Of a stretch of 64,000 nt of DNA, positions 1-64,000 are shown piece by piece. How positions within the stretch are numbered: the first letter of the stretch is position 1; the number at the start of each line of letters is the position of its first letter. The stretch is from contig NZ_JH992941.1 of the NCBI RefSeq assembly GCF_000315485.1, positions 372,001 to 436,000 on the forward strand, written 5' to 3'. Under the pieces are notes generated by a model, which worked only from the letters and a program-made list of their open reading frames with translations, did no database searches and was not told where the DNA came from. Position numbers and translations under genes: made by a program. The DNA is from Bacteroides oleiciplenus YIT 12058. GTDB lineage: Bacteria; Bacteroidota; Bacteroidia; Bacteroidales; Bacteroidaceae.

Positions 1-1926
1 GTTCACCTCCAACAGGTAGATACCCTTGTAGTCATAGTTAATACGTCCGAAGTAACCGGCTGATGCACGGGAAGTATGCGACCAGTTTATTTGTTGTCCA
101 TCCTGACTAGCCAAGTTCAGTTCGGGATACGCTTCGTCATACAGTCCTTTGCGGTATCCATATAGATAAGTGTAATCTACCTCTTCTGCATTGGCACCAA
201 CCATTACATTCAGATTGTGAGACTTAGCAAAAGTCTTGGCGTAGTTGGCATACACATTCAGCGTCCAGGTATTCTGCTTGGAATTATCCCGCCAGATTGC
301 CGAGTTGCTTTTAGTAACAATGTATTTAGGGGTAGGCAGTCCCGACCAGTCAACACCATAAACCGAGAAGTCTTCCGAACCGCTGTTCAAGTTCTGAATA
401 GCATAAGTAAAATCTGCATTCAGAGTTAATCCCTTAACGATCTCAGCTTTCAGGAATGCATTCATGCGAGTGAGGTCGGTAATTTCCCTACGGTCGGATG
501 CTTGCTTACGCATAGCCATAAGGCGGGTGTCATAACCATCGACGGTACCTGAAGGAATAAAGAAAGAACCCCAGCGCCAAAGAGTCTGATAGGTACTACT
601 GTAAACATCAGGACGCTCATAAGCTTTACGGGAGTAGTTGACACGTGCACCTACTTGCAACCAATCGTACAGGTTTGTGGTTACATTCACTGATACATTG
701 TACTTTTTCAGTTCATCGGGGCGTACTTTCATGATACCTTCTTTCTGGTCATAACCAAAAGAAAGATAGTAATTAGTCTTTCCTGAAGTTCCCTGAACAG
801 AAATATTGTGGCTCTGCGAAGGAGCAGCTTTGCTATAATAGATATCTTGAACATCCCAGTCGGCATAATAGTAAGGAGTTCCGTCGATTATTGCGTAATC
901 ACCAACATTACTATCACTCTGATAAGGTCTCATTTCGCCATATTTCAGTTTTCCACGGTTCTGCTGTGCCCATCTTTGAGCATAAGGCAACAGCTTATCG
1001 AAATACATACCAAAGAGTTCAACTTCATATTGGTTGGCGTTAGCTTTGGCTTCCAGTGCAGAAAGCAGCTGAGTAGGAACATCCGGGAAGTTGGGGAGGT
1101 AAGTTGCCTGATCCCAAGCGAAGTTATTGCTATAATTAATGGTAACCTTTTCCGTCGGTTTGGCACTCTTCGTGTTAATCAAGATAACACCAAAAGCGGC
1201 ACGTGTACCATAAATAGAGGTAGAAGCGGCATCTTTCAATACAGAAATACTTTCAATATCCTGTGTATTTAAGAAAGATATGTCATCCATAGGAACACCA
1301 TCCACCACAATCAACGGATTACTCTTTTCTGAGTTACTCAACGTACCAACACCACGAATACGCATCGAGGCACTCCCATTGATATCACCATTTTCCGTGG
1401 TGATGCTCAAACCGGGAACCGCACCTTGCAATGCTTTGGATACATCTTGTTGAGGGCGACCTGCCATAGTCTTATTCAAGTCTACAGTAGTAACTGCCCC
1501 TGTTAAGTTGGCTTTTTTCTGTACACCATAACCAACTACTACTACTTCATCTAATAATTCAGTATCCTCCTTTAAGATGATTTTCATAGTTGAGGTTGCT
1601 TTCACTTCTTGTGGTTGGTAACCGATGAATGATATTTTTAAAGTAGCGCCTAGTTTAACACTCAAAGTAAACTTACCGTCCAGGTTGGTTACAATTCCAT
1701 TAGTGGTTCCTTTTTCTACCACGCTAGCACCGATAATAGGCTCGCCTGCCACATCTACGACTAAACCTGTAACGGTGATAGACTGTAACTGCTCTGTTAC
1801 TTCCAAAACATTATCCGAGTCAGTTGGAGCAGCCATTACGTTACCGCTACTTAAGAACAGTGCACTTATTGCTACTGTTATGAGGAACTTATTGGTTAGT
1901 CCTCGTTTTTTGCGATCTTCATTCAT
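1..1926 (-). CDS. SusC/RagA-type TonB-dependent receptor, 5' part only (runs off the window start)
   Basis: The gene reads right to left from ATG at 1926, and 642 codons are open to the window edge, so the C-terminal half of the barrel is missing. A signal peptide is visible at residues 1-33 (basic start, then a hydrophobic stretch ending near VMAA). A carboxypeptidase-D regulatory-like domain follows at about 51-119 (GEPIIGASV, NLDGKFTL, FIGY). A TonB-box-like DEVVVVGYG lies at about 126-134, then the plug (VVDGVPMDD, DIESISVLKDAAS, YGTRAAFGVI) and barrel strands. There is no STN domain, so signalling to an ECF anti-sigma factor is not expected. Such receptors import glycans or similar ligands with a SusD partner, which here would lie outside the window. 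The leader at 1927-2123 is shared with two other receptors nearby, and this is the only copy where the leader runs directly into a full receptor. Confidence 0.95.
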   Translation of the reverse strand, partial: MNEDRKKRGLTNKFLITVAISALFLSSGNVMAAPTDSDNVLEVTEQLQSITVTGLVVDVAGEPIIGASVVEKGTTNGIVTNLDGKFTLSVKLGATLKISFIGYQPQEVKATSTMKIILKEDTELLDEVVVVGYGVQKKANLTGAVTTVDLNKTMAGRPQQDVSKALQGAVPGLSITTENGDINGSASMRIRGVGTLSNSEKSNPLIVVDGVPMDDISFLNTQDIESISVLKDAASTSIYGTRAAFGVILINTKSAKPTEKVTINYSNNFAWDQATYLPNFPDVPTQLLSALEAKANANQYEVELFGMYFDKLLPYAQRWAQQNRGKLKYGEMRPYQSDSNVGDYAIIDGTPYYYADWDVQDIYYSKAAPSQSHNISVQGTSGKTNYYLSFGYDQKEGIMKVRPDELKKYNVSVNVTTNLYDWLQVGARVNYSRKAYERPDVYSSTYQTLWRWGSFFIPSGTVDGYDTRLMAMRKQASDRREITDLTRMNAFLKAEIVKGLTLNADFTYAIQNLNSGSEDFSVYGVDWSGLPTPKYIVTKSNSAIWRDNSKQNTWTLNVYANYAKTFAKSHNLNVMVGANAEEVDYTYLYGYRKGLYDEAYPELNLASQDGQQINWSHTSRASAGYFGRINYDYKGIYLLEVN

Positions 1927-2123
1927 AAAAAGATTGATGATTTTGTTATTAATTAAATAGTTCTCTCTAAAAATTAGGGCAAGGATAGTCAGTATAGGAA
2001 TAGCTTTAGCTATTTCTTCTGTTAGACAAGTTTCTGTTCCATAGGCGTTTTCTCTATTTATAGGTTTAACTTATATTTTATCTCTCTTATTCTTTTTAAA
2101 CATTTACCAAGTTCCAAGAGAAC
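1927..2123 (-). promoter_or_regulatory. Conserved susC leader element, copy 1
   Basis: Read on the minus strand, this leader contains in order GTTCTCTTGGAAC, an AT-rich block with ATATAAGTTAAACC, the block CGCCTATGGAACAGAAAC, a small hairpin (AAATAGCT/AGCTATT), and AATCATCA just before ATGAATGAAGA. The same blocks in the same order occur at 9152-9345 and 10961-11158, with near-identical total lengths (197, 194 and 198 nt). The strong conservation of noncoding sequence points to a regulatory leader RNA or a set of regulator sites; which of these is not decided by the sequence. Confidence 0.75.
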
Positions 2124-2224
2124 ATTGCTGAGTCCTCATCGGTAATAATAGTATACATGTAAAATAGATTGGTATCTGAATTAATATTTATCGCAGAACA
2201 TTTATTTATTGCCTTTCACTTTTT

Positions 2225-2269
2225 ATCTATGCAATAATTAAATGACCATTAAATTAATAGTCATTTAAT
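2225..2269 (+). promoter_or_regulatory. Promoter-like box and dyad before the ATPase pseudogene
   Basis: TATCTATG (2225-2232) differs by one base from the Bacteroides -7 box TATCTTTG. It is followed by a perfect 10-bp inverted repeat, ATTAAATGAC (2237-2246) with GTCATTTAAT (2260-2269), and an AT-rich dyad in the loop. The right arm ends 37 bp before the ATG at 2306. The layout matches that of the intact relative at 60470 (a -7 box followed directly by a dyad). Confidence 0.45.
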
Positions 2270-2305
2270 AAAATAAGACTTAATCAGTAATTTTATAAAT
2301 AGATT

Positions 2306-2720
2306 ATGAGATTCTATAATTGAGAAGAAAAGACTAAGATTACTTCAGCAGACAGAAGAAAAGTCACTTTCATCTGCTTGTTTCACAGTCATCATGGGAC
2401 GTCGACGTGTAGGAAAGACCATTTTGTTACATAAATCTCTTGAAGGGAAACTCAAGATTTTGAATGTGTCAATCTATTTTCAACGATATAACGTACAATA
2501 TAGCGAATGGATATTTGAGAAGTATTTTCGGGAAAGGGTTGTGGAAACTATGAATATCACCCAAGTGGGTAATTGTTGGGCTACCAAAGGGGAAAATGAG
2601 ATTGATTTGATTGCACTGAATGATTTCGAGAAGGATGGTATTGTTGCAGAAGTGAAGCGTCATCCGAATAAAATCAGTCATACTGTCTTGGCAGAGAGGA
2701 TAGCAGATTTACTTAGATAG
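2306..2720 (+). pseudogene. Deleted and frameshifted AAA-ATPase with DUF234/PD-(D/E)XK-like C-terminus
   Basis: The remnant starts MRFYN at 2306, matching the start MKFYD of the intact relative at 60470. It then meets an in-frame TGA where the relative has Arg, and shifts frame after a run of AAGAAAAG. The new frame reads through a Walker A motif (GRRRVGKT, about 2397-2420). About 20 residues later it jumps to the C-terminal module: FEKYFRERV, then KGENEIDLIALND, then the nuclease-like EVK. The intact protein has about 270 residues between these parts, so most of the ATPase and the central region is deleted. The remnant also stops early, at LADLLR-like sequence. A 108-residue open frame from 2394 remains, but it has Walker A and no Walker B, so an ATPase function is not credible. 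Confidence 0.8.
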
Positions 2721-2800
2721 TTTGTAGAATATAATTTAATACAGAACGGATTTTTATTAGAAAATCTGATGAAGTAGCATTTAGTGAATTAATGGTTAAA

Positions 2801-2838
2801 AAGAAGGTTGGCTTGATATATGCAGCCAACCTTCTTTT
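2801..2838 (-). terminator. Hairpin terminator of the susC-susD-lipoprotein operon
   Basis: A perfect 13-bp stem, AAGAAGGTTGGCT (2801-2813) with its complement at 2824-2836, is flanked by A-runs on the left and T-runs on the right, so it can work in both directions. It lies about 90 bp past the stop of the lipoprotein gene and about 80 bp past the ATPase remnant. Confidence 0.8.
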
Positions 2839-2926
2839 CATATAATAGTTTTATTTATGGAGCAATCTCTTTACTCTTAAGAGATTATGAATCCTTTTAC
2901 AGGGTATTCAAAACTGCTCATGTTTC

Positions 2927-3871
2927 CTAATGCTCAGTATAACTGTATACTTTTACAACTGTTGCTTTGTTACGAAGACCGGCAAAATTATGAGTTGTAT
3001 ATCGGCCAGTAGTAATATTCCAGTAATCCGTATAAAGTTTGCCATTGACTTTCAACAACCAATCTACATCATCCATAACCGTTTCTCCAGGTACACCACC
3101 ATTTGCAGCCGTTACTACAATACGAAAATCTATGCGGGCAGCTCCCTGTGCAATGTACGTTGTTTTTTTAACAGGTACAGGCTGGAAACCCGTGCTTTCA
3201 CCAAAAGCAACTGGTGCACCCAAATTGAGCCATGCACTTTTGGTTGCATCCCCCGTTGCATCCCCCACATTCTTACCATCAGGAATGAGACCGGCATTTT
3301 TATCTGCATTTGTATAGAGCGGATGCAAAGTGTATTGATACTGATATTGCAACTTCATAGTAGTAGGATGTCCCTCGGCTTCATACATCAAGTTTATGAA
3401 GCGGATATGAGCAATGGTATCTGTATCGAAAGTAGCTTTGGATGGATCAAGCGGATAAGGAATATCAAAATCGCGTTCCAAAATAATCGGACTGGTATTA
3501 TAATCATGTATGATAACATTCTGTTTTCCCTTGATTAAAGTAACATCTTGGTCGAATACAAGTTTTAAAGCTGTACCTTGATACAACTTCAGATTGGCCT
3601 TACCTGGTTTGGCATAATAAAATCTGCCTGCACCTGGTATGGTATTATAGTATCCCAATACATTGGTACTATTGGTCAGTAATTTCCCATTTAACTCTAC
3701 TTTATAGATATTGTTTTCAGCCGACGTAGTGACCGGTGTATAATGACCTATTTGGAACTGAGCCATATCATCTCCGACCGGAATGGCGTCATAATCAACC
3801 TCCATCTTTTCACATGACCCCATAGAAAAGGCAGCTAAAAGAGCAATACTTATATACTTTATCTTTTTCAT
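2927..3871 (-). CDS. Surface lipoprotein encoded after SusD (SusE/SusF position)
   Basis: The product is about 314 residues. The frame is open further upstream to 3898, but ATG at 3871 is preferred. It has AAGGAATAAATGAT just upstream and begins a standard lipoprotein signal, MKKIKYISIALLAAFSMGSCEK, whose lipobox cysteine (MGSC) is near residue 20. The mature part is rich in beta strands and aromatic residues, with no catalytic motif that I recognise; it could be DUF4397-like. The gene is third in an operon after susC and susD, only 26 bp from the susD stop. That is the position of SusE/F-type ligand-binding lipoproteins, so a ligand-binding role at the cell surface is inferred from context alone. 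Confidence 0.75.
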   Translation of the reverse strand: MKKIKYISIALLAAFSMGSCEKMEVDYDAIPVGDDMAQFQIGHYTPVTTSAENNIYKVELNGKLLTNSTNVLGYYNTIPGAGRFYYAKPGKANLKLYQGTALKLVFDQDVTLIKGKQNVIIHDYNTSPIILERDFDIPYPLDPSKATFDTDTIAHIRFINLMYEAEGHPTTMKLQYQYQYTLHPLYTNADKNAGLIPDGKNVGDATGDATKSAWLNLGAPVAFGESTGFQPVPVKKTTYIAQGAARIDFRIVVTAANGGVPGETVMDDVDWLLKVNGKLYTDYWNITTGRYTTHNFAGLRNKATVVKVYSYTEH

Positions 3872-3897
3872 ATCATTTATTCCTTTTAAATAAAACA

Positions 3898-5817
3898 TTA
3901 GTTAGCAGGATATTCACCTGGGTAAGCAAACCAAGGGATAGAACACTGGTAATTGGGTGCTGTGCCGGATATCGGTTTCAGTTTTTCCAATGATTCGATG
4001 TTCCATGTGTACTCTGAATTATAACGTGGGCGAATGCGATAGCAGGGTGAACCATCATTGTAAAGATTGTATGCTGCATTTCGGAATTCAATGTCTCTGG
4101 CAGCACCTAAAAAGTAACCTTTGAATACCTTAGTATCATCTTCGTCACGTTTCACCTCGATTAAGCGTGTGGCATCCCAACCATTATTTTTAGATGGATA
4201 ATCGCCGGTGTACTGAATGTCATAGTGATATTTACGCAAATCAGTCCAAGCTTCTATGCCTCCCCAAGGATAAAGCGAAATAAACTTCTGTAGCATAATG
4301 TGTGAGAGAGTGAGATTCGCTTCCCCCAATCCTTCTACATAAGGACCAGCATAATATTCATTTGCCAAAGCATTGTATACACTCTTGGTGACTTTATCTC
4401 CGCCACTAATGACTCCCTTAGTACCCGGATAGAGTGGTGTAACCGTGAAATCCAGATCATTGCGTACCCCTTCTTTGAAAGCTATATAAGCAGCTCCCTT
4501 GTTGCCCTTCTTCCAATATGCTTCAGCAAGGCAGAGCTTGATTTCGGCGGCAGTCATCAATACGTAGGGCGCATCATCACGGAATAACCAGCGGCCAATA
4601 CCATCGTTAGGCAAAGACGTAGTAGAATTCTTTACTGTTGTGGTACGTCCATAAAGATGTGGAGTCGTTTTAATACCAGCAGGATTGGTACGAGAGGTAT
4701 TGTTTCTTCCTCCGTAATATTGATGTGCTTTTACACTGTCAGGATTATCAATGTACAGGTATTCAGGATCGCTATCGGTACTCAGTTTCACTGTTACACG
4801 GGGGTCGTAGTGTCCAGGTAAGTTAACCAGTGTATCTGCTATATATTGCTTTTCAAGCAGTTCATACTGGTAATATGGATTGGGAGGCGTTGTTTGCTTA
4901 ATGCGCTGTCCGTCTGTACCATATTTAGGTATAGTTCCTGTCATAATCTGTACCATATAATCGTGTTGGTAGTAGGTAGTACCCAAATTGCCGCGTTGTG
5001 TTCCCCAGAAATTGTTATAACCTGAGTAAGGTACACTTCCTGATCCGCCTTCCATTTCCACCATAGCATCATCTGCGGATGTTTGTAATGATTTGTTGGC
5101 AGCCTCAATTAATTCATCGGCATACTTTTCAAGGAAATCCGATTTGTTAGATAAAGATGCCAGATTACGTACAACTACACCATGAGCAAATTTAATCCAT
5201 TTAGAGATATCACCTTTATAAACCCAGTCATTGGCAGAGATCTTTGAACTATAAGAAGTTTTATCCTCCATTTCCAGGTATTCGATAGCTTTACGGGCCC
5301 ATCCACGGACAGCCTCATAAATATCAGCCTGAGAGTCATAATCAAAGCGCACACGTTCGTTATCAAAAGCCTGTTTAAGTGGCAATTCACCATAAACTTT
5401 GGTCAGCATGTCCCAGCTGTATGCTTTAATAGCATAACCAATACCGACGAGGTGCCAATGTTCTGCTGCAATGGCTTGATTGATTAAGTTTTCAAGATTC
5501 ATACCCTGATTCCAGTAAACCGTGCGCCAAATCAAGGCTCCCGTATCACTACTTTGGGGATAATAGTGATTACCATAGTTAGAACCATACGAACTCTGCG
5601 TAGTACTCCACATGGAAATCATGGGCAGAATAGCATATGTCAAATCCCACGTAACGTCTTGGTAAGTTTGTAGGATACCGGACAGATATAAATAATCTTC
5701 TACATAATCCGGAGAGTCAATATTCTTATTTACATCTAAATAATCGTCACAACTGACATTGAATAACATCAATAGAGATAGAAATGGAACAATTATATAT
5801 TTCTTCATATTCTTCAT
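3898..5817 (-). CDS. SusD/RagB-type outer-membrane lipoprotein
   Basis: The product has 639 residues. A lipoprotein signal is present with the lipobox cysteine in NVSCDDYLDVN at about residue 23. The CDDYLDVN sequence is typical of SusD proteins, as are the alpha-helical repeats (GYAIKAYSWDMLTKVYGELPL; AAEIKLCLAEAYWKKG) and the C-terminal AWTDLRKYHY with an arginine/tyrosine-rich tail. SusD proteins cap the SusC barrel and help to capture ligand. The gene starts 18 bp after the stop of the susC gene at 5836 and is followed at once by the lipoprotein gene. No glycoside hydrolase belongs to this operon, so the ligand cannot be named. Confidence 0.93.
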   Translation of the reverse strand: MKNMKKYIIVPFLSLLMLFNVSCDDYLDVNKNIDSPDYVEDYLYLSGILQTYQDVTWDLTYAILPMISMWSTTQSSYGSNYGNHYYPQSSDTGALIWRTVYWNQGMNLENLINQAIAAEHWHLVGIGYAIKAYSWDMLTKVYGELPLKQAFDNERVRFDYDSQADIYEAVRGWARKAIEYLEMEDKTSYSSKISANDWVYKGDISKWIKFAHGVVVRNLASLSNKSDFLEKYADELIEAANKSLQTSADDAMVEMEGGSGSVPYSGYNNFWGTQRGNLGTTYYQHDYMVQIMTGTIPKYGTDGQRIKQTTPPNPYYQYELLEKQYIADTLVNLPGHYDPRVTVKLSTDSDPEYLYIDNPDSVKAHQYYGGRNNTSRTNPAGIKTTPHLYGRTTTVKNSTTSLPNDGIGRWLFRDDAPYVLMTAAEIKLCLAEAYWKKGNKGAAYIAFKEGVRNDLDFTVTPLYPGTKGVISGGDKVTKSVYNALANEYYAGPYVEGLGEANLTLSHIMLQKFISLYPWGGIEAWTDLRKYHYDIQYTGDYPSKNNGWDATRLIEVKRDEDDTKVFKGYFLGAARDIEFRNAAYNLYNDGSPCYRIRPRYNSEYTWNIESLEKLKPISGTAPNYQCSIPWFAYPGEYPAN

Positions 5818-5835
5818 ATTAATAGGATTTATGAT

Positions 5836-8800
5836 TTAGAATTGTACACTCAAACCGCAAGTGATGCCACGTGGACTGGGAAGACTCCATGTATCATAAC
5901 CTTCACCACCTACACCACCAGCTGATGCAGACATCGTGTTACCTACAGCATCCAGACCATTGTAATTTGTAATAGTAAATAGATCATTACCAGAGATGTA
6001 TATCTGGGCATAGCTGATTAGACCGTTGGTCAACTTCTTAAGGAACTTTTCTGTAAACGTATACGATAGCCGTAGTTCTGACATGCGCAGATAGTTGACA
6101 TTGGCCTGAACCCAGTCACGTGCAGAGCCGGCATAAATCGTGCCGCCATAATTACCATATGTAATGGCAATATTATTGGGTGTCGGATTCTCTGAGTTTT
6201 CATTACCATCTTTCAATACACCTGGAATTATAACAGAGCCTTGCTCGCGTTTCTTCACTGAGTCCCAGTCTATACCGTTTTGCGCCAGATAGCGACCGGT
6301 TCCATTGATAACAGTTGATTTAAACTTACCCGAGAACATTGCATAAAGGCGCCATTGGCGTTTAAAAGTAACTTCCGTTGAAAAGCCGAAACGCAGTTTA
6401 GGTTCGCGGTCGCCTATATGTGTCCATTCTGAACTTACACGTGGAGCTCCTGTCGAAGGATCTATTAAAACTTCACCTTTGTCATTACGTTCAAAGTCAA
6501 GACCATGGATAGAAGTAACCGGATCACCTACCATCGTACCTAAACGAACACCGTTCGTATTTCCATTTGTATAGGTATCATAATATTCTGCCATCGGAAG
6601 GCTAATCGTTTTTGAGCCAGTATGTGAAAGGTTCACCCCTACATTCCAACGCCATCCATTGTAATTATGGATAATATCTCCATCAATATGTCCTTCCCAA
6701 CCCCAAGTTTTAAAGTCACCCAAATTACGGGTGTTCAGCACGAAGCCTGTGGCGTATGATAAGCGGAACCCTGTTACAATCTGATCTGTGCAGTTGGTGC
6801 GGAAATAGGTGAAATCCGCAACGATTCGGTCGTTCAGAAAGCGCCCTTCCGCTCCTATTTCATAGCTAGTCGTCATCTCAGGCTTTAGTTTTGAGTTCGG
6901 ACCTGTATATCCATATTTGTAGCCGCCACCTCTAAGCTCCGTAGCTTCCAGCTCTGGATTAATAGAAAGTGGAGATGTATCTTTGCCTACTTGTGCCACA
7001 GCACCTCTCAATTTCAGGTAGTTTACGATCTCACTTCCTTTAAATATAGGCAATTCAGTTAGAACGAATGATGCTTCCAGTGCCGGATAGAAATAACTCC
7101 GATTATTAGTAGGTAATGTTGAAGCCCAGTCATTACGTCCACGTAAAGTGAGGAATGCCATGTTGTCCCAACCAAATTCAGCTTGTGCGGAAATAGCCTG
7201 AATACGGCGAATGGTAGAACGCTTTTTAGAAGTGACAGTAGTTGGAGCCACGTTGTTGATAGAGGCCATATCCCACACAATATAGTTTTTACCATAAGAA
7301 CTCAAACGTGTTATTTTGTTTTCTACCTGATGATAGCCAACTTGTGCAGTTACACTCAGCTTTCCATCAAAGAATTTGTCGTTCCAACCTGCAAGCACAT
7401 TCATAGAAAGGTCTGAGAAGTTTTCTTTAACCAAATTATATACTCCACCACGACCAGGTTGGATATCATAGTTATTTTTAGCCCACAACGGATGTTCAGA
7501 TGTCTCGAATGTCTGCGTGCCTATATCCCAGCCATACTGTGCCCGCAGGAAGAAGTGAGAATTCGGTTGAATAATACCGGTCACATTACCTATAATTCGG
7601 TCGGATTCATCATAATATTTATTTTTATTCATCAAAAACAACGGATTATACATATCACCGTCCACATATGGATATGGATAGCGCATGTGTACCAGGTCTG
7701 GGTCAAGATAATTACTCATATCATCAACAAGCGGCCAGCGAAGTGCATAGTAAAGCGGCCCACTAGTACCTTTAGGCATCTTATTGTTCTGGGTGGATGC
7801 GTATTGCATGGATGATTCAAAACGCATCCATTTAGTAATATCTGCCTTACCGGACAAAGAGAAGTTGCTACGTTGGTAATCAGTATTCTTAATCGTACCA
7901 GTTTGATCGGTAAATGAAGCGGAAGCACGCATAGTTAACTTTTCAGTACCGGTTTCCACTGATACATTGTGTACTTGGGTGAATCCTGTTTGCAGAATTT
8001 GATCAAGGTTATTGTAGAGTTTGGTACCTTCAGGATAAAGTCCACCAAAACGGGCAGTATTAAAATAGTTAGTTACACCATAATTGCCATTAGAATATTT
8101 GGTTTGTGGGTCGGGCAGTCCGTAAGATGTATCCCAACGGAAACGGTTACTATATGAAACCTTACCCTTGCCTGCCGTACCTTTCTTTGTCGTAATAATA
8201 ATGGCTCCATTAGAAGCATTCGAGCCATACAGTGCTGCGGCGGCTGCTCCTTTCAATACGGTGATACTTTCGATATCTTCAGGGTTGAAGTCATTACCGC
8301 GTGACGAGAAATCCAACGTACGGCTACTATAAACATCCTCTACGGCCATACCACTACTTGCTGAAAAGGAGGAGTTGTTCATTGGGATACCATCGACAAC
8401 ATAAAGTGGCTGGTTGCTGCCGGACAGTGAAGTGATACTGCGTAGTGTTACTTGTGTTGATGCTCCCGGAGCGCCAGAACTGGATACAACGTTCATTCCG
8501 GATACGCGCCCTTGCAACGCTGTGATGAAATTATCTCGTCCCGACTCTGCAATTTCATCTGCAGTCACTTTCTGTACCGATGAACCGATACCGCGTTGAA
8601 CACGCTTCAAACCGAACTCCGTAACGACGACTTCGTTCAGCATATTGGCATCTTCCTCCATTTGCACATTAATTTGTGTCTTGGTCACTTTTACAGATTG
8701 TGGTTTGCAACCTATATATGAGAACTGGAGCGTAGCTCCTTGTTTAGCAGTGATTGTATAGTTTCCGTCAGCGTTAGTTATTACGCCTTGGCTAGTTCCT

Positions 8801-9006
8801 AGAATTTGAACACTTGCCCCAGCTAGAGGCTCATCAGCAGAATCAGTAACTTTACCTTTAACAGTTATCTGTTTCTGTTGTTGTATTACTTCAGTAGCGG
8901 GTGAAGTTGGTTTGTCCGTAATGTCGTTAGGACTGGCATTTATGCTGATAACAGGTACTATTAGCATAGCAGCTATGCCCATAGAGATTTCCTTAAATCT
9001 ATTCAT
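5836..9006 (-). CDS. SusC/RagA-type TonB-dependent receptor
   Basis: The product is a full-length receptor of 1056 residues. It has a signal peptide (about 1-24) and a linker rich in Thr/Pro/Gln. The regulatory-like domain is at about 48-118 (DEPLAGASV, NADGNYTI, YIGCK) and a TonB-box-like NEVVVTEFG at about 128. The plug follows (YVVDGIPMNNSS, DIESITVLKGAAAAALYGS), then a long barrel ending in GITCGLSVQF with a terminal aromatic residue. It is the first gene of the operon with susD and the lipoprotein. Its start codon lies 146 nt downstream of the shared leader (9152-9345), and a tiny open frame beginning MNEN lies between them (9113-9151). The N-terminus differs from the MNEDRKKR type of the receptor at 1926. 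Confidence 0.96.
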   Translation of the reverse strand: MNRFKEISMGIAAMLIVPVISINASPNDITDKPTSPATEVIQQQKQITVKGKVTDSADEPLAGASVQILGTSQGVITNADGNYTITAKQGATLQFSYIGCKPQSVKVTKTQINVQMEEDANMLNEVVVTEFGLKRVQRGIGSSVQKVTADEIAESGRDNFITALQGRVSGMNVVSSSGAPGASTQVTLRSITSLSGSNQPLYVVDGIPMNNSSFSASSGMAVEDVYSSRTLDFSSRGNDFNPEDIESITVLKGAAAAALYGSNASNGAIIITTKKGTAGKGKVSYSNRFRWDTSYGLPDPQTKYSNGNYGVTNYFNTARFGGLYPEGTKLYNNLDQILQTGFTQVHNVSVETGTEKLTMRASASFTDQTGTIKNTDYQRSNFSLSGKADITKWMRFESSMQYASTQNNKMPKGTSGPLYYALRWPLVDDMSNYLDPDLVHMRYPYPYVDGDMYNPLFLMNKNKYYDESDRIIGNVTGIIQPNSHFFLRAQYGWDIGTQTFETSEHPLWAKNNYDIQPGRGGVYNLVKENFSDLSMNVLAGWNDKFFDGKLSVTAQVGYHQVENKITRLSSYGKNYIVWDMASINNVAPTTVTSKKRSTIRRIQAISAQAEFGWDNMAFLTLRGRNDWASTLPTNNRSYFYPALEASFVLTELPIFKGSEIVNYLKLRGAVAQVGKDTSPLSINPELEATELRGGGYKYGYTGPNSKLKPEMTTSYEIGAEGRFLNDRIVADFTYFRTNCTDQIVTGFRLSYATGFVLNTRNLGDFKTWGWEGHIDGDIIHNYNGWRWNVGVNLSHTGSKTISLPMAEYYDTYTNGNTNGVRLGTMVGDPVTSIHGLDFERNDKGEVLIDPSTGAPRVSSEWTHIGDREPKLRFGFSTEVTFKRQWRLYAMFSGKFKSTVINGTGRYLAQNGIDWDSVKKREQGSVIIPGVLKDGNENSENPTPNNIAITYGNYGGTIYAGSARDWVQANVNYLRMSELRLSYTFTEKFLKKLTNGLISYAQIYISGNDLFTITNYNGLDAVGNTMSASAGGVGGEGYDTWSLPSPRGITCGLSVQF

Positions 9007-9112
9007 AAGAGTCTCATTGTTTAAATTATTTTTGTTTGGATAAAGTTATAAAACTATTGCATTCCCTTGTTTTATTGAAGAATGCATTAGTCATGACGGT
9101 TTGAGTACTTTA

Positions 9113-9151
9113 TTATGTACTATTTTTCTTGTTCGCGTGATTTTCATTCAT
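9113..9151 (-). pseudogene. Vestigial susC start (12-codon open frame) after leader copy 2
   Basis: Directly after the conserved leader and its AAATCATCA block, ATG at 9151 opens MNENHANKKNST and then stops (TAA). The first residues and spacing match MNEDRKKR of the receptor at 1926. This may be the residue of an older receptor start, or a small upstream reading frame kept for regulation. The real receptor starts at 9006. Confidence 0.5.
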
Positions 9152-9345
9152 AATAATGATGATTTAAATTATTCGTTGAAATAGCTTTCAACATTCAGAA
9201 TGGTAAGGTAATAAATAAAAAATAGTCGGTGAGGCTATTTCTTTTAGAGGATAACTTTCTGTTCCATAGGCGTTTTCTCAATTTACAGGTTTAACTTATA
9301 TATTATCTCTACTTCAAATCTATCAACGGTTCCAAGAGGACTTGG
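9152..9345 (-). promoter_or_regulatory. Conserved susC leader element, copy 2
   Basis: The minus strand shows CCAAGTCCTCTTGGAACC (5-bp stem CCAAG/CTTGG with a 4-base loop), then ATATAAGTTAAACCTG, then GAGAAAACGCCTATGGAACAG, then a hairpin AAATAG/CTATTT, then AAATCATCA before the ATG at 9151. Order and spacing agree with the copies at 1927-2123 and 10961-11158. Confidence 0.72.
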
Positions 9346-9395
9346 TGTGGATATGATTAAAAAATAGCTATACTGTAGCCTTGATTTATCTAAAA

Positions 9396-9494
9396 CTTAC
9401 CTGGGCTGCACTTGCTCCGTAGCTTCTCCGTACATTCTCCACTTAGAAGTACCTCTGAGTGGAGAATGTACGGAGCAAGTATAGCCCGAGTAAG
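9396..9494. repeat. Long imperfect palindromic intergenic element, copy A
   Basis: The arms run CTTACCTGGGCT...ACTTGCTCCGTA...TACATTCTCCACT on the left and the complementary AGTGGAGAATGTACGGAGC...AGCCCGAGTAAG on the right. A ~14-nt loop lies near 9444-9457, and the left arm carries an extra CTCCGTA-like insertion. The blocks ACCTGGG, TGCACTTGCTCCGTA and CTCCGTAC recur in the same order at 51491-51601, so this is a repeated element and not a chance hairpin. It sits between two divergent transcription units. Confidence 0.7.
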
Positions 9495-9662
9495 AATCGG
9501 GTAGAAATCAGATGATGAGAGAGGGTCTTTTTTCGAGTAGTAAGAACGAACTCTCAATGTAGCTCGTTTTATACGAAAAAAAAACTTTTATCCTTCCTGA
9601 AGGCATTTCTTGAGGCAATTATCCAAGGCTACCCCCTTTCCCCTAGATGACTACACCATATG

Positions 9663-9726
9663 GACGTGATAGCTACACCCTTTATAGCAAAAGGTGTAGC
9701 CTCAGATAATGGATGTTTATCACGTC
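9663..9726. repeat. Nested inverted repeats upstream of the sugar kinase
   Basis: An outer perfect 9-bp pair, GACGTGATA (9663-9671) with TATCACGTC (9718-9726), encloses an inner perfect 8-bp pair, GCTACACC (9672-9679) with GGTGTAGC (9693-9700). Together they could fold into one long stem with a side bulge. No coding sequence is present between 9346 and 9870; apart from this element, copy A and the promoter at 9838, I see nothing further there. Confidence 0.5.
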
Positions 9727-9837
9727 GGAATACAAGTGGCATTTGTCAGTATCCAACTCTGCAACTAGCTCAACCCAGGAAAGGAGCTATAAAATGAAGT
9801 TTTGGGAGTTTTTATCTTGATATATTAAAAAAAACTA

Positions 9838-9845
9838 TATATTTG
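9838..9845 (+). promoter_or_regulatory. Promoter -7 box for the sugar kinase
   Basis: TATATTTG fits the Bacteroides -7 consensus TAnnTTTG and lies 25 bp before the kinase ATG, giving a short untranslated leader. A clear TTTG at the usual -33 distance is missing; a TTGATATATTAAA stretch lies just upstream instead. Confidence 0.5.
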
Positions 9846-9870
9846 TATCCAATTCTAAATCTAGCTGCGT

Positions 9871-10719
9871 ATGAAACTGATTGCAGAAAGTGGTTCGACA
9901 AGAACTGAATGGGCCTTGGTTGAAGATAATCATCTGATACAACGTGTTTTTACTGAGGGCCTTAATCCTTTCTTCCAAACCCGAAGAGAGATCAGCCGAA
10001 GTGTGCGTTTAGGTTTACCCGAAACTTTTTTCAAAAGAAAACTGGAACAAGTATATTATTATGGAGCCGGTTGTACTTCCTATGAGAAAAAGAATGTATT
10101 GGGTGCCTCATTAGTAGCACAGTTTAAAACCCCAATCCAAGTAGAGAGTGATTTACTTGCGGCTGCTCGTGGCCTATTTAAATGTGAAGCTGGAATTGCC
10201 TGTATTTTAGGTACCGGATCTAATTCTTGTTTTTACAACGGAAAGATTATAGTAAAAAATGTCAGAGCAGGTGGGTACATATTAGGGGATGAGGGTAGTG
10301 GTGCTGTATTAGGTAAACATTTCCTCTCAGATGTGTTGAAAGGTTTAGCTCCCAAAGAGGTGATGGCTGACTTTTTTGAGAAATTCCGTATTAGCCCCAA
10401 TGAAGTGATGGAGTCAGTATATAACCGCCCATTTCCTAATCGTTTCCTCTCCACCATTTCTTACTTCTTAGCAGATTATACGGATGATGATTATGTATAT
10501 GAATTGATAACGACCAATTTACGCAACTTCTTCACTAGAAATGTGTGCCAATACGATTATATGAGTTATCCTATCCGCTTCGTTGGTTCATTGGCTTACA
10601 GCTATGCTACGGTTCTTAGAGAGGTAGCTAGTGAATTTGGCATTGAACTGGATGTTATCGAAGAAACTCCGATGAGTGGTTTAATTGACTTCCACTCACT
10701 AAATATTGAAGAACCTTAA
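9871..10719 (+). CDS. BadF/BadG-type sugar kinase (N-acetylglucosamine/MurNAc kinase-like), first paralogue
   Basis: The product has 282 residues of the ASKHA kinase fold. Shared landmarks with the paralogue at 37838 are NPFFQ, YYYGAGC, DLLAAARGL, GIACILGTGSNSC (phosphate-2 and adenosine-type loop), LGDEGSGAVLGK and PFPNRFLS. The first phosphate motif reads AESGSTRTEW where the paralogue has ADSGSTKTDW, so the Mg-binding aspartate is replaced by glutamate. No signal peptide is present, so the protein is cytoplasmic. The gene stands alone between two receptor operons and has its own -7 box. Phosphorylation of an amino sugar is the expected reaction, but the D-to-E change leaves activity open; it could also be a sugar sensor. 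Confidence 0.8.
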   Translation: MKLIAESGSTRTEWALVEDNHLIQRVFTEGLNPFFQTRREISRSVRLGLPETFFKRKLEQVYYYGAGCTSYEKKNVLGASLVAQFKTPIQVESDLLAAARGLFKCEAGIACILGTGSNSCFYNGKIIVKNVRAGGYILGDEGSGAVLGKHFLSDVLKGLAPKEVMADFFEKFRISPNEVMESVYNRPFPNRFLSTISYFLADYTDDDYVYELITTNLRNFFTRNVCQYDYMSYPIRFVGSLAYSYATVLREVASEFGIELDVIEETPMSGLIDFHSLNIEEP

Positions 10720-10829
10720 TATTTGTATATAAAGCATATCAAAAGTAGCACATTCTCTTTTGAATAGCAAATATATAAATATAAAGTTAAATAAATGCAA
10801 AGGTATGTTCTTGATATTAAATTATAATA

Positions 10830-10837
10830 TATCTTTG
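10830..10837 (+). promoter_or_regulatory. Promoter -7 box upstream of leader copy 3 and the susC-susD pair
   Basis: TATCTTTG matches TAnnTTTG. It is preceded by TTGATATTAAA, which also occurs before the -7 box at 19312. If used, transcription would begin near 10845 and give a very long (>500 nt) leader that includes the conserved element and the vestigial start. Confidence 0.4.
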
Positions 10838-10960
10838 CTAAGAAGAAACGAAGAAATAGCGTTTCATCACCTTTGTTAATAACGAGTTTATCTCTTAAAA
10901 CAACTAACTAAAGTATAACAGTCTTTAGTGTATTTTAATTTTTGGTTAATGATCAATTTA

Positions 10961-11158
10961 CCAAGTTCTCTTGGAACTTAGCTAGCATACAATTAAAGTA
11001 AGAGAAATAAAATATAAGTTAAACTTAAAATAAAAAAGAGCCTATGGAACAGAAACTTACCTGACAGGAGAAATAGTCTCAGCTATTTCTAACTGCTTAT
11101 CCTTACTTCCTATTTCTGAGAAGACTATTTAAATTAACAATAAAATCATCAACTATTT
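10961..11158 (+). promoter_or_regulatory. Conserved susC leader element, copy 3
   Basis: The plus strand shows CCAAGTTCTCTTGGAAC (CCAAG/CTTGG stem), then AAAATATAAGTTAAAC, then GAGCCTATGGAACAGAAAC, then a hairpin with AAATAG/CTATTT arms, then AAATCATCAACTATTT before ATGAATGAAGA. It matches copy 1 almost block for block, although the two sit more than 8 kb apart and face opposite ways. Confidence 0.75.
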
Positions 11159-11263
11159 ATGAATGAAGACCGCAGAAGACGAGCATTAAAAAACAATAAG
11201 CTCCTCACCACACTAACAATTAGTGTACTGTTCCTAGATATTGGTAATGTGATAGCTGTGTAA
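11159..11263 (+). pseudogene. Vestigial susC N-terminus (34 codons) after leader copy 3
   Basis: ATG at 11159 opens MNEDRRRRALKNNKLLTTL followed by TISVLFLDIGNVIAV and a TAA stop. It aligns with the signal peptide of the receptor at 1926 (MNEDRKKRGLTNKFLITV, then AISALFLSSGNVMAA). The receptor that follows (11389) has an unrelated signal peptide, so this looks like a broken receptor start upstream of a different receptor. Alternatively it is a translated leader peptide. About 125 bp of noncoding, gene-like sequence separate its stop from the next start. Confidence 0.65.
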
Positions 11264-11388
11264 ACAGCCTCTGACTCTGCTTTGAGTGACAACTAAACTG
11301 TTGCAATTCAAAATGAAACATTGCAAAGTGAACCACTCAATAGTATGATGTAATTCTAGACTATTAACCATTATTGTTTATTAAATCT

Positions 11389-14300
11389 ATGTTAATGAAA
11401 AAACTTTTTATTCTATCAGTAACCGGCCTAATGCTTATGAGTGGCGGTTACTTTCCTGGAATGAGTGTAAGTGCACAAAATACCACTTCGTCAAGTACAC
11501 AAAATTCAAAAAGGATTACTGGAGTTGTCACTGATACTCAAGGCGAACCTATTATCGGAGCAACTGTTCTTGTGCAAGGTACGGGTATTGGTACAGCAAC
11601 CGATATTGACGGAAAATTCTCTCTCGACATTCCATCCAACGGGAAAACTCTTATCGTGTCCTTTATAGGATTTGATGCACAAGAAATTCCCGTTACGAAT
11701 AATACAACCTATAAAATACAATTAAGCGGCACAGACTACGCTCTTGATGAAGTAGTAGTTACTGCATTAGGAATGAAACGTGAAAAGAAAGCACTCGGTT
11801 ATTCGGTGCAAGATGTAAAAGGCGATGCCCTTATTGAAAATCGTACTGCAAACATTGCTACATCTTTGAATGGTAAGATTGCCGGTATGAATATTTCTTC
11901 AACTTCTATTCCTGGTGGTTCAAACCGTATTGTCATTCGTGGTAACAACTCTATATCTGGTAATAATATGCCTTTGGTTGTGGTAGATGGAGTTCCGTTT
12001 GATAACTCACAAGGCGTTGACGACGTAAATACAAACTCTTGGGGAGCAGGATACTCGGATACCGGTGACGGATTATCCATGCTGAATCCGGACGATGTTG
12101 AATCAATTTCTGTATTGAAAGGTCCTTCGGCTACAGCTCTTTACGGTTCACGTGGCGGTAACGGCGTAATCTTGGTTACCACGAAGCAGGGACAAGGAGG
12201 AAAGACTAAGGTTTCTTACAATAGTAATCTGACTTTCGAAAATGTAATGATTCAACCGGAATTCCAGAATGAATATGGACAAGGTACCGACGGTGCTTAT
12301 GTTGCCACCGCCCGTAACTCCTGGGGACCTAAAATGGGTACCGTTGTCACCGACTGGACAGGTCAGACTCGCCCTATGGAAGCTAAAAACAATGACTTCT
12401 CTGATTTCATGGATACAGGTACATCCTGGAGTAATTCTCTTGACATAACAAGTTCTGCTGGCAAGATGAACTATCGCGTAGGTATGTCAAATACGACACG
12501 TAAAGGCGTTATTCCAAATAATAAGTTGAATAAAACAAACTTCTCTGTTCGTGCGGGTGGCGAAATCATTAAAAACCTGACTCTTGATGCTAAATTGAAT
12601 TATACTTACCAGAAAGGTGAAGGTCGTCCCGAGTTCTCGGCATCTGGCTTCAATCCTATATTTGCTCTCATCTATACTCCGCGTAGCATCAATCTGCATG
12701 AAATGAAAGATGTCTTTGATAAGGATGGGAAAATAATCGACTGGTATCCCAGCATGCTTACAGTGGTTAATAATCCGTATGCACTAACCTCTCTTACCGG
12801 TAATAAGGACGTTACCAATCGTATCAATGGTTTCGCATCGCTGTCTTATGAGGTTAATAGTTGGCTGAAAGCCATGATCCGCTTCGGTGGTGACACTTAT
12901 GGCAAGAAAACCGAAAAATGGATACGCCATGATTTGATTTCGAGTGCAGGCTACAAAGATGGTCGTTTCTCAACCGGCCAATACAACATGGCTGAATACA
13001 ATGCCGACTTCCTGGTTACAGCTCAGAAAGAAAATATCGCAAGTTCCAAGTTTTCTGGAATGCTCTCCGTTGGTGGTAACTTAATGAACCGTCAATATAA
13101 TAGCTTTTATGCCACAGCCGAAGGCTTGAATATCCCCGAACTTTACACCATCCAGAACGGACAGTCCAAAACGACATCCACTTATAAATCAGAAAAGGAA
13201 GTTCAATCTCTCTACGCATTGGGACAATTGTCATGGGACAACTATCTGTTCTTTGATGTAACTGTACGCAACGATTGGTCTTCCACATTGCCGAAAGACA
13301 ACCGTTCTTTCTTCTATCCCTCCTTTTCTTTAGGCTGGGTAGTAACCGACATGTTGACCAAATTTAAAGTGAATGTGCCCAGTTGGATTTCATTCGCTAA
13401 ACTGCGTGCTTCCTATGCAGAAGCAGGAAATGACACCGATCCATATCAGCTATTATCTGTATTATCTACAGTTTCGAACATGGCAGGCGGACAGATGGGA
13501 GTAGCCGAACCTTCTACCAAAGCAAACGCCAACCTTAAACCGGAAATTATCAAATCAACAGAGTTCGGTGCTGACATCCGGTTCCTTGATAACCGCTTAG
13601 GATTCGACGTTACGTATTATAACAAACGTGCATATAACCAAATTATATCTATGCCGTCATCTATTACCTCAGGATATAGCGCTAAGTATATCAATGCCGG
13701 ACGTGTTGACAACTGGGGATGGGAACTTCAGATGAACGCTACACCTGTTCGCACACGCGACTGGAACTGGAATCTTTGGGTTAACTTTGCCAAGAACTCT
13801 TCTGAAGTAGTAGAACTTTACGAAGGAGTAGAATCCATTACATTAGCCCGTCCTATGGGACAAAACTGCTATGTGATGGCCAAGGTAGGCGAACCTTATG
13901 GACAGATATATACGAATGGTTACAAATATGATAACAAAGGGAACCGCCTTGTGGGCGATGATGGTAAGTACATAGTAGATCCTACCCTCCGTGTTTCCGG
14001 CAATATGAATCCGGACTGGACTGCAGGTATCGGTTCGTCATTGAGATGGAAAAACTTCTCTTTCGGCTTCCTGATTGATGTACGTTATGGTGGCGATGTA
14101 TATCTGCAATCCATGATGCGTCTGCAATCCAACGGTCAGACAAAAGAAACCGTTGCCGGACGTGAAGAATATTATTCAACAGGTAAAGGATTAATTTCTC
14201 AGGGTGTGAATGTGAACACAGGAGCTGCTAATACTGTAGAACTTAGTCCTACCGCTTATTGGGGACAATTCTATGGAAATATCGGAAACTACATTTACGA

Positions 14301-14544
14301 CGCAACCAATGTACGCCTTCGCGAACTGAACTTCTCCTGGACACTGCCGGACAGATGGTTCAACAAGACAATAATCAGCGGTATTAAAGTAAGTGCTGTA
14401 GCCAACAACGTATGCTTCTTGTACAATAACCTTCCGGGATTCGATCCTGAATGTACATACTCTACCGGTAACGGACAGGGTGTTGAAACGGCAGCTTTGC
14501 CTTCTACCCGTTCATTTGGCTTCAATCTTAACGTTACATTCTAA
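11389..14544 (+). CDS. SusC/RagA-type TonB-dependent receptor
   Basis: The product has about 1051 residues. The frame opens at a TTG at 11374, but ATG at 11389 (or ATG at 11395, MKKLFILSV) fits a signal peptide better; that peptide ends at SVSAQ near residue 30. A carboxypeptidase-regulatory-like domain follows at about 42-112 (GEPIIGATV, DIDGKFSL, FIGFD), then TonB-box-like DEVVVTALGMKRE, plug motifs (VVVDGVPFDNSQ, DDVESISVLKGPSATALYGSRGGNGV) and a barrel ending SFGFNLNVTF. It pairs with the susD gene 15 bp downstream. The pair lies just upstream of the glycosidase and NamZ genes, so a peptidoglycan-derived ligand is possible, but this is inferred only from position. Confidence 0.95.
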   Translation: MLMKKLFILSVTGLMLMSGGYFPGMSVSAQNTTSSSTQNSKRITGVVTDTQGEPIIGATVLVQGTGIGTATDIDGKFSLDIPSNGKTLIVSFIGFDAQEIPVTNNTTYKIQLSGTDYALDEVVVTALGMKREKKALGYSVQDVKGDALIENRTANIATSLNGKIAGMNISSTSIPGGSNRIVIRGNNSISGNNMPLVVVDGVPFDNSQGVDDVNTNSWGAGYSDTGDGLSMLNPDDVESISVLKGPSATALYGSRGGNGVILVTTKQGQGGKTKVSYNSNLTFENVMIQPEFQNEYGQGTDGAYVATARNSWGPKMGTVVTDWTGQTRPMEAKNNDFSDFMDTGTSWSNSLDITSSAGKMNYRVGMSNTTRKGVIPNNKLNKTNFSVRAGGEIIKNLTLDAKLNYTYQKGEGRPEFSASGFNPIFALIYTPRSINLHEMKDVFDKDGKIIDWYPSMLTVVNNPYALTSLTGNKDVTNRINGFASLSYEVNSWLKAMIRFGGDTYGKKTEKWIRHDLISSAGYKDGRFSTGQYNMAEYNADFLVTAQKENIASSKFSGMLSVGGNLMNRQYNSFYATAEGLNIPELYTIQNGQSKTTSTYKSEKEVQSLYALGQLSWDNYLFFDVTVRNDWSSTLPKDNRSFFYPSFSLGWVVTDMLTKFKVNVPSWISFAKLRASYAEAGNDTDPYQLLSVLSTVSNMAGGQMGVAEPSTKANANLKPEIIKSTEFGADIRFLDNRLGFDVTYYNKRAYNQIISMPSSITSGYSAKYINAGRVDNWGWELQMNATPVRTRDWNWNLWVNFAKNSSEVVELYEGVESITLARPMGQNCYVMAKVGEPYGQIYTNGYKYDNKGNRLVGDDGKYIVDPTLRVSGNMNPDWTAGIGSSLRWKNFSFGFLIDVRYGGDVYLQSMMRLQSNGQTKETVAGREEYYSTGKGLISQGVNVNTGAANTVELSPTAYWGQFYGNIGNYIYDATNVRLRELNFSWTLPDRWFNKTIISGIKVSAVANNVCFLYNNLPGFDPECTYSTGNGQGVETAALPSTRSFGFNLNVTF

Positions 14545-14559
14545 AATAAAGGAAAGAAT

Positions 14560-16212
14560 ATGAATAAGTTATTTAAATCTATTATAAGCATTGTCGGTCT
14601 TTCAATGACCCTCATGGGCTGTGTCAGCGATTTTGATGATATGAATACCGATCCCAACAATCCTACTCCGGGTTCAGTAGACCCCAAATTCCAATTGATA
14701 TTCATACAGGGGCGTGGTATTCCTTATGCTAACCAGTGGCAACAGATAGATCAGTTGATGATCAGCACTTTCTGTGAATACTCGGCTAACGATGGGCTTT
14801 CAGCTTCCGACTATAACATAGACTCGCGCTATGTGGACAATATATGGGAGTTGACCTATACTGTACTGACCAATGCCAACTCTCTGATTCGCGCCAATGA
14901 GAGTAATCCGGTTCATACCAATGTCGTTCAAATGGCACGTATCTGGAAAGCTTATGCCATGCTGCGTTTAACCAACTGTATGGGTGATGTGCCTTACTCT
15001 GAAGCTGCCAACGACATCGATCAGCCTAAGTATGATACTCAAAAAGATATCTACTATGCTATATTTGACGAATTGAAAGACGCTGTAAGCAAATTGGATG
15101 AGTCAGCCGCTAATAATGTGGGCTCTTATGATCTCATTTATGGCGGTGACGCTGCCAAATGGAAGAAGTTTGCCAACTCTATCCGGTTGCGCATGGCTGT
15201 CCGCATCTCTGATGTAGATGCCGCTAAGGCAAAAACGGAAGCTGCCGCCGCCATCTCGGCAGGTGTATTCAGCAGTGACGCTGATGCTGCTTATCTGACG
15301 CAAGGTGAAGATAAATTTGCCCAAAACCCTATTTATTATCATAAAGGTTCTTCCGTACTGCACATGTCAACAGCTTATAAGCGTCTCGTGCAAGGCATAG
15401 GCGGACTGGCATGGCCGACTGCGGCCGACCGTGAGGCTAACAAAAACATTACCGAAAATATTCTTGCCGCCAAAAATGCCCCAGCTATTGTTGACCCTCG
15501 TGCTCCTATTCATTTTGAACCTGCAGGTATCATTGAAGCTACTGCAACGGCAAGTATGAACGGCAATTGGGATGGTACAGACCCGGGACATGTAGCTTCC
15601 GGTGTAGGCGCTGCTATGGATAACGGTCAGTTTGTAAGCGATTTCTCTAAAATCGGGCCTTGGTATTATGAAACTATTGATAGAAAGTATCCTTTGCTTA
15701 AGTATAGCGAACTATGCTTCCTGAAGGCTATTGCTATTGAACTGGGACTTGTTAGCGGTGATGCAAAAACCGATTATGAAGCAGGCGTACGTTCAAGCAT
15801 GACAGAGCTCGGTGTTCCGGAAAGTAATATTACAAACTATCTGGCTTCAACTTCTCCGAACTATTATGGAACCACAGCCAAGTATGACGATATTACAGGA
15901 AGTAATAATACAGCCTTGGATAAGATTCTTACCCAGAAATATATCGCTCAGTTCCAAGAATGTTCCTTTGAGACTTGGGCCGACCATCGTCAGTTCCACA
16001 AACCTACGCTCATGCCATTCGCAAGTGTAAGTTCAAGTGTATTCAACATGAATCCTTCCGACCAAGCTAATAATACGCCAAACGCTTATATCAAGCGTAT
16101 ATATTATCCTTCTTCAGAGTATACAGTGAATGCAACTAACGTGAAAGAAGCTGAAAGTCGCATGGGTGGAAATAACAGCATACAAAACAATGTATGGTGG
16201 GATGTTAACTAA
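14560..16212 (+). CDS. SusD-like lipoprotein (SusD-like_2 / RagB type)
   Basis: The product has 550 residues with a lipoprotein signal whose cysteine is in MTLMGCVSDFDDMNTDP near residue 21. The DDMNTDPNNPT sequence, the helix ARIWKAYAMLRLTNCMGDVPYSEA, and the later KYSELCFLKAIAIELGL and KYIAQFQECSFETWADHRQF are typical of the SusD-like_2 branch that partners SusC receptors. The C-terminus has the usual KRIYYPSSEY and NNVWWDVN. It is the second gene of a two-gene operon that ends in a strong hairpin terminator. No partner enzyme is included in the operon. Confidence 0.93.
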   Translation: MNKLFKSIISIVGLSMTLMGCVSDFDDMNTDPNNPTPGSVDPKFQLIFIQGRGIPYANQWQQIDQLMISTFCEYSANDGLSASDYNIDSRYVDNIWELTYTVLTNANSLIRANESNPVHTNVVQMARIWKAYAMLRLTNCMGDVPYSEAANDIDQPKYDTQKDIYYAIFDELKDAVSKLDESAANNVGSYDLIYGGDAAKWKKFANSIRLRMAVRISDVDAAKAKTEAAAAISAGVFSSDADAAYLTQGEDKFAQNPIYYHKGSSVLHMSTAYKRLVQGIGGLAWPTAADREANKNITENILAAKNAPAIVDPRAPIHFEPAGIIEATATASMNGNWDGTDPGHVASGVGAAMDNGQFVSDFSKIGPWYYETIDRKYPLLKYSELCFLKAIAIELGLVSGDAKTDYEAGVRSSMTELGVPESNITNYLASTSPNYYGTTAKYDDITGSNNTALDKILTQKYIAQFQECSFETWADHRQFHKPTLMPFASVSSSVFNMNPSDQANNTPNAYIKRIYYPSSEYTVNATNVKEAESRMGGNNSIQNNVWWDVN

Positions 16213-16226
16213 AACCTGATCCTCAT

Positions 16227-16264
16227 AAATGCGTAGTTGAGTCGCTCAACTACGCATTTTTTTA
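16227..16264 (+). terminator. Rho-independent terminator after the susC-susD pair
   Basis: A perfect 15-bp stem, AAATGCGTAGTTGAG (16227-16241) with its complement at 16245-16259, has a 3-base loop and runs into a T-tract. Confidence 0.9.
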
Positions 16265-16294
16265 TGTACTTATTGTGAATATCAAAACTTCATC

Positions 16295-16302
16295 TAACTT
16301 TG
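16295..16302 (+). promoter_or_regulatory. Promoter -7 box for the alpha/beta-hydrolase-like gene
   Basis: TAACTTTG fits TAnnTTTG. A TTG at 16273-16275 lies 19 bp upstream, which is the usual -33 to -7 spacing. The start codon is 31 bp downstream, and the gene is separated from the previous operon by a terminator. Confidence 0.5.
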
Positions 16303-16333
16303 TTGCACATATAATTTCTTATTCTGAAACAAC

Positions 16334-18091
16334 ATGGAAAACATTCTTCTCGCAATCTTTGTATGGTGTTCCTCACTTTCTGACCTGGGATTCGTGACGA
16401 GTCCTTACTTTCAGGAGCAGGAAATGTCTTTTGTATATACTCCGGGAATCAAAATTCATATCAATGCCCCTTCAGAAGCAAAATTTGACAAGAACAAACC
16501 AACAAAACTTGTGCTATATGCCTTACCAAATGGCAACAGTACGGACTGGACCATAGGAAAAATGCCGGCAAAAGGTGATGATTGGCATTATCACATACAA
16601 CACATAGGAGCACAAACACGGTTTATAAGAGCCATAAACCAAGAATACAACTTCGTGACCGTTTACCTGGAAGCCAATACTAAAAGCTGGGGAAGTTGGA
16701 GAAAAGCAGAACCGATGCGAGACGAGAAAATCAAGGAAACAGTAGAATACCTCCTTTCTCTTTTCTCCGAATATCACCCACATATAGAGCTAAACAGCCA
16801 TAGTGGAGGAGGTAATTTTATCTTCGGTTTTATGGATGCTAATTCGGAAATCCCCAGCTATGTAAAGAAAATATCATTCATCGACAGTAATTATAATTGG
16901 GATAACGAGCGATATGGACACAAACTAAAAAAGTGGTTGGAAACTTCTCCAGACAACAGTTTATTTGTAGCTTGCTACGACGACGCCAACGCCTTGCTGG
17001 ATGGAAAACCATTCGTTTCGAGAAAAGGCGGAACCTGGCACAGAACATATCTGATGCAACGATACCTGAAAAAGAACATGAAACGGCTGGTATGGAATAA
17101 GACGGAGAATGATAGCATTATTTATTTTACTGCAAACGACCGGAGAATTCAATTCTATTCCAGAAAGAATCCGGAGCGTAAAATCTACCATACAATACTG
17201 GTGGAGCGCAACGGTTATATCCAATCTATATTTTCCGGTACAAAGTATGAAGGTATAGGATATCAGTTTATGGGGAAAAAGACCTACGACTTCTATCGTC
17301 AGGACTCAATAGTGAAGCCTCATATTTTTAAGTTTCCTCCCAGGAGAAAAGAAGCCGTTACAGGAAACGAATTTGTCCGCCAAGTCATAGGCATGACAGC
17401 AGAAGAGCGTGATTCAGTAGCCTATAAAGAGATTGCAGCAGGAAATATTCCGACTTTATTCCGACAACCCACATATCTGACAGATAGTTTACAGGATTCT
17501 AAAGGAATCTGGCACGAAGTTACACTTTGCATATTACCGGATTTTCTGGCGATAGGTACAGATACGGATTTTCTTCGTATTCCTATGCTGCCGCTTACAG
17601 CCCAGAAATTGGCAAACTTATATGAAGCAACATTGCCTACACGGAAATTATCAGATTTAATTCATCACCATAGCTTGTTGAAATTGGAGCCTCATCCTAT
17701 GACTCCGGATTCTACAATGACGACTATCCCTATATTTGCCCGCCATGATTCTATTATTGAATCAGCTCGTCAAATAGCTGGTGAGACTCCGGGGTTACTT
17801 ATTGCCGGACATAAAAAAGATATCGTCATCACCAACCAGATGGCCGGAGAACCGGGTAGACTATTCATCTACGGTTGGCATTATCCTAACGGGCAACCGA
17901 TTCAGCCATTGAGCGCAGCGCATGGCATTGGTTATGTAGATTACAGTCACGGAGTCAGGCTGATTCGTAACGAGGTCCTGGTAGACGGCCAACTATATTC
18001 ATTGAAAGCCTTACTACAGGACCCCGTATTCTACAGGATGTTTAGTGACGAAGCCACTCCAATGACAATTACAAGTTATATTCCTGATTAA
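16334..18091 (+). CDS. Alpha/beta-hydrolase-like protein with an unrecognised conserved C-terminal domain
   Basis: The product has 585 residues. The first half has an alpha/beta-hydrolase look: a strand-like KLVLYALPNGNSTDW near residue 60, then a nucleophile-elbow-like HSGGGN (ELNSHSGGGNFIFGF) near 157, then DSNYNWD and a later HRTYL. The second half (about 360-585) contains AGHKKDIVITNQMAGEPGR and HGIGYVDYSHGVRLI. The HG..YVDYSHG motif looks like a metal- or catalysis-type signature, but I cannot name the family. The start has only a short hydrophobic stretch, so export is uncertain. The gene overlaps the convergent glycosidase-like gene by 23 bp. A hydrolase acting on peptidoglycan fragments is suggested by the neighbourhood alone. 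Confidence 0.7.
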   Translation: MENILLAIFVWCSSLSDLGFVTSPYFQEQEMSFVYTPGIKIHINAPSEAKFDKNKPTKLVLYALPNGNSTDWTIGKMPAKGDDWHYHIQHIGAQTRFIRAINQEYNFVTVYLEANTKSWGSWRKAEPMRDEKIKETVEYLLSLFSEYHPHIELNSHSGGGNFIFGFMDANSEIPSYVKKISFIDSNYNWDNERYGHKLKKWLETSPDNSLFVACYDDANALLDGKPFVSRKGGTWHRTYLMQRYLKKNMKRLVWNKTENDSIIYFTANDRRIQFYSRKNPERKIYHTILVERNGYIQSIFSGTKYEGIGYQFMGKKTYDFYRQDSIVKPHIFKFPPRRKEAVTGNEFVRQVIGMTAEERDSVAYKEIAAGNIPTLFRQPTYLTDSLQDSKGIWHEVTLCILPDFLAIGTDTDFLRIPMLPLTAQKLANLYEATLPTRKLSDLIHHHSLLKLEPHPMTPDSTMTTIPIFARHDSIIESARQIAGETPGLLIAGHKKDIVITNQMAGEPGRLFIYGWHYPNGQPIQPLSAAHGIGYVDYSHGVRLIRNEVLVDGQLYSLKALLQDPVFYRMFSDEATPMTITSYIPD

Positions 18092-19175
18092 TTTTACTTA
18101 CCACTTCCAGCTTATCGTCTTTCAACAAGGAGCGTGCATTGAAGAAGTTCACCCCATCTGCACCAGCCTCAATAGACAGCTTCGCAGCCTTATATAACTC
18201 TTCGGCAGTAATATCGGGAACAAATAAGCCGGATACATATTTATTTTTGTGGTAAGTTTCGCGCAAACCGTTTTCAATACTGAACGGTATCCATTCCAGA
18301 TTTTCTGAATAGAACGATTGATAATTCATCGGGCAGACAATATCTATCTTCCAGGTAGGCCAGTCCTGATAAACCGTCATACGGGCACGAGTAGGATAAG
18401 GGAATACAGCCGCTGAAACCAGTTTTCCTTTGGCATGGGTAGCTTCTACTATTTCATTTACCAAAGAAGTTACTTCATTCAAACGGAACTGTAGCCATTC
18501 CGGACTCATCCACGGTGCCTGCAAATCCAATGGAGAATAACCAAATAGCTTTTTGAATTTCTCTATTGCCACCGGATGATAACCAAAATCATACTCAGCC
18601 CGATAAGTATCTTGTTGAATCTTGAATTTATGCTGTTGCAAACGTCGCCCCAGCACAGCATCATTATAACGGATAAAATCCAAATGTACAGAGGCCAGTC
18701 CGTCTAAAGTTGCATAAGAAGCCGCCTTATTTTTCATGAACTGCCGGGCTTCCGGCACGGAAGGACTCAGCCATTTATAATGCTTCACGTAAGGGTCATA
18801 TTCATGACTGTTATAGCCTATCCGGTTTACATCAAACCATTCGGGATGTGCTAATGCCACAGAATCTCCCGGAGCATTCACCGTAAACATCCAAGCATGC
18901 ACCCTCGCTCCCTTATAGGATTTGGCTGCCTCAATATAATGCGACACCTCCTCCGGAGAGCCGCACATATAGTAATTTTTGATACCGGCCTCATCGAAAG
19001 GTTTCATCCAGAGAATCAGAGATTCGACCGAAGCATTCTTGTCCACATCGTCCCAGACTCCCAAAGCGATCTTTTGTTCCAAGTTTTGAACTTTCTTCTT
19101 TTTACCGGCTGATAACGGCTGAACAGCCAAACTGAAAAAGCACGCAAGTGCTACAAATAAATAAGTAAATTTCAT
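18069..19175 (-). CDS. GHL10/DUF187-type putative glycoside hydrolase, exported
   Basis: The product has 368 residues with a Sec signal peptide (MKFTYLFVALACFFSLAVQPLSAG). The rest looks like a TIM barrel: GVWDDVDKNAS, then KNYYMCGSPEE, HAWMFTVN, a strand ending LDFIRYND near residue 185, AAVFPYPTRAR, DIVCPMNYQSFY and GADGVNFFNARSL. LDFIRY, PMNYQ and the late GxxGVxxF are typical of GHL10/YngK-like proteins, and the aspartate of LDFIRY is a candidate catalytic residue. The gene is divergent from the namZ gene at 19355 and overlaps the end of the gene at 18091 tail to tail. A role in cutting cell-wall glycans fits the setting, but substrate and activity are unknown. Confidence 0.8.
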   Translation of the reverse strand: MKFTYLFVALACFFSLAVQPLSAGKKKKVQNLEQKIALGVWDDVDKNASVESLILWMKPFDEAGIKNYYMCGSPEEVSHYIEAAKSYKGARVHAWMFTVNAPGDSVALAHPEWFDVNRIGYNSHEYDPYVKHYKWLSPSVPEARQFMKNKAASYATLDGLASVHLDFIRYNDAVLGRRLQQHKFKIQQDTYRAEYDFGYHPVAIEKFKKLFGYSPLDLQAPWMSPEWLQFRLNEVTSLVNEIVEATHAKGKLVSAAVFPYPTRARMTVYQDWPTWKIDIVCPMNYQSFYSENLEWIPFSIENGLRETYHKNKYVSGLFVPDITAEELYKAAKLSIEAGADGVNFFNARSLLKDDKLEVVSKINQEYNL

Positions 19176-19200
19176 GATGATGATTTTTTTAGGTTCTCAA

Positions 19201-19208
19201 CAAAGATA
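19201..19208 (-). promoter_or_regulatory. Promoter -7 box for the GHL10-like gene
   Basis: On the minus strand TATCTTTG (19208-19201) matches TAnnTTTG and lies 26 bp before the start codon at 19175. A -33 TTTG is not evident. Confidence 0.5.
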
Positions 19209-19311
19209 GTATTTCTTCTATATAAATAAGGTGAATAACCTATTATTTGCAAATTATTAAATATAATGCTAAAAATAATAAAATAAGTGTTTTTGATATT
19301 AAAATAAAATC

Positions 19312-19319
19312 TATCTTTG
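19312..19319 (+). promoter_or_regulatory. Promoter -7 box for the peptidoglycan-salvage operon
   Basis: TATCTTTG matches TAnnTTTG, 36 bp before the ATG at 19355. GTTTTTGATATTAAA lies upstream with a spacing of 16 bp, shorter than the usual 19-21. It is the only clear promoter before the long plus-strand gene series. Confidence 0.55.
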
Positions 19320-19354
19320 TTGCAACGAATGTCCTCCTTAACAATAGTACTATT

Positions 19355-20524
19355 ATGAAGAAACTTCCGCTATTTATTCTTTTACTATGCAGTGCCCTAT
19401 TGTGTCAAGCGCAAAAAGACCGTGTCATTTTAGGTGACGAACAAACCTCCGAGTACTTTCCTCTCCTGAAGGATAAACGAATTGCGATATTTTCTAATCA
19501 TACAGGAATGATAGGAGATAAACATTTATTAGATATCCTTTTGGAAAATAAACTCAATGCGGTTGCTATTTTCTCGCCGGAGCATGGTTTTCGCGGAAAT
19601 GCAGATGCAGGCGAGCATGTGTCCAGCTCAGTTGACCCTAAAACCGGAGTACCTATTCTCTCCCTATACGACGGAAAGTTGGGTAAGCCCAGTGCCGCCT
19701 CCATGCGAAAGTTTGATATTCTTATAGTAGATATTCAAGACGTAGGCTTAAGATTCTATACCTATTATGCATCTATGTGCAGGCTGATGGATGCTTGCGC
19801 AGAATATAACAAGAAGGTTTTGATATTAGACCGCCCCAACCCTAACGGACATTACGTAGACGGTCCGATCCTGGACATGAAACATAAGTCAGGGGTAGGT
19901 TGGCTGCCGATTCCTATTGTACATGGCATGACTTTAGGAGAGCTCGCATTGATGGTGAATGGAGAAGGTTGGCTACCAGGTGCACGCAAGTGTGATCTGG
20001 CTGTTATCAAATGTAAGAATTATACCCACCAAACCAAGTACCGGCTACCGATTCCCCCGTCTCCCAACTTACCAGACATGAAGTCGATATATTTGTATCC
20101 GTCCACTTGTTTTTTCGAAGCAACTCCCGTCAGCCTAGGTAGAGGTACTTCACTCCCGTTCCAAGTGTATGGACATCCCAACATGACCGGATATAGTTAT
20201 AGTTTCACTCCAAGGAGTATTCCCGGAGCAAAGAATCCACCTCAACTGAACAAGCTATGTCATGGAGTAAACCTGAGCAACATGAGTGATGAAGAAATCT
20301 GGAAACGGGGAGTAGATTTGAGCTATGTTATCGACGCATACCGCAATCTGAATCTGGACGATCACTTTTTCCGTTCATTTTTTGAGTTATTGGTAGGAAG
20401 AGATTATGTACGGAAAATGATTAAGGAGGGAAAAAGTGCCGATGAAATCAAAGCAATGTGGAAGGACGATGTAGAAAAATTCAAGGAACAGCGTAAACCA
20501 TATCTACTTTACGATGAGAATTAA
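19355..20524 (+). CDS. NamZ-type exo-beta-N-acetylmuramidase (DUF1343, GH171), first copy
   Basis: The product is about 389 residues. The frame extends upstream to 19247, but ATG at 19355 begins a clean signal peptide (MKKLPLFILLLCSALLCQAQ). DUF1343 landmarks are present: IFSNHTGM, the motif SPEHGFRG near residue 72, VPILSLYDG, DILIVDIQDVGLRFYTY, ILDRPNPNG, GMTLGELALM and the late PSTCFFEATPVSLGRGT. In characterised members this family removes MurNAc from the non-reducing ends of peptidoglycan fragments, which gives free MurNAc for uptake. It is the first gene of the plus-strand series, followed by a symporter 43 bp downstream. A second, different copy lies at 32160. Confidence 0.9.
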   Translation: MKKLPLFILLLCSALLCQAQKDRVILGDEQTSEYFPLLKDKRIAIFSNHTGMIGDKHLLDILLENKLNAVAIFSPEHGFRGNADAGEHVSSSVDPKTGVPILSLYDGKLGKPSAASMRKFDILIVDIQDVGLRFYTYYASMCRLMDACAEYNKKVLILDRPNPNGHYVDGPILDMKHKSGVGWLPIPIVHGMTLGELALMVNGEGWLPGARKCDLAVIKCKNYTHQTKYRLPIPPSPNLPDMKSIYLYPSTCFFEATPVSLGRGTSLPFQVYGHPNMTGYSYSFTPRSIPGAKNPPQLNKLCHGVNLSNMSDEEIWKRGVDLSYVIDAYRNLNLDDHFFRSFFELLVGRDYVRKMIKEGKSADEIKAMWKDDVEKFKEQRKPYLLYDEN

Positions 20525-20567
20525 ATATTGAAAAAAATCACCATTAATAATTAATCTATTTATAAAC

Positions 20568-22013
20568 ATGAGCCCGATATCCGTAATTATCACCATTGCT
20601 GCTTACTTCGTGATACTGTTCACCATATCTTACATCGCCGGCAGGAAAGCCGACAATGCTGGTTTCTTTGTCGGCAACCGTAAATCAGCCTGGTATGTTG
20701 TAGCATTTGCCATGATTGGTTCCAGTATCTCCGGAGTGACATATGTATCCGTACCGGGTATGGTAGCTGCCAGTAATTTCGGTTATCTGCAAATGGTGTT
20801 AGGATTCGTTGCTGGACAATTAATTATTGCTTTCGTACTGACACCGCTATTTTACCGGATGAATCTAGTGTCCATCTACGAATATCTGGAAGACCGTTTC
20901 GGCATATCTTCTTACCGTACAGGAGCATGGTTCTTCTTCATCTCTAAGATGCTGGGTGCCGCAGTACGCCTGTTCCTTGTGTGTTTGACACTACAACTGT
21001 TGGTATTCGAGCCATTCGGATTGCCTTTCATATTGAATGTAGCGATTACAGTAGCATTAGTATGGCTCTATACTTTCCGGGGTGGAGTAAAATCCCTGAT
21101 TTGGACAGATTCTTTGAAAACATTCTGCTTGGTGGTATCAGTAGTACTTTGTATCTGCTATATCGCTTCCGATCTGAACCTATCATTCAGCAACATGATC
21201 AGCACTATCGCAGACAGTGATATGTCGCGCATCTTCTTCTTTGATGATGTAAACAGCAAACAGTATTTTTTCAAACAATTCTTTGCCGGAGCATTCACCA
21301 TGATTGCTATGACGGGACTCGACCAGGACATGATGCAACGTAACCTCAGCTGTAAGAACTTCAAGGACTCACAGAAAAATATGATTACGAGTGTTATCTC
21401 CCAATTCTTCGTAATCCTGTTGTTCCTAATGCTGGGTGTATTACTTTACATCTTCGCAAGCAATCAGGGCATTCAGGTAGAAAAGAGCGATGAACTCTTC
21501 CCACTTATAGCTACCGGTGATTATTTTCCGGCTATCGTAGGTATCCTGTTCATCGTCGGATTGATATCTTCCGCTTATTCCGCAGCCGGATCAGCATTGA
21601 CAGCCTTGACAACCTCATTCACCGTGGATATTCTCGGTACAAAGGGTAAAACGGAAGAGGAAATCGTAAAAGTGCGTAAACGCGTGCACGTTGGTATGGC
21701 AGTAATTATGGGTATCACAATATTTGTGTTCAATCTATTGAATAACACAAGCGTAATCGATGCCGTATATATCCTTGCGAGCTACACCTACGGTCCTATA
21801 CTCGGTTTGTTTGCATTCGGTATCTTCATGAAACAGCAAGTTCGCGACAAATATATTCCACTGGTGGCAATCCTCTCTCCTGTTTTTTGCTTCATTCTGC
21901 AAAAGAATTCGGAAACCTGGTTCAATGGCTATCAGTTCAGTTACGAGCTGTTGATATTCAACGCCCTGTTCACATTCATCGGACTCTGCTTGTTGATTAA
22001 AAAAGATAAGTAG
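20568..22013 (+). CDS. Sodium:solute symporter (SSS family)
   Basis: The product has 481 residues with about 13 hydrophobic segments. Family signatures include GRKADNAGFFVGNRKSAWYVVAFAMIGSSISGVTYVSVPG near the N-terminus, YEYLEDRFG, AGAFTMIAMTGLDQDMMQRNLSC and SSAYSAAGSALTALTTSFTVDI. These are the usual positions for Na+ and sugar binding in SSS transporters of the SglT/NanT type. The substrate cannot be read from the sequence. Its place between a NamZ-type muramidase and an amidase-like protein suggests import of MurNAc or another released sugar across the inner membrane. Confidence 0.9.
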   Translation: MSPISVIITIAAYFVILFTISYIAGRKADNAGFFVGNRKSAWYVVAFAMIGSSISGVTYVSVPGMVAASNFGYLQMVLGFVAGQLIIAFVLTPLFYRMNLVSIYEYLEDRFGISSYRTGAWFFFISKMLGAAVRLFLVCLTLQLLVFEPFGLPFILNVAITVALVWLYTFRGGVKSLIWTDSLKTFCLVVSVVLCICYIASDLNLSFSNMISTIADSDMSRIFFFDDVNSKQYFFKQFFAGAFTMIAMTGLDQDMMQRNLSCKNFKDSQKNMITSVISQFFVILLFLMLGVLLYIFASNQGIQVEKSDELFPLIATGDYFPAIVGILFIVGLISSAYSAAGSALTALTTSFTVDILGTKGKTEEEIVKVRKRVHVGMAVIMGITIFVFNLLNNTSVIDAVYILASYTYGPILGLFAFGIFMKQQVRDKYIPLVAILSPVFCFILQKNSETWFNGYQFSYELLIFNALFTFIGLCLLIKKDK

Positions 22014-22037
22014 TAATAATTAACTTAATACATCATC

Positions 22038-25000
22038 ATGAATGTAAGACTTCATTTTTTGTTCACTTTGCTCACCGCCTCCCTCATCCCCCTGATGGGA
22101 GGCGCGCAAGGGCTTCCGACGGATGTCCGCCAGGAAATTGGTAGATTTCTGGATGCCGCCGCACGGAAAGAAGTTTCCGTAGGGCGCATCCGGATCGACT
22201 CTGTTGCTGTTGAGGGGAATACCCTTCAACTATTTGCTAACATGAACTGCGCTTATATTCCTTTTCGGGAAGATAACGTGACAGAGATTTATCAGGGTGT
22301 GAAAGCACTGCTTCCAGCAGAATATTCCAAGTACAACCTGCAAATCTGTACGAACAAACGTAGCATTGAAGAGTTAATTCCCCAGGCGCTACGCAGTAAA
22401 AAGGACAAAAAAGCCAAAACATTCAATCCTGCCGGAACAAAGCCTTTAGTGACGGTTCTTTCTGCACCTTATGCCCCCACTAATGGACTAAGGAACCGTC
22501 ACATCGCTTTGTGGCAGAGCCACGGCTTCTATTATGAACCGAAACTAACACGCTGGGAATGGCAACGTGCCCGCATCTTCCAAACAGTAGAGGACTTGTA
22601 TACACAAAGCTATGTGCTTCCTTTCCTGGTTCCTATGCTGGAAAATGCTGGTGCCAATGTGTTGATGCCCCGCGAACGGGATAGCCAGACGATTGAAATA
22701 ATTGTGGATAACGACGGTTGCCTCAACAGCCGTTCCGTGTATACGGAAAAGATAGGTGATAAGAACTGGATACAAGGTGCGGGTGAAGGTTTCGCACACT
22801 TGCGTAATCAATATATTGATTTCGAGAACCCATTCCGTGAAGGAACTTTCCGTGCTATTGAAACAATCAAAGGAAAAAAAGAAAAGGAAAGTACTGCAGA
22901 ATGGATACCAGAATTTCCGGCAATCGGACAGTATGCTGTATACGTTTCTTATAAGTCATTACCCAACAGTACAGACGATGCACTTTACACCGTCTATCAT
23001 AAAGGCGGTGTATCCCAATTCAAGGTTAACCAGCAAATGGGTGGCGGTACCTGGATTTATCTGGGAACATTCGGTTTCGATGCCGGAAAGAATGATGCTT
23101 GCAAAGTTGTTTTAAGCAACCGTTCCAATAAGGCCGACCGCATTGTTACTGCTGATGCTGTAAAAGTTGGTGGTGGTATGGGAAACATTGCCCGCCGCAT
23201 ATCTGACGAGGGTGCTACAGAAAATATAAAGAGTTCGGATGCCAATACAGCCATAGTACATAAAGAAATGCCAAAAGTGGATTATCCATATGAGGTAAGC
23301 GGTTATCCCCGCTTCTGCGAGGCAGCGCGCTACTGGTTACAATGGGCAGGAATTCCCGACAGCATTTATTCTGACAGTCACGGCAAGAATGACTATACCG
23401 ATGATTACAAAAGCCGCGGTATCTGGGTGAATTACCTGGCTGGAGGTTCTTCCGCCAATCCTACGGAACAAGGACTGAACATCCCGGTAGATATGGCTTT
23501 CGCTTTCCACTCCGATGCAGGAACTACACTGAATGACTCCATCATTGGAACGTTAGGTATCTACTATACCAACGCCTACAATGAAGAATATGCCAACGGA
23601 GCATCCCGCTACCTTGGCCACGATATGACAGATTTGATTCAGTCAAACATCGTGCGCGATATCCGCACTCTATATGAACCGAACTGGACGCGCCGTGGTA
23701 TGTGGAACCAATCATACTACGAGGCACGTGTTCCCCGCGTACCAACCATGTTGCTCGAATTGCTTTCTCATCAAAACTTCGCAGACATGCGTTACGGGCT
23801 GGATCCCCGCTTCCGCTTCACGGTGAGTCGCGCCATCTATAAAGGTATGCTACAATTCATCTGCTCACAATACCATATGGACTATATCGTTCAACCCCTG
23901 CCCGTAGATAACATGGCACTACGCATGGTAGGTAAAAATGAAATAGAACTGACTTGGCAACCTGTTGCCGATCCGTTAGAGTCAACTGCAAATGCTGAGA
24001 AATATATCGTCTACACCCGCATCGGAGACAGTGATTTTGATAATGGCATACTGGTGGATAAGAACACTTACCGCACTGCTCTCCCTGCCGGAATGGTATG
24101 TAGCTATAAAGTGACTGCCGTCAATAAAGGTGGCGAAAGCTTCCCATCGGAAATCCTTTCAGCCGGACGTGCATTCAACGAGAAAGGCACTGTATTGGTA
24201 GTGAATGGCTTCGACCGTATCAGCGCTCCGGCTGACTTCACTGCCGCCGCACCGGCTGATACTTTGCTTGCAGGTTTTCTGGACGACTTAGATCACGGAG
24301 TGCCTTATCTCAAAGATATCAGCTACATCGGTAAGATGAAAGAATACCGCCGCTCCATTCCTTGGATGGATGATGACGCTTCCGGTTTCGGCGACAGCTA
24401 CGGTAATTATGAAGACAAAGTAATCGCAGGAAATACATTCGATTATCCTGCTGTTCATGGAGCCGCCATTTTGAAAGCCGGATATTCTTTCATATCTTGC
24501 AGCGATGAAAGCGTGGAGAACAAAACGATGAATCTGAACGACTACAAATACATAGACCTGATACTCGGTAAAGAATGCCAGACCAAGATGGGACGTGGTG
24601 GAGTGAAACCTTTGGAGTTCAAGACATTCAGTCAACCAATGCAGGAAGCCATCGCTGCTTATTGCGAACAAGGCGGAAATATCTTCGTTTCGGGAGCTTA
24701 TGTCGGTACCGATCTTTGGGATAACCGCCTCGCTCCGGTCCAAGAGGCCGACAAAAAATTTACAACCGAAGTCCTGAAATATAAATGGCGCGTGGGACAG
24801 GCAGCTACAGAGGGTAAGGTGAAATGTGTAGCTTCTCCGTTCCCCGCCCTTTCAGGCAACTATACATACCACAACGAACTAAATGCCAAAAGTTACGTGG
24901 TAGAGTCGCCAGATGCTATCGAGCCAGCCACCAAAGATGCGTACACCGTAATGCGTTATTCTGAGAATAACCTAAGTGCCGGAGTAGCCTACGAAGGTAG

Positions 25001-25121
25001 CTATAAGACCTGTGTACTGGGTTTCCCATTCGAAGCTCTGCGCACAGCTTCTGAAAGAGAAGCATTGATGAATGCCATCCTGACATTCTTCAATGATGAA
25101 ACGAACTTAGCAAACCAATAA
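22038..25121 (+). CDS. Exported Golvesin-domain / N-acetylmuramoyl-L-alanine amidase-like protein (often named xanthan lyase)
   Basis: The product has 1027 residues with a signal peptide (MNVRLHFLFTLLTASLIPLMGGAQG). A divergent amidase_3-like core appears to be split by an insert. Its parts are RHIALWQSHGFYYE near residue 155, then MLENAGANVLMPRERDS near 205, then MAFAFHSDAGT near 495, then MLLELLSHQNFADM near 575; His and Glu in these blocks are the candidate zinc ligands. Between them, at about 260-385, is a Golvesin-type beta domain (FRAIETI, YAVYVSYKSLPNS, GGGTWIYLGTFGFDAG). A fibronectin-III-like part follows at about 640-710, then a C-terminal Rossmann-like region. Cleavage of stem peptides from MurNAc fits the neighbours. 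The name xanthan lyase is historical, and no lyase motif is seen. Confidence 0.8.
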   Translation: MNVRLHFLFTLLTASLIPLMGGAQGLPTDVRQEIGRFLDAAARKEVSVGRIRIDSVAVEGNTLQLFANMNCAYIPFREDNVTEIYQGVKALLPAEYSKYNLQICTNKRSIEELIPQALRSKKDKKAKTFNPAGTKPLVTVLSAPYAPTNGLRNRHIALWQSHGFYYEPKLTRWEWQRARIFQTVEDLYTQSYVLPFLVPMLENAGANVLMPRERDSQTIEIIVDNDGCLNSRSVYTEKIGDKNWIQGAGEGFAHLRNQYIDFENPFREGTFRAIETIKGKKEKESTAEWIPEFPAIGQYAVYVSYKSLPNSTDDALYTVYHKGGVSQFKVNQQMGGGTWIYLGTFGFDAGKNDACKVVLSNRSNKADRIVTADAVKVGGGMGNIARRISDEGATENIKSSDANTAIVHKEMPKVDYPYEVSGYPRFCEAARYWLQWAGIPDSIYSDSHGKNDYTDDYKSRGIWVNYLAGGSSANPTEQGLNIPVDMAFAFHSDAGTTLNDSIIGTLGIYYTNAYNEEYANGASRYLGHDMTDLIQSNIVRDIRTLYEPNWTRRGMWNQSYYEARVPRVPTMLLELLSHQNFADMRYGLDPRFRFTVSRAIYKGMLQFICSQYHMDYIVQPLPVDNMALRMVGKNEIELTWQPVADPLESTANAEKYIVYTRIGDSDFDNGILVDKNTYRTALPAGMVCSYKVTAVNKGGESFPSEILSAGRAFNEKGTVLVVNGFDRISAPADFTAAAPADTLLAGFLDDLDHGVPYLKDISYIGKMKEYRRSIPWMDDDASGFGDSYGNYEDKVIAGNTFDYPAVHGAAILKAGYSFISCSDESVENKTMNLNDYKYIDLILGKECQTKMGRGGVKPLEFKTFSQPMQEAIAAYCEQGGNIFVSGAYVGTDLWDNRLAPVQEADKKFTTEVLKYKWRVGQAATEGKVKCVASPFPALSGNYTYHNELNAKSYVVESPDAIEPATKDAYTVMRYSENNLSAGVAYEGSYKTCVLGFPFEALRTASEREALMNAILTFFNDETNLANQ

Positions 25122-25144
25122 TACACTAAAATCAATCATCATCT

Positions 25145-27004
25145 ATGAAGCGAAGACTTTTAATAATGTTCCTGTCGTTGTGCTTGCTACCGTTTATGGT
25201 ACAGGCACAACACGGTACATTCCGTTTTGCACAAATAACAGACATCCATTTCAGCCCCAACAACTCTAATCCGACAGAAGACTTACTGCGCTCCGTAGCG
25301 CAGATTAATGCAACAGATAGTATAGACTTCGTTCTGGTAACAGGCGACATCGCCGAAGAAGGTGACCGAGCCACCATGTTGAGAGTAAAAGAAACACTGG
25401 ATTTACTGAAAACCAGATATTACATCATCCTCGGCAATCACGAAACGAAATGGAGCGATTCCGGTTGCACTGCTTTCGAAGAAATTTTTGGTGGCGAACG
25501 TTTCGAATTTGAGTACAAAGGTATCCTGTTCCTCGGTTTCAACTCCGGCCCGCTGATGCGCATGGCTAACGGACATGTAGTTCCGCAGGATATCCGCTGG
25601 ATGACGGAAGAGATGGAAAAGTTCGGGAAAGACAAACCTGTAATACTGGTCACTCACTATCCGTTGATAGACGGGGATGTGGACAACTGGTACGAAGTGA
25701 CTGACGCAGTGCGCCCCTACAACATTCGTTTGTTTATCGGCGGACACTATCACCGTAATCGCGATTTACGTTACGATGGCATTCCGGGTATCTTGATGCG
25801 CAGCAACCTGCGTGATAAAGACGGGAAGCCGGGATATGGCATCTACGACATCACCCAAGACTCTATCCTCGTTTACACACAACGCATCGGCGAACCCAAA
25901 CAACAATGGGCTTCTTTCTCCCTGACCAAGCAATACTACGACCGCAATGGAAAAGCAGAGAAGTACCCTGACTTCTCAGTAAACAAAGAATACGCTAATG
26001 CAAAAGAACAGTGGATAGTACAAACCGGTGCAGGTATTTATTGCTCGCCTGCGGTAGAGAAAGATAAGGTATTTGTAGGAGACGATATGGGCTATCTAAC
26101 TTGCTACGCTTTGAAGAATGGAAAGAAACTGTGGAACTTCCAATCCGGCAAACGCATTGTAGGCACCCCGGCAGTGGCAGACGGCATAGTTGTATTCGGT
26201 TCTGCCGACCGTAATATTTACGGTTTGAACAGTAAAGACGGCAGCCTGCTATGGACCGTAAGAGCCGAAGAGCCTGTATTAGGTGCAGTGGCCATTGAGA
26301 ACAGTATAGCTTATATCGGCGCCAGCGACCATACTTTCCGTGCTATTGACATACACACAGGTAAAGTGATATGGGCATACACCGGTGTGAAAGGATACAT
26401 TGAAACAAAACCGTTGATAACGGCGGATAAGGTCATCTTCGGAGCATGGGACAATACTCTCTATGCACTGAACAAGGCAGACGGCAAGGAATTATGGAAA
26501 TGGACAGGCGGATTAACTCGCATGCACTTCTCTCCTGCTGCCGTATGGCCCGTAGCCGCAAACGGCAAAGTATTCATCACCGACCCGCAGCGTGCAATGA
26601 CAGCTATCAACATAGAAAACGGAGAAACAGTATGGCGCACATTCCAGTCTATAGTACGCGAAACTATCGGTTTATCGGAAGATGGTGAACAAGTATACAG
26701 CAAAACAATGAACGACAGCATTGTCTGTTACGCAACGCAAGGCAATCAACCCCGCGAATTGTGGGCAAGCAATGTTGGTTTCGGTTACGAACATGCTCCG
26801 TCCATGCAAGTGGAAAAAGACGGTGTAATGTTTGGCAGTACTAAAGAGGGACTAATATTCGCTCTAGAACCCAAGACTGGTAAAGTATTGTGGAAACATA
26901 AGATAGGCAACTCGCTTATCAGTACTGTGGTGCCACTGAATGCCCGGCAGGTATTGTTCACTGCCACCAGTGGGGAAGTGGGACTTATTAAAATTAAAAA
27001 TTAA
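25145..27004 (+). CDS. Calcineurin-like phosphoesterase fused to a PQQ-type beta-propeller, exported
   Basis: The product has 619 residues with a signal peptide (ends FMVQAQ). The metallophosphoesterase part (about 25-215) has all classical blocks: ITDIHFSP, VTGDIAEEGDR, LGNHETK, VTHYPL and GGHYHRN. The second part (about 275-619) is built of repeated blades with the pattern VFVGDDMGYLTCYALKNGKKLWNF-like, A.DG.VVFGSADRNIYGLNSKDGSLLW and so on, as in BamB/PQQ proteins. The product is likely periplasmic and cuts a phosphoester; the propeller would bind substrate or a partner. The gene is 23 bp after the amidase-like gene and in the same direction. The last codons run into an A/T-rich repeat. 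Confidence 0.88.
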   Translation: MKRRLLIMFLSLCLLPFMVQAQHGTFRFAQITDIHFSPNNSNPTEDLLRSVAQINATDSIDFVLVTGDIAEEGDRATMLRVKETLDLLKTRYYIILGNHETKWSDSGCTAFEEIFGGERFEFEYKGILFLGFNSGPLMRMANGHVVPQDIRWMTEEMEKFGKDKPVILVTHYPLIDGDVDNWYEVTDAVRPYNIRLFIGGHYHRNRDLRYDGIPGILMRSNLRDKDGKPGYGIYDITQDSILVYTQRIGEPKQQWASFSLTKQYYDRNGKAEKYPDFSVNKEYANAKEQWIVQTGAGIYCSPAVEKDKVFVGDDMGYLTCYALKNGKKLWNFQSGKRIVGTPAVADGIVVFGSADRNIYGLNSKDGSLLWTVRAEEPVLGAVAIENSIAYIGASDHTFRAIDIHTGKVIWAYTGVKGYIETKPLITADKVIFGAWDNTLYALNKADGKELWKWTGGLTRMHFSPAAVWPVAANGKVFITDPQRAMTAINIENGETVWRTFQSIVRETIGLSEDGEQVYSKTMNDSIVCYATQGNQPRELWASNVGFGYEHAPSMQVEKDGVMFGSTKEGLIFALEPKTGKVLWKHKIGNSLISTVVPLNARQVLFTATSGEVGLIKIKN

Positions 27005-27023
27005 AAAATAATACTGATAGAAT

Positions 27024-28487
27024 ATGAATAAGATTAATTGCTTTGTTCCCTTTGCGGGAGCTGCTCAGGCAGAAAAGACAGTAAAAGGGTTGCAAGAAAC
27101 CGGTTTAGTTAATAATATCTATTTGCTTGCTATGCCGGACGTTACGGAGAATCTGCCCGGATGCAGTACGTTGCACACGCAGTCAATACAGTCCAGTGAT
27201 GCCATATGGGAGATTGCCGGACATACCGATGCAGAATATACCCTGATTTATACCAAATATACGACACTTGAACTGGGGTTGTTTGCTCTGGAGCGCATGA
27301 TACACATTGCTGAAGACAGTGGTGCAGGTATGGTTTATGCCGACCGTTACCAAGTGAAGGAAGGTAAGCAAACCAATGCACCGGTCATCGATTACCAGTT
27401 CGGTTCACTGCGTGATGATTTCGACTTCGGGTCTGTGCTTCTGTTCCGTACGGATGCCTTCAAAGAAGCGGCTGCACGCATAAAGAAAGGACAATATAAA
27501 TTTGCCGGACTCTATGATTTGCGTCTGAAATTGAGTCAGAAAGAAAGTTTGATACACATCAACGAATACCTGTACAGTGAAATCGAAGACGATACCCGCA
27601 AGAGTGGTGAAAAGATTTTCGACTATGTAGACCCGAGAAATCGTGACCGCCAGATTGAGATGGAACAGGCTTGTACGGAACATCTGAAAGAAATCGGTGG
27701 TTATCTGGCTCCCGAATTCAAACAAATAGAGTTCTCTACCGGAAACTTTGAATATGAAGCGTCAGTTATTATCCCCGTGCGTAACCGTATCCGTACCATC
27801 CGCGATGCCATCAATTCAGTCTTGAAACAAAAGACAGACTTCAAGTTCAACCTGATTATCATTGATAACCACTCAACGGACGGAACCTCGGAAGCTATTG
27901 ATGAGTACAAGAGCGACGAACGCCTCATCCACATCATCCCTGAACGCAATGATTTGGGTATCGGTGGTTGCTGGAACATGGGTGTGCATCATCCGAAGTG
28001 TGGTAAGTTTGCCGTGCAACTGGATAGTGACGATGTATATAAGGATGAAAATACACTGACAACCATAGTTCGCGCTTTCTATGAACAGAATTGCGCCATG
28101 GTAGTGGGTACGTATATGATGACAGACTTCAATATGAATATGATTGCCCCGGGCATCATCGATCATAAAGAATGGACACCGGAGAACGGACGCAACAATG
28201 CGCTTCGCATCAACGGTCTGGGTGCTCCGCGTGCTTTCTACACCCCGGTACTGCGCGAAGTGAAAGTTCCGAATACCAGCTATGGTGAAGACTATGCACT
28301 GGGATTAAACTTCTCCCGTCAATACCAGATTGGTCGTGTGTACGACGTAGTTTATCTGTGCCGTCGCTGGGACGACAACTCGGATGCTTCACTGGATATA
28401 GTGAAGATGAACGGTCATAATCTGTACAAAGACCGCATCCGTACATGGGAACTCCAGGCACGTGTAGCAATGAATAAGAAGAAATAA
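27024..28487 (+). CDS. Family-2 glycosyltransferase, cytoplasmic
   Basis: The product has 487 residues and no signal peptide or membrane segment. A GT-A core begins near residue 245: ASVIIPVRNRIRTIRDAINSVLKQK, IIIDNHSTDGT, NDLGIGGCWNMG, then the metal-binding QLDSDDVYKDENT and GAPRAFYTPVLREVKVPNTSYGEDYALGLN. The first 230 residues also have GT-A-like hints (MVYADRYQV, DFDFGSVLLFRTDAF), so this may be a tandem of a degenerate and an active domain. The stop is 2 bp before the DUF4922 gene, and the SpoIID-like gene follows, so the three are likely translated together. A transferase within a scavenging operon is unexpected; acceptor and donor are unknown. Confidence 0.85.
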   Translation: MNKINCFVPFAGAAQAEKTVKGLQETGLVNNIYLLAMPDVTENLPGCSTLHTQSIQSSDAIWEIAGHTDAEYTLIYTKYTTLELGLFALERMIHIAEDSGAGMVYADRYQVKEGKQTNAPVIDYQFGSLRDDFDFGSVLLFRTDAFKEAAARIKKGQYKFAGLYDLRLKLSQKESLIHINEYLYSEIEDDTRKSGEKIFDYVDPRNRDRQIEMEQACTEHLKEIGGYLAPEFKQIEFSTGNFEYEASVIIPVRNRIRTIRDAINSVLKQKTDFKFNLIIIDNHSTDGTSEAIDEYKSDERLIHIIPERNDLGIGGCWNMGVHHPKCGKFAVQLDSDDVYKDENTLTTIVRAFYEQNCAMVVGTYMMTDFNMNMIAPGIIDHKEWTPENGRNNALRINGLGAPRAFYTPVLREVKVPNTSYGEDYALGLNFSRQYQIGRVYDVVYLCRRWDDNSDASLDIVKMNGHNLYKDRIRTWELQARVAMNKKK

Positions 28488-28489
28488 CT

Positions 28490-29422
28490 ATGAACCAAAC
28501 GATAAACAACCTCCTGACCAGTCAACTTGGCACCTGGGAAATGGCACGTAACAATTACGCAGCCCTTTCCGGTGTGCAAGTGAAGGAGCTGGAGGTAAAC
28601 GGTATTCCCTACAAGGTACAGTTCAATCCTGCACGTATCGTTTCTTCGGGAGCTAAAGTAGATACCAAGTCCATTAAGGAACGCAAGTGCTTCCTCTGTC
28701 CCGCCAATTTGCCGCCGGTACAGAAGGGCATCCCGTTCGAAGGTCATTACAGCATTTTGGTGAATCCGTTTCCCATCTTCCCCCGCCATCTAACGATACC
28801 AGAAGTGGCACACGTGGACCAGCGCATAGCCGTCCGTTTCAATGATATGCTGGCACTGGCGCAGGTGCTGACGGATTACACGATATTCTATAACGGTCCT
28901 AAGTGCGGTGCATCCGCCCCCGACCATGCACACTTCCAGGCCGGCAACAAAGGGTTTATGCCCATTGAAAAGGGCTGGCGCGGACAAGTGGCGGGTAAAA
29001 TAGTGGATTACGGCGAAGCTACCCTTTGGTATCTAAACGACACACCACGGGCTACGCTTGTCATCGAGTCTGCCAATAAAAAACATACTGCTGCGCTGTT
29101 CGATATTATTTATCATTCACTGGACATCAAACCGGGAGATGATGAACCGATGATGAATGTGCTGGCATGGTATGAAGACGGGAAATGGATAGCATGTATA
29201 TTCCCGCGTGAAAAGCACCGTCCGGCTTGTTATACGGCTGAGGGAGAAGCTAATTTATTGAGTAGTCCCGCTTCCGTTGACCTTGGCGGAGTATTCATCA
29301 CTCCGGTAGAGAAGGATTTTCTGAAGATTACAGCCGGAGATATCGCACAGATTCTGAGTGAAGTATGTCTTTCTGACGAAAGCTTTCACCGGGTACGGCA
29401 ACGAATTAAAGAACAAATATAA
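28490..29422 (+). CDS. DUF4922 protein, HIT/GalT-like nucleotidyltransferase or phosphorylase
   Basis: The product has 310 residues and is cytoplasmic. A zinc-type cluster CFLCPANLP occurs near residue 64. The active-site-like ASAPDHAHFQAG near 143 resembles the HPHxQ motif of galactose-1-phosphate uridylyltransferases and Ap4A phosphorylases. NPFPIFPRHLTIPEVAH between them is also typical of that superfamily. Expected chemistry is transfer of a nucleotide to or from a sugar phosphate through a His intermediate. It lies between a glycosyltransferase (2 bp gap) and a SpoIID-like gene (6 bp gap), so it may make or recycle the nucleotide-sugar donor for the former. I know of no experimental function for this family. 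Confidence 0.8.
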   Translation: MNQTINNLLTSQLGTWEMARNNYAALSGVQVKELEVNGIPYKVQFNPARIVSSGAKVDTKSIKERKCFLCPANLPPVQKGIPFEGHYSILVNPFPIFPRHLTIPEVAHVDQRIAVRFNDMLALAQVLTDYTIFYNGPKCGASAPDHAHFQAGNKGFMPIEKGWRGQVAGKIVDYGEATLWYLNDTPRATLVIESANKKHTAALFDIIYHSLDIKPGDDEPMMNVLAWYEDGKWIACIFPREKHRPACYTAEGEANLLSSPASVDLGGVFITPVEKDFLKITAGDIAQILSEVCLSDESFHRVRQRIKEQI

Positions 29423-29428
29423 ACGATT

Positions 29429-30754
29429 ATGAAAGAGCCCAAAGTACACGTAGGTATATTGTTCGAGCCGCAAATAGAATTTATACTGTTGACCCCTTAC
29501 CGCATCAACGGTATGGAAATCAGTGGTAAACAAGTTGTGACCTACAACGAAGGCAAGATACTGTGGAACGGACGCCTTTATGACGAACTTCTGTTCGAAC
29601 CAATGAACGAAGTTACCGACGCCTTTGAATTGTTGGATGTCACCATCGGCATCAATTTCCACTGGGAACGCAAGGAAGACCAACGTTTCCTAGGTGCCCT
29701 AAAGATTATCGTAGAAGATAATAAACTGACAGGTATCAACGTCATCCATGTAGAAGACTACCTGACAAGCGTAATCTCCAGTGAAATGAGTGCGACGGCT
29801 TCATTGGAATTACTAAAAGCACATGCGGTTATTTCGCGCAGTTGGTTGCTGGCAAATATGCAAACCAATCAATGCCCCCATAGCACTGTAGGGGCGAATA
29901 ATCATTCTCCCGCGAACACAGCGGAATTTATCAAGTGGTATGAACGCGATGCCCACACACGTTTCGATGTCTGTGCCGACGATCATTGCCAACGTTACCA
30001 AGGCATAACCCGCGCTTCTACCGAAATCGTAAAGCAAGCCATTGCCGCCACCCGCGGACAGCTTCTGATGTCCGACGGCAAGATATGCGATGCCCGCTTT
30101 TCCAAATGCTGCGGCGGTGCATTCGAGGAATTTCAGTATTGCTGGGAAGATGTGAAATACCCTTATCTCACCAAACAGCGCGACTGGGTAGCTAGCAGCT
30201 CATCACCCGTAGCTGATCTGACCCAGGAACCCGAAGCTGTACGCTGGATACGTACCTCCCCCGAAGCATTCTGTAACACAACAGACAAGAAAGTTCTCTC
30301 CCAGGTACTGAATAACTACGACCAGGAGACTACCGACTTCTACCGTTGGAAAGTAGAATACAGCCAAGATGAACTATCAGCCTTGATACTGAAACGTTCC
30401 GGTGTGGACTATGGGCAAATCATCGATCTCATCCCCGTAGCCCGCGGCACCTCAGGACGCCTCTGGAAACTAAAAATCGTAGGAACCAAGAAGACGCTCA
30501 TTATTGGCAAAGAGTTGGAAATACGTCGCACACTATCCACTTCCCATCTGTACAGTTCCGCTTTTGTAGTAGACAAGGAAGGCATTTCTCCCGAAGGCAT
30601 CCCGGAACGCTTCATTCTCACCGGAGCCGGCTGGGGACATGGCGTGGGCTTATGTCAGATAGGAGCAGCCGTTATGGGTGAACAAGGCTATAAATATGAT
30701 GCGATACTGCTGCACTACTACATAGGTGCAAGTATTGACAAACTATATGAGTAA
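29429..30754 (+). CDS. SpoIID/LytB-domain protein without a signal peptide
   Basis: The product has 441 residues. SpoIID signatures are present: VEDYLTSVISSEMSATASLELLKAHAVISRSWLLA near residue 108 (the Glu of SSEM is the expected catalytic residue), RYQGI, DARFSKCCGG, and the late LTGAGWGHGVGLCQIGAAVMGEQGYKYDAILLHYY. SpoIID proteins are lytic glycosidases of denuded peptidoglycan strands. Here the N-terminus (MKEPKVHVGILFEPQIEF) is polar, so the protein appears cytoplasmic and would meet imported muropeptides, not the wall. The gene is the third of a tight trio with the glycosyltransferase and DUF4922 and sits 27 bp before the AmpG-like permease. Confidence 0.87.
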   Translation: MKEPKVHVGILFEPQIEFILLTPYRINGMEISGKQVVTYNEGKILWNGRLYDELLFEPMNEVTDAFELLDVTIGINFHWERKEDQRFLGALKIIVEDNKLTGINVIHVEDYLTSVISSEMSATASLELLKAHAVISRSWLLANMQTNQCPHSTVGANNHSPANTAEFIKWYERDAHTRFDVCADDHCQRYQGITRASTEIVKQAIAATRGQLLMSDGKICDARFSKCCGGAFEEFQYCWEDVKYPYLTKQRDWVASSSSPVADLTQEPEAVRWIRTSPEAFCNTTDKKVLSQVLNNYDQETTDFYRWKVEYSQDELSALILKRSGVDYGQIIDLIPVARGTSGRLWKLKIVGTKKTLIIGKELEIRRTLSTSHLYSSAFVVDKEGISPEGIPERFILTGAGWGHGVGLCQIGAAVMGEQGYKYDAILLHYYIGASIDKLYE

Positions 30755-30781
30755 TCTAACAAAATAATAACCAATAATATC

Positions 30782-32104
30782 ATGAACAGTACAAAACGAA
30801 TATCACCATGGGCATGGGTACCTACCCTATACTTTGCACAAGGCATTCCATACTTCATTGTAAACAACATCTCCGTGCTGATGTTTGCCAAGATGGGTGT
30901 TCCCAATGGAGAGATGGCCTTGTTTACGAGCTTGTTGTACCTACCCTGGACTATCAAGCCCTTCTGGAGTCCGTTCATCGACATCATCAAGACAAAACGA
31001 TGGTGGATTGTTTCCATGCAAATCCTAATGTCGATAGCATTCATTCTGTTGACACTGTCCATTCCAAAACCGGATGAAGCAATGATAGCAGCCGGGACAA
31101 CTCCCATCAGCATGTTCACCATCACATTGTTTCTTTTCATCATTACGGCATTTGCTTCGGCCACACACGACATTGCCGCTGACGGCTTCTATATGTTGGC
31201 ACTAAAGCAAAGCGATCAGGCGGCATTCGTCGGCATCCGAAGCACTTTCTACCGCCTTGCATCCATCTTCGGGCAAGGGGTGCTCGTAGCCATTGCCGGT
31301 GCCATCGAGTTGAAGTACAAAAACATTCCACTGTCGTGGACCATCACGATGTTGGTTACAGCTGTCATCTTCAGTCTGGTGACTTTCTATCACCTCTTTG
31401 CAATACCCAAACCTGCTGCCGACAAGTCTGTCCTGACACCGGGCACAGCCAGTGCAAAAGCCATATTCAAAGAATTCGGACGCACATTTGCCACCTACTT
31501 CACTAAACCCGGAGTATGGCTGGCCATCGCCTTCATGCTGCTCTATCGCCTGCCCGAAGCATTCCTTATCAAAATGTGCATGCCTTTCCTTGTGGCCTCC
31601 AAAGAAGCGGGAGGGCTGGAACTTTCCACGGCAGAAGTAGGTATTGTATACGGCACTATCGGAGTGATATTCCTTACCGTAGGCGGCATTCTGGGCGGAT
31701 TGTTTGCATCGCGCATCGGACTGAAAAAATCCATCTGGTGGATGGCAGCGTGCATGACGTTGCCTTGCCTGACATTCGTCTATCTGGCCATCGGCCAACC
31801 CGACAACCTGTTTGCCATCTCCACAGCCATCGCCATCGAGCAGTTCGGCTATGGATTCGGCTTCACAGCCTATATGCTTTACATGATGTACTTCTCCGAA
31901 GGTGAGTTCAAGACGTCGCACTATGCCATCTGCACCGCTTTCATGGCCTTGAGTATGATGATTCCGGGCATGTTTGCAGGTTACCTTCAGGAAGCGGTCG
32001 GCTACATCAACTTCTTCTGGATAGTAATCGTCTGCTGTGCCGCCACCATTGTAGTCACAGTGTTTGCTGACAGGAAGATTGACCCGGAATACGGGAAGAA
32101 GTGA
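30782..32104 (+). CDS. ampG: AmpG-like muropeptide permease (MFS)
   Basis: The product has 440 residues with about 12 membrane segments. The N-terminus (WAWVPTLYFAQGIPYFIVNNISVLMFAKMG) and the following LYLPWTIKPFWSPFID, together with ASATHDIAADGFYMLAL, are the hallmark AmpG blocks; AmpG imports GlcNAc-anhydroMurNAc peptides by proton symport. It is shorter than the E. coli protein and lacks its extra segments, as is common in Bacteroidetes. Its place directly after the cytoplasmic SpoIID-like gene and before a second NamZ gene makes muropeptide uptake the most likely role. Confidence 0.87.
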   Translation: MNSTKRISPWAWVPTLYFAQGIPYFIVNNISVLMFAKMGVPNGEMALFTSLLYLPWTIKPFWSPFIDIIKTKRWWIVSMQILMSIAFILLTLSIPKPDEAMIAAGTTPISMFTITLFLFIITAFASATHDIAADGFYMLALKQSDQAAFVGIRSTFYRLASIFGQGVLVAIAGAIELKYKNIPLSWTITMLVTAVIFSLVTFYHLFAIPKPAADKSVLTPGTASAKAIFKEFGRTFATYFTKPGVWLAIAFMLLYRLPEAFLIKMCMPFLVASKEAGGLELSTAEVGIVYGTIGVIFLTVGGILGGLFASRIGLKKSIWWMAACMTLPCLTFVYLAIGQPDNLFAISTAIAIEQFGYGFGFTAYMLYMMYFSEGEFKTSHYAICTAFMALSMMIPGMFAGYLQEAVGYINFFWIVIVCCAATIVVTVFADRKIDPEYGKK

Positions 32105-32159
32105 TAAGCGTTAAGTGATAAGTGATAAGCAAGAAATCATAAATTATAAATCATAAATC

Positions 32160-33392
32160 ATGAAAAAGTATATTCTCCTCTGTGTCCTCTGCGTTCTCTG
32201 TGGTGCAATGAAGGCGCAAAAGATTAAGATAAAGACCGGCATTGAAGTACTGAAAGAGCAAAACTTCAAGTGTCTGGAAGGCAAACGCGTAGGTCTGATC
32301 ACCAACCCTACGGGAGTGGATAACCAAATGAAATCGACCATCGACATCCTGCACGAGGCTCCCAATGTGAACCTGGTAGCCCTCTACGGACCGGAACATG
32401 GCGTGCGCGGCGACGTACATGCAGGAGACCACGTGACGGACATCAAGGATGCCAGTACCGGACTCCCTGTATATTCCCTTTACGGCAAAACCCGTAAAGC
32501 CACGCCGGAAATGCTGAAAGACATTGACGTATTGGTATATGATATTCAGGATATCGGTTGTCGCTCATTCACCTATATCAGTACGATGGGGCTGGCTATG
32601 GAAGCTGCTGCCGAAAATGGTAAAGAATTCATCGTTTTGGACCGTCCCAACCCGGTGGGCGGATTGAAGATAGAAGGCAATCTTGTAGAAGACAATTGCA
32701 TTTCCTTTGTCAGCCAGTTTAAAATTCCGTACCTTTACGGGCTCACTTGCGGCGAGCTGGCTTTGATGCTGAACGGAGAGAGAATGATGGCGGCACAATG
32801 CAACCTGCACGTCGTAAAAATGAAAGGTTGGAAACGCAAGATGGACTATGTGCAGACAGGCCTGCAATGGGTACCCTCTTCCCCGCACATCCCGCATCCG
32901 CACTCGGCGATATTCTATCCCGTAAGTGGTATTTTGGGTGAGTTGGGATACATGTCCATCGGCGTAGGTTATACCATACCGTTCCAGATGTTCGCCGTCC
33001 AATGGGTGGAAGCTGAAAAGCTGGCCCGGAACCTGAACGCATTGAACGTGCCGGGTGTTGTATTCAGGCCGATGTACCTGAAGCCCTTCTACTCCGTAGG
33101 AAAAGGAGAGTTGTTGCAAGGCGTACAGGTGCATATCATGGATGTGCAGAAAGCACCGTTGAGCGACATCCAGTTCCTGGTGATGCAGGAAGTGGCGGCA
33201 CTCTACCCCGACCGCGCCGTATTTGACCATGCCGACAAGGGACGTTTCCGGATGTTCGACATGGTGAGTGGTTCGGAGGAGATACGCAAGAGGTTCTCAC
33301 AGCGCAACCGTTGGGAAGATGTACGCGATTATTGGTATAAGGATGCAGAAGACTTCCGCAAGCTGTCGAAGCAATACTACTTATACAAATAA
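32160..33392 (+). CDS. NamZ-type exo-beta-N-acetylmuramidase (DUF1343, GH171), second copy
   Basis: The product has 410 residues with a short signal peptide (MKKYILLCVLCVLCGAMKAQ). It has the same motif series as the first copy: LITNPTGVDN, GPEHGVRGDVHAG, VYDIQDIGCRSFTYISTMG, VLDRPNPVGG, LTCGELALMLNGE, then SPHIPHPHSAIFYPVSGILGELGYMSIGVGYT in place of the PSTCFFE block, and a C-terminal RWEDVRDYW. The two copies differ clearly throughout, so they are old paralogues with possibly different fragment preferences. The 55 bp before it contain slipped repeats of GTGATAA and ATAAATC type. A possible hairpin (GAGCCCTATT/AATAGGGTTC) follows the stop. Confidence 0.9.
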   Translation: MKKYILLCVLCVLCGAMKAQKIKIKTGIEVLKEQNFKCLEGKRVGLITNPTGVDNQMKSTIDILHEAPNVNLVALYGPEHGVRGDVHAGDHVTDIKDASTGLPVYSLYGKTRKATPEMLKDIDVLVYDIQDIGCRSFTYISTMGLAMEAAAENGKEFIVLDRPNPVGGLKIEGNLVEDNCISFVSQFKIPYLYGLTCGELALMLNGERMMAAQCNLHVVKMKGWKRKMDYVQTGLQWVPSSPHIPHPHSAIFYPVSGILGELGYMSIGVGYTIPFQMFAVQWVEAEKLARNLNALNVPGVVFRPMYLKPFYSVGKGELLQGVQVHIMDVQKAPLSDIQFLVMQEVAALYPDRAVFDHADKGRFRMFDMVSGSEEIRKRFSQRNRWEDVRDYWYKDAEDFRKLSKQYYLYK

Positions 33393-33439
33393 CAGGACAA
33401 GAAAGAAGTAGTCCCGAAAAAGGATAGGATTGAGCCCTA

Positions 33440-33500
33440 TTCAGTCGTATACTCAATAGGGTTCAGTCGTATACTTAATGGGGTTCAGTCGTATACTCAT
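33440..33500. repeat. Three tandem 22-bp repeats
   Basis: Units start at 33440, 33462 and 33484 with the core TTCAGTCGTATACT and the variable ends CAATAGGG, TAATGGGG and CATTTCAT. The CAGTCGTATA(A)CTCA core also occurs, reversed, in the element at 60707-60794. The first unit together with upstream CCCTATT can form a hairpin. Confidence 0.8.
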
Positions 33501-33561
33501 TTCATCCCCTTCCACAGTATATTCTGGCGGGGGATAGAGTAAAGTTAAATTAATATACAAT

Positions 33562-36537
33562 ATGGCAAAGAGCAACTACATGGCCTTTCTGCACGATGCC
33601 TCTCAGGTCATCCCGCAAGAAAGGATATATACCGACGAACTGCGCCGGTTGGCATGGGGAACGGATGCGGGTTTCTACCGTCTCATTCCTCAAATCGTGA
33701 TTCGTTCCAGCAGCGAAGGAGAAATCTCCGACCTGTTGAGATTGGCAAACCGCTATGGGCTACCTGTGACGTTTCGTGCTGCAGGAACCAGTTTGTCCGG
33801 TCAAGCCATTAGTGACTCTATCTTAATAGTAGCCGGAAAAAACTGGGAGAAGTACAGCATCTCTCCCGACCACGAGCAGATAACGCTGCAACCGGGCATC
33901 ATCGGTCAGCGGGTCAATGAAATCCTTGCACCCTACGGGCGTAAGTTTGCTCCGGACCCTGCCTCGGTAAAATCGGCCATGGTGGGCGGCATCGTCATGA
34001 ACAACGCCTCGGGCATGAATTGCGGCACACATGCCAACAGTGACAAAGTGCTGCTCTCCGCCCGCATCGTACTGGCTGACGGCACAGTGCTGGACACAGG
34101 GGATGACATCTCCCGCGCCTCCTTTGAAGCCACACATACCGATTTCCTCAACCGCATTTGCGAACTGCGTGATGAGATACGCGCCAACGAAGAACTCTCG
34201 GCACGCATCCGTTATAAATATTCCATCAAGAACGTCACCGGACTGAACTTGTTACCGTTCATCCGCTTCGACGACCCGTTCGATATAATCGCCCATCTGA
34301 TGGTAGGCTCGGAAGGTACGCTTGCATTCCTCTCTCAAATCACCATGCGTACAGAGTACGACTATCCTTACAAGGCAAGTGCAATGCTCTACTTCAAGAG
34401 TATAAAGGACGCCTGCCGAGCTGTGGTAGCGATGAAAAAACTTCATTCTAATGAAGAATTAAAAATGAAAAATGAAGGATTACCTTGTGACGGAACAGCA
34501 CAGCCTGATTCTTCATTCATTGTAAAAGGTGCGGAACTGCTGGACTACAAAAGCCTTTCTTCCGTAGATGACCCCGTCTACCTGAAATATAAACAGGAAG
34601 TCTCCGACGCTTCCGGCCTCACCGCCGTGCTGACCGAGACAAAAGCCCGCACCCGTGAGGAACTAGAACAAAACATATCAGCCATCGAAGCATGTCTGGA
34701 AGCTTTCAGCACCTACATCCCCGTGCACTTCACTGACCGGCCGGAAGAATACTCCAAGTACTGGGCCATCCGCTCGGGCATATTCCCCTCCGTAGGTGGC
34801 ACACGCCAACCGGGAACTACCTGTCTCATTGAAGATGTAGCCTTCCACATCGAAGACCTGCCCGAAGCTACCGCCGACTTGCAGCAACTCATCGCCCGCC
34901 ACGGCTATGATGACGCCTGTATCTACGGCCATGCCCTGGAAGGAAACTATCATTTCATCCTCAACCAGTCCTTCAGCACCGATGCCGAAGTGAAGAGGTA
35001 TGAAGAATTGATGAATGACGTAAAATCACTGGTAGTCGATAAATACGACGGTTCACTGAAAGCCGAACATGGAACAGGGCGTAATATGGCCCCCTTTGTA
35101 AAATATGAATGGGGGGAAGCAGCCTTCGAAGCCATGAAGACCGTGAAGCAGTTGTTCGACCCGAAATGTCTGCTCAACCCGGGTGTTATCTTCAATGATG
35201 ACCCGCAATGTCATATAAAAAATTTTAAACCACTGCCTCTTATTCCTGTTGATGAAGCCAGTCCGGCTGAGAAAGTGAATAAATGTATCGAATGCGGTTT
35301 CTGCGAAGTAAATTGTTTATCTTGCGGATTCACCCTCTCTTCCCGTCAGCGTATTGTGTTGCAACGGGAAATATCACGTCTGAAACAAAGCGGAGAAAAT
35401 CAGGAACGTCTAGTATTACTCGAAAAGCAATATCGCTATCCGGGCAATCAAACCTGTGCCGGTGATGGCCTCTGCTCCATGTCCTGTCCGATGAATATTA
35501 ATACGGGCGACCTGACTCATATCATCCGCCAAGAATTGTTGCCGAAAGGCAGCCTCGGATATAAGGCAGGTGATTTCGTTGCCAATCATTTTGCAGGTGT
35601 AAAGAGTACGTTGCGCCCTGTGCTGTCATTAGCCAATTTCGGGCATTCCGTATTAGGAACAAAAGCCATGAGCAGCATCACGAAAGGCATGCATAACCTG
35701 TTAGGAATACCTTTGTGGACGCCTGCTATGCCAAAATCCTATAGAATAGGGAATGAAGAATTAGGCTACACTGTTGTGCCACAAGGTAATTCTTCATTCT
35801 TCACTCCTAATTCCTCATTCAACAAAGTAGTCTACTTCCCCAGTTGTATCAACCAAACCATGGGTCTCCCGAAACGCTCTCCCGTGGTACAGCCTCTGGT
35901 CAACAAAATGATTTCCCTCCTCCGGAAAGGCGGTTACGAAGTCATCTTCCCCAAAGATATGGACAAGCTCTGTTGCGGCACCATCTGGGAAAGCAAAGGC
36001 ATGCTCGACATTGCCGACCGCAAAGCCGCCGAACTCGAAGCCTCCCTTTGGGAAGCCAGCGAGCAAGGCAAATATCCCGTACTTTGCGACCAAAGTCCCT
36101 GCCTGCACCGCATGCGCGAAACCATCAAAAAGATGAAACTCTACGAACCCGCCGAGTTCATCTACACTTTCCTGCGAGACCGTCTGGTCTTTACCCAGAC
36201 CGACCGTCCTGTAGCCCTGCACATCACCTGTTCTATGCGCAAGATGGGACTGGCAGCCACCATCATCTCCCTGGCCAAGCTTTGCTCCACGCATGTCATC
36301 ATCCCCGAAGAAGTGGGCTGCTGTGGCTTTGCCGGTGACCGTGGCTTCACCTATCCCGAACTGAACTCGTATGCTCTGCGCAAGCTCCGTCCGCAGATAG
36401 AAGCCTCCGGTGTGGCCATCGGTTACTCCAACAGTCGTACCTGCGAAATAGGACTAACAACCAATTCCGGCATTCCTTACGTCTCCATCGCTTACCTTGT
36501 AGACCAATGCACGGAGAAAGCGGAAAACAAAGAATAA
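33562..36537 (+). CDS. D-lactate dehydrogenase-like FAD/Fe-S oxidoreductase (FAD-linked oxidase plus CCG domains)
   Basis: The product has 991 residues. The N-terminal PCMH-type FAD domain (about 30-270) contains VTFRAAGTSLSGQAI and MVGGIVMNNASGMNCGT. The FAD-oxidase C-domain ends with GSLKAEHGTGRNMAPFV and LLNPGVIF. Two ferredoxin-like clusters follow (CIECGFCEVNC near 574; CAGDGLCSMSC near 633). Then come CCG-type cysteine motifs (YFPSCINQTMG, KLCCGTIWES, CSMRKMG, EEVGCCGFAGDRG). This layout is that of Dld-type D-lactate (or D-2-hydroxyacid) dehydrogenases. MurQ, three genes downstream, releases D-lactate, which gives a direct metabolic reason for its place here. Two in-frame segments, residues ~294-322 and ~730-754, look like inserted repeat DNA and match no domain. 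Confidence 0.85.
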   Translation: MAKSNYMAFLHDASQVIPQERIYTDELRRLAWGTDAGFYRLIPQIVIRSSSEGEISDLLRLANRYGLPVTFRAAGTSLSGQAISDSILIVAGKNWEKYSISPDHEQITLQPGIIGQRVNEILAPYGRKFAPDPASVKSAMVGGIVMNNASGMNCGTHANSDKVLLSARIVLADGTVLDTGDDISRASFEATHTDFLNRICELRDEIRANEELSARIRYKYSIKNVTGLNLLPFIRFDDPFDIIAHLMVGSEGTLAFLSQITMRTEYDYPYKASAMLYFKSIKDACRAVVAMKKLHSNEELKMKNEGLPCDGTAQPDSSFIVKGAELLDYKSLSSVDDPVYLKYKQEVSDASGLTAVLTETKARTREELEQNISAIEACLEAFSTYIPVHFTDRPEEYSKYWAIRSGIFPSVGGTRQPGTTCLIEDVAFHIEDLPEATADLQQLIARHGYDDACIYGHALEGNYHFILNQSFSTDAEVKRYEELMNDVKSLVVDKYDGSLKAEHGTGRNMAPFVKYEWGEAAFEAMKTVKQLFDPKCLLNPGVIFNDDPQCHIKNFKPLPLIPVDEASPAEKVNKCIECGFCEVNCLSCGFTLSSRQRIVLQREISRLKQSGENQERLVLLEKQYRYPGNQTCAGDGLCSMSCPMNINTGDLTHIIRQELLPKGSLGYKAGDFVANHFAGVKSTLRPVLSLANFGHSVLGTKAMSSITKGMHNLLGIPLWTPAMPKSYRIGNEELGYTVVPQGNSSFFTPNSSFNKVVYFPSCINQTMGLPKRSPVVQPLVNKMISLLRKGGYEVIFPKDMDKLCCGTIWESKGMLDIADRKAAELEASLWEASEQGKYPVLCDQSPCLHRMRETIKKMKLYEPAEFIYTFLRDRLVFTQTDRPVALHITCSMRKMGLAATIISLAKLCSTHVIIPEEVGCCGFAGDRGFTYPELNSYALRKLRPQIEASGVAIGYSNSRTCEIGLTTNSGIPYVSIAYLVDQCTEKAENKE
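34450..34517. repeat. In-frame inverted-repeat insertion inside the dehydrogenase gene, first
   Basis: AATGAAGAAT (34450-34459) and its exact complement ATTCTTCATT (34508-34517) flank an A-rich stretch with AAAAATGAAAAATGAAGG. It encodes the low-complexity segment SNEELKMKNEGLP and its sequel within an otherwise conserved protein region. Confidence 0.55.
35751..35820. repeat. In-frame inverted-repeat insertion inside the dehydrogenase gene, second
   Basis: GAATGAAGAATTAG (35751-35764) pairs with CTAATTCCTCATTC (35807-35820) with one mismatch, and an ATTCTTCATTC lies between them (35789-35799). The end sequence is the same as in the insertion at 34450. It encodes GNEELGYTVVPQGNSSFF-type sequence just before the conserved YFPSC motif. 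Confidence 0.55.
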
Positions 36538-36600
36538 CCCTCATTAATTGATAACTAATAACTGATAACTTATAACTAATAACTTAACACACTTATTATC

Positions 36601-37788
36601 ATGAGCAGTCAAATGAAAACCAACAAACGCATTCTTGCCCTCGACATCCTTCGCGGTGTCACCATTGCGGGCATGATAATGGTAAACAACCCCGGCACTT
36701 GGGGACATATATATGCCCCTCTGCGCCATGCTGAATGGAACGGCCTCACCCCAACCGACCTCGTCTTCCCCTTCTTCATGTTCATTATGGGTATCTCCAC
36801 CTATATCTCCCTGAAGAAGTATAACTTCGAGTTCAGCCACGCCGCTGCCATGAAGATACTGAAACGTACTATTATTATCTTCCTCATCGGCCTTGCCATC
36901 GGCTGGTTCTCCAAGTTCTGTTACTACTGGACAAACCCCAGTGAAGGTATCGGCTTCGGCGCCCAACTCTGGGAATCTGTGTGGACATTCGACCGCATCC
37001 GCATCCTGGGTGTCATGCAACGCCTCGCTCTTTGCTACGGCGCCACTGCCATCATTGCCCTGACCATGAAACACCGACATATCCCCTACCTCATTGCCAC
37101 CTTACTGATAGGTTACTTTATCCTTTTGATATGCGGCAACGGCTTTGCCTATAACGAAACCAACGTACTTTCCATAGTGGACCGTGCCATCCTTACCCCC
37201 GCTCACATGTATAAGGATAACGGTATCGACCCCGAAGGACTTTTAAGCACCATCCCCTCCATTGCCCATGTTTTGCTGGGCTTCTGCGTAGGTCGGATGA
37301 TGCTGGACGGCAACAAAGCTCAAAGCCGTGAGGAGTTGCTCAATTCGCATCTCATCAAGTTATTCCTGATAGGCACCATCCTTACCTTTGCAGGCTTCCT
37401 GCTGAGTTACGGCTGCCCCATCAACAAGAAAATCTGGTCTCCCACTTTCGTCCTCACCACTTGCGGACTGGCCTCCAGCTTCCTTGCATTACTCATCTGG
37501 ATCATCGACGTGAAAGGATATAAGAAGTGGAGCACCTTCTTCGAAGCTTTCGGCATCAACCCGCTATTCATGTATGTTCTGGGTGGAGTGCTTGGTATCC
37601 TGTTCGGTAGTATCAGGTTCCCTTGGGGCGAAGCCAGCATCAGCATACACGGATTCTTATATAAGATTATCCTTATGCCCGTATTCGGTGAAACCGGTGG
37701 CTCACTGGCTTACGCACTGCTCTTCGTAGCCATCAACTGGTGCATCGGCTATCAACTGTATAAGCGGAAAATATACATCAAGATATAA
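36601..37788 (+). CDS. DUF5009 / HGSNAT-NagX-like inner-membrane protein (candidate MurT-type MurNAc transporter)
   Basis: The product has 395 residues with about 10 membrane segments. The start LALDILRGVTIAGMIMVNNPGTWGHIYAPLRHAEWNGLTPTDLVFPFFMFIMG has the family's conserved Asp-Arg and HAxWxGxTxxDLVFPxFxF motif. The last segments hold FEAFGINPLFMYVLGG. Relatives are described either as glucosamine acetyltransferases or as transporters. In Tannerella forsythia the MurNAc transporter MurT is encoded with a kinase (MurK) and an etherase (MurQ). Here the next two genes are exactly such a kinase and murQ, so a MurNAc transport role is the favoured reading. Sequence alone does not exclude an acyltransferase. 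Confidence 0.75.
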   Translation: MSSQMKTNKRILALDILRGVTIAGMIMVNNPGTWGHIYAPLRHAEWNGLTPTDLVFPFFMFIMGISTYISLKKYNFEFSHAAAMKILKRTIIIFLIGLAIGWFSKFCYYWTNPSEGIGFGAQLWESVWTFDRIRILGVMQRLALCYGATAIIALTMKHRHIPYLIATLLIGYFILLICGNGFAYNETNVLSIVDRAILTPAHMYKDNGIDPEGLLSTIPSIAHVLLGFCVGRMMLDGNKAQSREELLNSHLIKLFLIGTILTFAGFLLSYGCPINKKIWSPTFVLTTCGLASSFLALLIWIIDVKGYKKWSTFFEAFGINPLFMYVLGGVLGILFGSIRFPWGEASISIHGFLYKIILMPVFGETGGSLAYALLFVAINWCIGYQLYKRKIYIKI

Positions 37789-37837
37789 GAAGGAGTAGCG
37801 GAGTTACCAACATAGTAAACAATTAAAATTGAACGAT

Positions 37838-38689
37838 ATGATATTAATAGCAGACAGTGGCTCTACAAAAACCGATTGGTGTGTTGTAGAGAATGGTAAA
37901 CTCATCCAACAGGCTTTTACGAAAGGTACCAACCCTTTCTTTCAGTCGGAAGAGGAAATCAGTAACGAAATAGCGACAGCGCTGCTGCCCCAGTTAACAA
38001 CCAATGCCTTCGACGCTGTGTACTTTTATGGCGCAGGTTGTGGCTTCCCCGACAAAATTGCAATGGTGCACCGCGCCATCACCCGACATCTCCAGGTCTC
38101 GGGCGACGAAGTAGAAGTAAATACAGACATGCTTGCCGCCGCCCGCGGACTCTGCGGACATGAGCCGGGCATCGCCTGCATCATGGGTACAGGTTCCAAC
38201 TCGTGTTATTATGACGGAAAACACATAGGAGCCAACGTTTCTCCCCTAGGTTTTATCCTTGGTGACGAAGGTAGTGGCGCCTGCTTAGGTAAATTGTTGG
38301 TAGGCGATATTCTAAAGAATCAGATGACTCCGGGACTAAAAGAGAAGTTCCTCAAGCAATTCAATCTGGAACCGGGGGACATCATCGACCGTGTATACCG
38401 CAAACCGTTCCCCAACCGTTTTCTGGCAAGCCTGTCACCCTTCCTTGCACAGAATCTGGACGAACCTTGTGTGCGCACGCTTGTACTGAACAGTTTCAAG
38501 GCTTTTCTGAAAAGAAATGTAATGCAGTACGACTACGAACATAGCAAAGTACACTTCATCGGTTCCGTAGCATTCCATTACAAAGAAGTGCTTGCCGAGG
38601 CAGCACAAGAAATGGGCATTCAACTAGGCACCATCCTCAAAAGTCCGATGGAAGGCCTGATTAAGTATCACAGCACTATTGACAATTAA
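37838..38689 (+). CDS. murK: BadF/BadG-type sugar kinase, probable N-acetylmuramate kinase (MurK-like), second paralogue
   Basis: The product has 283 residues. The frame extends to a TTG at 37829, but ATG at 37838 starts directly with the phosphate-1 motif MILIADSGSTKTDW and is preferred. Other landmarks are NPFFQ, YFYGAGCG, DMLAAARGL, GIACIMGTGSNSCYYDG, GFILGDEGSGACLGK, KPFPNRFLASLSPF and NVMQYDYEHSKVHFIGSVAF. It is cytoplasmic. It lies between the DUF5009 membrane protein and murQ, 23 bp before murQ, which matches a transporter-kinase-etherase set. MurNAc-6-phosphate would be the product. Unlike the paralogue at 9871 it keeps the canonical aspartate. Confidence 0.82.
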   Translation: MILIADSGSTKTDWCVVENGKLIQQAFTKGTNPFFQSEEEISNEIATALLPQLTTNAFDAVYFYGAGCGFPDKIAMVHRAITRHLQVSGDEVEVNTDMLAAARGLCGHEPGIACIMGTGSNSCYYDGKHIGANVSPLGFILGDEGSGACLGKLLVGDILKNQMTPGLKEKFLKQFNLEPGDIIDRVYRKPFPNRFLASLSPFLAQNLDEPCVRTLVLNSFKAFLKRNVMQYDYEHSKVHFIGSVAFHYKEVLAEAAQEMGIQLGTILKSPMEGLIKYHSTIDN

Positions 38690-38712
38690 AAATTAATATT
38701 TAAATCATCATC

Positions 38713-39528
38713 ATGGCATTCATAAAGATATCAGAGCAACCTTCGCTCTACAACGACTTAGAGAAGAAGTCTGTCCGCGAAATATTGGAAGACATCAACA
38801 CAGAAGACCAGAAAGTGGCATTGGCCGTTCAGAAAGCCATTCCACAAATTGAGAAACTGGTCAACCTAATTGTTCCTCGCATGAAACAGGGCGGACGCAT
38901 TTTCTATATGGGCGCCGGCACCAGCGGACGTCTGGGAGTATTAGATGCATCGGAGATACCGCCCACGTTCGGCATGCCTCCGACACTTGTCATCGGTCTG
39001 ATAGCAGGTGGTGACACTGCCTTACGCAACCCAGTGGAGAATGCAGAAGATGATACCCGCCGTGGCTGGGAGGAACTCATCGAGCGCAACATCACCGACA
39101 AAGACACCGTTATCGGCATTGCAGCTTCCGGCACCACTCCTTACGTTATCGGCGCCATGCAGAAAGCTCGTGAGCATGGCATCCTCACAGGATGCATCAC
39201 CAGTAACCCCGACTCACCGATGGCGGCCGAGGCGGATGTTCCTATCGAGATGGTGGTCGGTCCGGAATATGTGACAGGAAGCTCACGCATGAAATCAGGC
39301 ACAGGACAGAAGATGATACTGAACATGATTACCACTTCTGTCATGATACAATTAGGCCGCGTGAAAGGTAACAAGATGGTAAATATGCAGTTGAGCAACC
39401 AGAAGTTGGTGGACCGTGGCACACGTATGATTGTAGAAGAGCTCGGTCTGGATTATGGCAAGGCGAAAGCACTGCTGCTGATGCACGGTTCGGTGAAAAA
39501 AGCAGTGGATGCTTACAGAGGGAAATAA
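38713..39528 (+). CDS. murQ: N-acetylmuramic acid 6-phosphate etherase
   Basis: The product has 271 residues, somewhat shorter than the ~298 of E. coli. The SIS domain shows YMGAGTSGRLGVLDASEIPPTFG near residue 57-80 with the catalytic Glu in SEIPP. Next come GLIAGGDTALRNPVENAEDD with the second conserved Glu near 103, then IGIAASGTTPYVIGAM, GCITSNPDSPMA, and VVGPEYVTGSSRMKSGTGQKMILNMITT. The enzyme splits the lactyl ether of MurNAc-6-P to give GlcNAc-6-P and D-lactate in the cytoplasm. This is the gene that most firmly links the region to MurNAc salvage. Confidence 0.95.
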   Translation: MAFIKISEQPSLYNDLEKKSVREILEDINTEDQKVALAVQKAIPQIEKLVNLIVPRMKQGGRIFYMGAGTSGRLGVLDASEIPPTFGMPPTLVIGLIAGGDTALRNPVENAEDDTRRGWEELIERNITDKDTVIGIAASGTTPYVIGAMQKAREHGILTGCITSNPDSPMAAEADVPIEMVVGPEYVTGSSRMKSGTGQKMILNMITTSVMIQLGRVKGNKMVNMQLSNQKLVDRGTRMIVEELGLDYGKAKALLLMHGSVKKAVDAYRGK

Positions 39529-39558
39529 ACATCATTTATCTCTTAATACAGTAATAGT

Positions 39559-41418
39559 ATGAAACTCATCTCCTCTTTTCTTTTCCTTGCGTTGCTTGCC
39601 CTGCAAACCAACGCACAATCCCTGCAACGCGTAGCCCCCGAACAAGTCGGCATGGACTCCCGCAAACTGATGTACGCTGACGAAGCTATAGAAACCGCCA
39701 TAGCCAACAAGGATATTCCCGGCGCTGTGCTCGCTGTAGTACGCAATGGAAAAATGGCTTACCTCAAAGCTTATGGCAACAAACGCGTGTATCCCAACAC
39801 CGAGCCTATGACCGTGAACACAATCTTTGATATGGCTTCATGCAGCAAGTCCATGTCTACCGCCACCTGTACTCACATCCTGGCAGAACGTGGAAAAGTC
39901 CGTCTTCTGGACCCGGTCAGTCTCTATATCCCCGGATTCAAGAACTGGGCAAGCGAAGACGGCAAAGACAAGAAGGTCATCCGCATCGCCGATCTATTGA
40001 CGCACACTTCCGGTCTTCCTCCTTACGGCCCCACCGCTGAATTGGAAAAGCAATACGGCTCTCCCAGCCCCGACGGATTAATAGAATACATTGCCAACTG
40101 CCGCCGTGACTTTAAACCGCAGACCGATTTCCAATACAGTTGCCTCAACTACATCACCCTGCAACGTATCATTGAAACCGTCAGTGGGCAATCATTGCGT
40201 GACTTCGCCCGCGAAAATCTATTTGATGTTCTGGGTATGAACCATACCGATTACCTGCCCTGCAAACGTGATAAAGATGGAAAATGGGTAAATACAGCAG
40301 ATGCCCATTGGGCATCCACCACCGATGGAGACTGGCATAGTCTCATCGCCCCCACCGAGAAGCAACCCGATGGCAGCGTCCTCTGCGGACAAGTGCACGA
40401 CCCGCTGGCTCGCATCATGAATGGCGGTATCTCCGGTAATGCCGGCGTTTTCTCCTGTGCCGAGGACATCGCACTTCTCTGTGCCGCCCTGCAAAACGGT
40501 GGAGAGTGGAACGGACACCGTATCCTCAGCCCACTGGGAGTAAAAGCCCTGAGTACCGTTCCCCGCGCCACCGCCTCATTAGGCCGCACTTTAGGTTGGG
40601 ACAATTTCACTGCTTATGCTTCCAACAATGGAGATTACTTCGGTCCTAACACCTACGGTCATACCGGCTATACCGGCACATCCATCGTGATAGACCCGGA
40701 CAATGACACTTCAGTCATTCTGCTCATCAACGCCGTGCATCCCGAAGACGGACACAGTGTAGTACGCCTGCGTTCGCTGGTATCCAATGCTGTAGCTGCA
40801 TCTATCTACCCCGCCCCACGCATCTATACGGAGCATTACTACAAACGTTTCCTCCAATTCATGGATGAACCCGCCATCACATCCAAAGACATCGTCATGG
40901 TAGGTAACAGCCTTACAGAAGGTGGTGGCGATTGGAACGTCCGCCTCAACAAAAAGAATATCCGCAACCGTGGAATCATCGGCGATGAAGTAATGGGCAT
41001 CTACGACCGCCTGCATCAGATACTCCCGGGGCAACCCGCAAAACTGTTCCTCCTTGCCGGTGTCAACGATATCTCGCATGACCTGACTGCCGACAGCATT
41101 GTCAGCATGATACGTATGACTGTAGAGCGTATCCAGCGCGAATCTCCCGACACAAAACTTTATCTGCAAAGCCTCCTGCCTTTCAACGAAAGCTTCGGGC
41201 GCTACAAGAAACTTACCGGAAAAACCGATATGGTTCCCGAAATCAATGCTCAACTGGAAGCTTTAGCTAAAGAATACAAGATTACATTCATCAACCTCTT
41301 CCCTCTATTCACGGAGAAAGGGACAAATGTACTGCGCACTGAACTGACCAGTGACGGATTACATTTGAATGAAGAAGGGTATAAGATTTGGGCGAAAGCG
41401 TTAAAGAAGAAAATATAA
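39559..41418 (+). CDS. Exported beta-lactamase-family serine hydrolase fused to an SGNH/GDSL hydrolase
   Basis: The product has 619 residues with a signal peptide (MKLISSFLFLALLALQTNAQS). The N-terminal class-C beta-lactamase/DD-peptidase-like domain (about 25-400) has the SxxK motif in MASCSKSMST near 94 and YGHTGYTGTS near 358. The middle YxN motif reads YSCLNY, with Cys at the Asn position. The C-terminal domain (about 440-619) has SGNH blocks: VMVGNSLTEGGGDW, NRGIIGDEV, LLAGVNDIS and TSDGLHLNEEGY. The SGNH part may remove acetyl or other acyl groups, and the first part may act on D-Ala peptides or esters. Both fit cell-wall fragment processing. It is the last gene of the plus-strand series and is followed by a terminator. 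Confidence 0.87.
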   Translation: MKLISSFLFLALLALQTNAQSLQRVAPEQVGMDSRKLMYADEAIETAIANKDIPGAVLAVVRNGKMAYLKAYGNKRVYPNTEPMTVNTIFDMASCSKSMSTATCTHILAERGKVRLLDPVSLYIPGFKNWASEDGKDKKVIRIADLLTHTSGLPPYGPTAELEKQYGSPSPDGLIEYIANCRRDFKPQTDFQYSCLNYITLQRIIETVSGQSLRDFARENLFDVLGMNHTDYLPCKRDKDGKWVNTADAHWASTTDGDWHSLIAPTEKQPDGSVLCGQVHDPLARIMNGGISGNAGVFSCAEDIALLCAALQNGGEWNGHRILSPLGVKALSTVPRATASLGRTLGWDNFTAYASNNGDYFGPNTYGHTGYTGTSIVIDPDNDTSVILLINAVHPEDGHSVVRLRSLVSNAVAASIYPAPRIYTEHYYKRFLQFMDEPAITSKDIVMVGNSLTEGGGDWNVRLNKKNIRNRGIIGDEVMGIYDRLHQILPGQPAKLFLLAGVNDISHDLTADSIVSMIRMTVERIQRESPDTKLYLQSLLPFNESFGRYKKLTGKTDMVPEINAQLEALAKEYKITFINLFPLFTEKGTNVLRTELTSDGLHLNEEGYKIWAKALKKKI

Positions 41419-41438
41419 GAATCACCAAGTATAAAACC

Positions 41439-41475
41439 AAAGAAGGCATATCTAAAAAATAGATATGCCTTCTTT
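41439..41475. terminator. Bidirectional hairpin terminator
   Basis: A perfect 16-bp stem, AAAGAAGGCATATCTA (41439-41454) with its complement at 41460-41475, has a loop of five A. It separates the convergent serine-hydrolase and FKBP genes and can serve both. Confidence 0.9.
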
Positions 41476-41493
41476 ATATTCTTAAGAAATATT

Positions 41494-42123
41494 TTACTGA
41501 ACCACTCTTGTCATAATCACATCAAAAGCCAATACTGAATATCCAGGAATACTTCCAGAACCGGAAGAGCCGTACGCTGAATCCCATGGAATATAAACCA
41601 TCCAACGCTCTCCAGTATGCATGTACTGCAAGAAAGCTCTCCAACCACTTGTCAATGCAGTTGAATTTATTGTGAACTTAACCGTCCAATCGTAGGGGGT
41701 AGGTTCTTTTTCAGGCTTCATAGGAATATTTTGATCTATTGCGCTATAGCCGGTAAAACTACCATCAAACTTAGTACCGGTAATCAGAGTGCCATAATAA
41801 TAAGCATAAGCGGACTCTGTATATAGCGGACGTTGCCCAGACATATCTTTCACAAGTTTTTTGCAATATATGTATTGAGGGTTTTCATTTGTACTGATAA
41901 GTTCATTCATTATATAGAACATCTCACCTACCTGAACCTTCTCCAATTGTTCCAAAGTAGCGACATAATTATCTCCTGCAACCACTTTGATTGAATCGAT
42001 GAATGCCTGATTACGTTCTTGCCAATTCGAATACTTCCCTTCTTCTTCCACCTCTTCACAAGAGATGAACACACCCATGGTGAGCAACAGGAAAGGCAAA
42101 AATACTAAGAGTCTTTTTTTCAT
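41494..42123 (-). CDS. FKBP-type peptidyl-prolyl isomerase lipoprotein
   Basis: The product has 209 residues with a lipoprotein signal whose cysteine is in GVFISCEEVEEEG near residue 22. The C-terminal half has the FKBP core: YYGTLITGTKFDGSF near 109, SGWRAFLQYMHTGERWMVYIPWDSAYG near 158, then IPGYSVLAFDVIMTRV. The N-terminal part is a divergent, possibly dimerising region. The likely place is the outer membrane or periplasm, where it would assist protein folding. The gene starts 21 bp after the stop of glyS on the same strand, so the two are probably co-transcribed. Confidence 0.88.
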   Translation of the reverse strand: MKKRLLVFLPFLLLTMGVFISCEEVEEEGKYSNWQERNQAFIDSIKVVAGDNYVATLEQLEKVQVGEMFYIMNELISTNENPQYIYCKKLVKDMSGQRPLYTESAYAYYYGTLITGTKFDGSFTGYSAIDQNIPMKPEKEPTPYDWTVKFTINSTALTSGWRAFLQYMHTGERWMVYIPWDSAYGSSGSGSIPGYSVLAFDVIMTRVVQ

Positions 42124-42144
42124 TCTGCTAATTTATTGTATTAC

Positions 42145-43686
42145 TTATTGCAACGTCTTCAGCAATGACGTAAGGCTGACACGGTCTGCAATGATGTTAT
42201 TCAGTTCAGCAATAGCTACGCGTTCCTGCTGCATCGTATCACGGTTACGCAGCGTCACGCAGTTATCTTCCAGAGTTTGATGGTCAACAGTCACACAGAA
42301 CGGAGTACCGATGGCATCCTGGCGGCGGTAACGCTTACCGATACTATCTTTTTCATCATACTGACAGTGGAAGTGGAACTTCAATGAGTCGATGATTTCA
42401 CGGGCCTTTTCAGGCAGACCGTCTTTCTTTATCAACGGCATCACAGCCAACTTCACAGGAGCAAGTGCAGCAGGTAATTTCAATACGATACGGCTTTCTC
42501 CATTCTCCAGTTGTTCTTCACAATAAGAAGCAGCCATGATACTGAGGAACATACGATCCACACCGATAGAAGTCTCAATAACATACGGAGTATAACTCTC
42601 ATTCGTCTCGGGATCAAAGTACTTAATATTTTTACCGGAGAACTTTTCATGCTGAGACAAGTCGAAGTTCGTACGGCTATGAATACCTTCCACTTCCTTG
42701 AAGCCGAAAGGCATCAAGAACTCGATATCCGTAGCAGCATTAGCGTAGTGAGCCAACTTGTCATGGTCATGATAACGATAGCTACCATCACCGAATCCCA
42801 GTGCCTTATGCCATTTCAGGCGGATTTCTTTCCACTTTTTGAACCAGTCCAGTTCAGTGCCCGGTTTCACGAAGAACTGCATTTCCATCTGTTCAAACTC
42901 ACGCATGCGGAAAATGAACTGACGGGCAACAATCTCGTTACGGAATGCCTTACCAATCTGTGCAATACCGAAAGGTATCTTCATACGGCCGGTCTTCTGC
43001 ACATTCAAGTAGTTCACAAAGATACCCTGAGCTGTTTCAGGACGCAGATAAATCTTCATGGCACCATCAGAAGTAGAACCCATCTCTGTAGAGAACATCA
43101 GGTTGAACTGACGAACTTCCGTCCAGTTCTTTGTACCGCTGATGGGACAAACGATTTCTTCATCCAGAATAATCTGACGGAGATCATCAAGGTTATTATC
43201 ATTGAGCGCCTTAGCAAAACGTTCGTGCAAAGCATCACGTTTAGCCTGGTGTTCCAGTACGCGGCCGTTTGTGCTGCGGAACTGTGCTTCGTCAAAAGAT
43301 TCTCCGAAGCGTTTAGCAGCTTTGGCTACTTCCTTATTGATTTTATCATCGTACTTAGCCAGTTGGTCTTCAATCAGCACATCGGCACGATAACGTTTTT
43401 TAGAGTCACGGTTATCAATCAATGGATCATTGAATGCGTCTACGTGTCCGGAAGCCTTCCAGATAGTGGGGTGCATGAAGATAGCGGAGTCGATGCCGAC
43501 AATGTTTTCGTGCAGCAACACCATGCTCTGCCACCAGTATTGTTTTATGTTGTTTTTCAGTTCCACACCCATCTGACCGTAGTCATACACTGCTCCCAAT
43601 CCGTCGTAGATGTCGCTGGAGGGGAATACGAAACCGTATTCCTTACAGTGCGATACGAGTTTCTTAAAAACGTCTTCTTGTGCCAT
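42145..43686 (-). CDS. glyS: Glycine--tRNA ligase
   Basis: The product has 513 residues, a one-chain (alpha2-type) class II glycyl-tRNA synthetase. The frame extends upstream to 43740, but ATG at 43686 gives the conserved start MAQEDVFKKLVSHCKEYGFVFPSSDIYDGL. Motif-2-type sequence FRNEIVARQFIFRMREFEQMEMQFF is present near residue 237. So are the RPETAQGIFVNYLNVQ block and the C-terminal anticodon-binding domain with LAPVKLAVMPLIKKDGLPEKA and DAIGTPFCVTVDHQT. It charges tRNA-Gly with glycine. The large open frame on the opposite strand of this gene is a mirror effect. The FKBP lipoprotein gene follows downstream. Confidence 0.96.
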   Translation of the reverse strand: MAQEDVFKKLVSHCKEYGFVFPSSDIYDGLGAVYDYGQMGVELKNNIKQYWWQSMVLLHENIVGIDSAIFMHPTIWKASGHVDAFNDPLIDNRDSKKRYRADVLIEDQLAKYDDKINKEVAKAAKRFGESFDEAQFRSTNGRVLEHQAKRDALHERFAKALNDNNLDDLRQIILDEEIVCPISGTKNWTEVRQFNLMFSTEMGSTSDGAMKIYLRPETAQGIFVNYLNVQKTGRMKIPFGIAQIGKAFRNEIVARQFIFRMREFEQMEMQFFVKPGTELDWFKKWKEIRLKWHKALGFGDGSYRYHDHDKLAHYANAATDIEFLMPFGFKEVEGIHSRTNFDLSQHEKFSGKNIKYFDPETNESYTPYVIETSIGVDRMFLSIMAASYCEEQLENGESRIVLKLPAALAPVKLAVMPLIKKDGLPEKAREIIDSLKFHFHCQYDEKDSIGKRYRRQDAIGTPFCVTVDHQTLEDNCVTLRNRDTMQQERVAIAELNNIIADRVSLTSLLKTLQ

Positions 43687-43737
43687 TTTTTTGTTATATC
43701 TATTAATTTTAATCCTGTTCTTTATTAAAAAGCGCCA

Positions 43738-43745
43738 CAAAGATA
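43738..43745 (-). promoter_or_regulatory. Promoter -7 box for glyS
   Basis: The minus strand reads TATCTTTG (43745-43738), 51 bp before the preferred ATG at 43686. It lies upstream of the alternative longer start, which supports transcription into a short leader and the shorter protein. Confidence 0.5.
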
Positions 43746-43804
43746 GGGATTTATATCATAAGTCGGGCAGGCGGGGTATTAATTTATCTTATCATTGCAC
43801 GTTG

Positions 43805-45010
43805 TTACACAAACTGATGCATAGGAATAACGTCAATCCAACCCTCTTCCGTACGAATCTTATCTGTTTGATTAAGAGTTATAAGAATCCCTCTATCCAT
43901 TTTAAAGAAACGCATGGCTTCGCGCAATCCTCCCACTTCACGTGATTCATTTTCCCGATGCAACTCCAGACAGACCTGAATAAGCTGTATCGGTACATTC
44001 TTCTCACATACCACAAAGTCGCATTCACTATTATTCTCACTAAAATAATAAAGTTGCCGATAACGACGGCGCAGCTCCCAATAAACTACATTTTCCAGCA
44101 TATGCCCCGTGTTTTCGGTAAAGGAAACGGTAACAGCTTGCGAAAGGGCTGTATCAATGAAATATATTTTCTGAGGATTGACATATTGTGCTTTCAATGA
44201 CCATGAGAACTTGGGCATACGACTGATGAAATAAGCTTCTTCAAAATAGCTCAGGTATTCCAAAGCCGTCTTACCGGTTTTTATACCGACCATTCCAGCC
44301 AGTTTATTAGCAGAAGCAAGGTTTCCGAAATTAGCTGCCAGATAAAGCAATAATGCCTTAAGGGAAACTACATCACGAATCCCATAACGGACTGCTATGT
44401 CCCGATACAAAATATCATCAAATAATGCTGTAAGTACATCCTGATTACCAGTGCGCACAAACTCCGGAAAGCCACCATTCCGAAGATACTCCATAAAAGA
44501 TTCGGCACAAGGCGTTAACGACCGGAAACGGAGGAACTCTTTATATGAGAATGGATAAAGTTCTTTCGAGATATGTCGCCCGGTAAGTTTTGTACCTAAT
44601 TCCTTACTCAGTAGAGAGGCATTGGAACCGGTAATACAAACATTGAATCTCTGATCCAGCTTCTGTCTTACATATAATTCCCAACCTTCTACCACTTGAA
44701 TTTCATCAAAGTAGAGATTCCTTTTCCCTGTTTCTTCTATCAGAAGGTCGAGTAATTCAAAGTCTTTGATATCAAAACGAAACAGTTTTGGGGTATCAAA
44801 ATTCAAATAAAAAGCCTCGTCGATAGTTGGCCCGACATGCTGCCGCATCAACGTACTTTTTCCACAACGACGTATCCCTGAAATCACTAAAGCATGATTT
44901 GCATTATCTACAGGCAATGCCGCCAATAACTCGCGCGAAAGAGATTCATCATGCCTAAAGAATTCCTGCTGTTGATTATAAACCTCTTTGATATCAGAAT
45001 ATTTCACCAT
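43805..45010 (-). CDS. AAA-14/DUF4143 family ATPase
   Basis: The product has 401 residues. The N-terminal ATPase has Walker A in ISGIRRCGKSTLMRQ near residue 48, Walker B in LYFDEIQVVEGWELYVRQ near 100, sensor-like CITGSNASLLS and the LTGRHISKELYPFSYKEFLRF block. The C-terminal DUF4143 part has the nuclease-like SECDFVVCEKNVPIQLIQVCLEL, where the usual acidic-x-Lys is replaced by Gln-Val-Cys. The cellular role of this widespread family is not known; several members are suspected to belong to mobile or toxin-like modules. It is a single gene with its own promoter and a perfect 30-bp palindrome, described separately. Confidence 0.88.
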   Translation of the reverse strand: MVKYSDIKEVYNQQQEFFRHDESLSRELLAALPVDNANHALVISGIRRCGKSTLMRQHVGPTIDEAFYLNFDTPKLFRFDIKDFELLDLLIEETGKRNLYFDEIQVVEGWELYVRQKLDQRFNVCITGSNASLLSKELGTKLTGRHISKELYPFSYKEFLRFRSLTPCAESFMEYLRNGGFPEFVRTGNQDVLTALFDDILYRDIAVRYGIRDVVSLKALLLYLAANFGNLASANKLAGMVGIKTGKTALEYLSYFEEAYFISRMPKFSWSLKAQYVNPQKIYFIDTALSQAVTVSFTENTGHMLENVVYWELRRRYRQLYYFSENNSECDFVVCEKNVPIQLIQVCLELHRENESREVGGLREAMRFFKMDRGILITLNQTDKIRTEEGWIDVIPMHQFV

Positions 45011-45033
45011 ACGTTTATTTATTTTGTATAGAG

Positions 45034-45080
45034 CAAAGATAGTTTATTTATTGCTAATAATCAAATTTGATTATTAGCAA
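45034..45080 (-). promoter_or_regulatory. Promoter with a perfect 30-bp palindromic operator before the DUF4143 ATPase gene
   Basis: On the minus strand a -33 TTTG (45065-45062) and a -7 TATCTTTG (45041-45034) are 20 bp apart, the ideal Bacteroides spacing. The -33 box is at the centre of a perfect 30-bp palindrome, 45051-45080, with half-site TTGCTAATAATCAAA. A dimeric regulator bound there would block the -33 contact, so autorepression is a reasonable guess. The palindrome ends 41 bp from the start codon. Confidence 0.75.
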
Positions 45081-45119
45081 TATTCAAGTTTCTCTATTAC
45101 TAATAAACAGTTTCACCAT

Positions 45120-45809
45120 TTATCGTAATAAACTCTCGCTTTGCACTTCCGTCACAACCTGCCCATCGAACAGATTGATAATCCGGTGGGCATACGAAGC
45201 ATCGTGGCGTGAATGTGTCACCATGACAATCGTAGTTCCCTGACGGTTCAGTTCAAGAAGAAGCTCCATGACATCCTTTCCGTTGCGGGAGTCGAGGTTA
45301 CCGGTCGGCTCGTCAGCAAGTATCAGCATAGGATTGATTACTACGGCACGGGCAATGGCTACGCGTTGCTGCTGTCCGCCGGATAACTGGGTAGGAAAGT
45401 GCCCGGCACGATGGTCGATACTCATCCTCTTCAGAGTTTCCTCTACCCTGCGCTTACGCTCGGAAGGTTTGATTTTCATGTAAGTAAGCGGCAGTTCCAC
45501 ATTCTCGAATACATTCATCTCTTCGATAAGGTTGAAACTCTGGAAGACGAAACCTATTTTTCCTTTGCGGGTATCGGTGCGCTCACTCTCTTTCATGTGA
45601 CCGACTTCTACGCCATCGAGATAGTACTCGCCCGAAGTCGGACTATCGAGCATGCCCAGAATATTGAGTAACGTAGATTTACCACAGCCCGAAGGCCCCA
45701 TTATAGCCACAAATTCCCCCTTCTCCACTTCCAGGGAAATACTGTTTATTGCTGCCGTTTCCACCTCTTCCGTACGGAACACCTTATTCAGTCCTTTAAT
45801 CTTAATCAT
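45120..45809 (-). CDS. ABC transporter ATP-binding protein (MacB/LolD type)
   Basis: The product has 229 residues. Walker [10 protein letters not shown] is near residue 39, the signature [14 protein letters not shown] near 142, and Walker [18 protein letters not shown] near 160. The start [38 protein letters not shown] is typical of the LolD/MacB group, which drives FtsX-like permeases acting from the periplasmic side without moving substrate through the membrane. It is the last gene of a minus-strand set with an adaptor and a TolC-like gene. Its permease partner is probably the 787-residue protein at 51611. Confidence 0.93.
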
Positions 45810-45850
45810 ATTCTTTATTTTTTATCAATTACAAGTCAATACCCTATTTA

Positions 45851-47116
45851 TCAATCCTTCAAAATCAGTTCTCCGGCATCCGCAAAATTTTCATAACTTG
45901 AGATAACTACTTTTTCTCCCGGCTCAAGTCCGCTCACCACCTCATAGTACATCGGATTCTGGCGTTTAATCTGTACATTGCGGCGCACTCCCTTTTTCCC
46001 ATCCGAAGTAATCACAAATACCCATTGCCCGCTCGTACTCTGATAGAATGCCCCACGGGGAATCAGAGTCGCCTCTACCGGCTGTCCCAGTTGCAGATTG
46101 ATATAATAAGTCTGCCCCGTGCGGATATTATCAGGGCGCTCGCCTACAAATACGAAGTCTGTTCTGAACTGCTTATCGCGCACTTCCGGATAAACTTTCC
46201 GGACACGCAGGGCATAATCCCTGTCCTGCCGTTCAAAAGTAGCCTCAAGCCCCTCGCGGACACGGTCGATATAGTGCTCGTCAATAAAAGCTTCCACCTT
46301 GAAATCGGACAGGATATTAATCTGCCCAATCCGGGTGCCGGCAGTGATGGATTGTCCTATCTCTACATCAAGCAATCCAAGTTGTCCGCTCACCGGAGCT
46401 TTCACATTCAGATTATCCGCCCGTTGGCGTACAAGCACAAGATTACGCCGCATATTGTCAAGGCTCTCTTCAAGTTGCCTGACCTGCACTTCACGGTAAA
46501 TAGAATCCTGTTTCCGGCTTTCGACCACCAGATTGCGCTTATTGAAAGCCAGTTCATATTCTTCCTGAGCCTGCAAATATTCTTCCCGCGACACCAATTT
46601 TTCCTCATACAACCGTTTATACTGTTCAAACCGGCGCTTCTGCCGCCCCACCTCAATATCAAACTGCAACTGGTCTTTTTTCAGGCTCAGCCTGTTCTGT
46701 TCCATATCAAGCAGGGTATTTCGCAGGAAGTTCTGCTTCTCGGCCAGTTGGGCTTCACTATCAAGAATGCTAAGGTTAAGCATCGGATTAGTGAGACGCA
46801 CGATAACCTTGCCTTGTTCCACCGTTGTCCCTTCTTCCACTATCTTTTCGGCAACCATGCCACCTTCCGCCGCACTCAATTGCACAGTGCGGATGGGCAA
46901 TACCTGCCCATTGACACGCATATAATCATTGAATAATCCTCTTTCTACCGACCGGACGTTCAGTGTATTTCTATTCACACGCACTCTGCGAGTCTGATTA
47001 CCGAAGAATAGCCATCCGGCTGCTAAAGTTAGTAACAAACCGATAATTATATACGGTATATGCTTTTTTTTCAATCCTTTTTTCTGTTCGATAATAGTAT
47101 CCATAGCTTCATTCAC
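45851..47116 (-). CDS. Periplasmic adaptor (HlyD/MacA-type membrane-fusion protein)
   Basis: The product has 421 residues; an internal ATG at 47104 (MDTIIEQKKG) is an alternative start. A single N-terminal membrane anchor (HIPYIIIGLLLTLAAGWLFFG) is followed by a lipoyl-like half (VERGLFNDYMRVNGQVLPIRTVQLSAAEGGMVAEKIVEEGTTV). A long coiled coil (about 115-215, many Gln/Glu/Arg) follows, then the second lipoyl half (LNVKAPVSGQLGLLDVEIGQSI) and beta-barrel strands. It connects the inner-membrane ABC complex with a TolC-type channel. The gene lies 31 bp after the TolC-like gene and 41 bp before the ATPase gene. Confidence 0.9.
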   Translation of the reverse strand: MNEAMDTIIEQKKGLKKKHIPYIIIGLLLTLAAGWLFFGNQTRRVRVNRNTLNVRSVERGLFNDYMRVNGQVLPIRTVQLSAAEGGMVAEKIVEEGTTVEQGKVIVRLTNPMLNLSILDSEAQLAEKQNFLRNTLLDMEQNRLSLKKDQLQFDIEVGRQKRRFEQYKRLYEEKLVSREEYLQAQEEYELAFNKRNLVVESRKQDSIYREVQVRQLEESLDNMRRNLVLVRQRADNLNVKAPVSGQLGLLDVEIGQSITAGTRIGQINILSDFKVEAFIDEHYIDRVREGLEATFERQDRDYALRVRKVYPEVRDKQFRTDFVFVGERPDNIRTGQTYYINLQLGQPVEATLIPRGAFYQSTSGQWVFVITSDGKKGVRRNVQIKRQNPMYYEVVSGLEPGEKVVISSYENFADAGELILKD

Positions 47117-47147
47117 TGTTTATTGGTTTATTACTGGCTGCTCCTGT

Positions 47148-48476
47148 TTATTCACCGATGAAAGGCTCCCCTTTATAATAATTCACAAGACGCTTTTTAA
47201 GGCTATACTTCAGGCGTGCATTCAGCTTTTCCGCCCTTGCCTGCATCAACCGGTTAGCGCTTGTGTGCAAATCGATAGCACTGACAAGTCCTTCCTCATA
47301 TTTACGGAGATTAAGCTGGTGCGCTATCTTCATGGCTTCCTCCTGCCTGTCAGCCTGGTAGAATTCATCGGCCTGACCGTTCATATCGGCTACAGCCTGT
47401 TCTATCTCGCTGTACAAAGTTCGCCGGGCTTCTTCCTACTCATTCCGGGCAATGATAAGTTCCTGCCTGCTCCTTTTCAAATTCGACACCCGGGACAAAC
47501 CGTCAAAGAGGGGAAAAGAAAGGGAAAAGCCAACATAATATCCCCGTTTATTCCTGAACTGTTCGGAGAAAGGAATATACTCACTGCCATCCATAAAGCG
47601 TGCAAAACCTGTCGATATTCCGCCCTGGGCCATCAGTGTGGGCAACAGAGAGCCTTTTGCCGCACGATAAGAGAGTTGCCGGATACGCAAAGAAGCGTCT
47701 GCAACTTGCGCAGTGGGCAGAAACAGCAGCGCATGCTTATATATATCGATAGGAGAATCCTCCGTTTTAGCTATCAATTCAAGAGTATCATATCCGGCTA
47801 TCTGCAAGTCTTCATCAATGGGAAAATACATTTTTTCTTTCAGGCGGATAATTCCTATTTTAAGCAAGTTCTTTTGCCGGGTCAGACTATAACTGTCCGA
47901 AGCTTCTTTGGCTGCCAACTCGGCCACATCGGGAGAAGATTTCAGACCGAGTTCTTCCATACGCCGGGTACGTTGAAGGTTCCGGCTACTTTCTTCCCAC
48001 TGCTGTTGTGCCAAATCAACCATCTCGCAATAATAGAGAGTATTAAAAAAAGCCTCCATCGTTTCGTAAGCAGTCAGGTCTTCCGCCTCTTGTAATTGAT
48101 GTTTTCCCATCAACCTGCTTACCTTTTGCATCCTAACCCTCGTAATACCTGCAAGACCGTCAAACAACACCAGGCTGGAAGAAATGCCATAGGTGTTACT
48201 GAATGAATTAACATCAGTATATGTATTCGTTTCAGAATCCAGTCCGCGCCCAAAACTAAAATTAGCATTCACTTCCGCTCCAACAGAAGGCAAGAGTCGG
48301 GCAATGGCCTCCCGATAATTCTGAGTATAGATTTTATTCCGGGCTTCCTGACTGCTAACCCGTGTATTATTCTGCACAGCATATTCCATACATTCTTCCA
48401 GCGTCCAGACCTTAGTCTGCCCGTGCAGAATAATGGTAATACTCAAAAAAAAGGAAATACATACTACTCTTTTCAT
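47148..48476 (-). pseudogene. TolC-like outer-membrane channel gene interrupted by an in-frame TAG
   Basis: The 443-codon frame from ATG at 48476 has a signal peptide (MKRVVCISFFLSITIILHGQ) and OEP-type coiled-coil repeats (ECMEYAVQNNTRVSSQEARNKI; SRNLQRTRRMEELGLKSSPDVAELAAKEAS). At codon 347 (47436-47438) a TAG follows LIIARNE. Beyond it the same frame goes on with EEARRTLYSEIEQAVADMNGQ and a normal OEP C-terminus (SAIDLHTSANRLMQARAEKLNARLKYSLKKRLVNYY). A CAG-to-TAG change would explain it. The rest is undamaged, so the mutation is recent, suppressed, or a sequencing error. Without readthrough the last quarter, including the final helix hairpin, is lost. Confidence 0.85.
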
Positions 48477-48513
48477 AAGCCTCCGGATATAAATTACAAT
48501 GATATTCAGGTAA

Positions 48514-48536
48514 TATATATCCAGAAGTATGCCAAA
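48514..48536 (-). promoter_or_regulatory. Putative sigma54-type promoter for the TolC-adaptor-ATPase operon
   Basis: The minus strand reads TTTGGCAT, 7 bases, then GATATATA. The same arrangement lies upstream of the permease at 54052-54075. GG and GA are 10 bp apart, as GG and GC are in -24/-12 promoters. The site is about 40 bp before the start codon, and the adjacent regulator is of sigma54-activator type. The -12 element is not canonical, so a binding site for the regulator itself is an alternative. Confidence 0.5.
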
Positions 48537-48601
48537 CCGATAACAAACTATATATCAAACATTTAAGAAATATTCAAGACTAGCAAGAGTGTAAGATAGC
48601 T

Positions 48602-49969
48602 TTACACTTGCACAGGAGATACTTTACAAAACACCATCCCGAATATCGTCCAACCTCCGGCAGTATAGTGTTTCAGATTGCCACCATGCAGACGCATGAT
48701 ATAACGCGAGAGGCTCAGGCCGATGCCTGAACCGGACTCCTTGGTAGTAAAGAAAGGAACAAAAATATGCGGAAGTATCTCTTGCGGAATAGGCGCCCCA
48801 TTATTACGCACTTCGATAACCGTTTGCCGGGACGATGCGATAACCGCCAGTTCAATGCTCTTTTCGGAATAAGCCTCCCCTTCCCCACTCCCGAAAGCTT
48901 CCGCAGCATTTTTCACCAGATTAACGAGTACTTGCAACACCTGACTCTCATCTGCATACAATGGCGGCATATCACCTTTCTGAATAATCTGAACCGTACC
49001 CCCTTGTTCTTCTATTTTAGCAGAACACAGGCCCACCACCTTTTCAAGCAATAATCTTGTATCAATAAGCGCTATCTGCGGCTGGGGAATACGCGTAAAC
49101 TGACGATAAGACTCTACGAAATTCAGCAATCCCTTAGTTGTGGCATTGATGGTTTCAAGAGCATCCACAGTATTCAGATAAAGGGAATTACCAGAAACTT
49201 CGGCGCTATGCGAGCGAAACGAAAACAACAACGACTCACTCAATGAAGTAATCGGCGCAATGGAATTCATGATTTCATGCGTCATCACCCGGATAAGACG
49301 TATCCACGACTCCATTTCTTTAGCTTCCAATTCACTACCGATATTATTAAGCGTAATGATACGGAAAGAAGTGCCGGAGATTACGATTTTAGTCAGGTGA
49401 AGACTAAGTTCCGTCTCTTCCCGCTCATTCGCAATCTTTACGAGAGACGCCTCACCCGGTTTCAAATTTAGAAATAAGGAGGGAAACGATTCATCGACAT
49501 TGCGCAACTGGTTCAGATGCGAAATACTACTCAGGCCCAGCAATTCCATAGCCGAACGATTGGCATTGCGCACAAAACCATCTTCATCAGTAATAATAAT
49601 ACCGGTAGATACACTTTCCACAATCGTGCCGAGAAACTCCTCATTCTCTATAATCTCGCGACGGGCTTTTACCAAAATCCCTTTAATCCGGTTCAGCATC
49701 CGGTTCAGTTCTTTCTCCCGAAGCGACATCCGGGTAGTAGAGAAATGGAAAGAATAGTCGCCGTTCTCCATTGCATTAAGCAGGAACAGGATGTTTTTAT
49801 TGAATTTTCTGTAGTTTTTGAATAGCCTGAATAAAGAAAATATCACAATAGCCGCACATACAACGCCATAAATGATTTCTTCACGGACGAACAGCAAAGT
49901 CGCCGCCATGAGTGCAACCATCAGCACCAGAAGATAGGTTATCAGTTTGTATTCTATTGATTTGAACAT
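48602..49969 (-). CDS. Sensor histidine kinase (NtrB-like), membrane-bound
   Basis: The product has 455 residues. Two N-terminal membrane segments (about 11-27 and 34-48) enclose almost no periplasmic loop, so the signal is probably sensed in the membrane or the cytoplasm. A HAMP-like linker is followed by a PAS-type domain (VESVSTGIIITDEDGFVRNANRSAMELLGL near 110). The H-box MTHEIMNSIAPITSLSESLL has its phospho-accepting His near 231. The ATPase domain has VLVNLVKNAAEAFG, IEVRNNGAPIP and GSGIGLSLSRYIMRLHGG. It forms a pair with the response regulator gene 27 bp upstream on the same strand. Confidence 0.93.
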   Translation of the reverse strand: MFKSIEYKLITYLLVLMVALMAATLLFVREEIIYGVVCAAIVIFSLFRLFKNYRKFNKNILFLLNAMENGDYSFHFSTTRMSLREKELNRMLNRIKGILVKARREIIENEEFLGTIVESVSTGIIITDEDGFVRNANRSAMELLGLSSISHLNQLRNVDESFPSLFLNLKPGEASLVKIANEREETELSLHLTKIVISGTSFRIITLNNIGSELEAKEMESWIRLIRVMTHEIMNSIAPITSLSESLLFSFRSHSAEVSGNSLYLNTVDALETINATTKGLLNFVESYRQFTRIPQPQIALIDTRLLLEKVVGLCSAKIEEQGGTVQIIQKGDMPPLYADESQVLQVLVNLVKNAAEAFGSGEGEAYSEKSIELAVIASSRQTVIEVRNNGAPIPQEILPHIFVPFFTTKESGSGIGLSLSRYIMRLHGGNLKHYTAGGWTIFGMVFCKVSPVQV

Positions 49970-49996
49970 TCTCTTTTCTCTTTGGCAGATGTCCGG

Positions 49997-51361
49997 TTAA
50001 AGTTCATACTTTTTAATCTTGCTATATAGCGTAGGGCGCGAAATACCAAGTTCAACAGCTACGGCAGAGATATTGTTATCATACTTCCTTAAAGCCTTTT
50101 CTATCAATATCTTTTCCATTTCTTCCAACGTGAAGGATTCTACAACAAATGAAGTCTCATCCGGTGTACGCATATAAAAGTCGGCAGGTTGCAGTTCCTC
50201 ATTATCACTCAGGATAACAGCCTTCTCAATCGCATGTTCCAATTCCCGCACATTCCCCGGCCAGACATAGTTTTCCAGCTTCCGGAGTGCCTTTTCACTA
50301 AATTTCAGGTTGCCTTTATTATATTTTTTCGCAAGGCGTCGCAGAAAGAATTCAGCCAGTTGCGGAACATCTTCCCGACGTTCGCGCAAAGGCGGAACTT
50401 CAAGATGAATAGTATTGATGCGGTACAGCAAGTCTTCCCTGAACCCTCCTTCCTTCACGGACTTGAACAAATTCTTATTGGTAGCCGAAATCAGGCGGAT
50501 GTCTACCGGAATGGACTTATTACTCCCTACCCGTGTGATATGGCGCGTCTGCAAAGCGGAAAGGAGTTTAGCTTGTAAAGGATAACTCAGATTACCTATT
50601 TCATCCAGGAAAAGAGAACCACCGTCAGCAGCCTCAAACTTTCCCGCCCTATCCACTTTAGCATCTGTGAAAGCACCTTTCACATGTCCGAAAAGTTCGC
50701 TTTCGAAAAGAGTTTCGGTGACAGCACCCATATCTACACTGATAAGTGTCTCTGCCGCCCGGGGCGAATAGCGGTGTATCATCTTCGCTATAAGCTCTTT
50801 ACCGGTCCCGTTCTCGCCGGTGATAAGGACGTTGGCGTCAGTCACGGCAACCTTCTTAATCATAGTGAGCAGGCGCTGCATGGCAGGAGATTGCCCCCAG
50901 CAGATATCTTCTTCCTTTTGAATCTCACGGTTAAGTACACTCTGTTTCTCACGCAACTTTTTCACTTCTTTACGCGATTGGCGCAAAGAAAATGCCGATT
51001 GCAGGGTTGCCAGCAGTTTGGCGTTATCCCATGGCTTCACGATAAAGTCGGTTGCCCCAGCTTTAAGGGCTCTCACGGCAAGGTCGATATCGGCATATGC
51101 AGTGAAAAGAACCACGGGCAGTTCTTCATCCGTTTTCTTTATTTCAGAAAGCCAGAACAGCCCTTCATTGCCGGAGTTGATGCCTGCCGAGAAATTCATA
51201 TCGAGCAGCACCACATCCGGGCTTTTATCTCTCAATTCGGAAATGAGTGTATTGGGGGATGTAAGCAAAGAGATATTCTCAAAATAATCGCTTAAGAGTA
51301 TCCTCAGGGCACTGAGCACATTCTTATTATCATCAACAATGAGGATGTTTCCTTTCTTCAT
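49997..51361 (-). CDS. Sigma54-dependent response regulator (NtrC family)
   Basis: The product has 454 residues. The frame is open to 51415, but ATG at 51361 gives the usual receiver start [19 protein letters not shown]. The receiver has [12 protein letters not shown] (phospho-accepting Asp), VLFTAYADI and FIVKPWD. The AAA+ domain has Walker [12 protein letters not shown], the sigma54-contact loop as GAFTDA (usual GAFTGA), and [14 protein letters not shown] Fis-type helix-turn-helix ([21 protein letters not shown]) ends the protein. It activates sigma54 promoters; candidate targets with a shared motif lie before the TolC operon and before the permease gene on either side of it. Confidence 0.94.
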
Positions 51362-51490
51362 TCGGATATTTCTTTTAAAAGGTTTTCGTCCCGGTCTGCA
51401 AGCTCTCACGAACAAATATCGTAATATTCCGGCAGAATAAAAAATTAATCGGGTAGCAACTGCTAATTCCTGTTTTTACCCTATCCACGC

Positions 51491-51601
51491 CGTACCTGGG
51501 ATGCACTTGCTCCGTACATACTCCGTACTTTCTTCGCTCAGAGGTACTCCTGACCGAAGAACGTACGGAGCAAGTACGTCTCAGATACGTTCCAGGTACG
51601 G
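51491..51601. repeat. Long imperfect palindromic intergenic element, copy B
   Basis: The left arm CGTACCTGGGATGCACTTGC continues to TCCGTAC and TTCTTCGCTCA. The right arm is its near complement, TGACCGAAGAACGTACGGAGC onward to TTCCAGGTACG, with the loop GAGGTACTCC. It shares blocks and order with the element at 9396-9494. It starts 10 bp past the stop of the permease gene and may also end its transcript. Confidence 0.72.
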
Positions 51602-51610
51602 TGCAGGTAC

Positions 51611-53974
51611 CTATTCTGTTTTTAATGATTCTATAGGATTTGCCGTCGCCGTTCTCCAGGTCTGATAACTCACCGTAATCAACGCAACTAACGCTGATAT
51701 GACACCGGCCATTAGAAACACCCAGGGACTCAGAGACGTTTTTACAACAAAACCATCCAGCCAATTATACAGGAAGATGTAAGCTATCGGGCAAGCTATT
51801 AGGAATGAAATAAGTACCCAGACCACTACATCTTTATTTAGCAACAGTAATAAGTCCGCCACCTTCGCACCATTAATTTTACGTATGCCGATTTCCTTCA
51901 CCCGCCGCTGGGTGGAATAGAATGCAATAGCAAAAAGTCCGGCTGCCGAAATAATGAATGTTATCAGCAAAGCATAGCCCAGCACATTGCGTGCATTCAT
52001 CTCGGCTTTGTATTGCGCATCGTAAGCTTCGTCCAGGAAGTGATACTCAAAGGGAACATTCGGATTCACCTCTTTCCACATCTTTTCCATCGCTTGCAGG
52101 GCATCCTGCGGATTGCCGATGGTCCGTACAAAAATAGGATTGTGGTCGTCACGCGACAGGTTCACATATAACTGCGGACCGGGTATTTCATGAAGAGACT
52201 TCACATAAGAATCACGTATCACTCCTTTGATTATATAGCTTTTCCCGTCGTTCTCTATCAATTTTTGACCGATGGATATATATATGAAAGGCGCGTCGAC
52301 CGGATTGTCTTCCACTCCAAGGGCACGTGCCAGCGTTTCATTGATTACGCACCAACGGGCATCTCTGGCAGTCTCCAACCATAAAGGATTTTCACCCTCA
52401 ACAAACTCCATATCGAAGAAGTCGAAGTAATTGGGCGACACTTCCGAAAAATCCACCAACATAGCATCACCGCCATCCATGTTGCGTACGCCTACTCCAT
52501 TGCCCGTCCGCAGAGGTAAGTCATATTGCTTCATGGCAACATCTGCAATAGCCGGATTCTTCTTCAATTCATCGCGCAGTGCTTTGTAATCGGCACCAAA
52601 CCATCCCCAGCCATTCACATAAAATACATTTTTATTATTAAATCCCAGGTCTTGTGATAAAAGAGTATCAATCTGCCTACCGAAGAAAAAGACGATTATC
52701 AACAGGCTAATGGAAGATGTGAACTGTATGATGACAAGCACTTTTTGGAAAACAGACATTTTCTTTCCCCGGAATTTACCGCCAAGCGTATCAATAATGC
52801 CGAACTGCGTCATCCTGAATGCCGGAAAAGAACCGGCAACCAGAACAGTGACAACTATCAGGCAAAAAAGGAATATATAGAGCTGCGGATTGGTAAAATC
52901 GATAACTGTCATCGAGTCTGTATAGTTATTGAATACAGGCAGCGTCAGCATCGCCAGCAACAGTCCTCCGGCTACTGCAATAAGGACATAGATAGCTGTT
53001 TCTTTATAAAATTCCAATATCAGTGTTTTCCTCCCCGCTCCCTGGGATTTTTTTATTCCGATGCTCTTGGCACGTATGAATGCAGTGGATATAAACAGAT
53101 TAGTAAAGTTGATACAGCCTATTATCAGGATAATCAGAGCTGTGAAAACCAATATCTGTAAGAAGCCCTTATCACCTTTCACCGCATATTCAAATTCCGG
53201 CTCCGTCTTGCTGAAATGTATCTCCCTGACGGGCTCCAATTTCACTTCATTATATGCATCCTGCAAAAATTTGCCCGCTCCTGCCTTATTAATTAGGGTG
53301 AGGCGCTCTCCTATAAGTTCCTTATCTGCATCCGGCGATAGAATAAAATAAGTATCATAGTGAAACCCACTATCCCATCCACGCTTAAAAGAACCGAAGA
53401 AAGGAAATATCACCTCCGCCAGCATATGCGAATTACGCGGAATATCATACATCACTGCCGAAATAAAAAAGTCAGAACCATGCGACACAATTCGCTGGCC
53501 GACAGGGTCCTCACCAGGAAAGTATTTCTTAGCAGCAGATTCTGTGATAATTGCATTATTGGTGCCGGAAAACGCAGTTTCAGGATCCCCTTCTTTCAAT
53601 GGGAAACCAAAAAATGAAAAGAAGTTGTGGTCAGTCACAATAGACGCCACCCCAAAATGAACCATATCATGAAAAGTCACTCCCATGGGTCGTCTCACCA
53701 CCCGGCACATCTGTTCAATGGAGGGAAGTTCTTTCTCTGCGATTTCTCCCAGCGGTTGAAAAGAGGTAGCTGCCCTGATCCGTTTGCCGTTAAGATCGAA
53801 GTCCTGTACCACCCTATACATCCTGTCACCATCTGGATAGAAATTATCATAAGTGAGTTCATTTATCGCCCACAGGCCGACAACTATGGAAACCATTATG
53901 CTAAGACTAAGGCTGCATATATTCAGGGTTCCCACCACCTTTTGCTTGTTGAAGTTTCTAATGAATTGTTTCAT
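51611..53974 (-). CDS. ABC transporter permease (FtsX/MacB-like, two large periplasmic domains)
   Basis: The product has 787 residues. An N-terminal membrane segment (VVGTLNICSLSLSIMVSIVVGLWAI) precedes a MacB-type periplasmic domain (about 45-270). A block of three segments near 278-385 follows (FTALIILIIGCINFTNLFIS), then a fourth segment at about 415, a second periplasmic domain, and a final triple block near 670-775 (VISALVALITVSYQTWRTATANPIESLKTE). The last motif, NPIESLKTE, is typical of such permeases in Bacteroidetes. It lies apart from its likely ATPase and adaptor but in the same locus, and has its own upstream promoter-like motif shared with the TolC operon. Confidence 0.9.
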   Translation of the reverse strand: MKQFIRNFNKQKVVGTLNICSLSLSIMVSIVVGLWAINELTYDNFYPDGDRMYRVVQDFDLNGKRIRAATSFQPLGEIAEKELPSIEQMCRVVRRPMGVTFHDMVHFGVASIVTDHNFFSFFGFPLKEGDPETAFSGTNNAIITESAAKKYFPGEDPVGQRIVSHGSDFFISAVMYDIPRNSHMLAEVIFPFFGSFKRGWDSGFHYDTYFILSPDADKELIGERLTLINKAGAGKFLQDAYNEVKLEPVREIHFSKTEPEFEYAVKGDKGFLQILVFTALIILIIGCINFTNLFISTAFIRAKSIGIKKSQGAGRKTLILEFYKETAIYVLIAVAGGLLLAMLTLPVFNNYTDSMTVIDFTNPQLYIFLFCLIVVTVLVAGSFPAFRMTQFGIIDTLGGKFRGKKMSVFQKVLVIIQFTSSISLLIIVFFFGRQIDTLLSQDLGFNNKNVFYVNGWGWFGADYKALRDELKKNPAIADVAMKQYDLPLRTGNGVGVRNMDGGDAMLVDFSEVSPNYFDFFDMEFVEGENPLWLETARDARWCVINETLARALGVEDNPVDAPFIYISIGQKLIENDGKSYIIKGVIRDSYVKSLHEIPGPQLYVNLSRDDHNPIFVRTIGNPQDALQAMEKMWKEVNPNVPFEYHFLDEAYDAQYKAEMNARNVLGYALLITFIISAAGLFAIAFYSTQRRVKEIGIRKINGAKVADLLLLLNKDVVVWVLISFLIACPIAYIFLYNWLDGFVVKTSLSPWVFLMAGVISALVALITVSYQTWRTATANPIESLKTE

Positions 53975-54051
53975 TGGGTCAATTGCTCTTTTTTAAGGTT
54001 ACAGCCGACTATCCGGCCCAAAGATAGAATTTTATTGCTCTTCTCGGCAAA

Positions 54052-54075
54052 TAGTATATCTAAATCCATGCCAAA
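54052..54075 (-). promoter_or_regulatory. Putative sigma54-type promoter for the permease gene
   Basis: The minus strand reads TTTTGGCAT, 7 bases, then GATATACTA. It matches the motif before the TolC operon (48514-48536) at all defined positions. The start codon is about 78 bp downstream. The remaining intergenic sequence to 54246 shows nothing else that I can name. Confidence 0.5.
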
Positions 54076-54246
54076 ACGATACTATATTAATAATCAATCA
54101 ATTGTCAGAAGCAAGTAATAACAGAGGTGTTAAGGAAGTTTACACGCAGTGGAAAAAAGCCGAATGGTAGCATTCATCCCGGCACACATCATCACGCCCC
54201 CAATAATTAAAAGACCTTCATTTGCAGGATTTACCGAGAAAATTTG

Positions 54247-54254
54247 TATTTTTG
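54247..54254 (+). promoter_or_regulatory. Promoter -7 box for parC
   Basis: TATTTTTG matches TAnnTTTG, with TTTG at 54221-54224 lying 22 bp upstream as a -33 box. It is 53 bp before the start codon. Confidence 0.55.
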
Positions 54255-54307
54255 CGTTCGACTGAGAAATGCAGTGATTATTCAGAATAGATATTCCCAA
54301 AACAGAT

Positions 54308-56986
54308 ATGAGCGAAGACTTTGAAGCACCGAAAGACGACTTGGAAAAGAAACTCCCGGCAGGGAGCGATGGACATTCGGATTATAAACCCGCTGACACG
54401 AAGGACGTAAAAGCAAAATACCAGCTTAGCGGTATGTACCAGAATTGGTTTCTGGATTATGCGTCGTACGTTATTCTGGAACGTGCCGTACCCCACATCA
54501 ATGATGGTTTAAAGCCTGTGCAGAGACGTATCCTGCACTCCATGAGGCGAATGGAAGATGGGCGCTACAACAAGGTGGCAAACATCGTGGGACACACCAT
54601 GCAGTTTCACCCGCACGGTGATGCCTCCATTGGTGATGCATTGGTGCAATTGGGACAAAAAGACTTACTAATAGATTGCCAGGGGAACTGGGGTAACATA
54701 CTTACAGGTGACGGTGCCGCTGCTCCCCGTTACATCGAAGCGCGACTGTCGAAGTTTGCCCTCGATGTAGTGTTCAACCCCAAAACCACCGAATGGAAAC
54801 TTTCCTATGACGGACGAAACAAAGAACCGGTAACTCAGCCCGTAAAATTCCCTTTGCTGTTGGCACAGGGGGTAGAGGGTATTGCGGTAGGTCTTTCATC
54901 CAAGATACTCCCCCACAACTTCAATGAACTTTGTGATGCATCCATCAATTATCTGCACAAAGAGGAATTCAAACTCTATCCGGATTTCCAGACGGGTGGT
55001 AGCATCGACGTATCCAAATACAATGATGGCGAACGCGGCGGAGCCGTACGCGTACGTGCCAAAATAGAAAAGATTGATAACAAAACGCTTGCCATCAAGG
55101 AAATTCCTTACGGCAAGACGGTGGCCAGTGTTTGTGATTCCATCGTGAAGGCAAGCGAGAAAGGCAAAATCAAGATAAAGAAAGTGGAAGACCTGACGTC
55201 CGGCAGCGTGGAAATATTGGTTCATCTTGCTCCCGGTGTGTCTTCGGATAAAACAATCGATGCCTTATATGCCTTTACTGACTGCGAAGTAAGCATATCG
55301 CCCAACTGCTGCGTCATCGATGACCAAAAGCCGCATTTCCTCACAGTGAGCGATGTGCTGAGAAAATCAGTAGACAATACTTTGTCTCTGCTGCGCCGGG
55401 AACTGGAAATACGCAAAGATGAAATACTGGAAAGCCTGCACTTTGCTTCATTGGAAAAAATATTCATCGAAGAACGCATCTATAAGGACGAGAAGTTTGA
55501 ACAAGCCAAAAATATGGATGCAGCTTGCGAGCACATTGATGAACGCCTGACACCTTTCTATCCGTTGTTCATCCGCGAAGTGAACAAAGAGGATATTCTC
55601 AGACTGATGGAAATAAAGATGGGACGTATCCTTAAATTCAATTCCGACAAAGCGGAAGAACTCATTGCCCGCATGAAGACGGACATAGAAGAGATAGACC
55701 ACCATTTGGCAAATATCATAGAGTATACGGTGGACTGGTATCTGATGCTGAAAAACAAATACGGCAAAAATTTTCCACGCCGTACGGAGTTGCGCAGCTT
55801 CGATACCATCGAGGCAAGTAAGGTAGTGGAAGCCAACGAAAAATTATATATCAACCGCGAAGAAGGCTTCATCGGCACTGCTTTGAAGAAAGATGAATTC
55901 CTCTGCAACTGTTCAAGCCTAGATGATGTCATCATCTTTTTCCGGGACGGGCGCTATCTGGTTACTCCCGTATCCGATAAGAAATTCGTGGGAAAGAATA
56001 TTCTCTATGCCAATGTATTCAAGAAGAACGATAAGCGCACGATATACAATGTAGTTTATCGTGACGGGAAAGAAGGCACACAATATATCAAACGGTTTGC
56101 CGTAACAAGTATTATCCGCGACCGTGAATATGATGTGACGCAAGGTACTCCCGACTCACGCATCATGTATTTCACTGCCAATCCCAATGGTGAAGCGGAA
56201 GTCATCAAGGTGACACTGAAACCCAATCCTCGCGTGCGCCGCATTATCTTTGAAGAAGACTTCAGTACTGTCAGCATCAAGGGTCGCCAGGCAAGGGGTA
56301 ATATCCTGACCAAGCTCCCGGTACATAAGATTGCTTTGAAACAGCGCGGTGGCTCCACACTGGGCGGACGTAAAGTGTGGTTCGACCGTGATGTGCTTCG
56401 CCTCAACTACGACGGACGCGGTGAATATCTGGGAGAATTTCAGAGTGACGACAGCATCCTGGTGGTACATGACAACGGCGATTTCTACATCACCAACTTC
56501 GACCTCAGTAACCACTATGAGGCGAATATCCGCATACTGGAGAAATTTGACCCGAACAAGGTATGGACTGCCGTGCTTTACGATGCGGACCAACAGAATC
56601 TGCCCTATATCAAGCGTTTCTGCATGGAAGCAACCAACCGTAAGCAGAATTATCTGGGAGAAAATAAGAACAACAGGCTAATCTTGTTGACAGACGAATG
56701 TTATCCGCGTCTGGAAGTCATATTCGGCGGCCATGACAGTTTCCGTGAACCGCTGATTATAGAGGCAGACGAATTTATTGCCGTAAAAGGCTTCAAAGCA
56801 AAAGGCAAGCGTATTACTACCTTTACATTGGAGACTGTTAATGAACTGGAACCGACACGACAGCCCGAAACCCCGGAAGAAACAGAGGAACAGGAAGAGG
56901 AGGAACCCGAAATCCTGGACCCCGATCATGGCAAGAGTGAGGACGATATCCGAGATGAAATAACGGGGCAGATGAAACTGTTCTAA
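54308..56986 (+). CDS. parC: DNA topoisomerase IV subunit A
   Basis: The product has 892 residues. The type IIA core has NWFLDYASYVILERAVPHINDGLKPVQRRIL near 46, GHTMQFHPHGDASIGDALVQLGQ near 98, and the active-site tyrosine in GDGAAAPRYIEARLSKFA near 144. The C-terminal pinwheel has GGSTLGGRKVWF-type blade sequences, and there is an acidic Glu/Pro-rich tail (EETEEQEEEEPEILD). The acidic tail and the lack of the gyrase-specific GyrA-box point to ParC, not GyrA. The protein cuts and rejoins DNA to separate daughter chromosomes, together with a ParE encoded elsewhere. Confidence 0.93.
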   Translation: MSEDFEAPKDDLEKKLPAGSDGHSDYKPADTKDVKAKYQLSGMYQNWFLDYASYVILERAVPHINDGLKPVQRRILHSMRRMEDGRYNKVANIVGHTMQFHPHGDASIGDALVQLGQKDLLIDCQGNWGNILTGDGAAAPRYIEARLSKFALDVVFNPKTTEWKLSYDGRNKEPVTQPVKFPLLLAQGVEGIAVGLSSKILPHNFNELCDASINYLHKEEFKLYPDFQTGGSIDVSKYNDGERGGAVRVRAKIEKIDNKTLAIKEIPYGKTVASVCDSIVKASEKGKIKIKKVEDLTSGSVEILVHLAPGVSSDKTIDALYAFTDCEVSISPNCCVIDDQKPHFLTVSDVLRKSVDNTLSLLRRELEIRKDEILESLHFASLEKIFIEERIYKDEKFEQAKNMDAACEHIDERLTPFYPLFIREVNKEDILRLMEIKMGRILKFNSDKAEELIARMKTDIEEIDHHLANIIEYTVDWYLMLKNKYGKNFPRRTELRSFDTIEASKVVEANEKLYINREEGFIGTALKKDEFLCNCSSLDDVIIFFRDGRYLVTPVSDKKFVGKNILYANVFKKNDKRTIYNVVYRDGKEGTQYIKRFAVTSIIRDREYDVTQGTPDSRIMYFTANPNGEAEVIKVTLKPNPRVRRIIFEEDFSTVSIKGRQARGNILTKLPVHKIALKQRGGSTLGGRKVWFDRDVLRLNYDGRGEYLGEFQSDDSILVVHDNGDFYITNFDLSNHYEANIRILEKFDPNKVWTAVLYDADQQNLPYIKRFCMEATNRKQNYLGENKNNRLILLTDECYPRLEVIFGGHDSFREPLIIEADEFIAVKGFKAKGKRITTFTLETVNELEPTRQPETPEETEEQEEEEPEILDPDHGKSEDDIRDEITGQMKLF

Positions 56987-57026
56987 GTGATTAACGATTA
57001 GTGATTAGTGATAAGCAACTATATCA

Positions 57027-57890
57027 ATGAGTTTATATAGAATAGGTATAATAGCCGCATGCCTGCTGCTCGGAACGGGCGGAAGTGTAAAAGCGCAAAG
57101 CGTTGAAGAACGGGCGTTACAAGAATTGAGGGCTGACTCTTCGGCAAGAACACGCTTTGTAACCCGGGCCACCATGTACGGCGTAGGCTATGCCAATGTA
57201 TTCGACACTTATCTGTCACCACAGGAATACAAAGGTATCGACTTCCGTATTTCCCGTGAAAGCATGCGCATGACCAAGTGGATGAATGGCAATGTATCCT
57301 TGCAAAGTTTCTTCCAGGCGGACATCGGGTATACCCACAACCGTGTGGACAATAACAATATGTTCTCCGGGCTGGCAAACTGGAACTACGGATTGCATTA
57401 CAATTTTCCCATTACTCCGAACTTTAAATTACTTGCCGGAGGACTTATCGACCTGAACGGCGGTTTTGCATACAGCCTGCGCAACGGTAACAACCCGGCA
57501 CAGGCACGTGCTTACATCAACCTGGATGCATCCGGAATGGCAATATGGGATTTGCGGATTAAGAACTATCCGATTTCTTTGCGCTACCAGATTAATCTGC
57601 CTTTTATGGGTGTCATGTTCTCTCCCAATTACGGGCAGTCGTACTACGAGATTTTTACGCTGGGGAATTGGAACGGAGTGATAAACTTCACTTCCCTGCA
57701 CAACCAGCCCTCCTTGCGGCAGATGCTAACCGTAGACTTTCCGGTGGGACGAGCTAAAATGCGTCTTGCCTACCTGTGGGATGCACAACAATCCAAAGTG
57801 AATGACATAAAGACGCATACCTATTCGCATGTGTTCATGGTAGGTTTCGTAAAGGAACTGTTTCTCATTCGTGACAAAAGAAAAAAGTGA
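57027..57890 (+). CDS. DUF3316-like putative outer-membrane beta-barrel protein
   Basis: The product has 287 residues with a signal peptide (LYRIGIIAACLLLGTGGSVKAQS). The rest alternates polar and hydrophobic residues with many aromatic positions (TRATMYGVGYANVFDTYLSPQEYKG, SLQSFFQADIGYTHNRVDNNNMFSGL, YSHVFMVGFVKELFLI), as in a small outer-membrane barrel. The TMYGVG.AN..DTYLSP..Y.G start fits DUF3316 proteins of Bacteroidetes. No enzymatic motif is visible. It follows parC at 40 bp across a slipped GTGATTA-type repeat and precedes the S41 peptidase gene. Confidence 0.75.
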   Translation: MSLYRIGIIAACLLLGTGGSVKAQSVEERALQELRADSSARTRFVTRATMYGVGYANVFDTYLSPQEYKGIDFRISRESMRMTKWMNGNVSLQSFFQADIGYTHNRVDNNNMFSGLANWNYGLHYNFPITPNFKLLAGGLIDLNGGFAYSLRNGNNPAQARAYINLDASGMAIWDLRIKNYPISLRYQINLPFMGVMFSPNYGQSYYEIFTLGNWNGVINFTSLHNQPSLRQMLTVDFPVGRAKMRLAYLWDAQQSKVNDIKTHTYSHVFMVGFVKELFLIRDKRKK

Positions 57891-57911
57891 CTATTGAGAG
57901 AAAGTGATAGA

Positions 57912-58940
57912 ATGATGAAAAGAAAAGGAATATATCATATTAAATTAGGGTGGCTTGGAATACTTTTCATGTTGCTGCCTTTACTATCGAGTTGTATCAG
58001 GGAAGAAGAGTATAACAATTCCCCACAAGGCAACTTCGAAGCTTTGTGGAAGATTATCGACGAAAAATATTGCTTTCTGGACTACAAACAGGTGGATTGG
58101 AATGCAATCCATGATAAATATCAGCCGCTCATTACTTCCAATATGCCAAACGATGGGTTATTTCAAGTGCTCGACAGTATGTTGGCGGAACTGAAAGACG
58201 GGCATGTCAACCTCTATAGTTCCTCAAATATGGCCCGTTACTGGGATTGGTATCTGGATTATCCACGCAATTTCAACGAAAGTATCATCGAGCGGAAATA
58301 TCTTGGAAAGACTTACCGCATTGCCGGTGGTCTTAAATACAAGATTCTTGAAGATAATATCGGGTATATTTATTATGAGTCATTCTCCGATGGTGTGGGA
58401 AACGGTAATCTGGATGAAGCACTCTCCTACCTGGCCCCATGCAATGGATTGATTTTTGATGTACGCAACAATGGTGGAGGAAACCTGACTTATTCCACCC
58501 GCATAGCCGCCCGTTTCACAAACGAGAAAGTATTGACGGGATACATTCAGCATAAGACCGGAAAAGGGCACAGTGATTTCTCCGAGCCTGAACCCATTTA
58601 CCTGGAGCCGTCCAATAGTATTCGTTGGCAGAAGAAGGTGATGCTTCTTACCAACCGCCATTCTTATAGTGCTACGAACGATTTCGTGAATGCCATGCGC
58701 TATTTCCCTAATGTCACGCTGGTAGGTGACAAAACCGGTGGCGGTTCGGGACTGCCTTTCTCTTCAGAGTTGCCCAATGGTTGGGGAGTACGTTTCTCTG
58801 CCAGTCCGCATCTGGATGCAAAGAAGCAACATATCGAGTTTGGCATTGACCCGGATGAGAAAATAGATATGGATGAAACCGACCTTGAGAAAGATGCTAT
58901 CATTGAACGGGCAAGAGAGCTCTTAAAAGTTACCCAATAA
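57912..58940 (+). CDS. S41-family (C-terminal processing) peptidase lipoprotein
   Basis: The product is about 342 residues. The frame opens at TTG 57894, but ATG at 57912 is preferred. A lipoprotein signal ends LLPLLSSCIREEE with Cys near 28. Next come EALWKIIDEKYCFLDYKQVDW and a tail-specific-protease core: YIYYESFSDG near 155, GLIFDVRNNGGGNLTYSTRIAARF near 185, then MLLTNRHSYSATNDFVNAM with the candidate Ser near 250, and VGDKTGGGSGLP with the candidate Lys about 22 residues later. A PDZ domain is not obvious. The protein likely trims or degrades periplasmic or outer-membrane proteins. Confidence 0.88.
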   Translation: MMKRKGIYHIKLGWLGILFMLLPLLSSCIREEEYNNSPQGNFEALWKIIDEKYCFLDYKQVDWNAIHDKYQPLITSNMPNDGLFQVLDSMLAELKDGHVNLYSSSNMARYWDWYLDYPRNFNESIIERKYLGKTYRIAGGLKYKILEDNIGYIYYESFSDGVGNGNLDEALSYLAPCNGLIFDVRNNGGGNLTYSTRIAARFTNEKVLTGYIQHKTGKGHSDFSEPEPIYLEPSNSIRWQKKVMLLTNRHSYSATNDFVNAMRYFPNVTLVGDKTGGGSGLPFSSELPNGWGVRFSASPHLDAKKQHIEFGIDPDEKIDMDETDLEKDAIIERARELLKVTQ

Positions 58941-58960
58941 TTACTTTCTGCACCAAAGTG

Positions 58961-58991
58961 TTTGCTGGAAAGAAAAATCTTTCTATCTTTG
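58961..58991 (+). promoter_or_regulatory. Promoter of the tRNA-Leu gene
   Basis: TTTG at 58961-58964 and TATCTTTG at 58984-58991 are 19 bp apart, an ideal Bacteroides -33/-7 pair. The tRNA begins 25 bp after the -7 box. Confidence 0.75.
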
Positions 58992-59015
58992 CCGACGCTT
59001 AACAAAAAAGCCACT

Positions 59016-59097
59016 GCGGGTGTGGCGTAATTGGCAGCCGCGCCAGACTTAGGATCTGGTGCCGAGAGGCGTGTAGGTTCGAGTCCTATCACCCGCA
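59016..59097 (+). tRNA. tRNA-Leu (anticodon UAG)
   Basis: The acceptor stem GCGGGTG pairs with CACCCGC. The anticodon arm CCAGA-CTTAGGA-TCTGG gives anticodon TAG. A long variable arm (TGCCGAGAGGCGT) marks a class II tRNA, and the T arm holds GTTCGAGTC. The CCA end is not encoded. It is a single gene with its own promoter and a terminator. Confidence 0.95.
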
Positions 59098-59106
59098 CAT
59101 AAATTA

Positions 59107-59144
59107 AAAAAGCCTTCGGAATTAAGTTTTCCGGAGGCTTTTTC
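59107..59144 (+). terminator. Hairpin terminator after tRNA-Leu (bidirectional)
   Basis: The stem AAAAAGCCTTCGGAA pairs with TTCCGGAGGCTTTTT around a short loop. It also ends the convergent ATPase gene that stops at 59151. Confidence 0.8.
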
Positions 59145-59150
59145 TATTAT

Positions 59151-60470
59151 CTATATATCTAACAATGAAAGCTTTCCTAAATTACAGTTGTATTTCTTCA
59201 GCTCTTTTTCCGCCTCCATCAGATTCGCAACTTTCTCTTCCAGTACAGTACTACTATATCGGGCCTCATCTTTCTTTATTTCATAAATGGCAACTGTCTT
59301 ATCCAAATCATTCAATGCAATAAGGTCTATCTCATTTTCTCCTTTTCGGTTCCAGTACATCCCCACATTAGTATATAGGCCAGACTGCATAAACTTATCA
59401 CGGAAGTAGCGCTCCAGCATACCTCCTGAAAAAGTATTATAATCCCTACGAATTATATTCTCCACCAATTTCAATGCACCGGATTCTATATACCCTTGAT
59501 AACGATAAATAAAACGGAACCAGAAAGTAAGAAAATTATCGGCTATGCAGTATCGTACTTGCTTTGAGTTCTCTTTGGCGAAGATAGGACGCTTCTTACT
59601 GATCAATGAATAATAGTTTTCCAACTTAGCCAAATAGCCACCTATTTCAGCTTTTCCTAAACGATTCTCTATCTCTCCACGAGTATAATCTCCGCCGGCT
59701 ATGCATTCTAATATAGAAAAATAGATAGAATAATCCGGTCCAAATTCTTCAATCAGCAAATTCTTCCCTTCATTCAGAAAAGGAGAATTGGAACGTGTCA
59801 ACAGACCAATCATTTTATCTTTGGTATATGCCTTATTCGTCATAAACAGGCTGACATACCAAGCCACTCCTCCTGTAAAGGCATAAAGTGCCAAAAGGTC
59901 TTCCGGTTGATACGACGGATTGTGATCGGCTAATATTTCTTTCAGTACTTCCACCTTGAATGGTTTCAGATGTATCATTTGCCCGGCACGAGAAAAGAGG
60001 GGTTCTTTCCGGTCTTCAAAAATCTGGTGCATTAACGAATAAATAGAGCCACTGACTATGAGATTCATTTTCGACGTTCCTTTATTCAAGTCCCACTCTC
60101 TCTGTATCTCACTGAAAACAGAGGGATTGGTACGCTGAAAGTCTTGAAATTCATCGATGATAAGATTAAAAGGACGTTCACGAGAGATGACAAGTAAATG
60201 GTGAAACAGCTTGGCAAAGGATGTATAATTACCAATAGGCCATCCTAACTTATTTTCCGCTTCATCCACAAAGTCTTGGCAGAGCAGGGCTTCCGCTTTA
60301 CGTGCAACAAAGAAATAAAGAGTCAGACTTCCTGCTGTACTTTGCAGTGCCAACTGGGTTTTTCCAATTCGTCTCCGCCCGAACAGGACAGTCATTTGCG
60401 ACTCTTGCAGAGACGCTTCACGAATATTATCTAATAATTCTTGCTCTTCTTCACGATCGTAAAACTTCAT
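59151..60470 (-). CDS. AAA-ATPase with DUF234/PD-(D/E)XK-like C-terminal domain
   Basis: The product has 439 residues. It starts MKFYDREEEQELLDNI. Walker A is in MTVLFGRRRIGKTQLALQS near 34, and Walker B in FNLIIDEFQDFQRTNPSVF near 103. Next come SGSIYSLMHQIFEDRKEPLFSRAGQMIHLKPFKV, then a winged-helix-like part (DYTRGEIENRLGKAEIGGYLAKLENYYSLISKKRPI). The C-terminus has GMLERYFRDKF, GENEIDLIALN and YEIKKDE, which supplies the Asp and Glu-x-Lys of a PD-(D/E)XK nuclease-like site. The function of these orphan ATPases is not known. A broken relative lies at 2306. Its promoter region carries a dyad. Confidence 0.88.
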   Translation of the reverse strand: MKFYDREEEQELLDNIREASLQESQMTVLFGRRRIGKTQLALQSTAGSLTLYFFVARKAEALLCQDFVDEAENKLGWPIGNYTSFAKLFHHLLVISRERPFNLIIDEFQDFQRTNPSVFSEIQREWDLNKGTSKMNLIVSGSIYSLMHQIFEDRKEPLFSRAGQMIHLKPFKVEVLKEILADHNPSYQPEDLLALYAFTGGVAWYVSLFMTNKAYTKDKMIGLLTRSNSPFLNEGKNLLIEEFGPDYSIYFSILECIAGGDYTRGEIENRLGKAEIGGYLAKLENYYSLISKKRPIFAKENSKQVRYCIADNFLTFWFRFIYRYQGYIESGALKLVENIIRRDYNTFSGGMLERYFRDKFMQSGLYTNVGMYWNRKGENEIDLIALNDLDKTVAIYEIKKDEARYSSTVLEEKVANLMEAEKELKKYNCNLGKLSLLDI

Positions 60471-60513
60471 AATACACTATTTTTTAGTCAATAAGCACAC
60501 TACATCCGACGCA

Positions 60514-60563
60514 GTTATAGTAACAGCTATTACCGTAATATCCGTTACTATAATGCAAAGATA
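60514..60563 (-). promoter_or_regulatory. Promoter -7 box and inverted repeat before the DUF234 ATPase gene
   Basis: The minus strand has TATCTTTG (60563-60556). Directly downstream a perfect inverted repeat, TTATAGTAAC (60515-60524) with GTTACTATAA (60543-60552), encloses the smaller dyad TATTAC-C-GTAATA. The dyad would cover the transcription start and early leader, and it ends about 44 bp from the start codon. This could be an operator or an RNA hairpin. Confidence 0.6.
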
Positions 60564-60706
60564 TTATTTTTTATGCTCACAGCCAAGGATGTAAGACACT
60601 AATAATATTTATCATTTGGTTCATTATTGGAAAGAAATTAAGCAATGCAGTACGCGGCTTACTACCATAGTTTCGTCTGCTTACTACCTTTGTCTGCTAT
60701 GGTGCC

Positions 60707-60794
60707 TACCAAGATTGTACGAGTTGTACAACTGGTGCAGCATGAGTTATACGACTGGAGCAGTACGAGTTGTACAACTCGTACAATCTTGGTA
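60707..60794. repeat. Inverted repeat with 26-bp perfect arms built of 23-bp tandem units
   Basis: The left arm 60708-60733 (starts ACCAAGATTGTACGAGTTG) and right arm 60768-60793 are exact complements around a 34-bp centre. Internally, units of 23 bp with the core GAGTTGTACAACTGG or GAGTTATACGACTGG follow each other 2.5 times. The core, reversed, resembles the repeats at 33440. It sits in an otherwise empty region (60564-61061) in which I see no gene. Confidence 0.8.
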
Positions 60795-61061
60795 AGGAGC
60801 TAAAAAAGAAGAGTCGTAAGGTTACAGAAACGTAGTAGTATACCTGATAAATACATCTTATAATGCACTCTGATTAAAGCAGTACGGGATAGCTAATTCG
60901 TTGTTAAATTAAAAATTTAGATTATATCTGTGCAGTAATCCCCTTCCCCCTTTTCTCTTCCTCCAATTGTGTTAAAAACCCAGGATTTAAAAGCCCTTGA
61001 AATCTTTTTTCCATTTTCATTGTTCTGATGCAATATATCATTCACATAAAAATTTAATGCA

Positions 61062-64000
61062 ATGAAGAGAAACCTAAACCCTCCTATGAAGAGAGCCCTA
61101 AGGCTTAAAAATCTATTCTTGGCGGTGTGTTTCCTATTAATAGGTACCACCGCTTTTTCTCAGGAACGGACCGTAACCGGTGTCGTTACCGATTCATTCA
61201 ATGAACCGCTGATAGGTGTATCTATAGTAGTACAAGGCACCAATACCGGCGTAGTAACCGGACTGGATGGAGATTACTCTATCCAAGTACCAGCAGGTGC
61301 CACCCTCGATTTCTCATACGTAGGTATGGAGAAACAGAGTATCAAGGTAGGCGACCGGAGCGTTATCAATGTACAACTGAAAGAAGACTCGCAGATGCTT
61401 GCCGAAACAGTGGTCATCGGTTACGGTAGTGCCAAGAAGCGTGACCTCACAGGCTCCATCACCAACATCAAGGGCGATGAGATTGCCAACAAACCTGTAG
61501 CCAACCCACTGTCCGCCCTGCAAGGCAAAGTGGCCGGTGTACAAATCATCAACTCCGGTAAGGCTGGAGCCGACCCGGAAATACGCGTACGTGGTACCAA
61601 CTCTATCAACGGTTATAAACCGCTGTATGTAGTGGATGGGCTGTTCAATGACAACATCAATTTCCTGAATCCGCAGGACATTGAATCCATGGAAATCCTG
61701 AAAGACCCTTCCTCACTCGCCATTTTCGGTGTACGTGGCGCAAACGGCGTTATCATCATCACCACCAAGAAAGCCAAAGAAGGGCAGACCCGCGTAAACA
61801 TCAACGGTTCGTTCGGCTTCAAGGCTGTCACGAATAAGATTGCGATGACGGACGCCGAAGGTTTCAAGCTATTGTATAACGAACAGTTGAGAAACGAAGG
61901 TAACCCGGAATATGATTTCTCGGACTGGACAGGCAATACCAACTGGCAGGACGAAATCTTCCAGACCGGATTTATCACGAACAACAACATCAGCATTAAC
62001 GGTGCATCTGAAAAGCACAGCTTCTACCTCGGCGCAGGTTATGCCTACGAACAAGGCAACATCAAGAATGAAAAGTACAGCAAAATCACGTTGAACATCA
62101 GCAACGATTATAAAGTGACGGACAACTTCAAAGTAGGTTTCCAGTTCAATGGCGCACGTATATTGCCGGCTGACACAAAGAGTGTTGCCACTGCTTTGCG
62201 CGCGGCTCCGGTAGCTCCGGTGTACAATGAAGAATATGGATTATATACTTCACTGCCCGGTTTCCAGAAAGCACAGATGAACAATCCGATGGTAGACGTT
62301 GCACTGAAAGCAAATACCACGAAAGCGGAAAACTACCGTGGTTCGGGCAATATATACGGACAATGGGACTTCCTGAAACATTTCCAGTTCAAGGCGATGT
62401 TCTCATTGGATTATGCATCCAACAGTACGCGGACTTACACACCCATTATCAAGGTGTATGATGCCAGCGCCGAAGGGGATATAGCCACACTGGGCACCGG
62501 AAAGACCGGAGTGAGCCAGGCAAAAGAAACAGAAATGAAGGTGCAAAGCGACTATCTGTTGACGTATACCAACTCATGGGGCGACCATAGTCTGACGGCT
62601 ACAGCCGGTTTCACTACCTATTATAATAAGCTCGAGAATCTGAACGGCGCCCGCACACAAGGTGTAGGTCTGGTTATTCCGGATAATTCGGATAAATGGT
62701 ATGTGAGCATCGGCGATGCAGCTACAGCTACAAACGGGAGTACGCAATGGGAGCGCTCCACCGTGTCGGTGCTGGCACGTATCCTCTACAATTATAAAGG
62801 TAAATATCTGTTCAACGGTTCTTACCGTCGTGACGGTTCTTCCGCATTTTCTTATACTGGCAACCAATGGCAGAATTTCTACTCCGTAGGTCTGGGCTGG
62901 TTGATGAGCGAGGAAGAATGGATGAAAGGTATCGAGTGGTTGGATATGTTGAAGCTGAAAGGCTCATGGGGTACATTGGGTAATCAGAACTTGGACAGAG
63001 CTTATCCGGCAGAGCCGTTGCTGACGAATGCCTATTCTGCTGTATTCGGCACTCCGTCCGCCATCTATCCGGGGTATCAGTTGGCGTATCTACCTAACCC
63101 TAATCTCCGTTGGGAGAAAGTAGAAGCCTGGGAAGTGGGTGCAGAAGCCAACTTCTTCCGCAATCGCCTGCACTTTGAAGGGGTGTACTACAAGAAGAAA
63201 ACGAAAGATTTGCTGGCAGAAGTGCCGGGTATTTCGGGAACAGTACCGGGTATCGGCAACCTGGGCTCCATTGAGAATATGGGTGTGGAACTTGCCCTCA
63301 ACTGGCGCGACCAAATTGGTGACTGGGACTACAACATCGGAGCTAATCTGACGACTATCAAGAATAAAGTACTGAGTCTCGTACAGGAAGGTTACTCCAT
63401 CATTGCCGGAGATAAGAGTCAGAGCTACACAATGGCAGGTTATCCTATCGGATACTTCTACGGTTACAAGGTGGAAGGTGTTTATCAGACTCAGGAGGAG
63501 ATTGATAACTCGCCGAAGAACAAACTGGCAACCGTCACTCCGGGTGACCTGAAGTTCAAGGATGTGAACGGTGACGGTGAAATCACTACGGCAGACCGTA
63601 CGATGATTGGTAACCCGACGCCGGATGTCACTTACGGTATCACACTCGGAGTAGGTTATAAGAATTGGGAATTGGCTGTGGACATGATGGGACAAGGTGG
63701 CAATCAGATTTACCGTACGTGGGATAACTACAACTGGAGCCAGTTCAACTTCATGGAGCAGCGCATGGATCGTTGGCACGGAGAGGGTACAAGCAATACC
63801 CAGCCGTTGCTGAACACGAAGCACACCATCAACAATATGAATTCTGAATATTATGTAGAAGATGGTTCGTTCTTCCGCATCCGTAATGTATCTCTGGCTT
63901 ATAACTTCGACAAGGCACTGATTTCTAAAATCGGCATGCAGGCATTGAAGCTCTACGTAAACATACAGAACCTGAAGACGTGGAAACATAACACCGGATA
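61062..64000 (+). CDS. SusC/RagA-type TonB-dependent receptor, 3' end beyond the window
   Basis: The frame is open for 979 codons to the window edge. The start MKRNLNPPMKRALRLKNLFL has a second ATG eight codons in (MKRALRL) that could also be used. A signal peptide ends at TAFSQ near 34. The regulatory-like domain spans about 37-105 (NEPLIGVSI, GLDGDYSI, YVGME). TonB-box-like TVVIGYGSAKKRDLTGS and plug motifs (YVVDGLFNDN, DIESMEILKDPSSLAIFGVRGANGV) follow, then the barrel with GDLKFKDVNGDGEITTADR, a calcium-loop-like segment common in this subgroup. The upstream region does not contain the leader shared by the three receptors at the left of the window. The partner SusD is probably just outside. 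Confidence 0.94.
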   Translation, partial: MKRNLNPPMKRALRLKNLFLAVCFLLIGTTAFSQERTVTGVVTDSFNEPLIGVSIVVQGTNTGVVTGLDGDYSIQVPAGATLDFSYVGMEKQSIKVGDRSVINVQLKEDSQMLAETVVIGYGSAKKRDLTGSITNIKGDEIANKPVANPLSALQGKVAGVQIINSGKAGADPEIRVRGTNSINGYKPLYVVDGLFNDNINFLNPQDIESMEILKDPSSLAIFGVRGANGVIIITTKKAKEGQTRVNINGSFGFKAVTNKIAMTDAEGFKLLYNEQLRNEGNPEYDFSDWTGNTNWQDEIFQTGFITNNNISINGASEKHSFYLGAGYAYEQGNIKNEKYSKITLNISNDYKVTDNFKVGFQFNGARILPADTKSVATALRAAPVAPVYNEEYGLYTSLPGFQKAQMNNPMVDVALKANTTKAENYRGSGNIYGQWDFLKHFQFKAMFSLDYASNSTRTYTPIIKVYDASAEGDIATLGTGKTGVSQAKETEMKVQSDYLLTYTNSWGDHSLTATAGFTTYYNKLENLNGARTQGVGLVIPDNSDKWYVSIGDAATATNGSTQWERSTVSVLARILYNYKGKYLFNGSYRRDGSSAFSYTGNQWQNFYSVGLGWLMSEEEWMKGIEWLDMLKLKGSWGTLGNQNLDRAYPAEPLLTNAYSAVFGTPSAIYPGYQLAYLPNPNLRWEKVEAWEVGAEANFFRNRLHFEGVYYKKKTKDLLAEVPGISGTVPGIGNLGSIENMGVELALNWRDQIGDWDYNIGANLTTIKNKVLSLVQEGYSIIAGDKSQSYTMAGYPIGYFYGYKVEGVYQTQEEIDNSPKNKLATVTPGDLKFKDVNGDGEITTADRTMIGNPTPDVTYGITLGVGYKNWELAVDMMGQGGNQIYRTWDNYNWSQFNFMEQRMDRWHGEGTSNTQPLLNTKHTINNMNSEYYVEDGSFFRIRNVSLAYNFDKALISKIGMQALKLYVNIQNLKTWKHNTG

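Follow-up and report, generated by a model that had tools for sequence, protein, structure and literature searches.

The three leaders described here are very probably the landing sites of a DNA-inversion (phase-variation) switch that would choose between SusC transporters. They lie within a 64,000-nt stretch of the genome of Bacteroides oleiciplenus YIT 12058 (the window) and had drawn attention as a ~195-nt sequence shared by three susC genes. The evidence comes from sequence comparison among related loci, and consists of the structure of the site, its concerted spacer, both kinds of junction, a -7 box present on one side only, and a covarying hairpin.

In the mechanism that we propose, the short palindromes at the 5' ends of the leaders would be recombined by a trans-acting enzyme, most likely of the tyrosine recombinase class, and either the segment that carries a kinase gene (site B with site C) or the larger A-to-C segment would be inverted. 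An outward promoter on the kinase 3' side would turn the adjoining operon ON and leave the others OFF. The transcript would begin with a long 5' UTR that spans the site and continues into the recipient's own leader. That leader would be kept before every recipient because each operon, once ON, relies on a common initiation region and hairpin. From these comparisons we infer the recombinase and its class, the transcription start, and reversibility in this strain. An invertible promoter segment bounded by these leaders, which the original prediction missed, would explain why the leaders stand in both orientations, why common blocks precede receptors that differ, and why the spacer is concerted.

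Three leaders made of two parts

The original prediction of three leaders with common ordered blocks, in both orientations, was borne out (Table 1). In a BLAST search of the 7.09-Mb genome with leader C (query, window 10950-11175), leader A matched with 79% identity (E 2.2e-39) and leader B with 71% (E 1.6e-15), and no further convincing copy was found. The match ranking next (E 2e-4) falls at the beginning of a gene that looks unrelated, and seems to be due to chance.

Each leader is composed of a first part of ~21 bp, which is palindromic, and a remaining ~150 nt of 5' UTR; the shared blocks hence have two causes, a DNA site and an RNA leader, and not one. The block CCAAG..CTTGGAAC, previously listed on its own, does exist, but as a piece of the 21-bp palindrome CCAAGTTC-TCTTG-GAACTTGG. 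At the other end, all three leaders finish at ATGAATGAA, and their similarity extends slightly beyond the start codon. An intact susC opens at the leader's own ATGAATGAA in A only. That of leader C opens a 34-codon ORF, apparently the decayed remnant of a SusC signal peptide, and that of leader B a 12-codon ORF, with a distinct susC downstream of each. The receptors A, B and C sort into three sequence groups (types I, III and II, respectively), and alternative susC/susD operons, a hallmark of shufflons, are present at the sites. The kinase gene between leaders B and C encodes a protein matching PDB entries 8oqk (E 6.3e-140) and 8ow7, both named N-acetylglucosamine kinase; its matches to Pfam BcrAD_BadFG and NCBIfam NagK_SO3507 are each under their own cut-off.

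Table 1. Features of the locus in window coordinates. Leader lengths are those of the original prediction, whose places and strands were confirmed.
Feature	Position	Strand	Remarks
susC A	1-1926	-	type I; runs off the window; start is leader A's own ATG
Leader A	1927-2123	-	197 nt
Leader A, 5' UTR part	1927-2108	-	
Hairpin of leader A	1999-2014	-	AATAGC-TAAA-GCTATT
Site A	2107-2127	-	ATGTTC-TCTTG-GAACTT; core 2109-2125; one arm change
Segment that an A-C inversion would cover	2126-10962		
susD-like gene with susC B	3898-5817		
susC B	5836-9006	-	type III; start 9006
12-codon ORF after leader B	9113-9151	-	MNENHANKKNST
Leader B	9152-9345	-	194 nt
Leader B, 5' UTR part	9152-9326	-	
Hairpin of leader B	9220-9240	-	bulged, AAATAG..CTATTT; missed by the unbulged-stem score
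Site B	9325-9346	-	spacer TCTTG, degenerate arms (3 mismatches); core 9327-9343
Proposed invertible segment B-C	9344-10962	none	1.6 kb; kinase gene and outward promoter
-7 box before kinase gene	9838-9845	+	TATATTTG
N-acetylglucosamine kinase (NagK)	9871-10719	+	by similarity
-7 box facing leader C	10830-10837	+	TATCTTTG
Leader C	10961-11158	+	198 nt
Site C	10961-10981	+	CCAAGTTC-TCTTG-GAACTTAG; 17-bp core 10963-10979; proposed recombination site
Leader C, 5' UTR part	10982-11158	+	
Hairpin of leader C	11069-11090	+	AGAAATAGT-CTCA-GCTATTTCT
34-codon ORF after leader C	11159-11263	+	MNEDRRRRALKNNK...
susC C	11374-14544	+	type II; start 11374 or 11395
susD-like gene with susC C	14560-16212		

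A palindrome with a genome-specific spacer

Alignment of the leader 5' ends revealed an 8-5-8 palindrome, CCAAGTTC-N5-GAACTTGG, of ~21 bp, and this first block of the leader is likely a site-specific DNA recombination site. Site B is inverted relative to site C, and site A is inverted relative to C and direct relative to B. Owing to its degenerate arms, site B may be weak or dead, and exact GTTCTCTTGGAAC occurs in the genome at sites A and C only; for these reasons A and C are the best-supported partners here, and the inversion between them may be the main event.

The 5-bp spacer is identical within the locus in 15 out of 15 loci with at least two readable sites, and differs between species, with nine distinct spacers (or nine among 11 loci if the TCTTG clade is counted once). 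This count omits L058, where N-masking hides two of the three sites, L059, whose second leader lacks a site, L086, single-site loci, and G-loci identical to named ones. Shuffling the spacer labels over the 15 loci gave a mean of 2.4 concordant loci and a maximum of 9/15, in a procedure that, like the Fisher tests, treats loci as independent, the TCTTG loci being one clade and L045 and L062 closely related. Among copies fetched later, the spacer agrees in G152 (both sites) and in the third site of G032 C12; no usable pair of sites came from those in G075, G034, G078, G049 and G035, nor from the outlying copies of G032 and of G079. Arm variants, as for instance GGACTT or GTACTT, are often common to the sites of one locus as well. 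In B. clarus and B. gallinarum (L061 and L063), the leaders at corresponding positions of the two loci are 93% and 86% alike, yet the spacers are CTCGT vs CCCAT.

The state of the sites follows the presence of a partner. The 3' site is near-intact in 15/15 loci with an inverted partner on the kinase 5' side, against 4/12 of those with a 3' leader and enough sequence in which no partner was found, a comparison that is partly circular since a decayed 3' core makes a partner harder to find. It omits L058, L059 (300 nt only) and L099 (contig starting inside the kinase). Weighing against the switch are the four near-intact sites for which no partner turned up, the degenerate arms of site B, and the later copies from which no usable pair was obtained. 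The R1 searches used strict filters and rough E-values.

Rearranged junctions in related genomes

Related genomes join the two sides of the locus in the alternative combination, with the junction inside the palindrome; both orientations are seen between related genomes, not within one strain. As an example, in a MAG contig (L099) the kinase 3' region with its promoter box is 92% identical to window C over 200 nt, and downstream of the site come leader A and susC A, 96% identical to window A over 347 nt. The off-combinations reach 76-80%, and the switch point falls inside GTTCTCTTGGAACTT. Likewise, L040 (G087) is 98% identical to the sequence upstream of L038 site A and then, past the site, 100% identical to L038 leader C over 350 nt, switching inside GTTCTCTTGGAACTTAGC. 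For the pair flanking the kinase, L049 compared with L061 is 93% identical to the 3' side upstream and 90% to the 5'-side leader downstream, and the orientation signal between L044 and L062 is modest (84 vs 77%, 83 vs 82%). A susC of the MNGEHKRSS type is found on the kinase 3' side in L061 and L063, and on the 5' side in L060.

Assembly breaks also fall on the sites. Two contigs of G014 terminate exactly at the two sites, one of G152 exactly at a site, and two of G087 at 1 and 11 bp from a site; in these three assemblies no close kinase ortholog was found, just 44-46% paralogs. Because a 17-bp repeat by itself should not break an assembly, the contig ends and the missing kinase contig are suggestive of a mixed orientation in which the 1.6-kb contig was dropped. 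Missing kinase contigs may partly be due to other assembly trouble, since contigs also break elsewhere nearby: the partner contig of G152 starts 90 bp before the site, and in G043 the contigs are interrupted within the kinase gene as well as 78 bp past site B.

A one-sided promoter box

A TAnnTTTG box, the -7 consensus of B. fragilis (PMC6927303), is found within 260 nt upstream of 28/29 leaders on the kinase 3' side and of 1/15 on the 5' side (boxes called by consensus, one masked locus omitted). No -33 box at a fixed spacing was recognised upstream of the leaders. In the window, the putative promoter lies inside the predicted invertible segment and faces one of its ends. Since the putative outward promoter sits on the kinase 3' side, facing leader C, operon C would be ON and operons A and B OFF in this assembly.

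The segment holds other elements. Between nagK and the promoter (window 10747-10805), the minus strand bears three more TAnnTTTG boxes, which point back across nagK. A large imperfect inverted repeat (window 9396-9494), with inner 25-nt arms 92% complementary and outer 34-nt arms 82% complementary, lies between site B and the kinase promoter; it may act as a strong terminator that shields the OFF side, or may be what is left of a mobile element.

A Pfam search of the genome gave no tyrosine-recombinase match near the locus, which counts against the switch; the genome holds 40 phage-integrase matches, two of them on this contig and both more than 1 Mb away. Among the matches listed for six relatives there was no recombinase candidate either.

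The RNA leader and its hairpin

The original prediction had proposed searching Bacteroides genomes with a covariance model of the leader. A model of the 5' UTR part found it in 45/158 Bacteroides genomes, some at E near 0.001, and a single-query search had matches in 31/149 genomes of the genus. From a family sample of 121 genomes in 30 genera, seven matched, all of them Bacteroides, with no match in the 29 other genera sampled. Within the stretch examined, 23 of 43 loci fetched via nagK have a leader match and 20 have none, among them Mediterranea and Prevotellaceae MAGs, some short contigs, and some members of Bacteroides itself (e.g. B. salyersiae). Where the leader is present, it mostly occurs once, on the kinase 3' side, or twice, as divergent copies that bracket the kinase.

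The blocks AACCTTTAAAT, GCCTATGR and AAATCATCA..ATGAATGAAGA, 3' of the site, are kept even where the palindrome is lost. For the alignment, 75 hits were reduced to 51 distinct ones (four N-rich copies and duplicates removed) and to 48 aligned leaders (three near-copies taken out); removing five divergent loci left 43 rows, from which 32 were hand-chosen (alignment A3). A hairpin 3' of GCCTATGR covaries, with changes on both sides at 9/9 pairs in the 32-row and 43-row alignments, and 74.6% of cells pair in the latter. Covariation was 0.294 with 43 rows, vs 0.221 ± 0.017 in shuffled alignments (0/500) and at most 0.162 when the structure was slid, and 0.367 with 32 rows, vs 0.279 ± 0.022 shuffled and at most 0.155 slid; these scores are uncorrected for relatedness, and the structure derives from the window C row alone. 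The 11 rows dropped for A3 included weak hairpins (e.g. L050:2464, L049:2430, L060:11122), and the result held on all 43. Taken singly, 19 of the 48 leaders have a hairpin that beats its own shuffles at 0.05, and the mean folding z is -1.3, vs +0.3 for the stretch preceding the hairpin. RNAalifold on the full 48-leader alignment (A2) returned no supported structure and missed the covarying hairpin; of the six weak pairs that it placed close to the start codon, not one changes on both sides. The ~150-nt part of the leader probably works at the RNA level, where the hairpin may contribute.

A common control element had thus been rightly supposed, and the element is not duplicated DNA confined to three loci without compensatory changes, the outcome named in advance as refuting it: it recurs across 45/158 genomes and its hairpin covaries. 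Of the structured mRNA leader that had been suggested, one covarying hairpin (9/9 pairs) stands, and the first block is instead a likely DNA recombination site.

From these data one could suspect that the leaders are no more than a structured mRNA element (an attenuator, a riboswitch, or a protein or sRNA target) that was carried along when susC genes duplicated, in which case the first block would be an RNA hairpin or a regulator site. The persistence of the downstream part in loci that have lost the palindrome and the covariation of the hairpin fit such an element, as does the pairing of FopS sRNAs with susC start regions reported for B. thetaiotaomicron (PMC11697453), a likeness in control at the susC start region that our locus would share. 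It leaves the genome-specific spacer, the swapped junctions, the contig ends and the one-sided -7 box unexplained, however, and no Rfam family reached its gathering score in the window except for a tRNA elsewhere in it. We consider it improbable as a full account. Still less probable, and by our estimate very unlikely, is that duplication was followed by gene conversion, or by homologous recombination of the ~200-bp repeats, and that no dedicated site exists: the leaders are indeed 71-79% alike in the genome, and the susC genes behind them are unlike one another, but the concerted sequence spans no more than about 15-17 bp, its flanks diverging according to position, and the palindrome pattern also forms inverted pairs at other B. 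fragilis loci. As for a transcription-factor operator common to susC operons, we give it hardly any credence, despite the near-perfect dyad in a fixed place before co-located operons: an operator should have one spacer or a random one, not a spacer identical within and different between genomes (which also disfavours the regulator site formerly suggested at the palindrome), and would not mark rearrangement junctions.

The same sites elsewhere and known inversion systems

DNA inversion at dedicated sites is known from B. fragilis, whose SusC/SusD shufflons are worked by the tyrosine recombinase Tsr0667 (PMC4747536, PMC11852207), described as inverting three SusC/SusD clusters and nine other regions (PMC4747536). 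Here too, alternative susC/susD operons would be brought to a promoter by inversion between inverted repeats. Unlike in the Tsr0667 shufflons as those reports present them, the DNA that moves would include the gene of a kinase, and each of the three susC operons is preceded by a ~150-nt leader in which a hairpin covaries.

A B. fragilis genome (G123) contains 23 chromosomal AGTTC-N5-GRACTT sites, which form eight inverted same-spacer pairs within 20 kb and no direct same-spacer pair. In B. fragilis Q1F2, AAGTTC-N5-GAACTT occurs among susC/susD genes, beside ECF sigma and FecR genes (the G123 site group L178), and also before other susC-like genes. Four G123 pairs are ~280-440 bp apart: two (L180, L182) precede TonB-dependent receptor genes by Pfam, L183 looks to do so by eye, and L181 does not. 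The locus under study is itself one of the eight, with nagK flanked by the sites; the MNEDRKK susC/susD operon lies to one side, and the genes of NamZ and of a sodium:solute symporter lie to the other. At this locus (L177, 2381-7312) the nagK segment would switch between the two. This distribution fits the inversions reported for Tsr0667 in PMC4747536, and by analogy these sites may be linked to that enzyme.

In the B. oleiciplenus genome, AAGTTC-N5-GAACTT occurs in seven places, one being site C. At L110 (6390-6924; C2:465.4-465.9 kb), two inverted sites of this type with spacer TTCTT, one with two mismatches, are ~518 bp apart upstream of a gene that is lipoprotein-like by eye, and are probably another invertible promoter. 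An inverted same-spacer pair at L108 (5296/13198; C2:1067295/1075197) was set aside, as it involves by eye a ribulokinase-like gene and a duplicated piece; L109, L111 and L112 have no partner site within the 14 kb examined.

Two other systems resemble the locus in part. In the intergenic shufflon of region EE (B. fragilis NCTC 9343), operons are brought behind a promoter by way of inverted repeats close to the susC starts; in that description the repeats overlap the start codon, with a separate invertible promoter upstream of the region (PMC5729914), whereas our site precedes the ATG by ~180 nt and the moving segment would itself contain the promoter. The large TonB/SusD inversions (PVRs) of B. 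intestinalis APC919/174 likewise invert nutrient-uptake clusters in the same genus, and by that account are often flanked by an integrase gene (PMC8375218), in contrast to our locus, with no Pfam integrase match nearby. In the full-text literature, where few subscription papers are covered, no paper was recognised by title or abstract as describing this locus.

A proposed switch for nutrient importers

The window additionally carries NamZ, a sodium/solute symporter and a second kinase of the NagK family (37829-38689, 45% identical to NagK), which is possibly a MurNAc kinase. Together, these genes suggest a locus for the salvage of peptidoglycan or amino-sugar products, which the importers would then serve. 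A broader reading, which we put forward as speculative and rather doubtful, is a two-layer switch for such salvage, conserved across many Bacteroides. In the first layer, a nagK-plus-promoter cassette that inverts stochastically would pick one importer (in B. fragilis, the susC/susD operon vs the NamZ/symporter operon); in the second, the replicated hairpin leader would put each choice under a common RNA-level control, perhaps by a sugar phosphate, a protein or an sRNA. Leader and site would then make up a portable expression cassette with interchangeable susC coding regions behind it.

The proposal gives a hitherto unexplained leader repeat a testable meaning, that of a genetic switch for nutrient importers, at a locus common to many gut Bacteroides, and would add a case in which the flipped DNA carries the gene of a metabolic enzyme. 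A site spacer that is equal within and unequal between genomes would also provide a signature by which such switches may be found in assembled genomes without reads.
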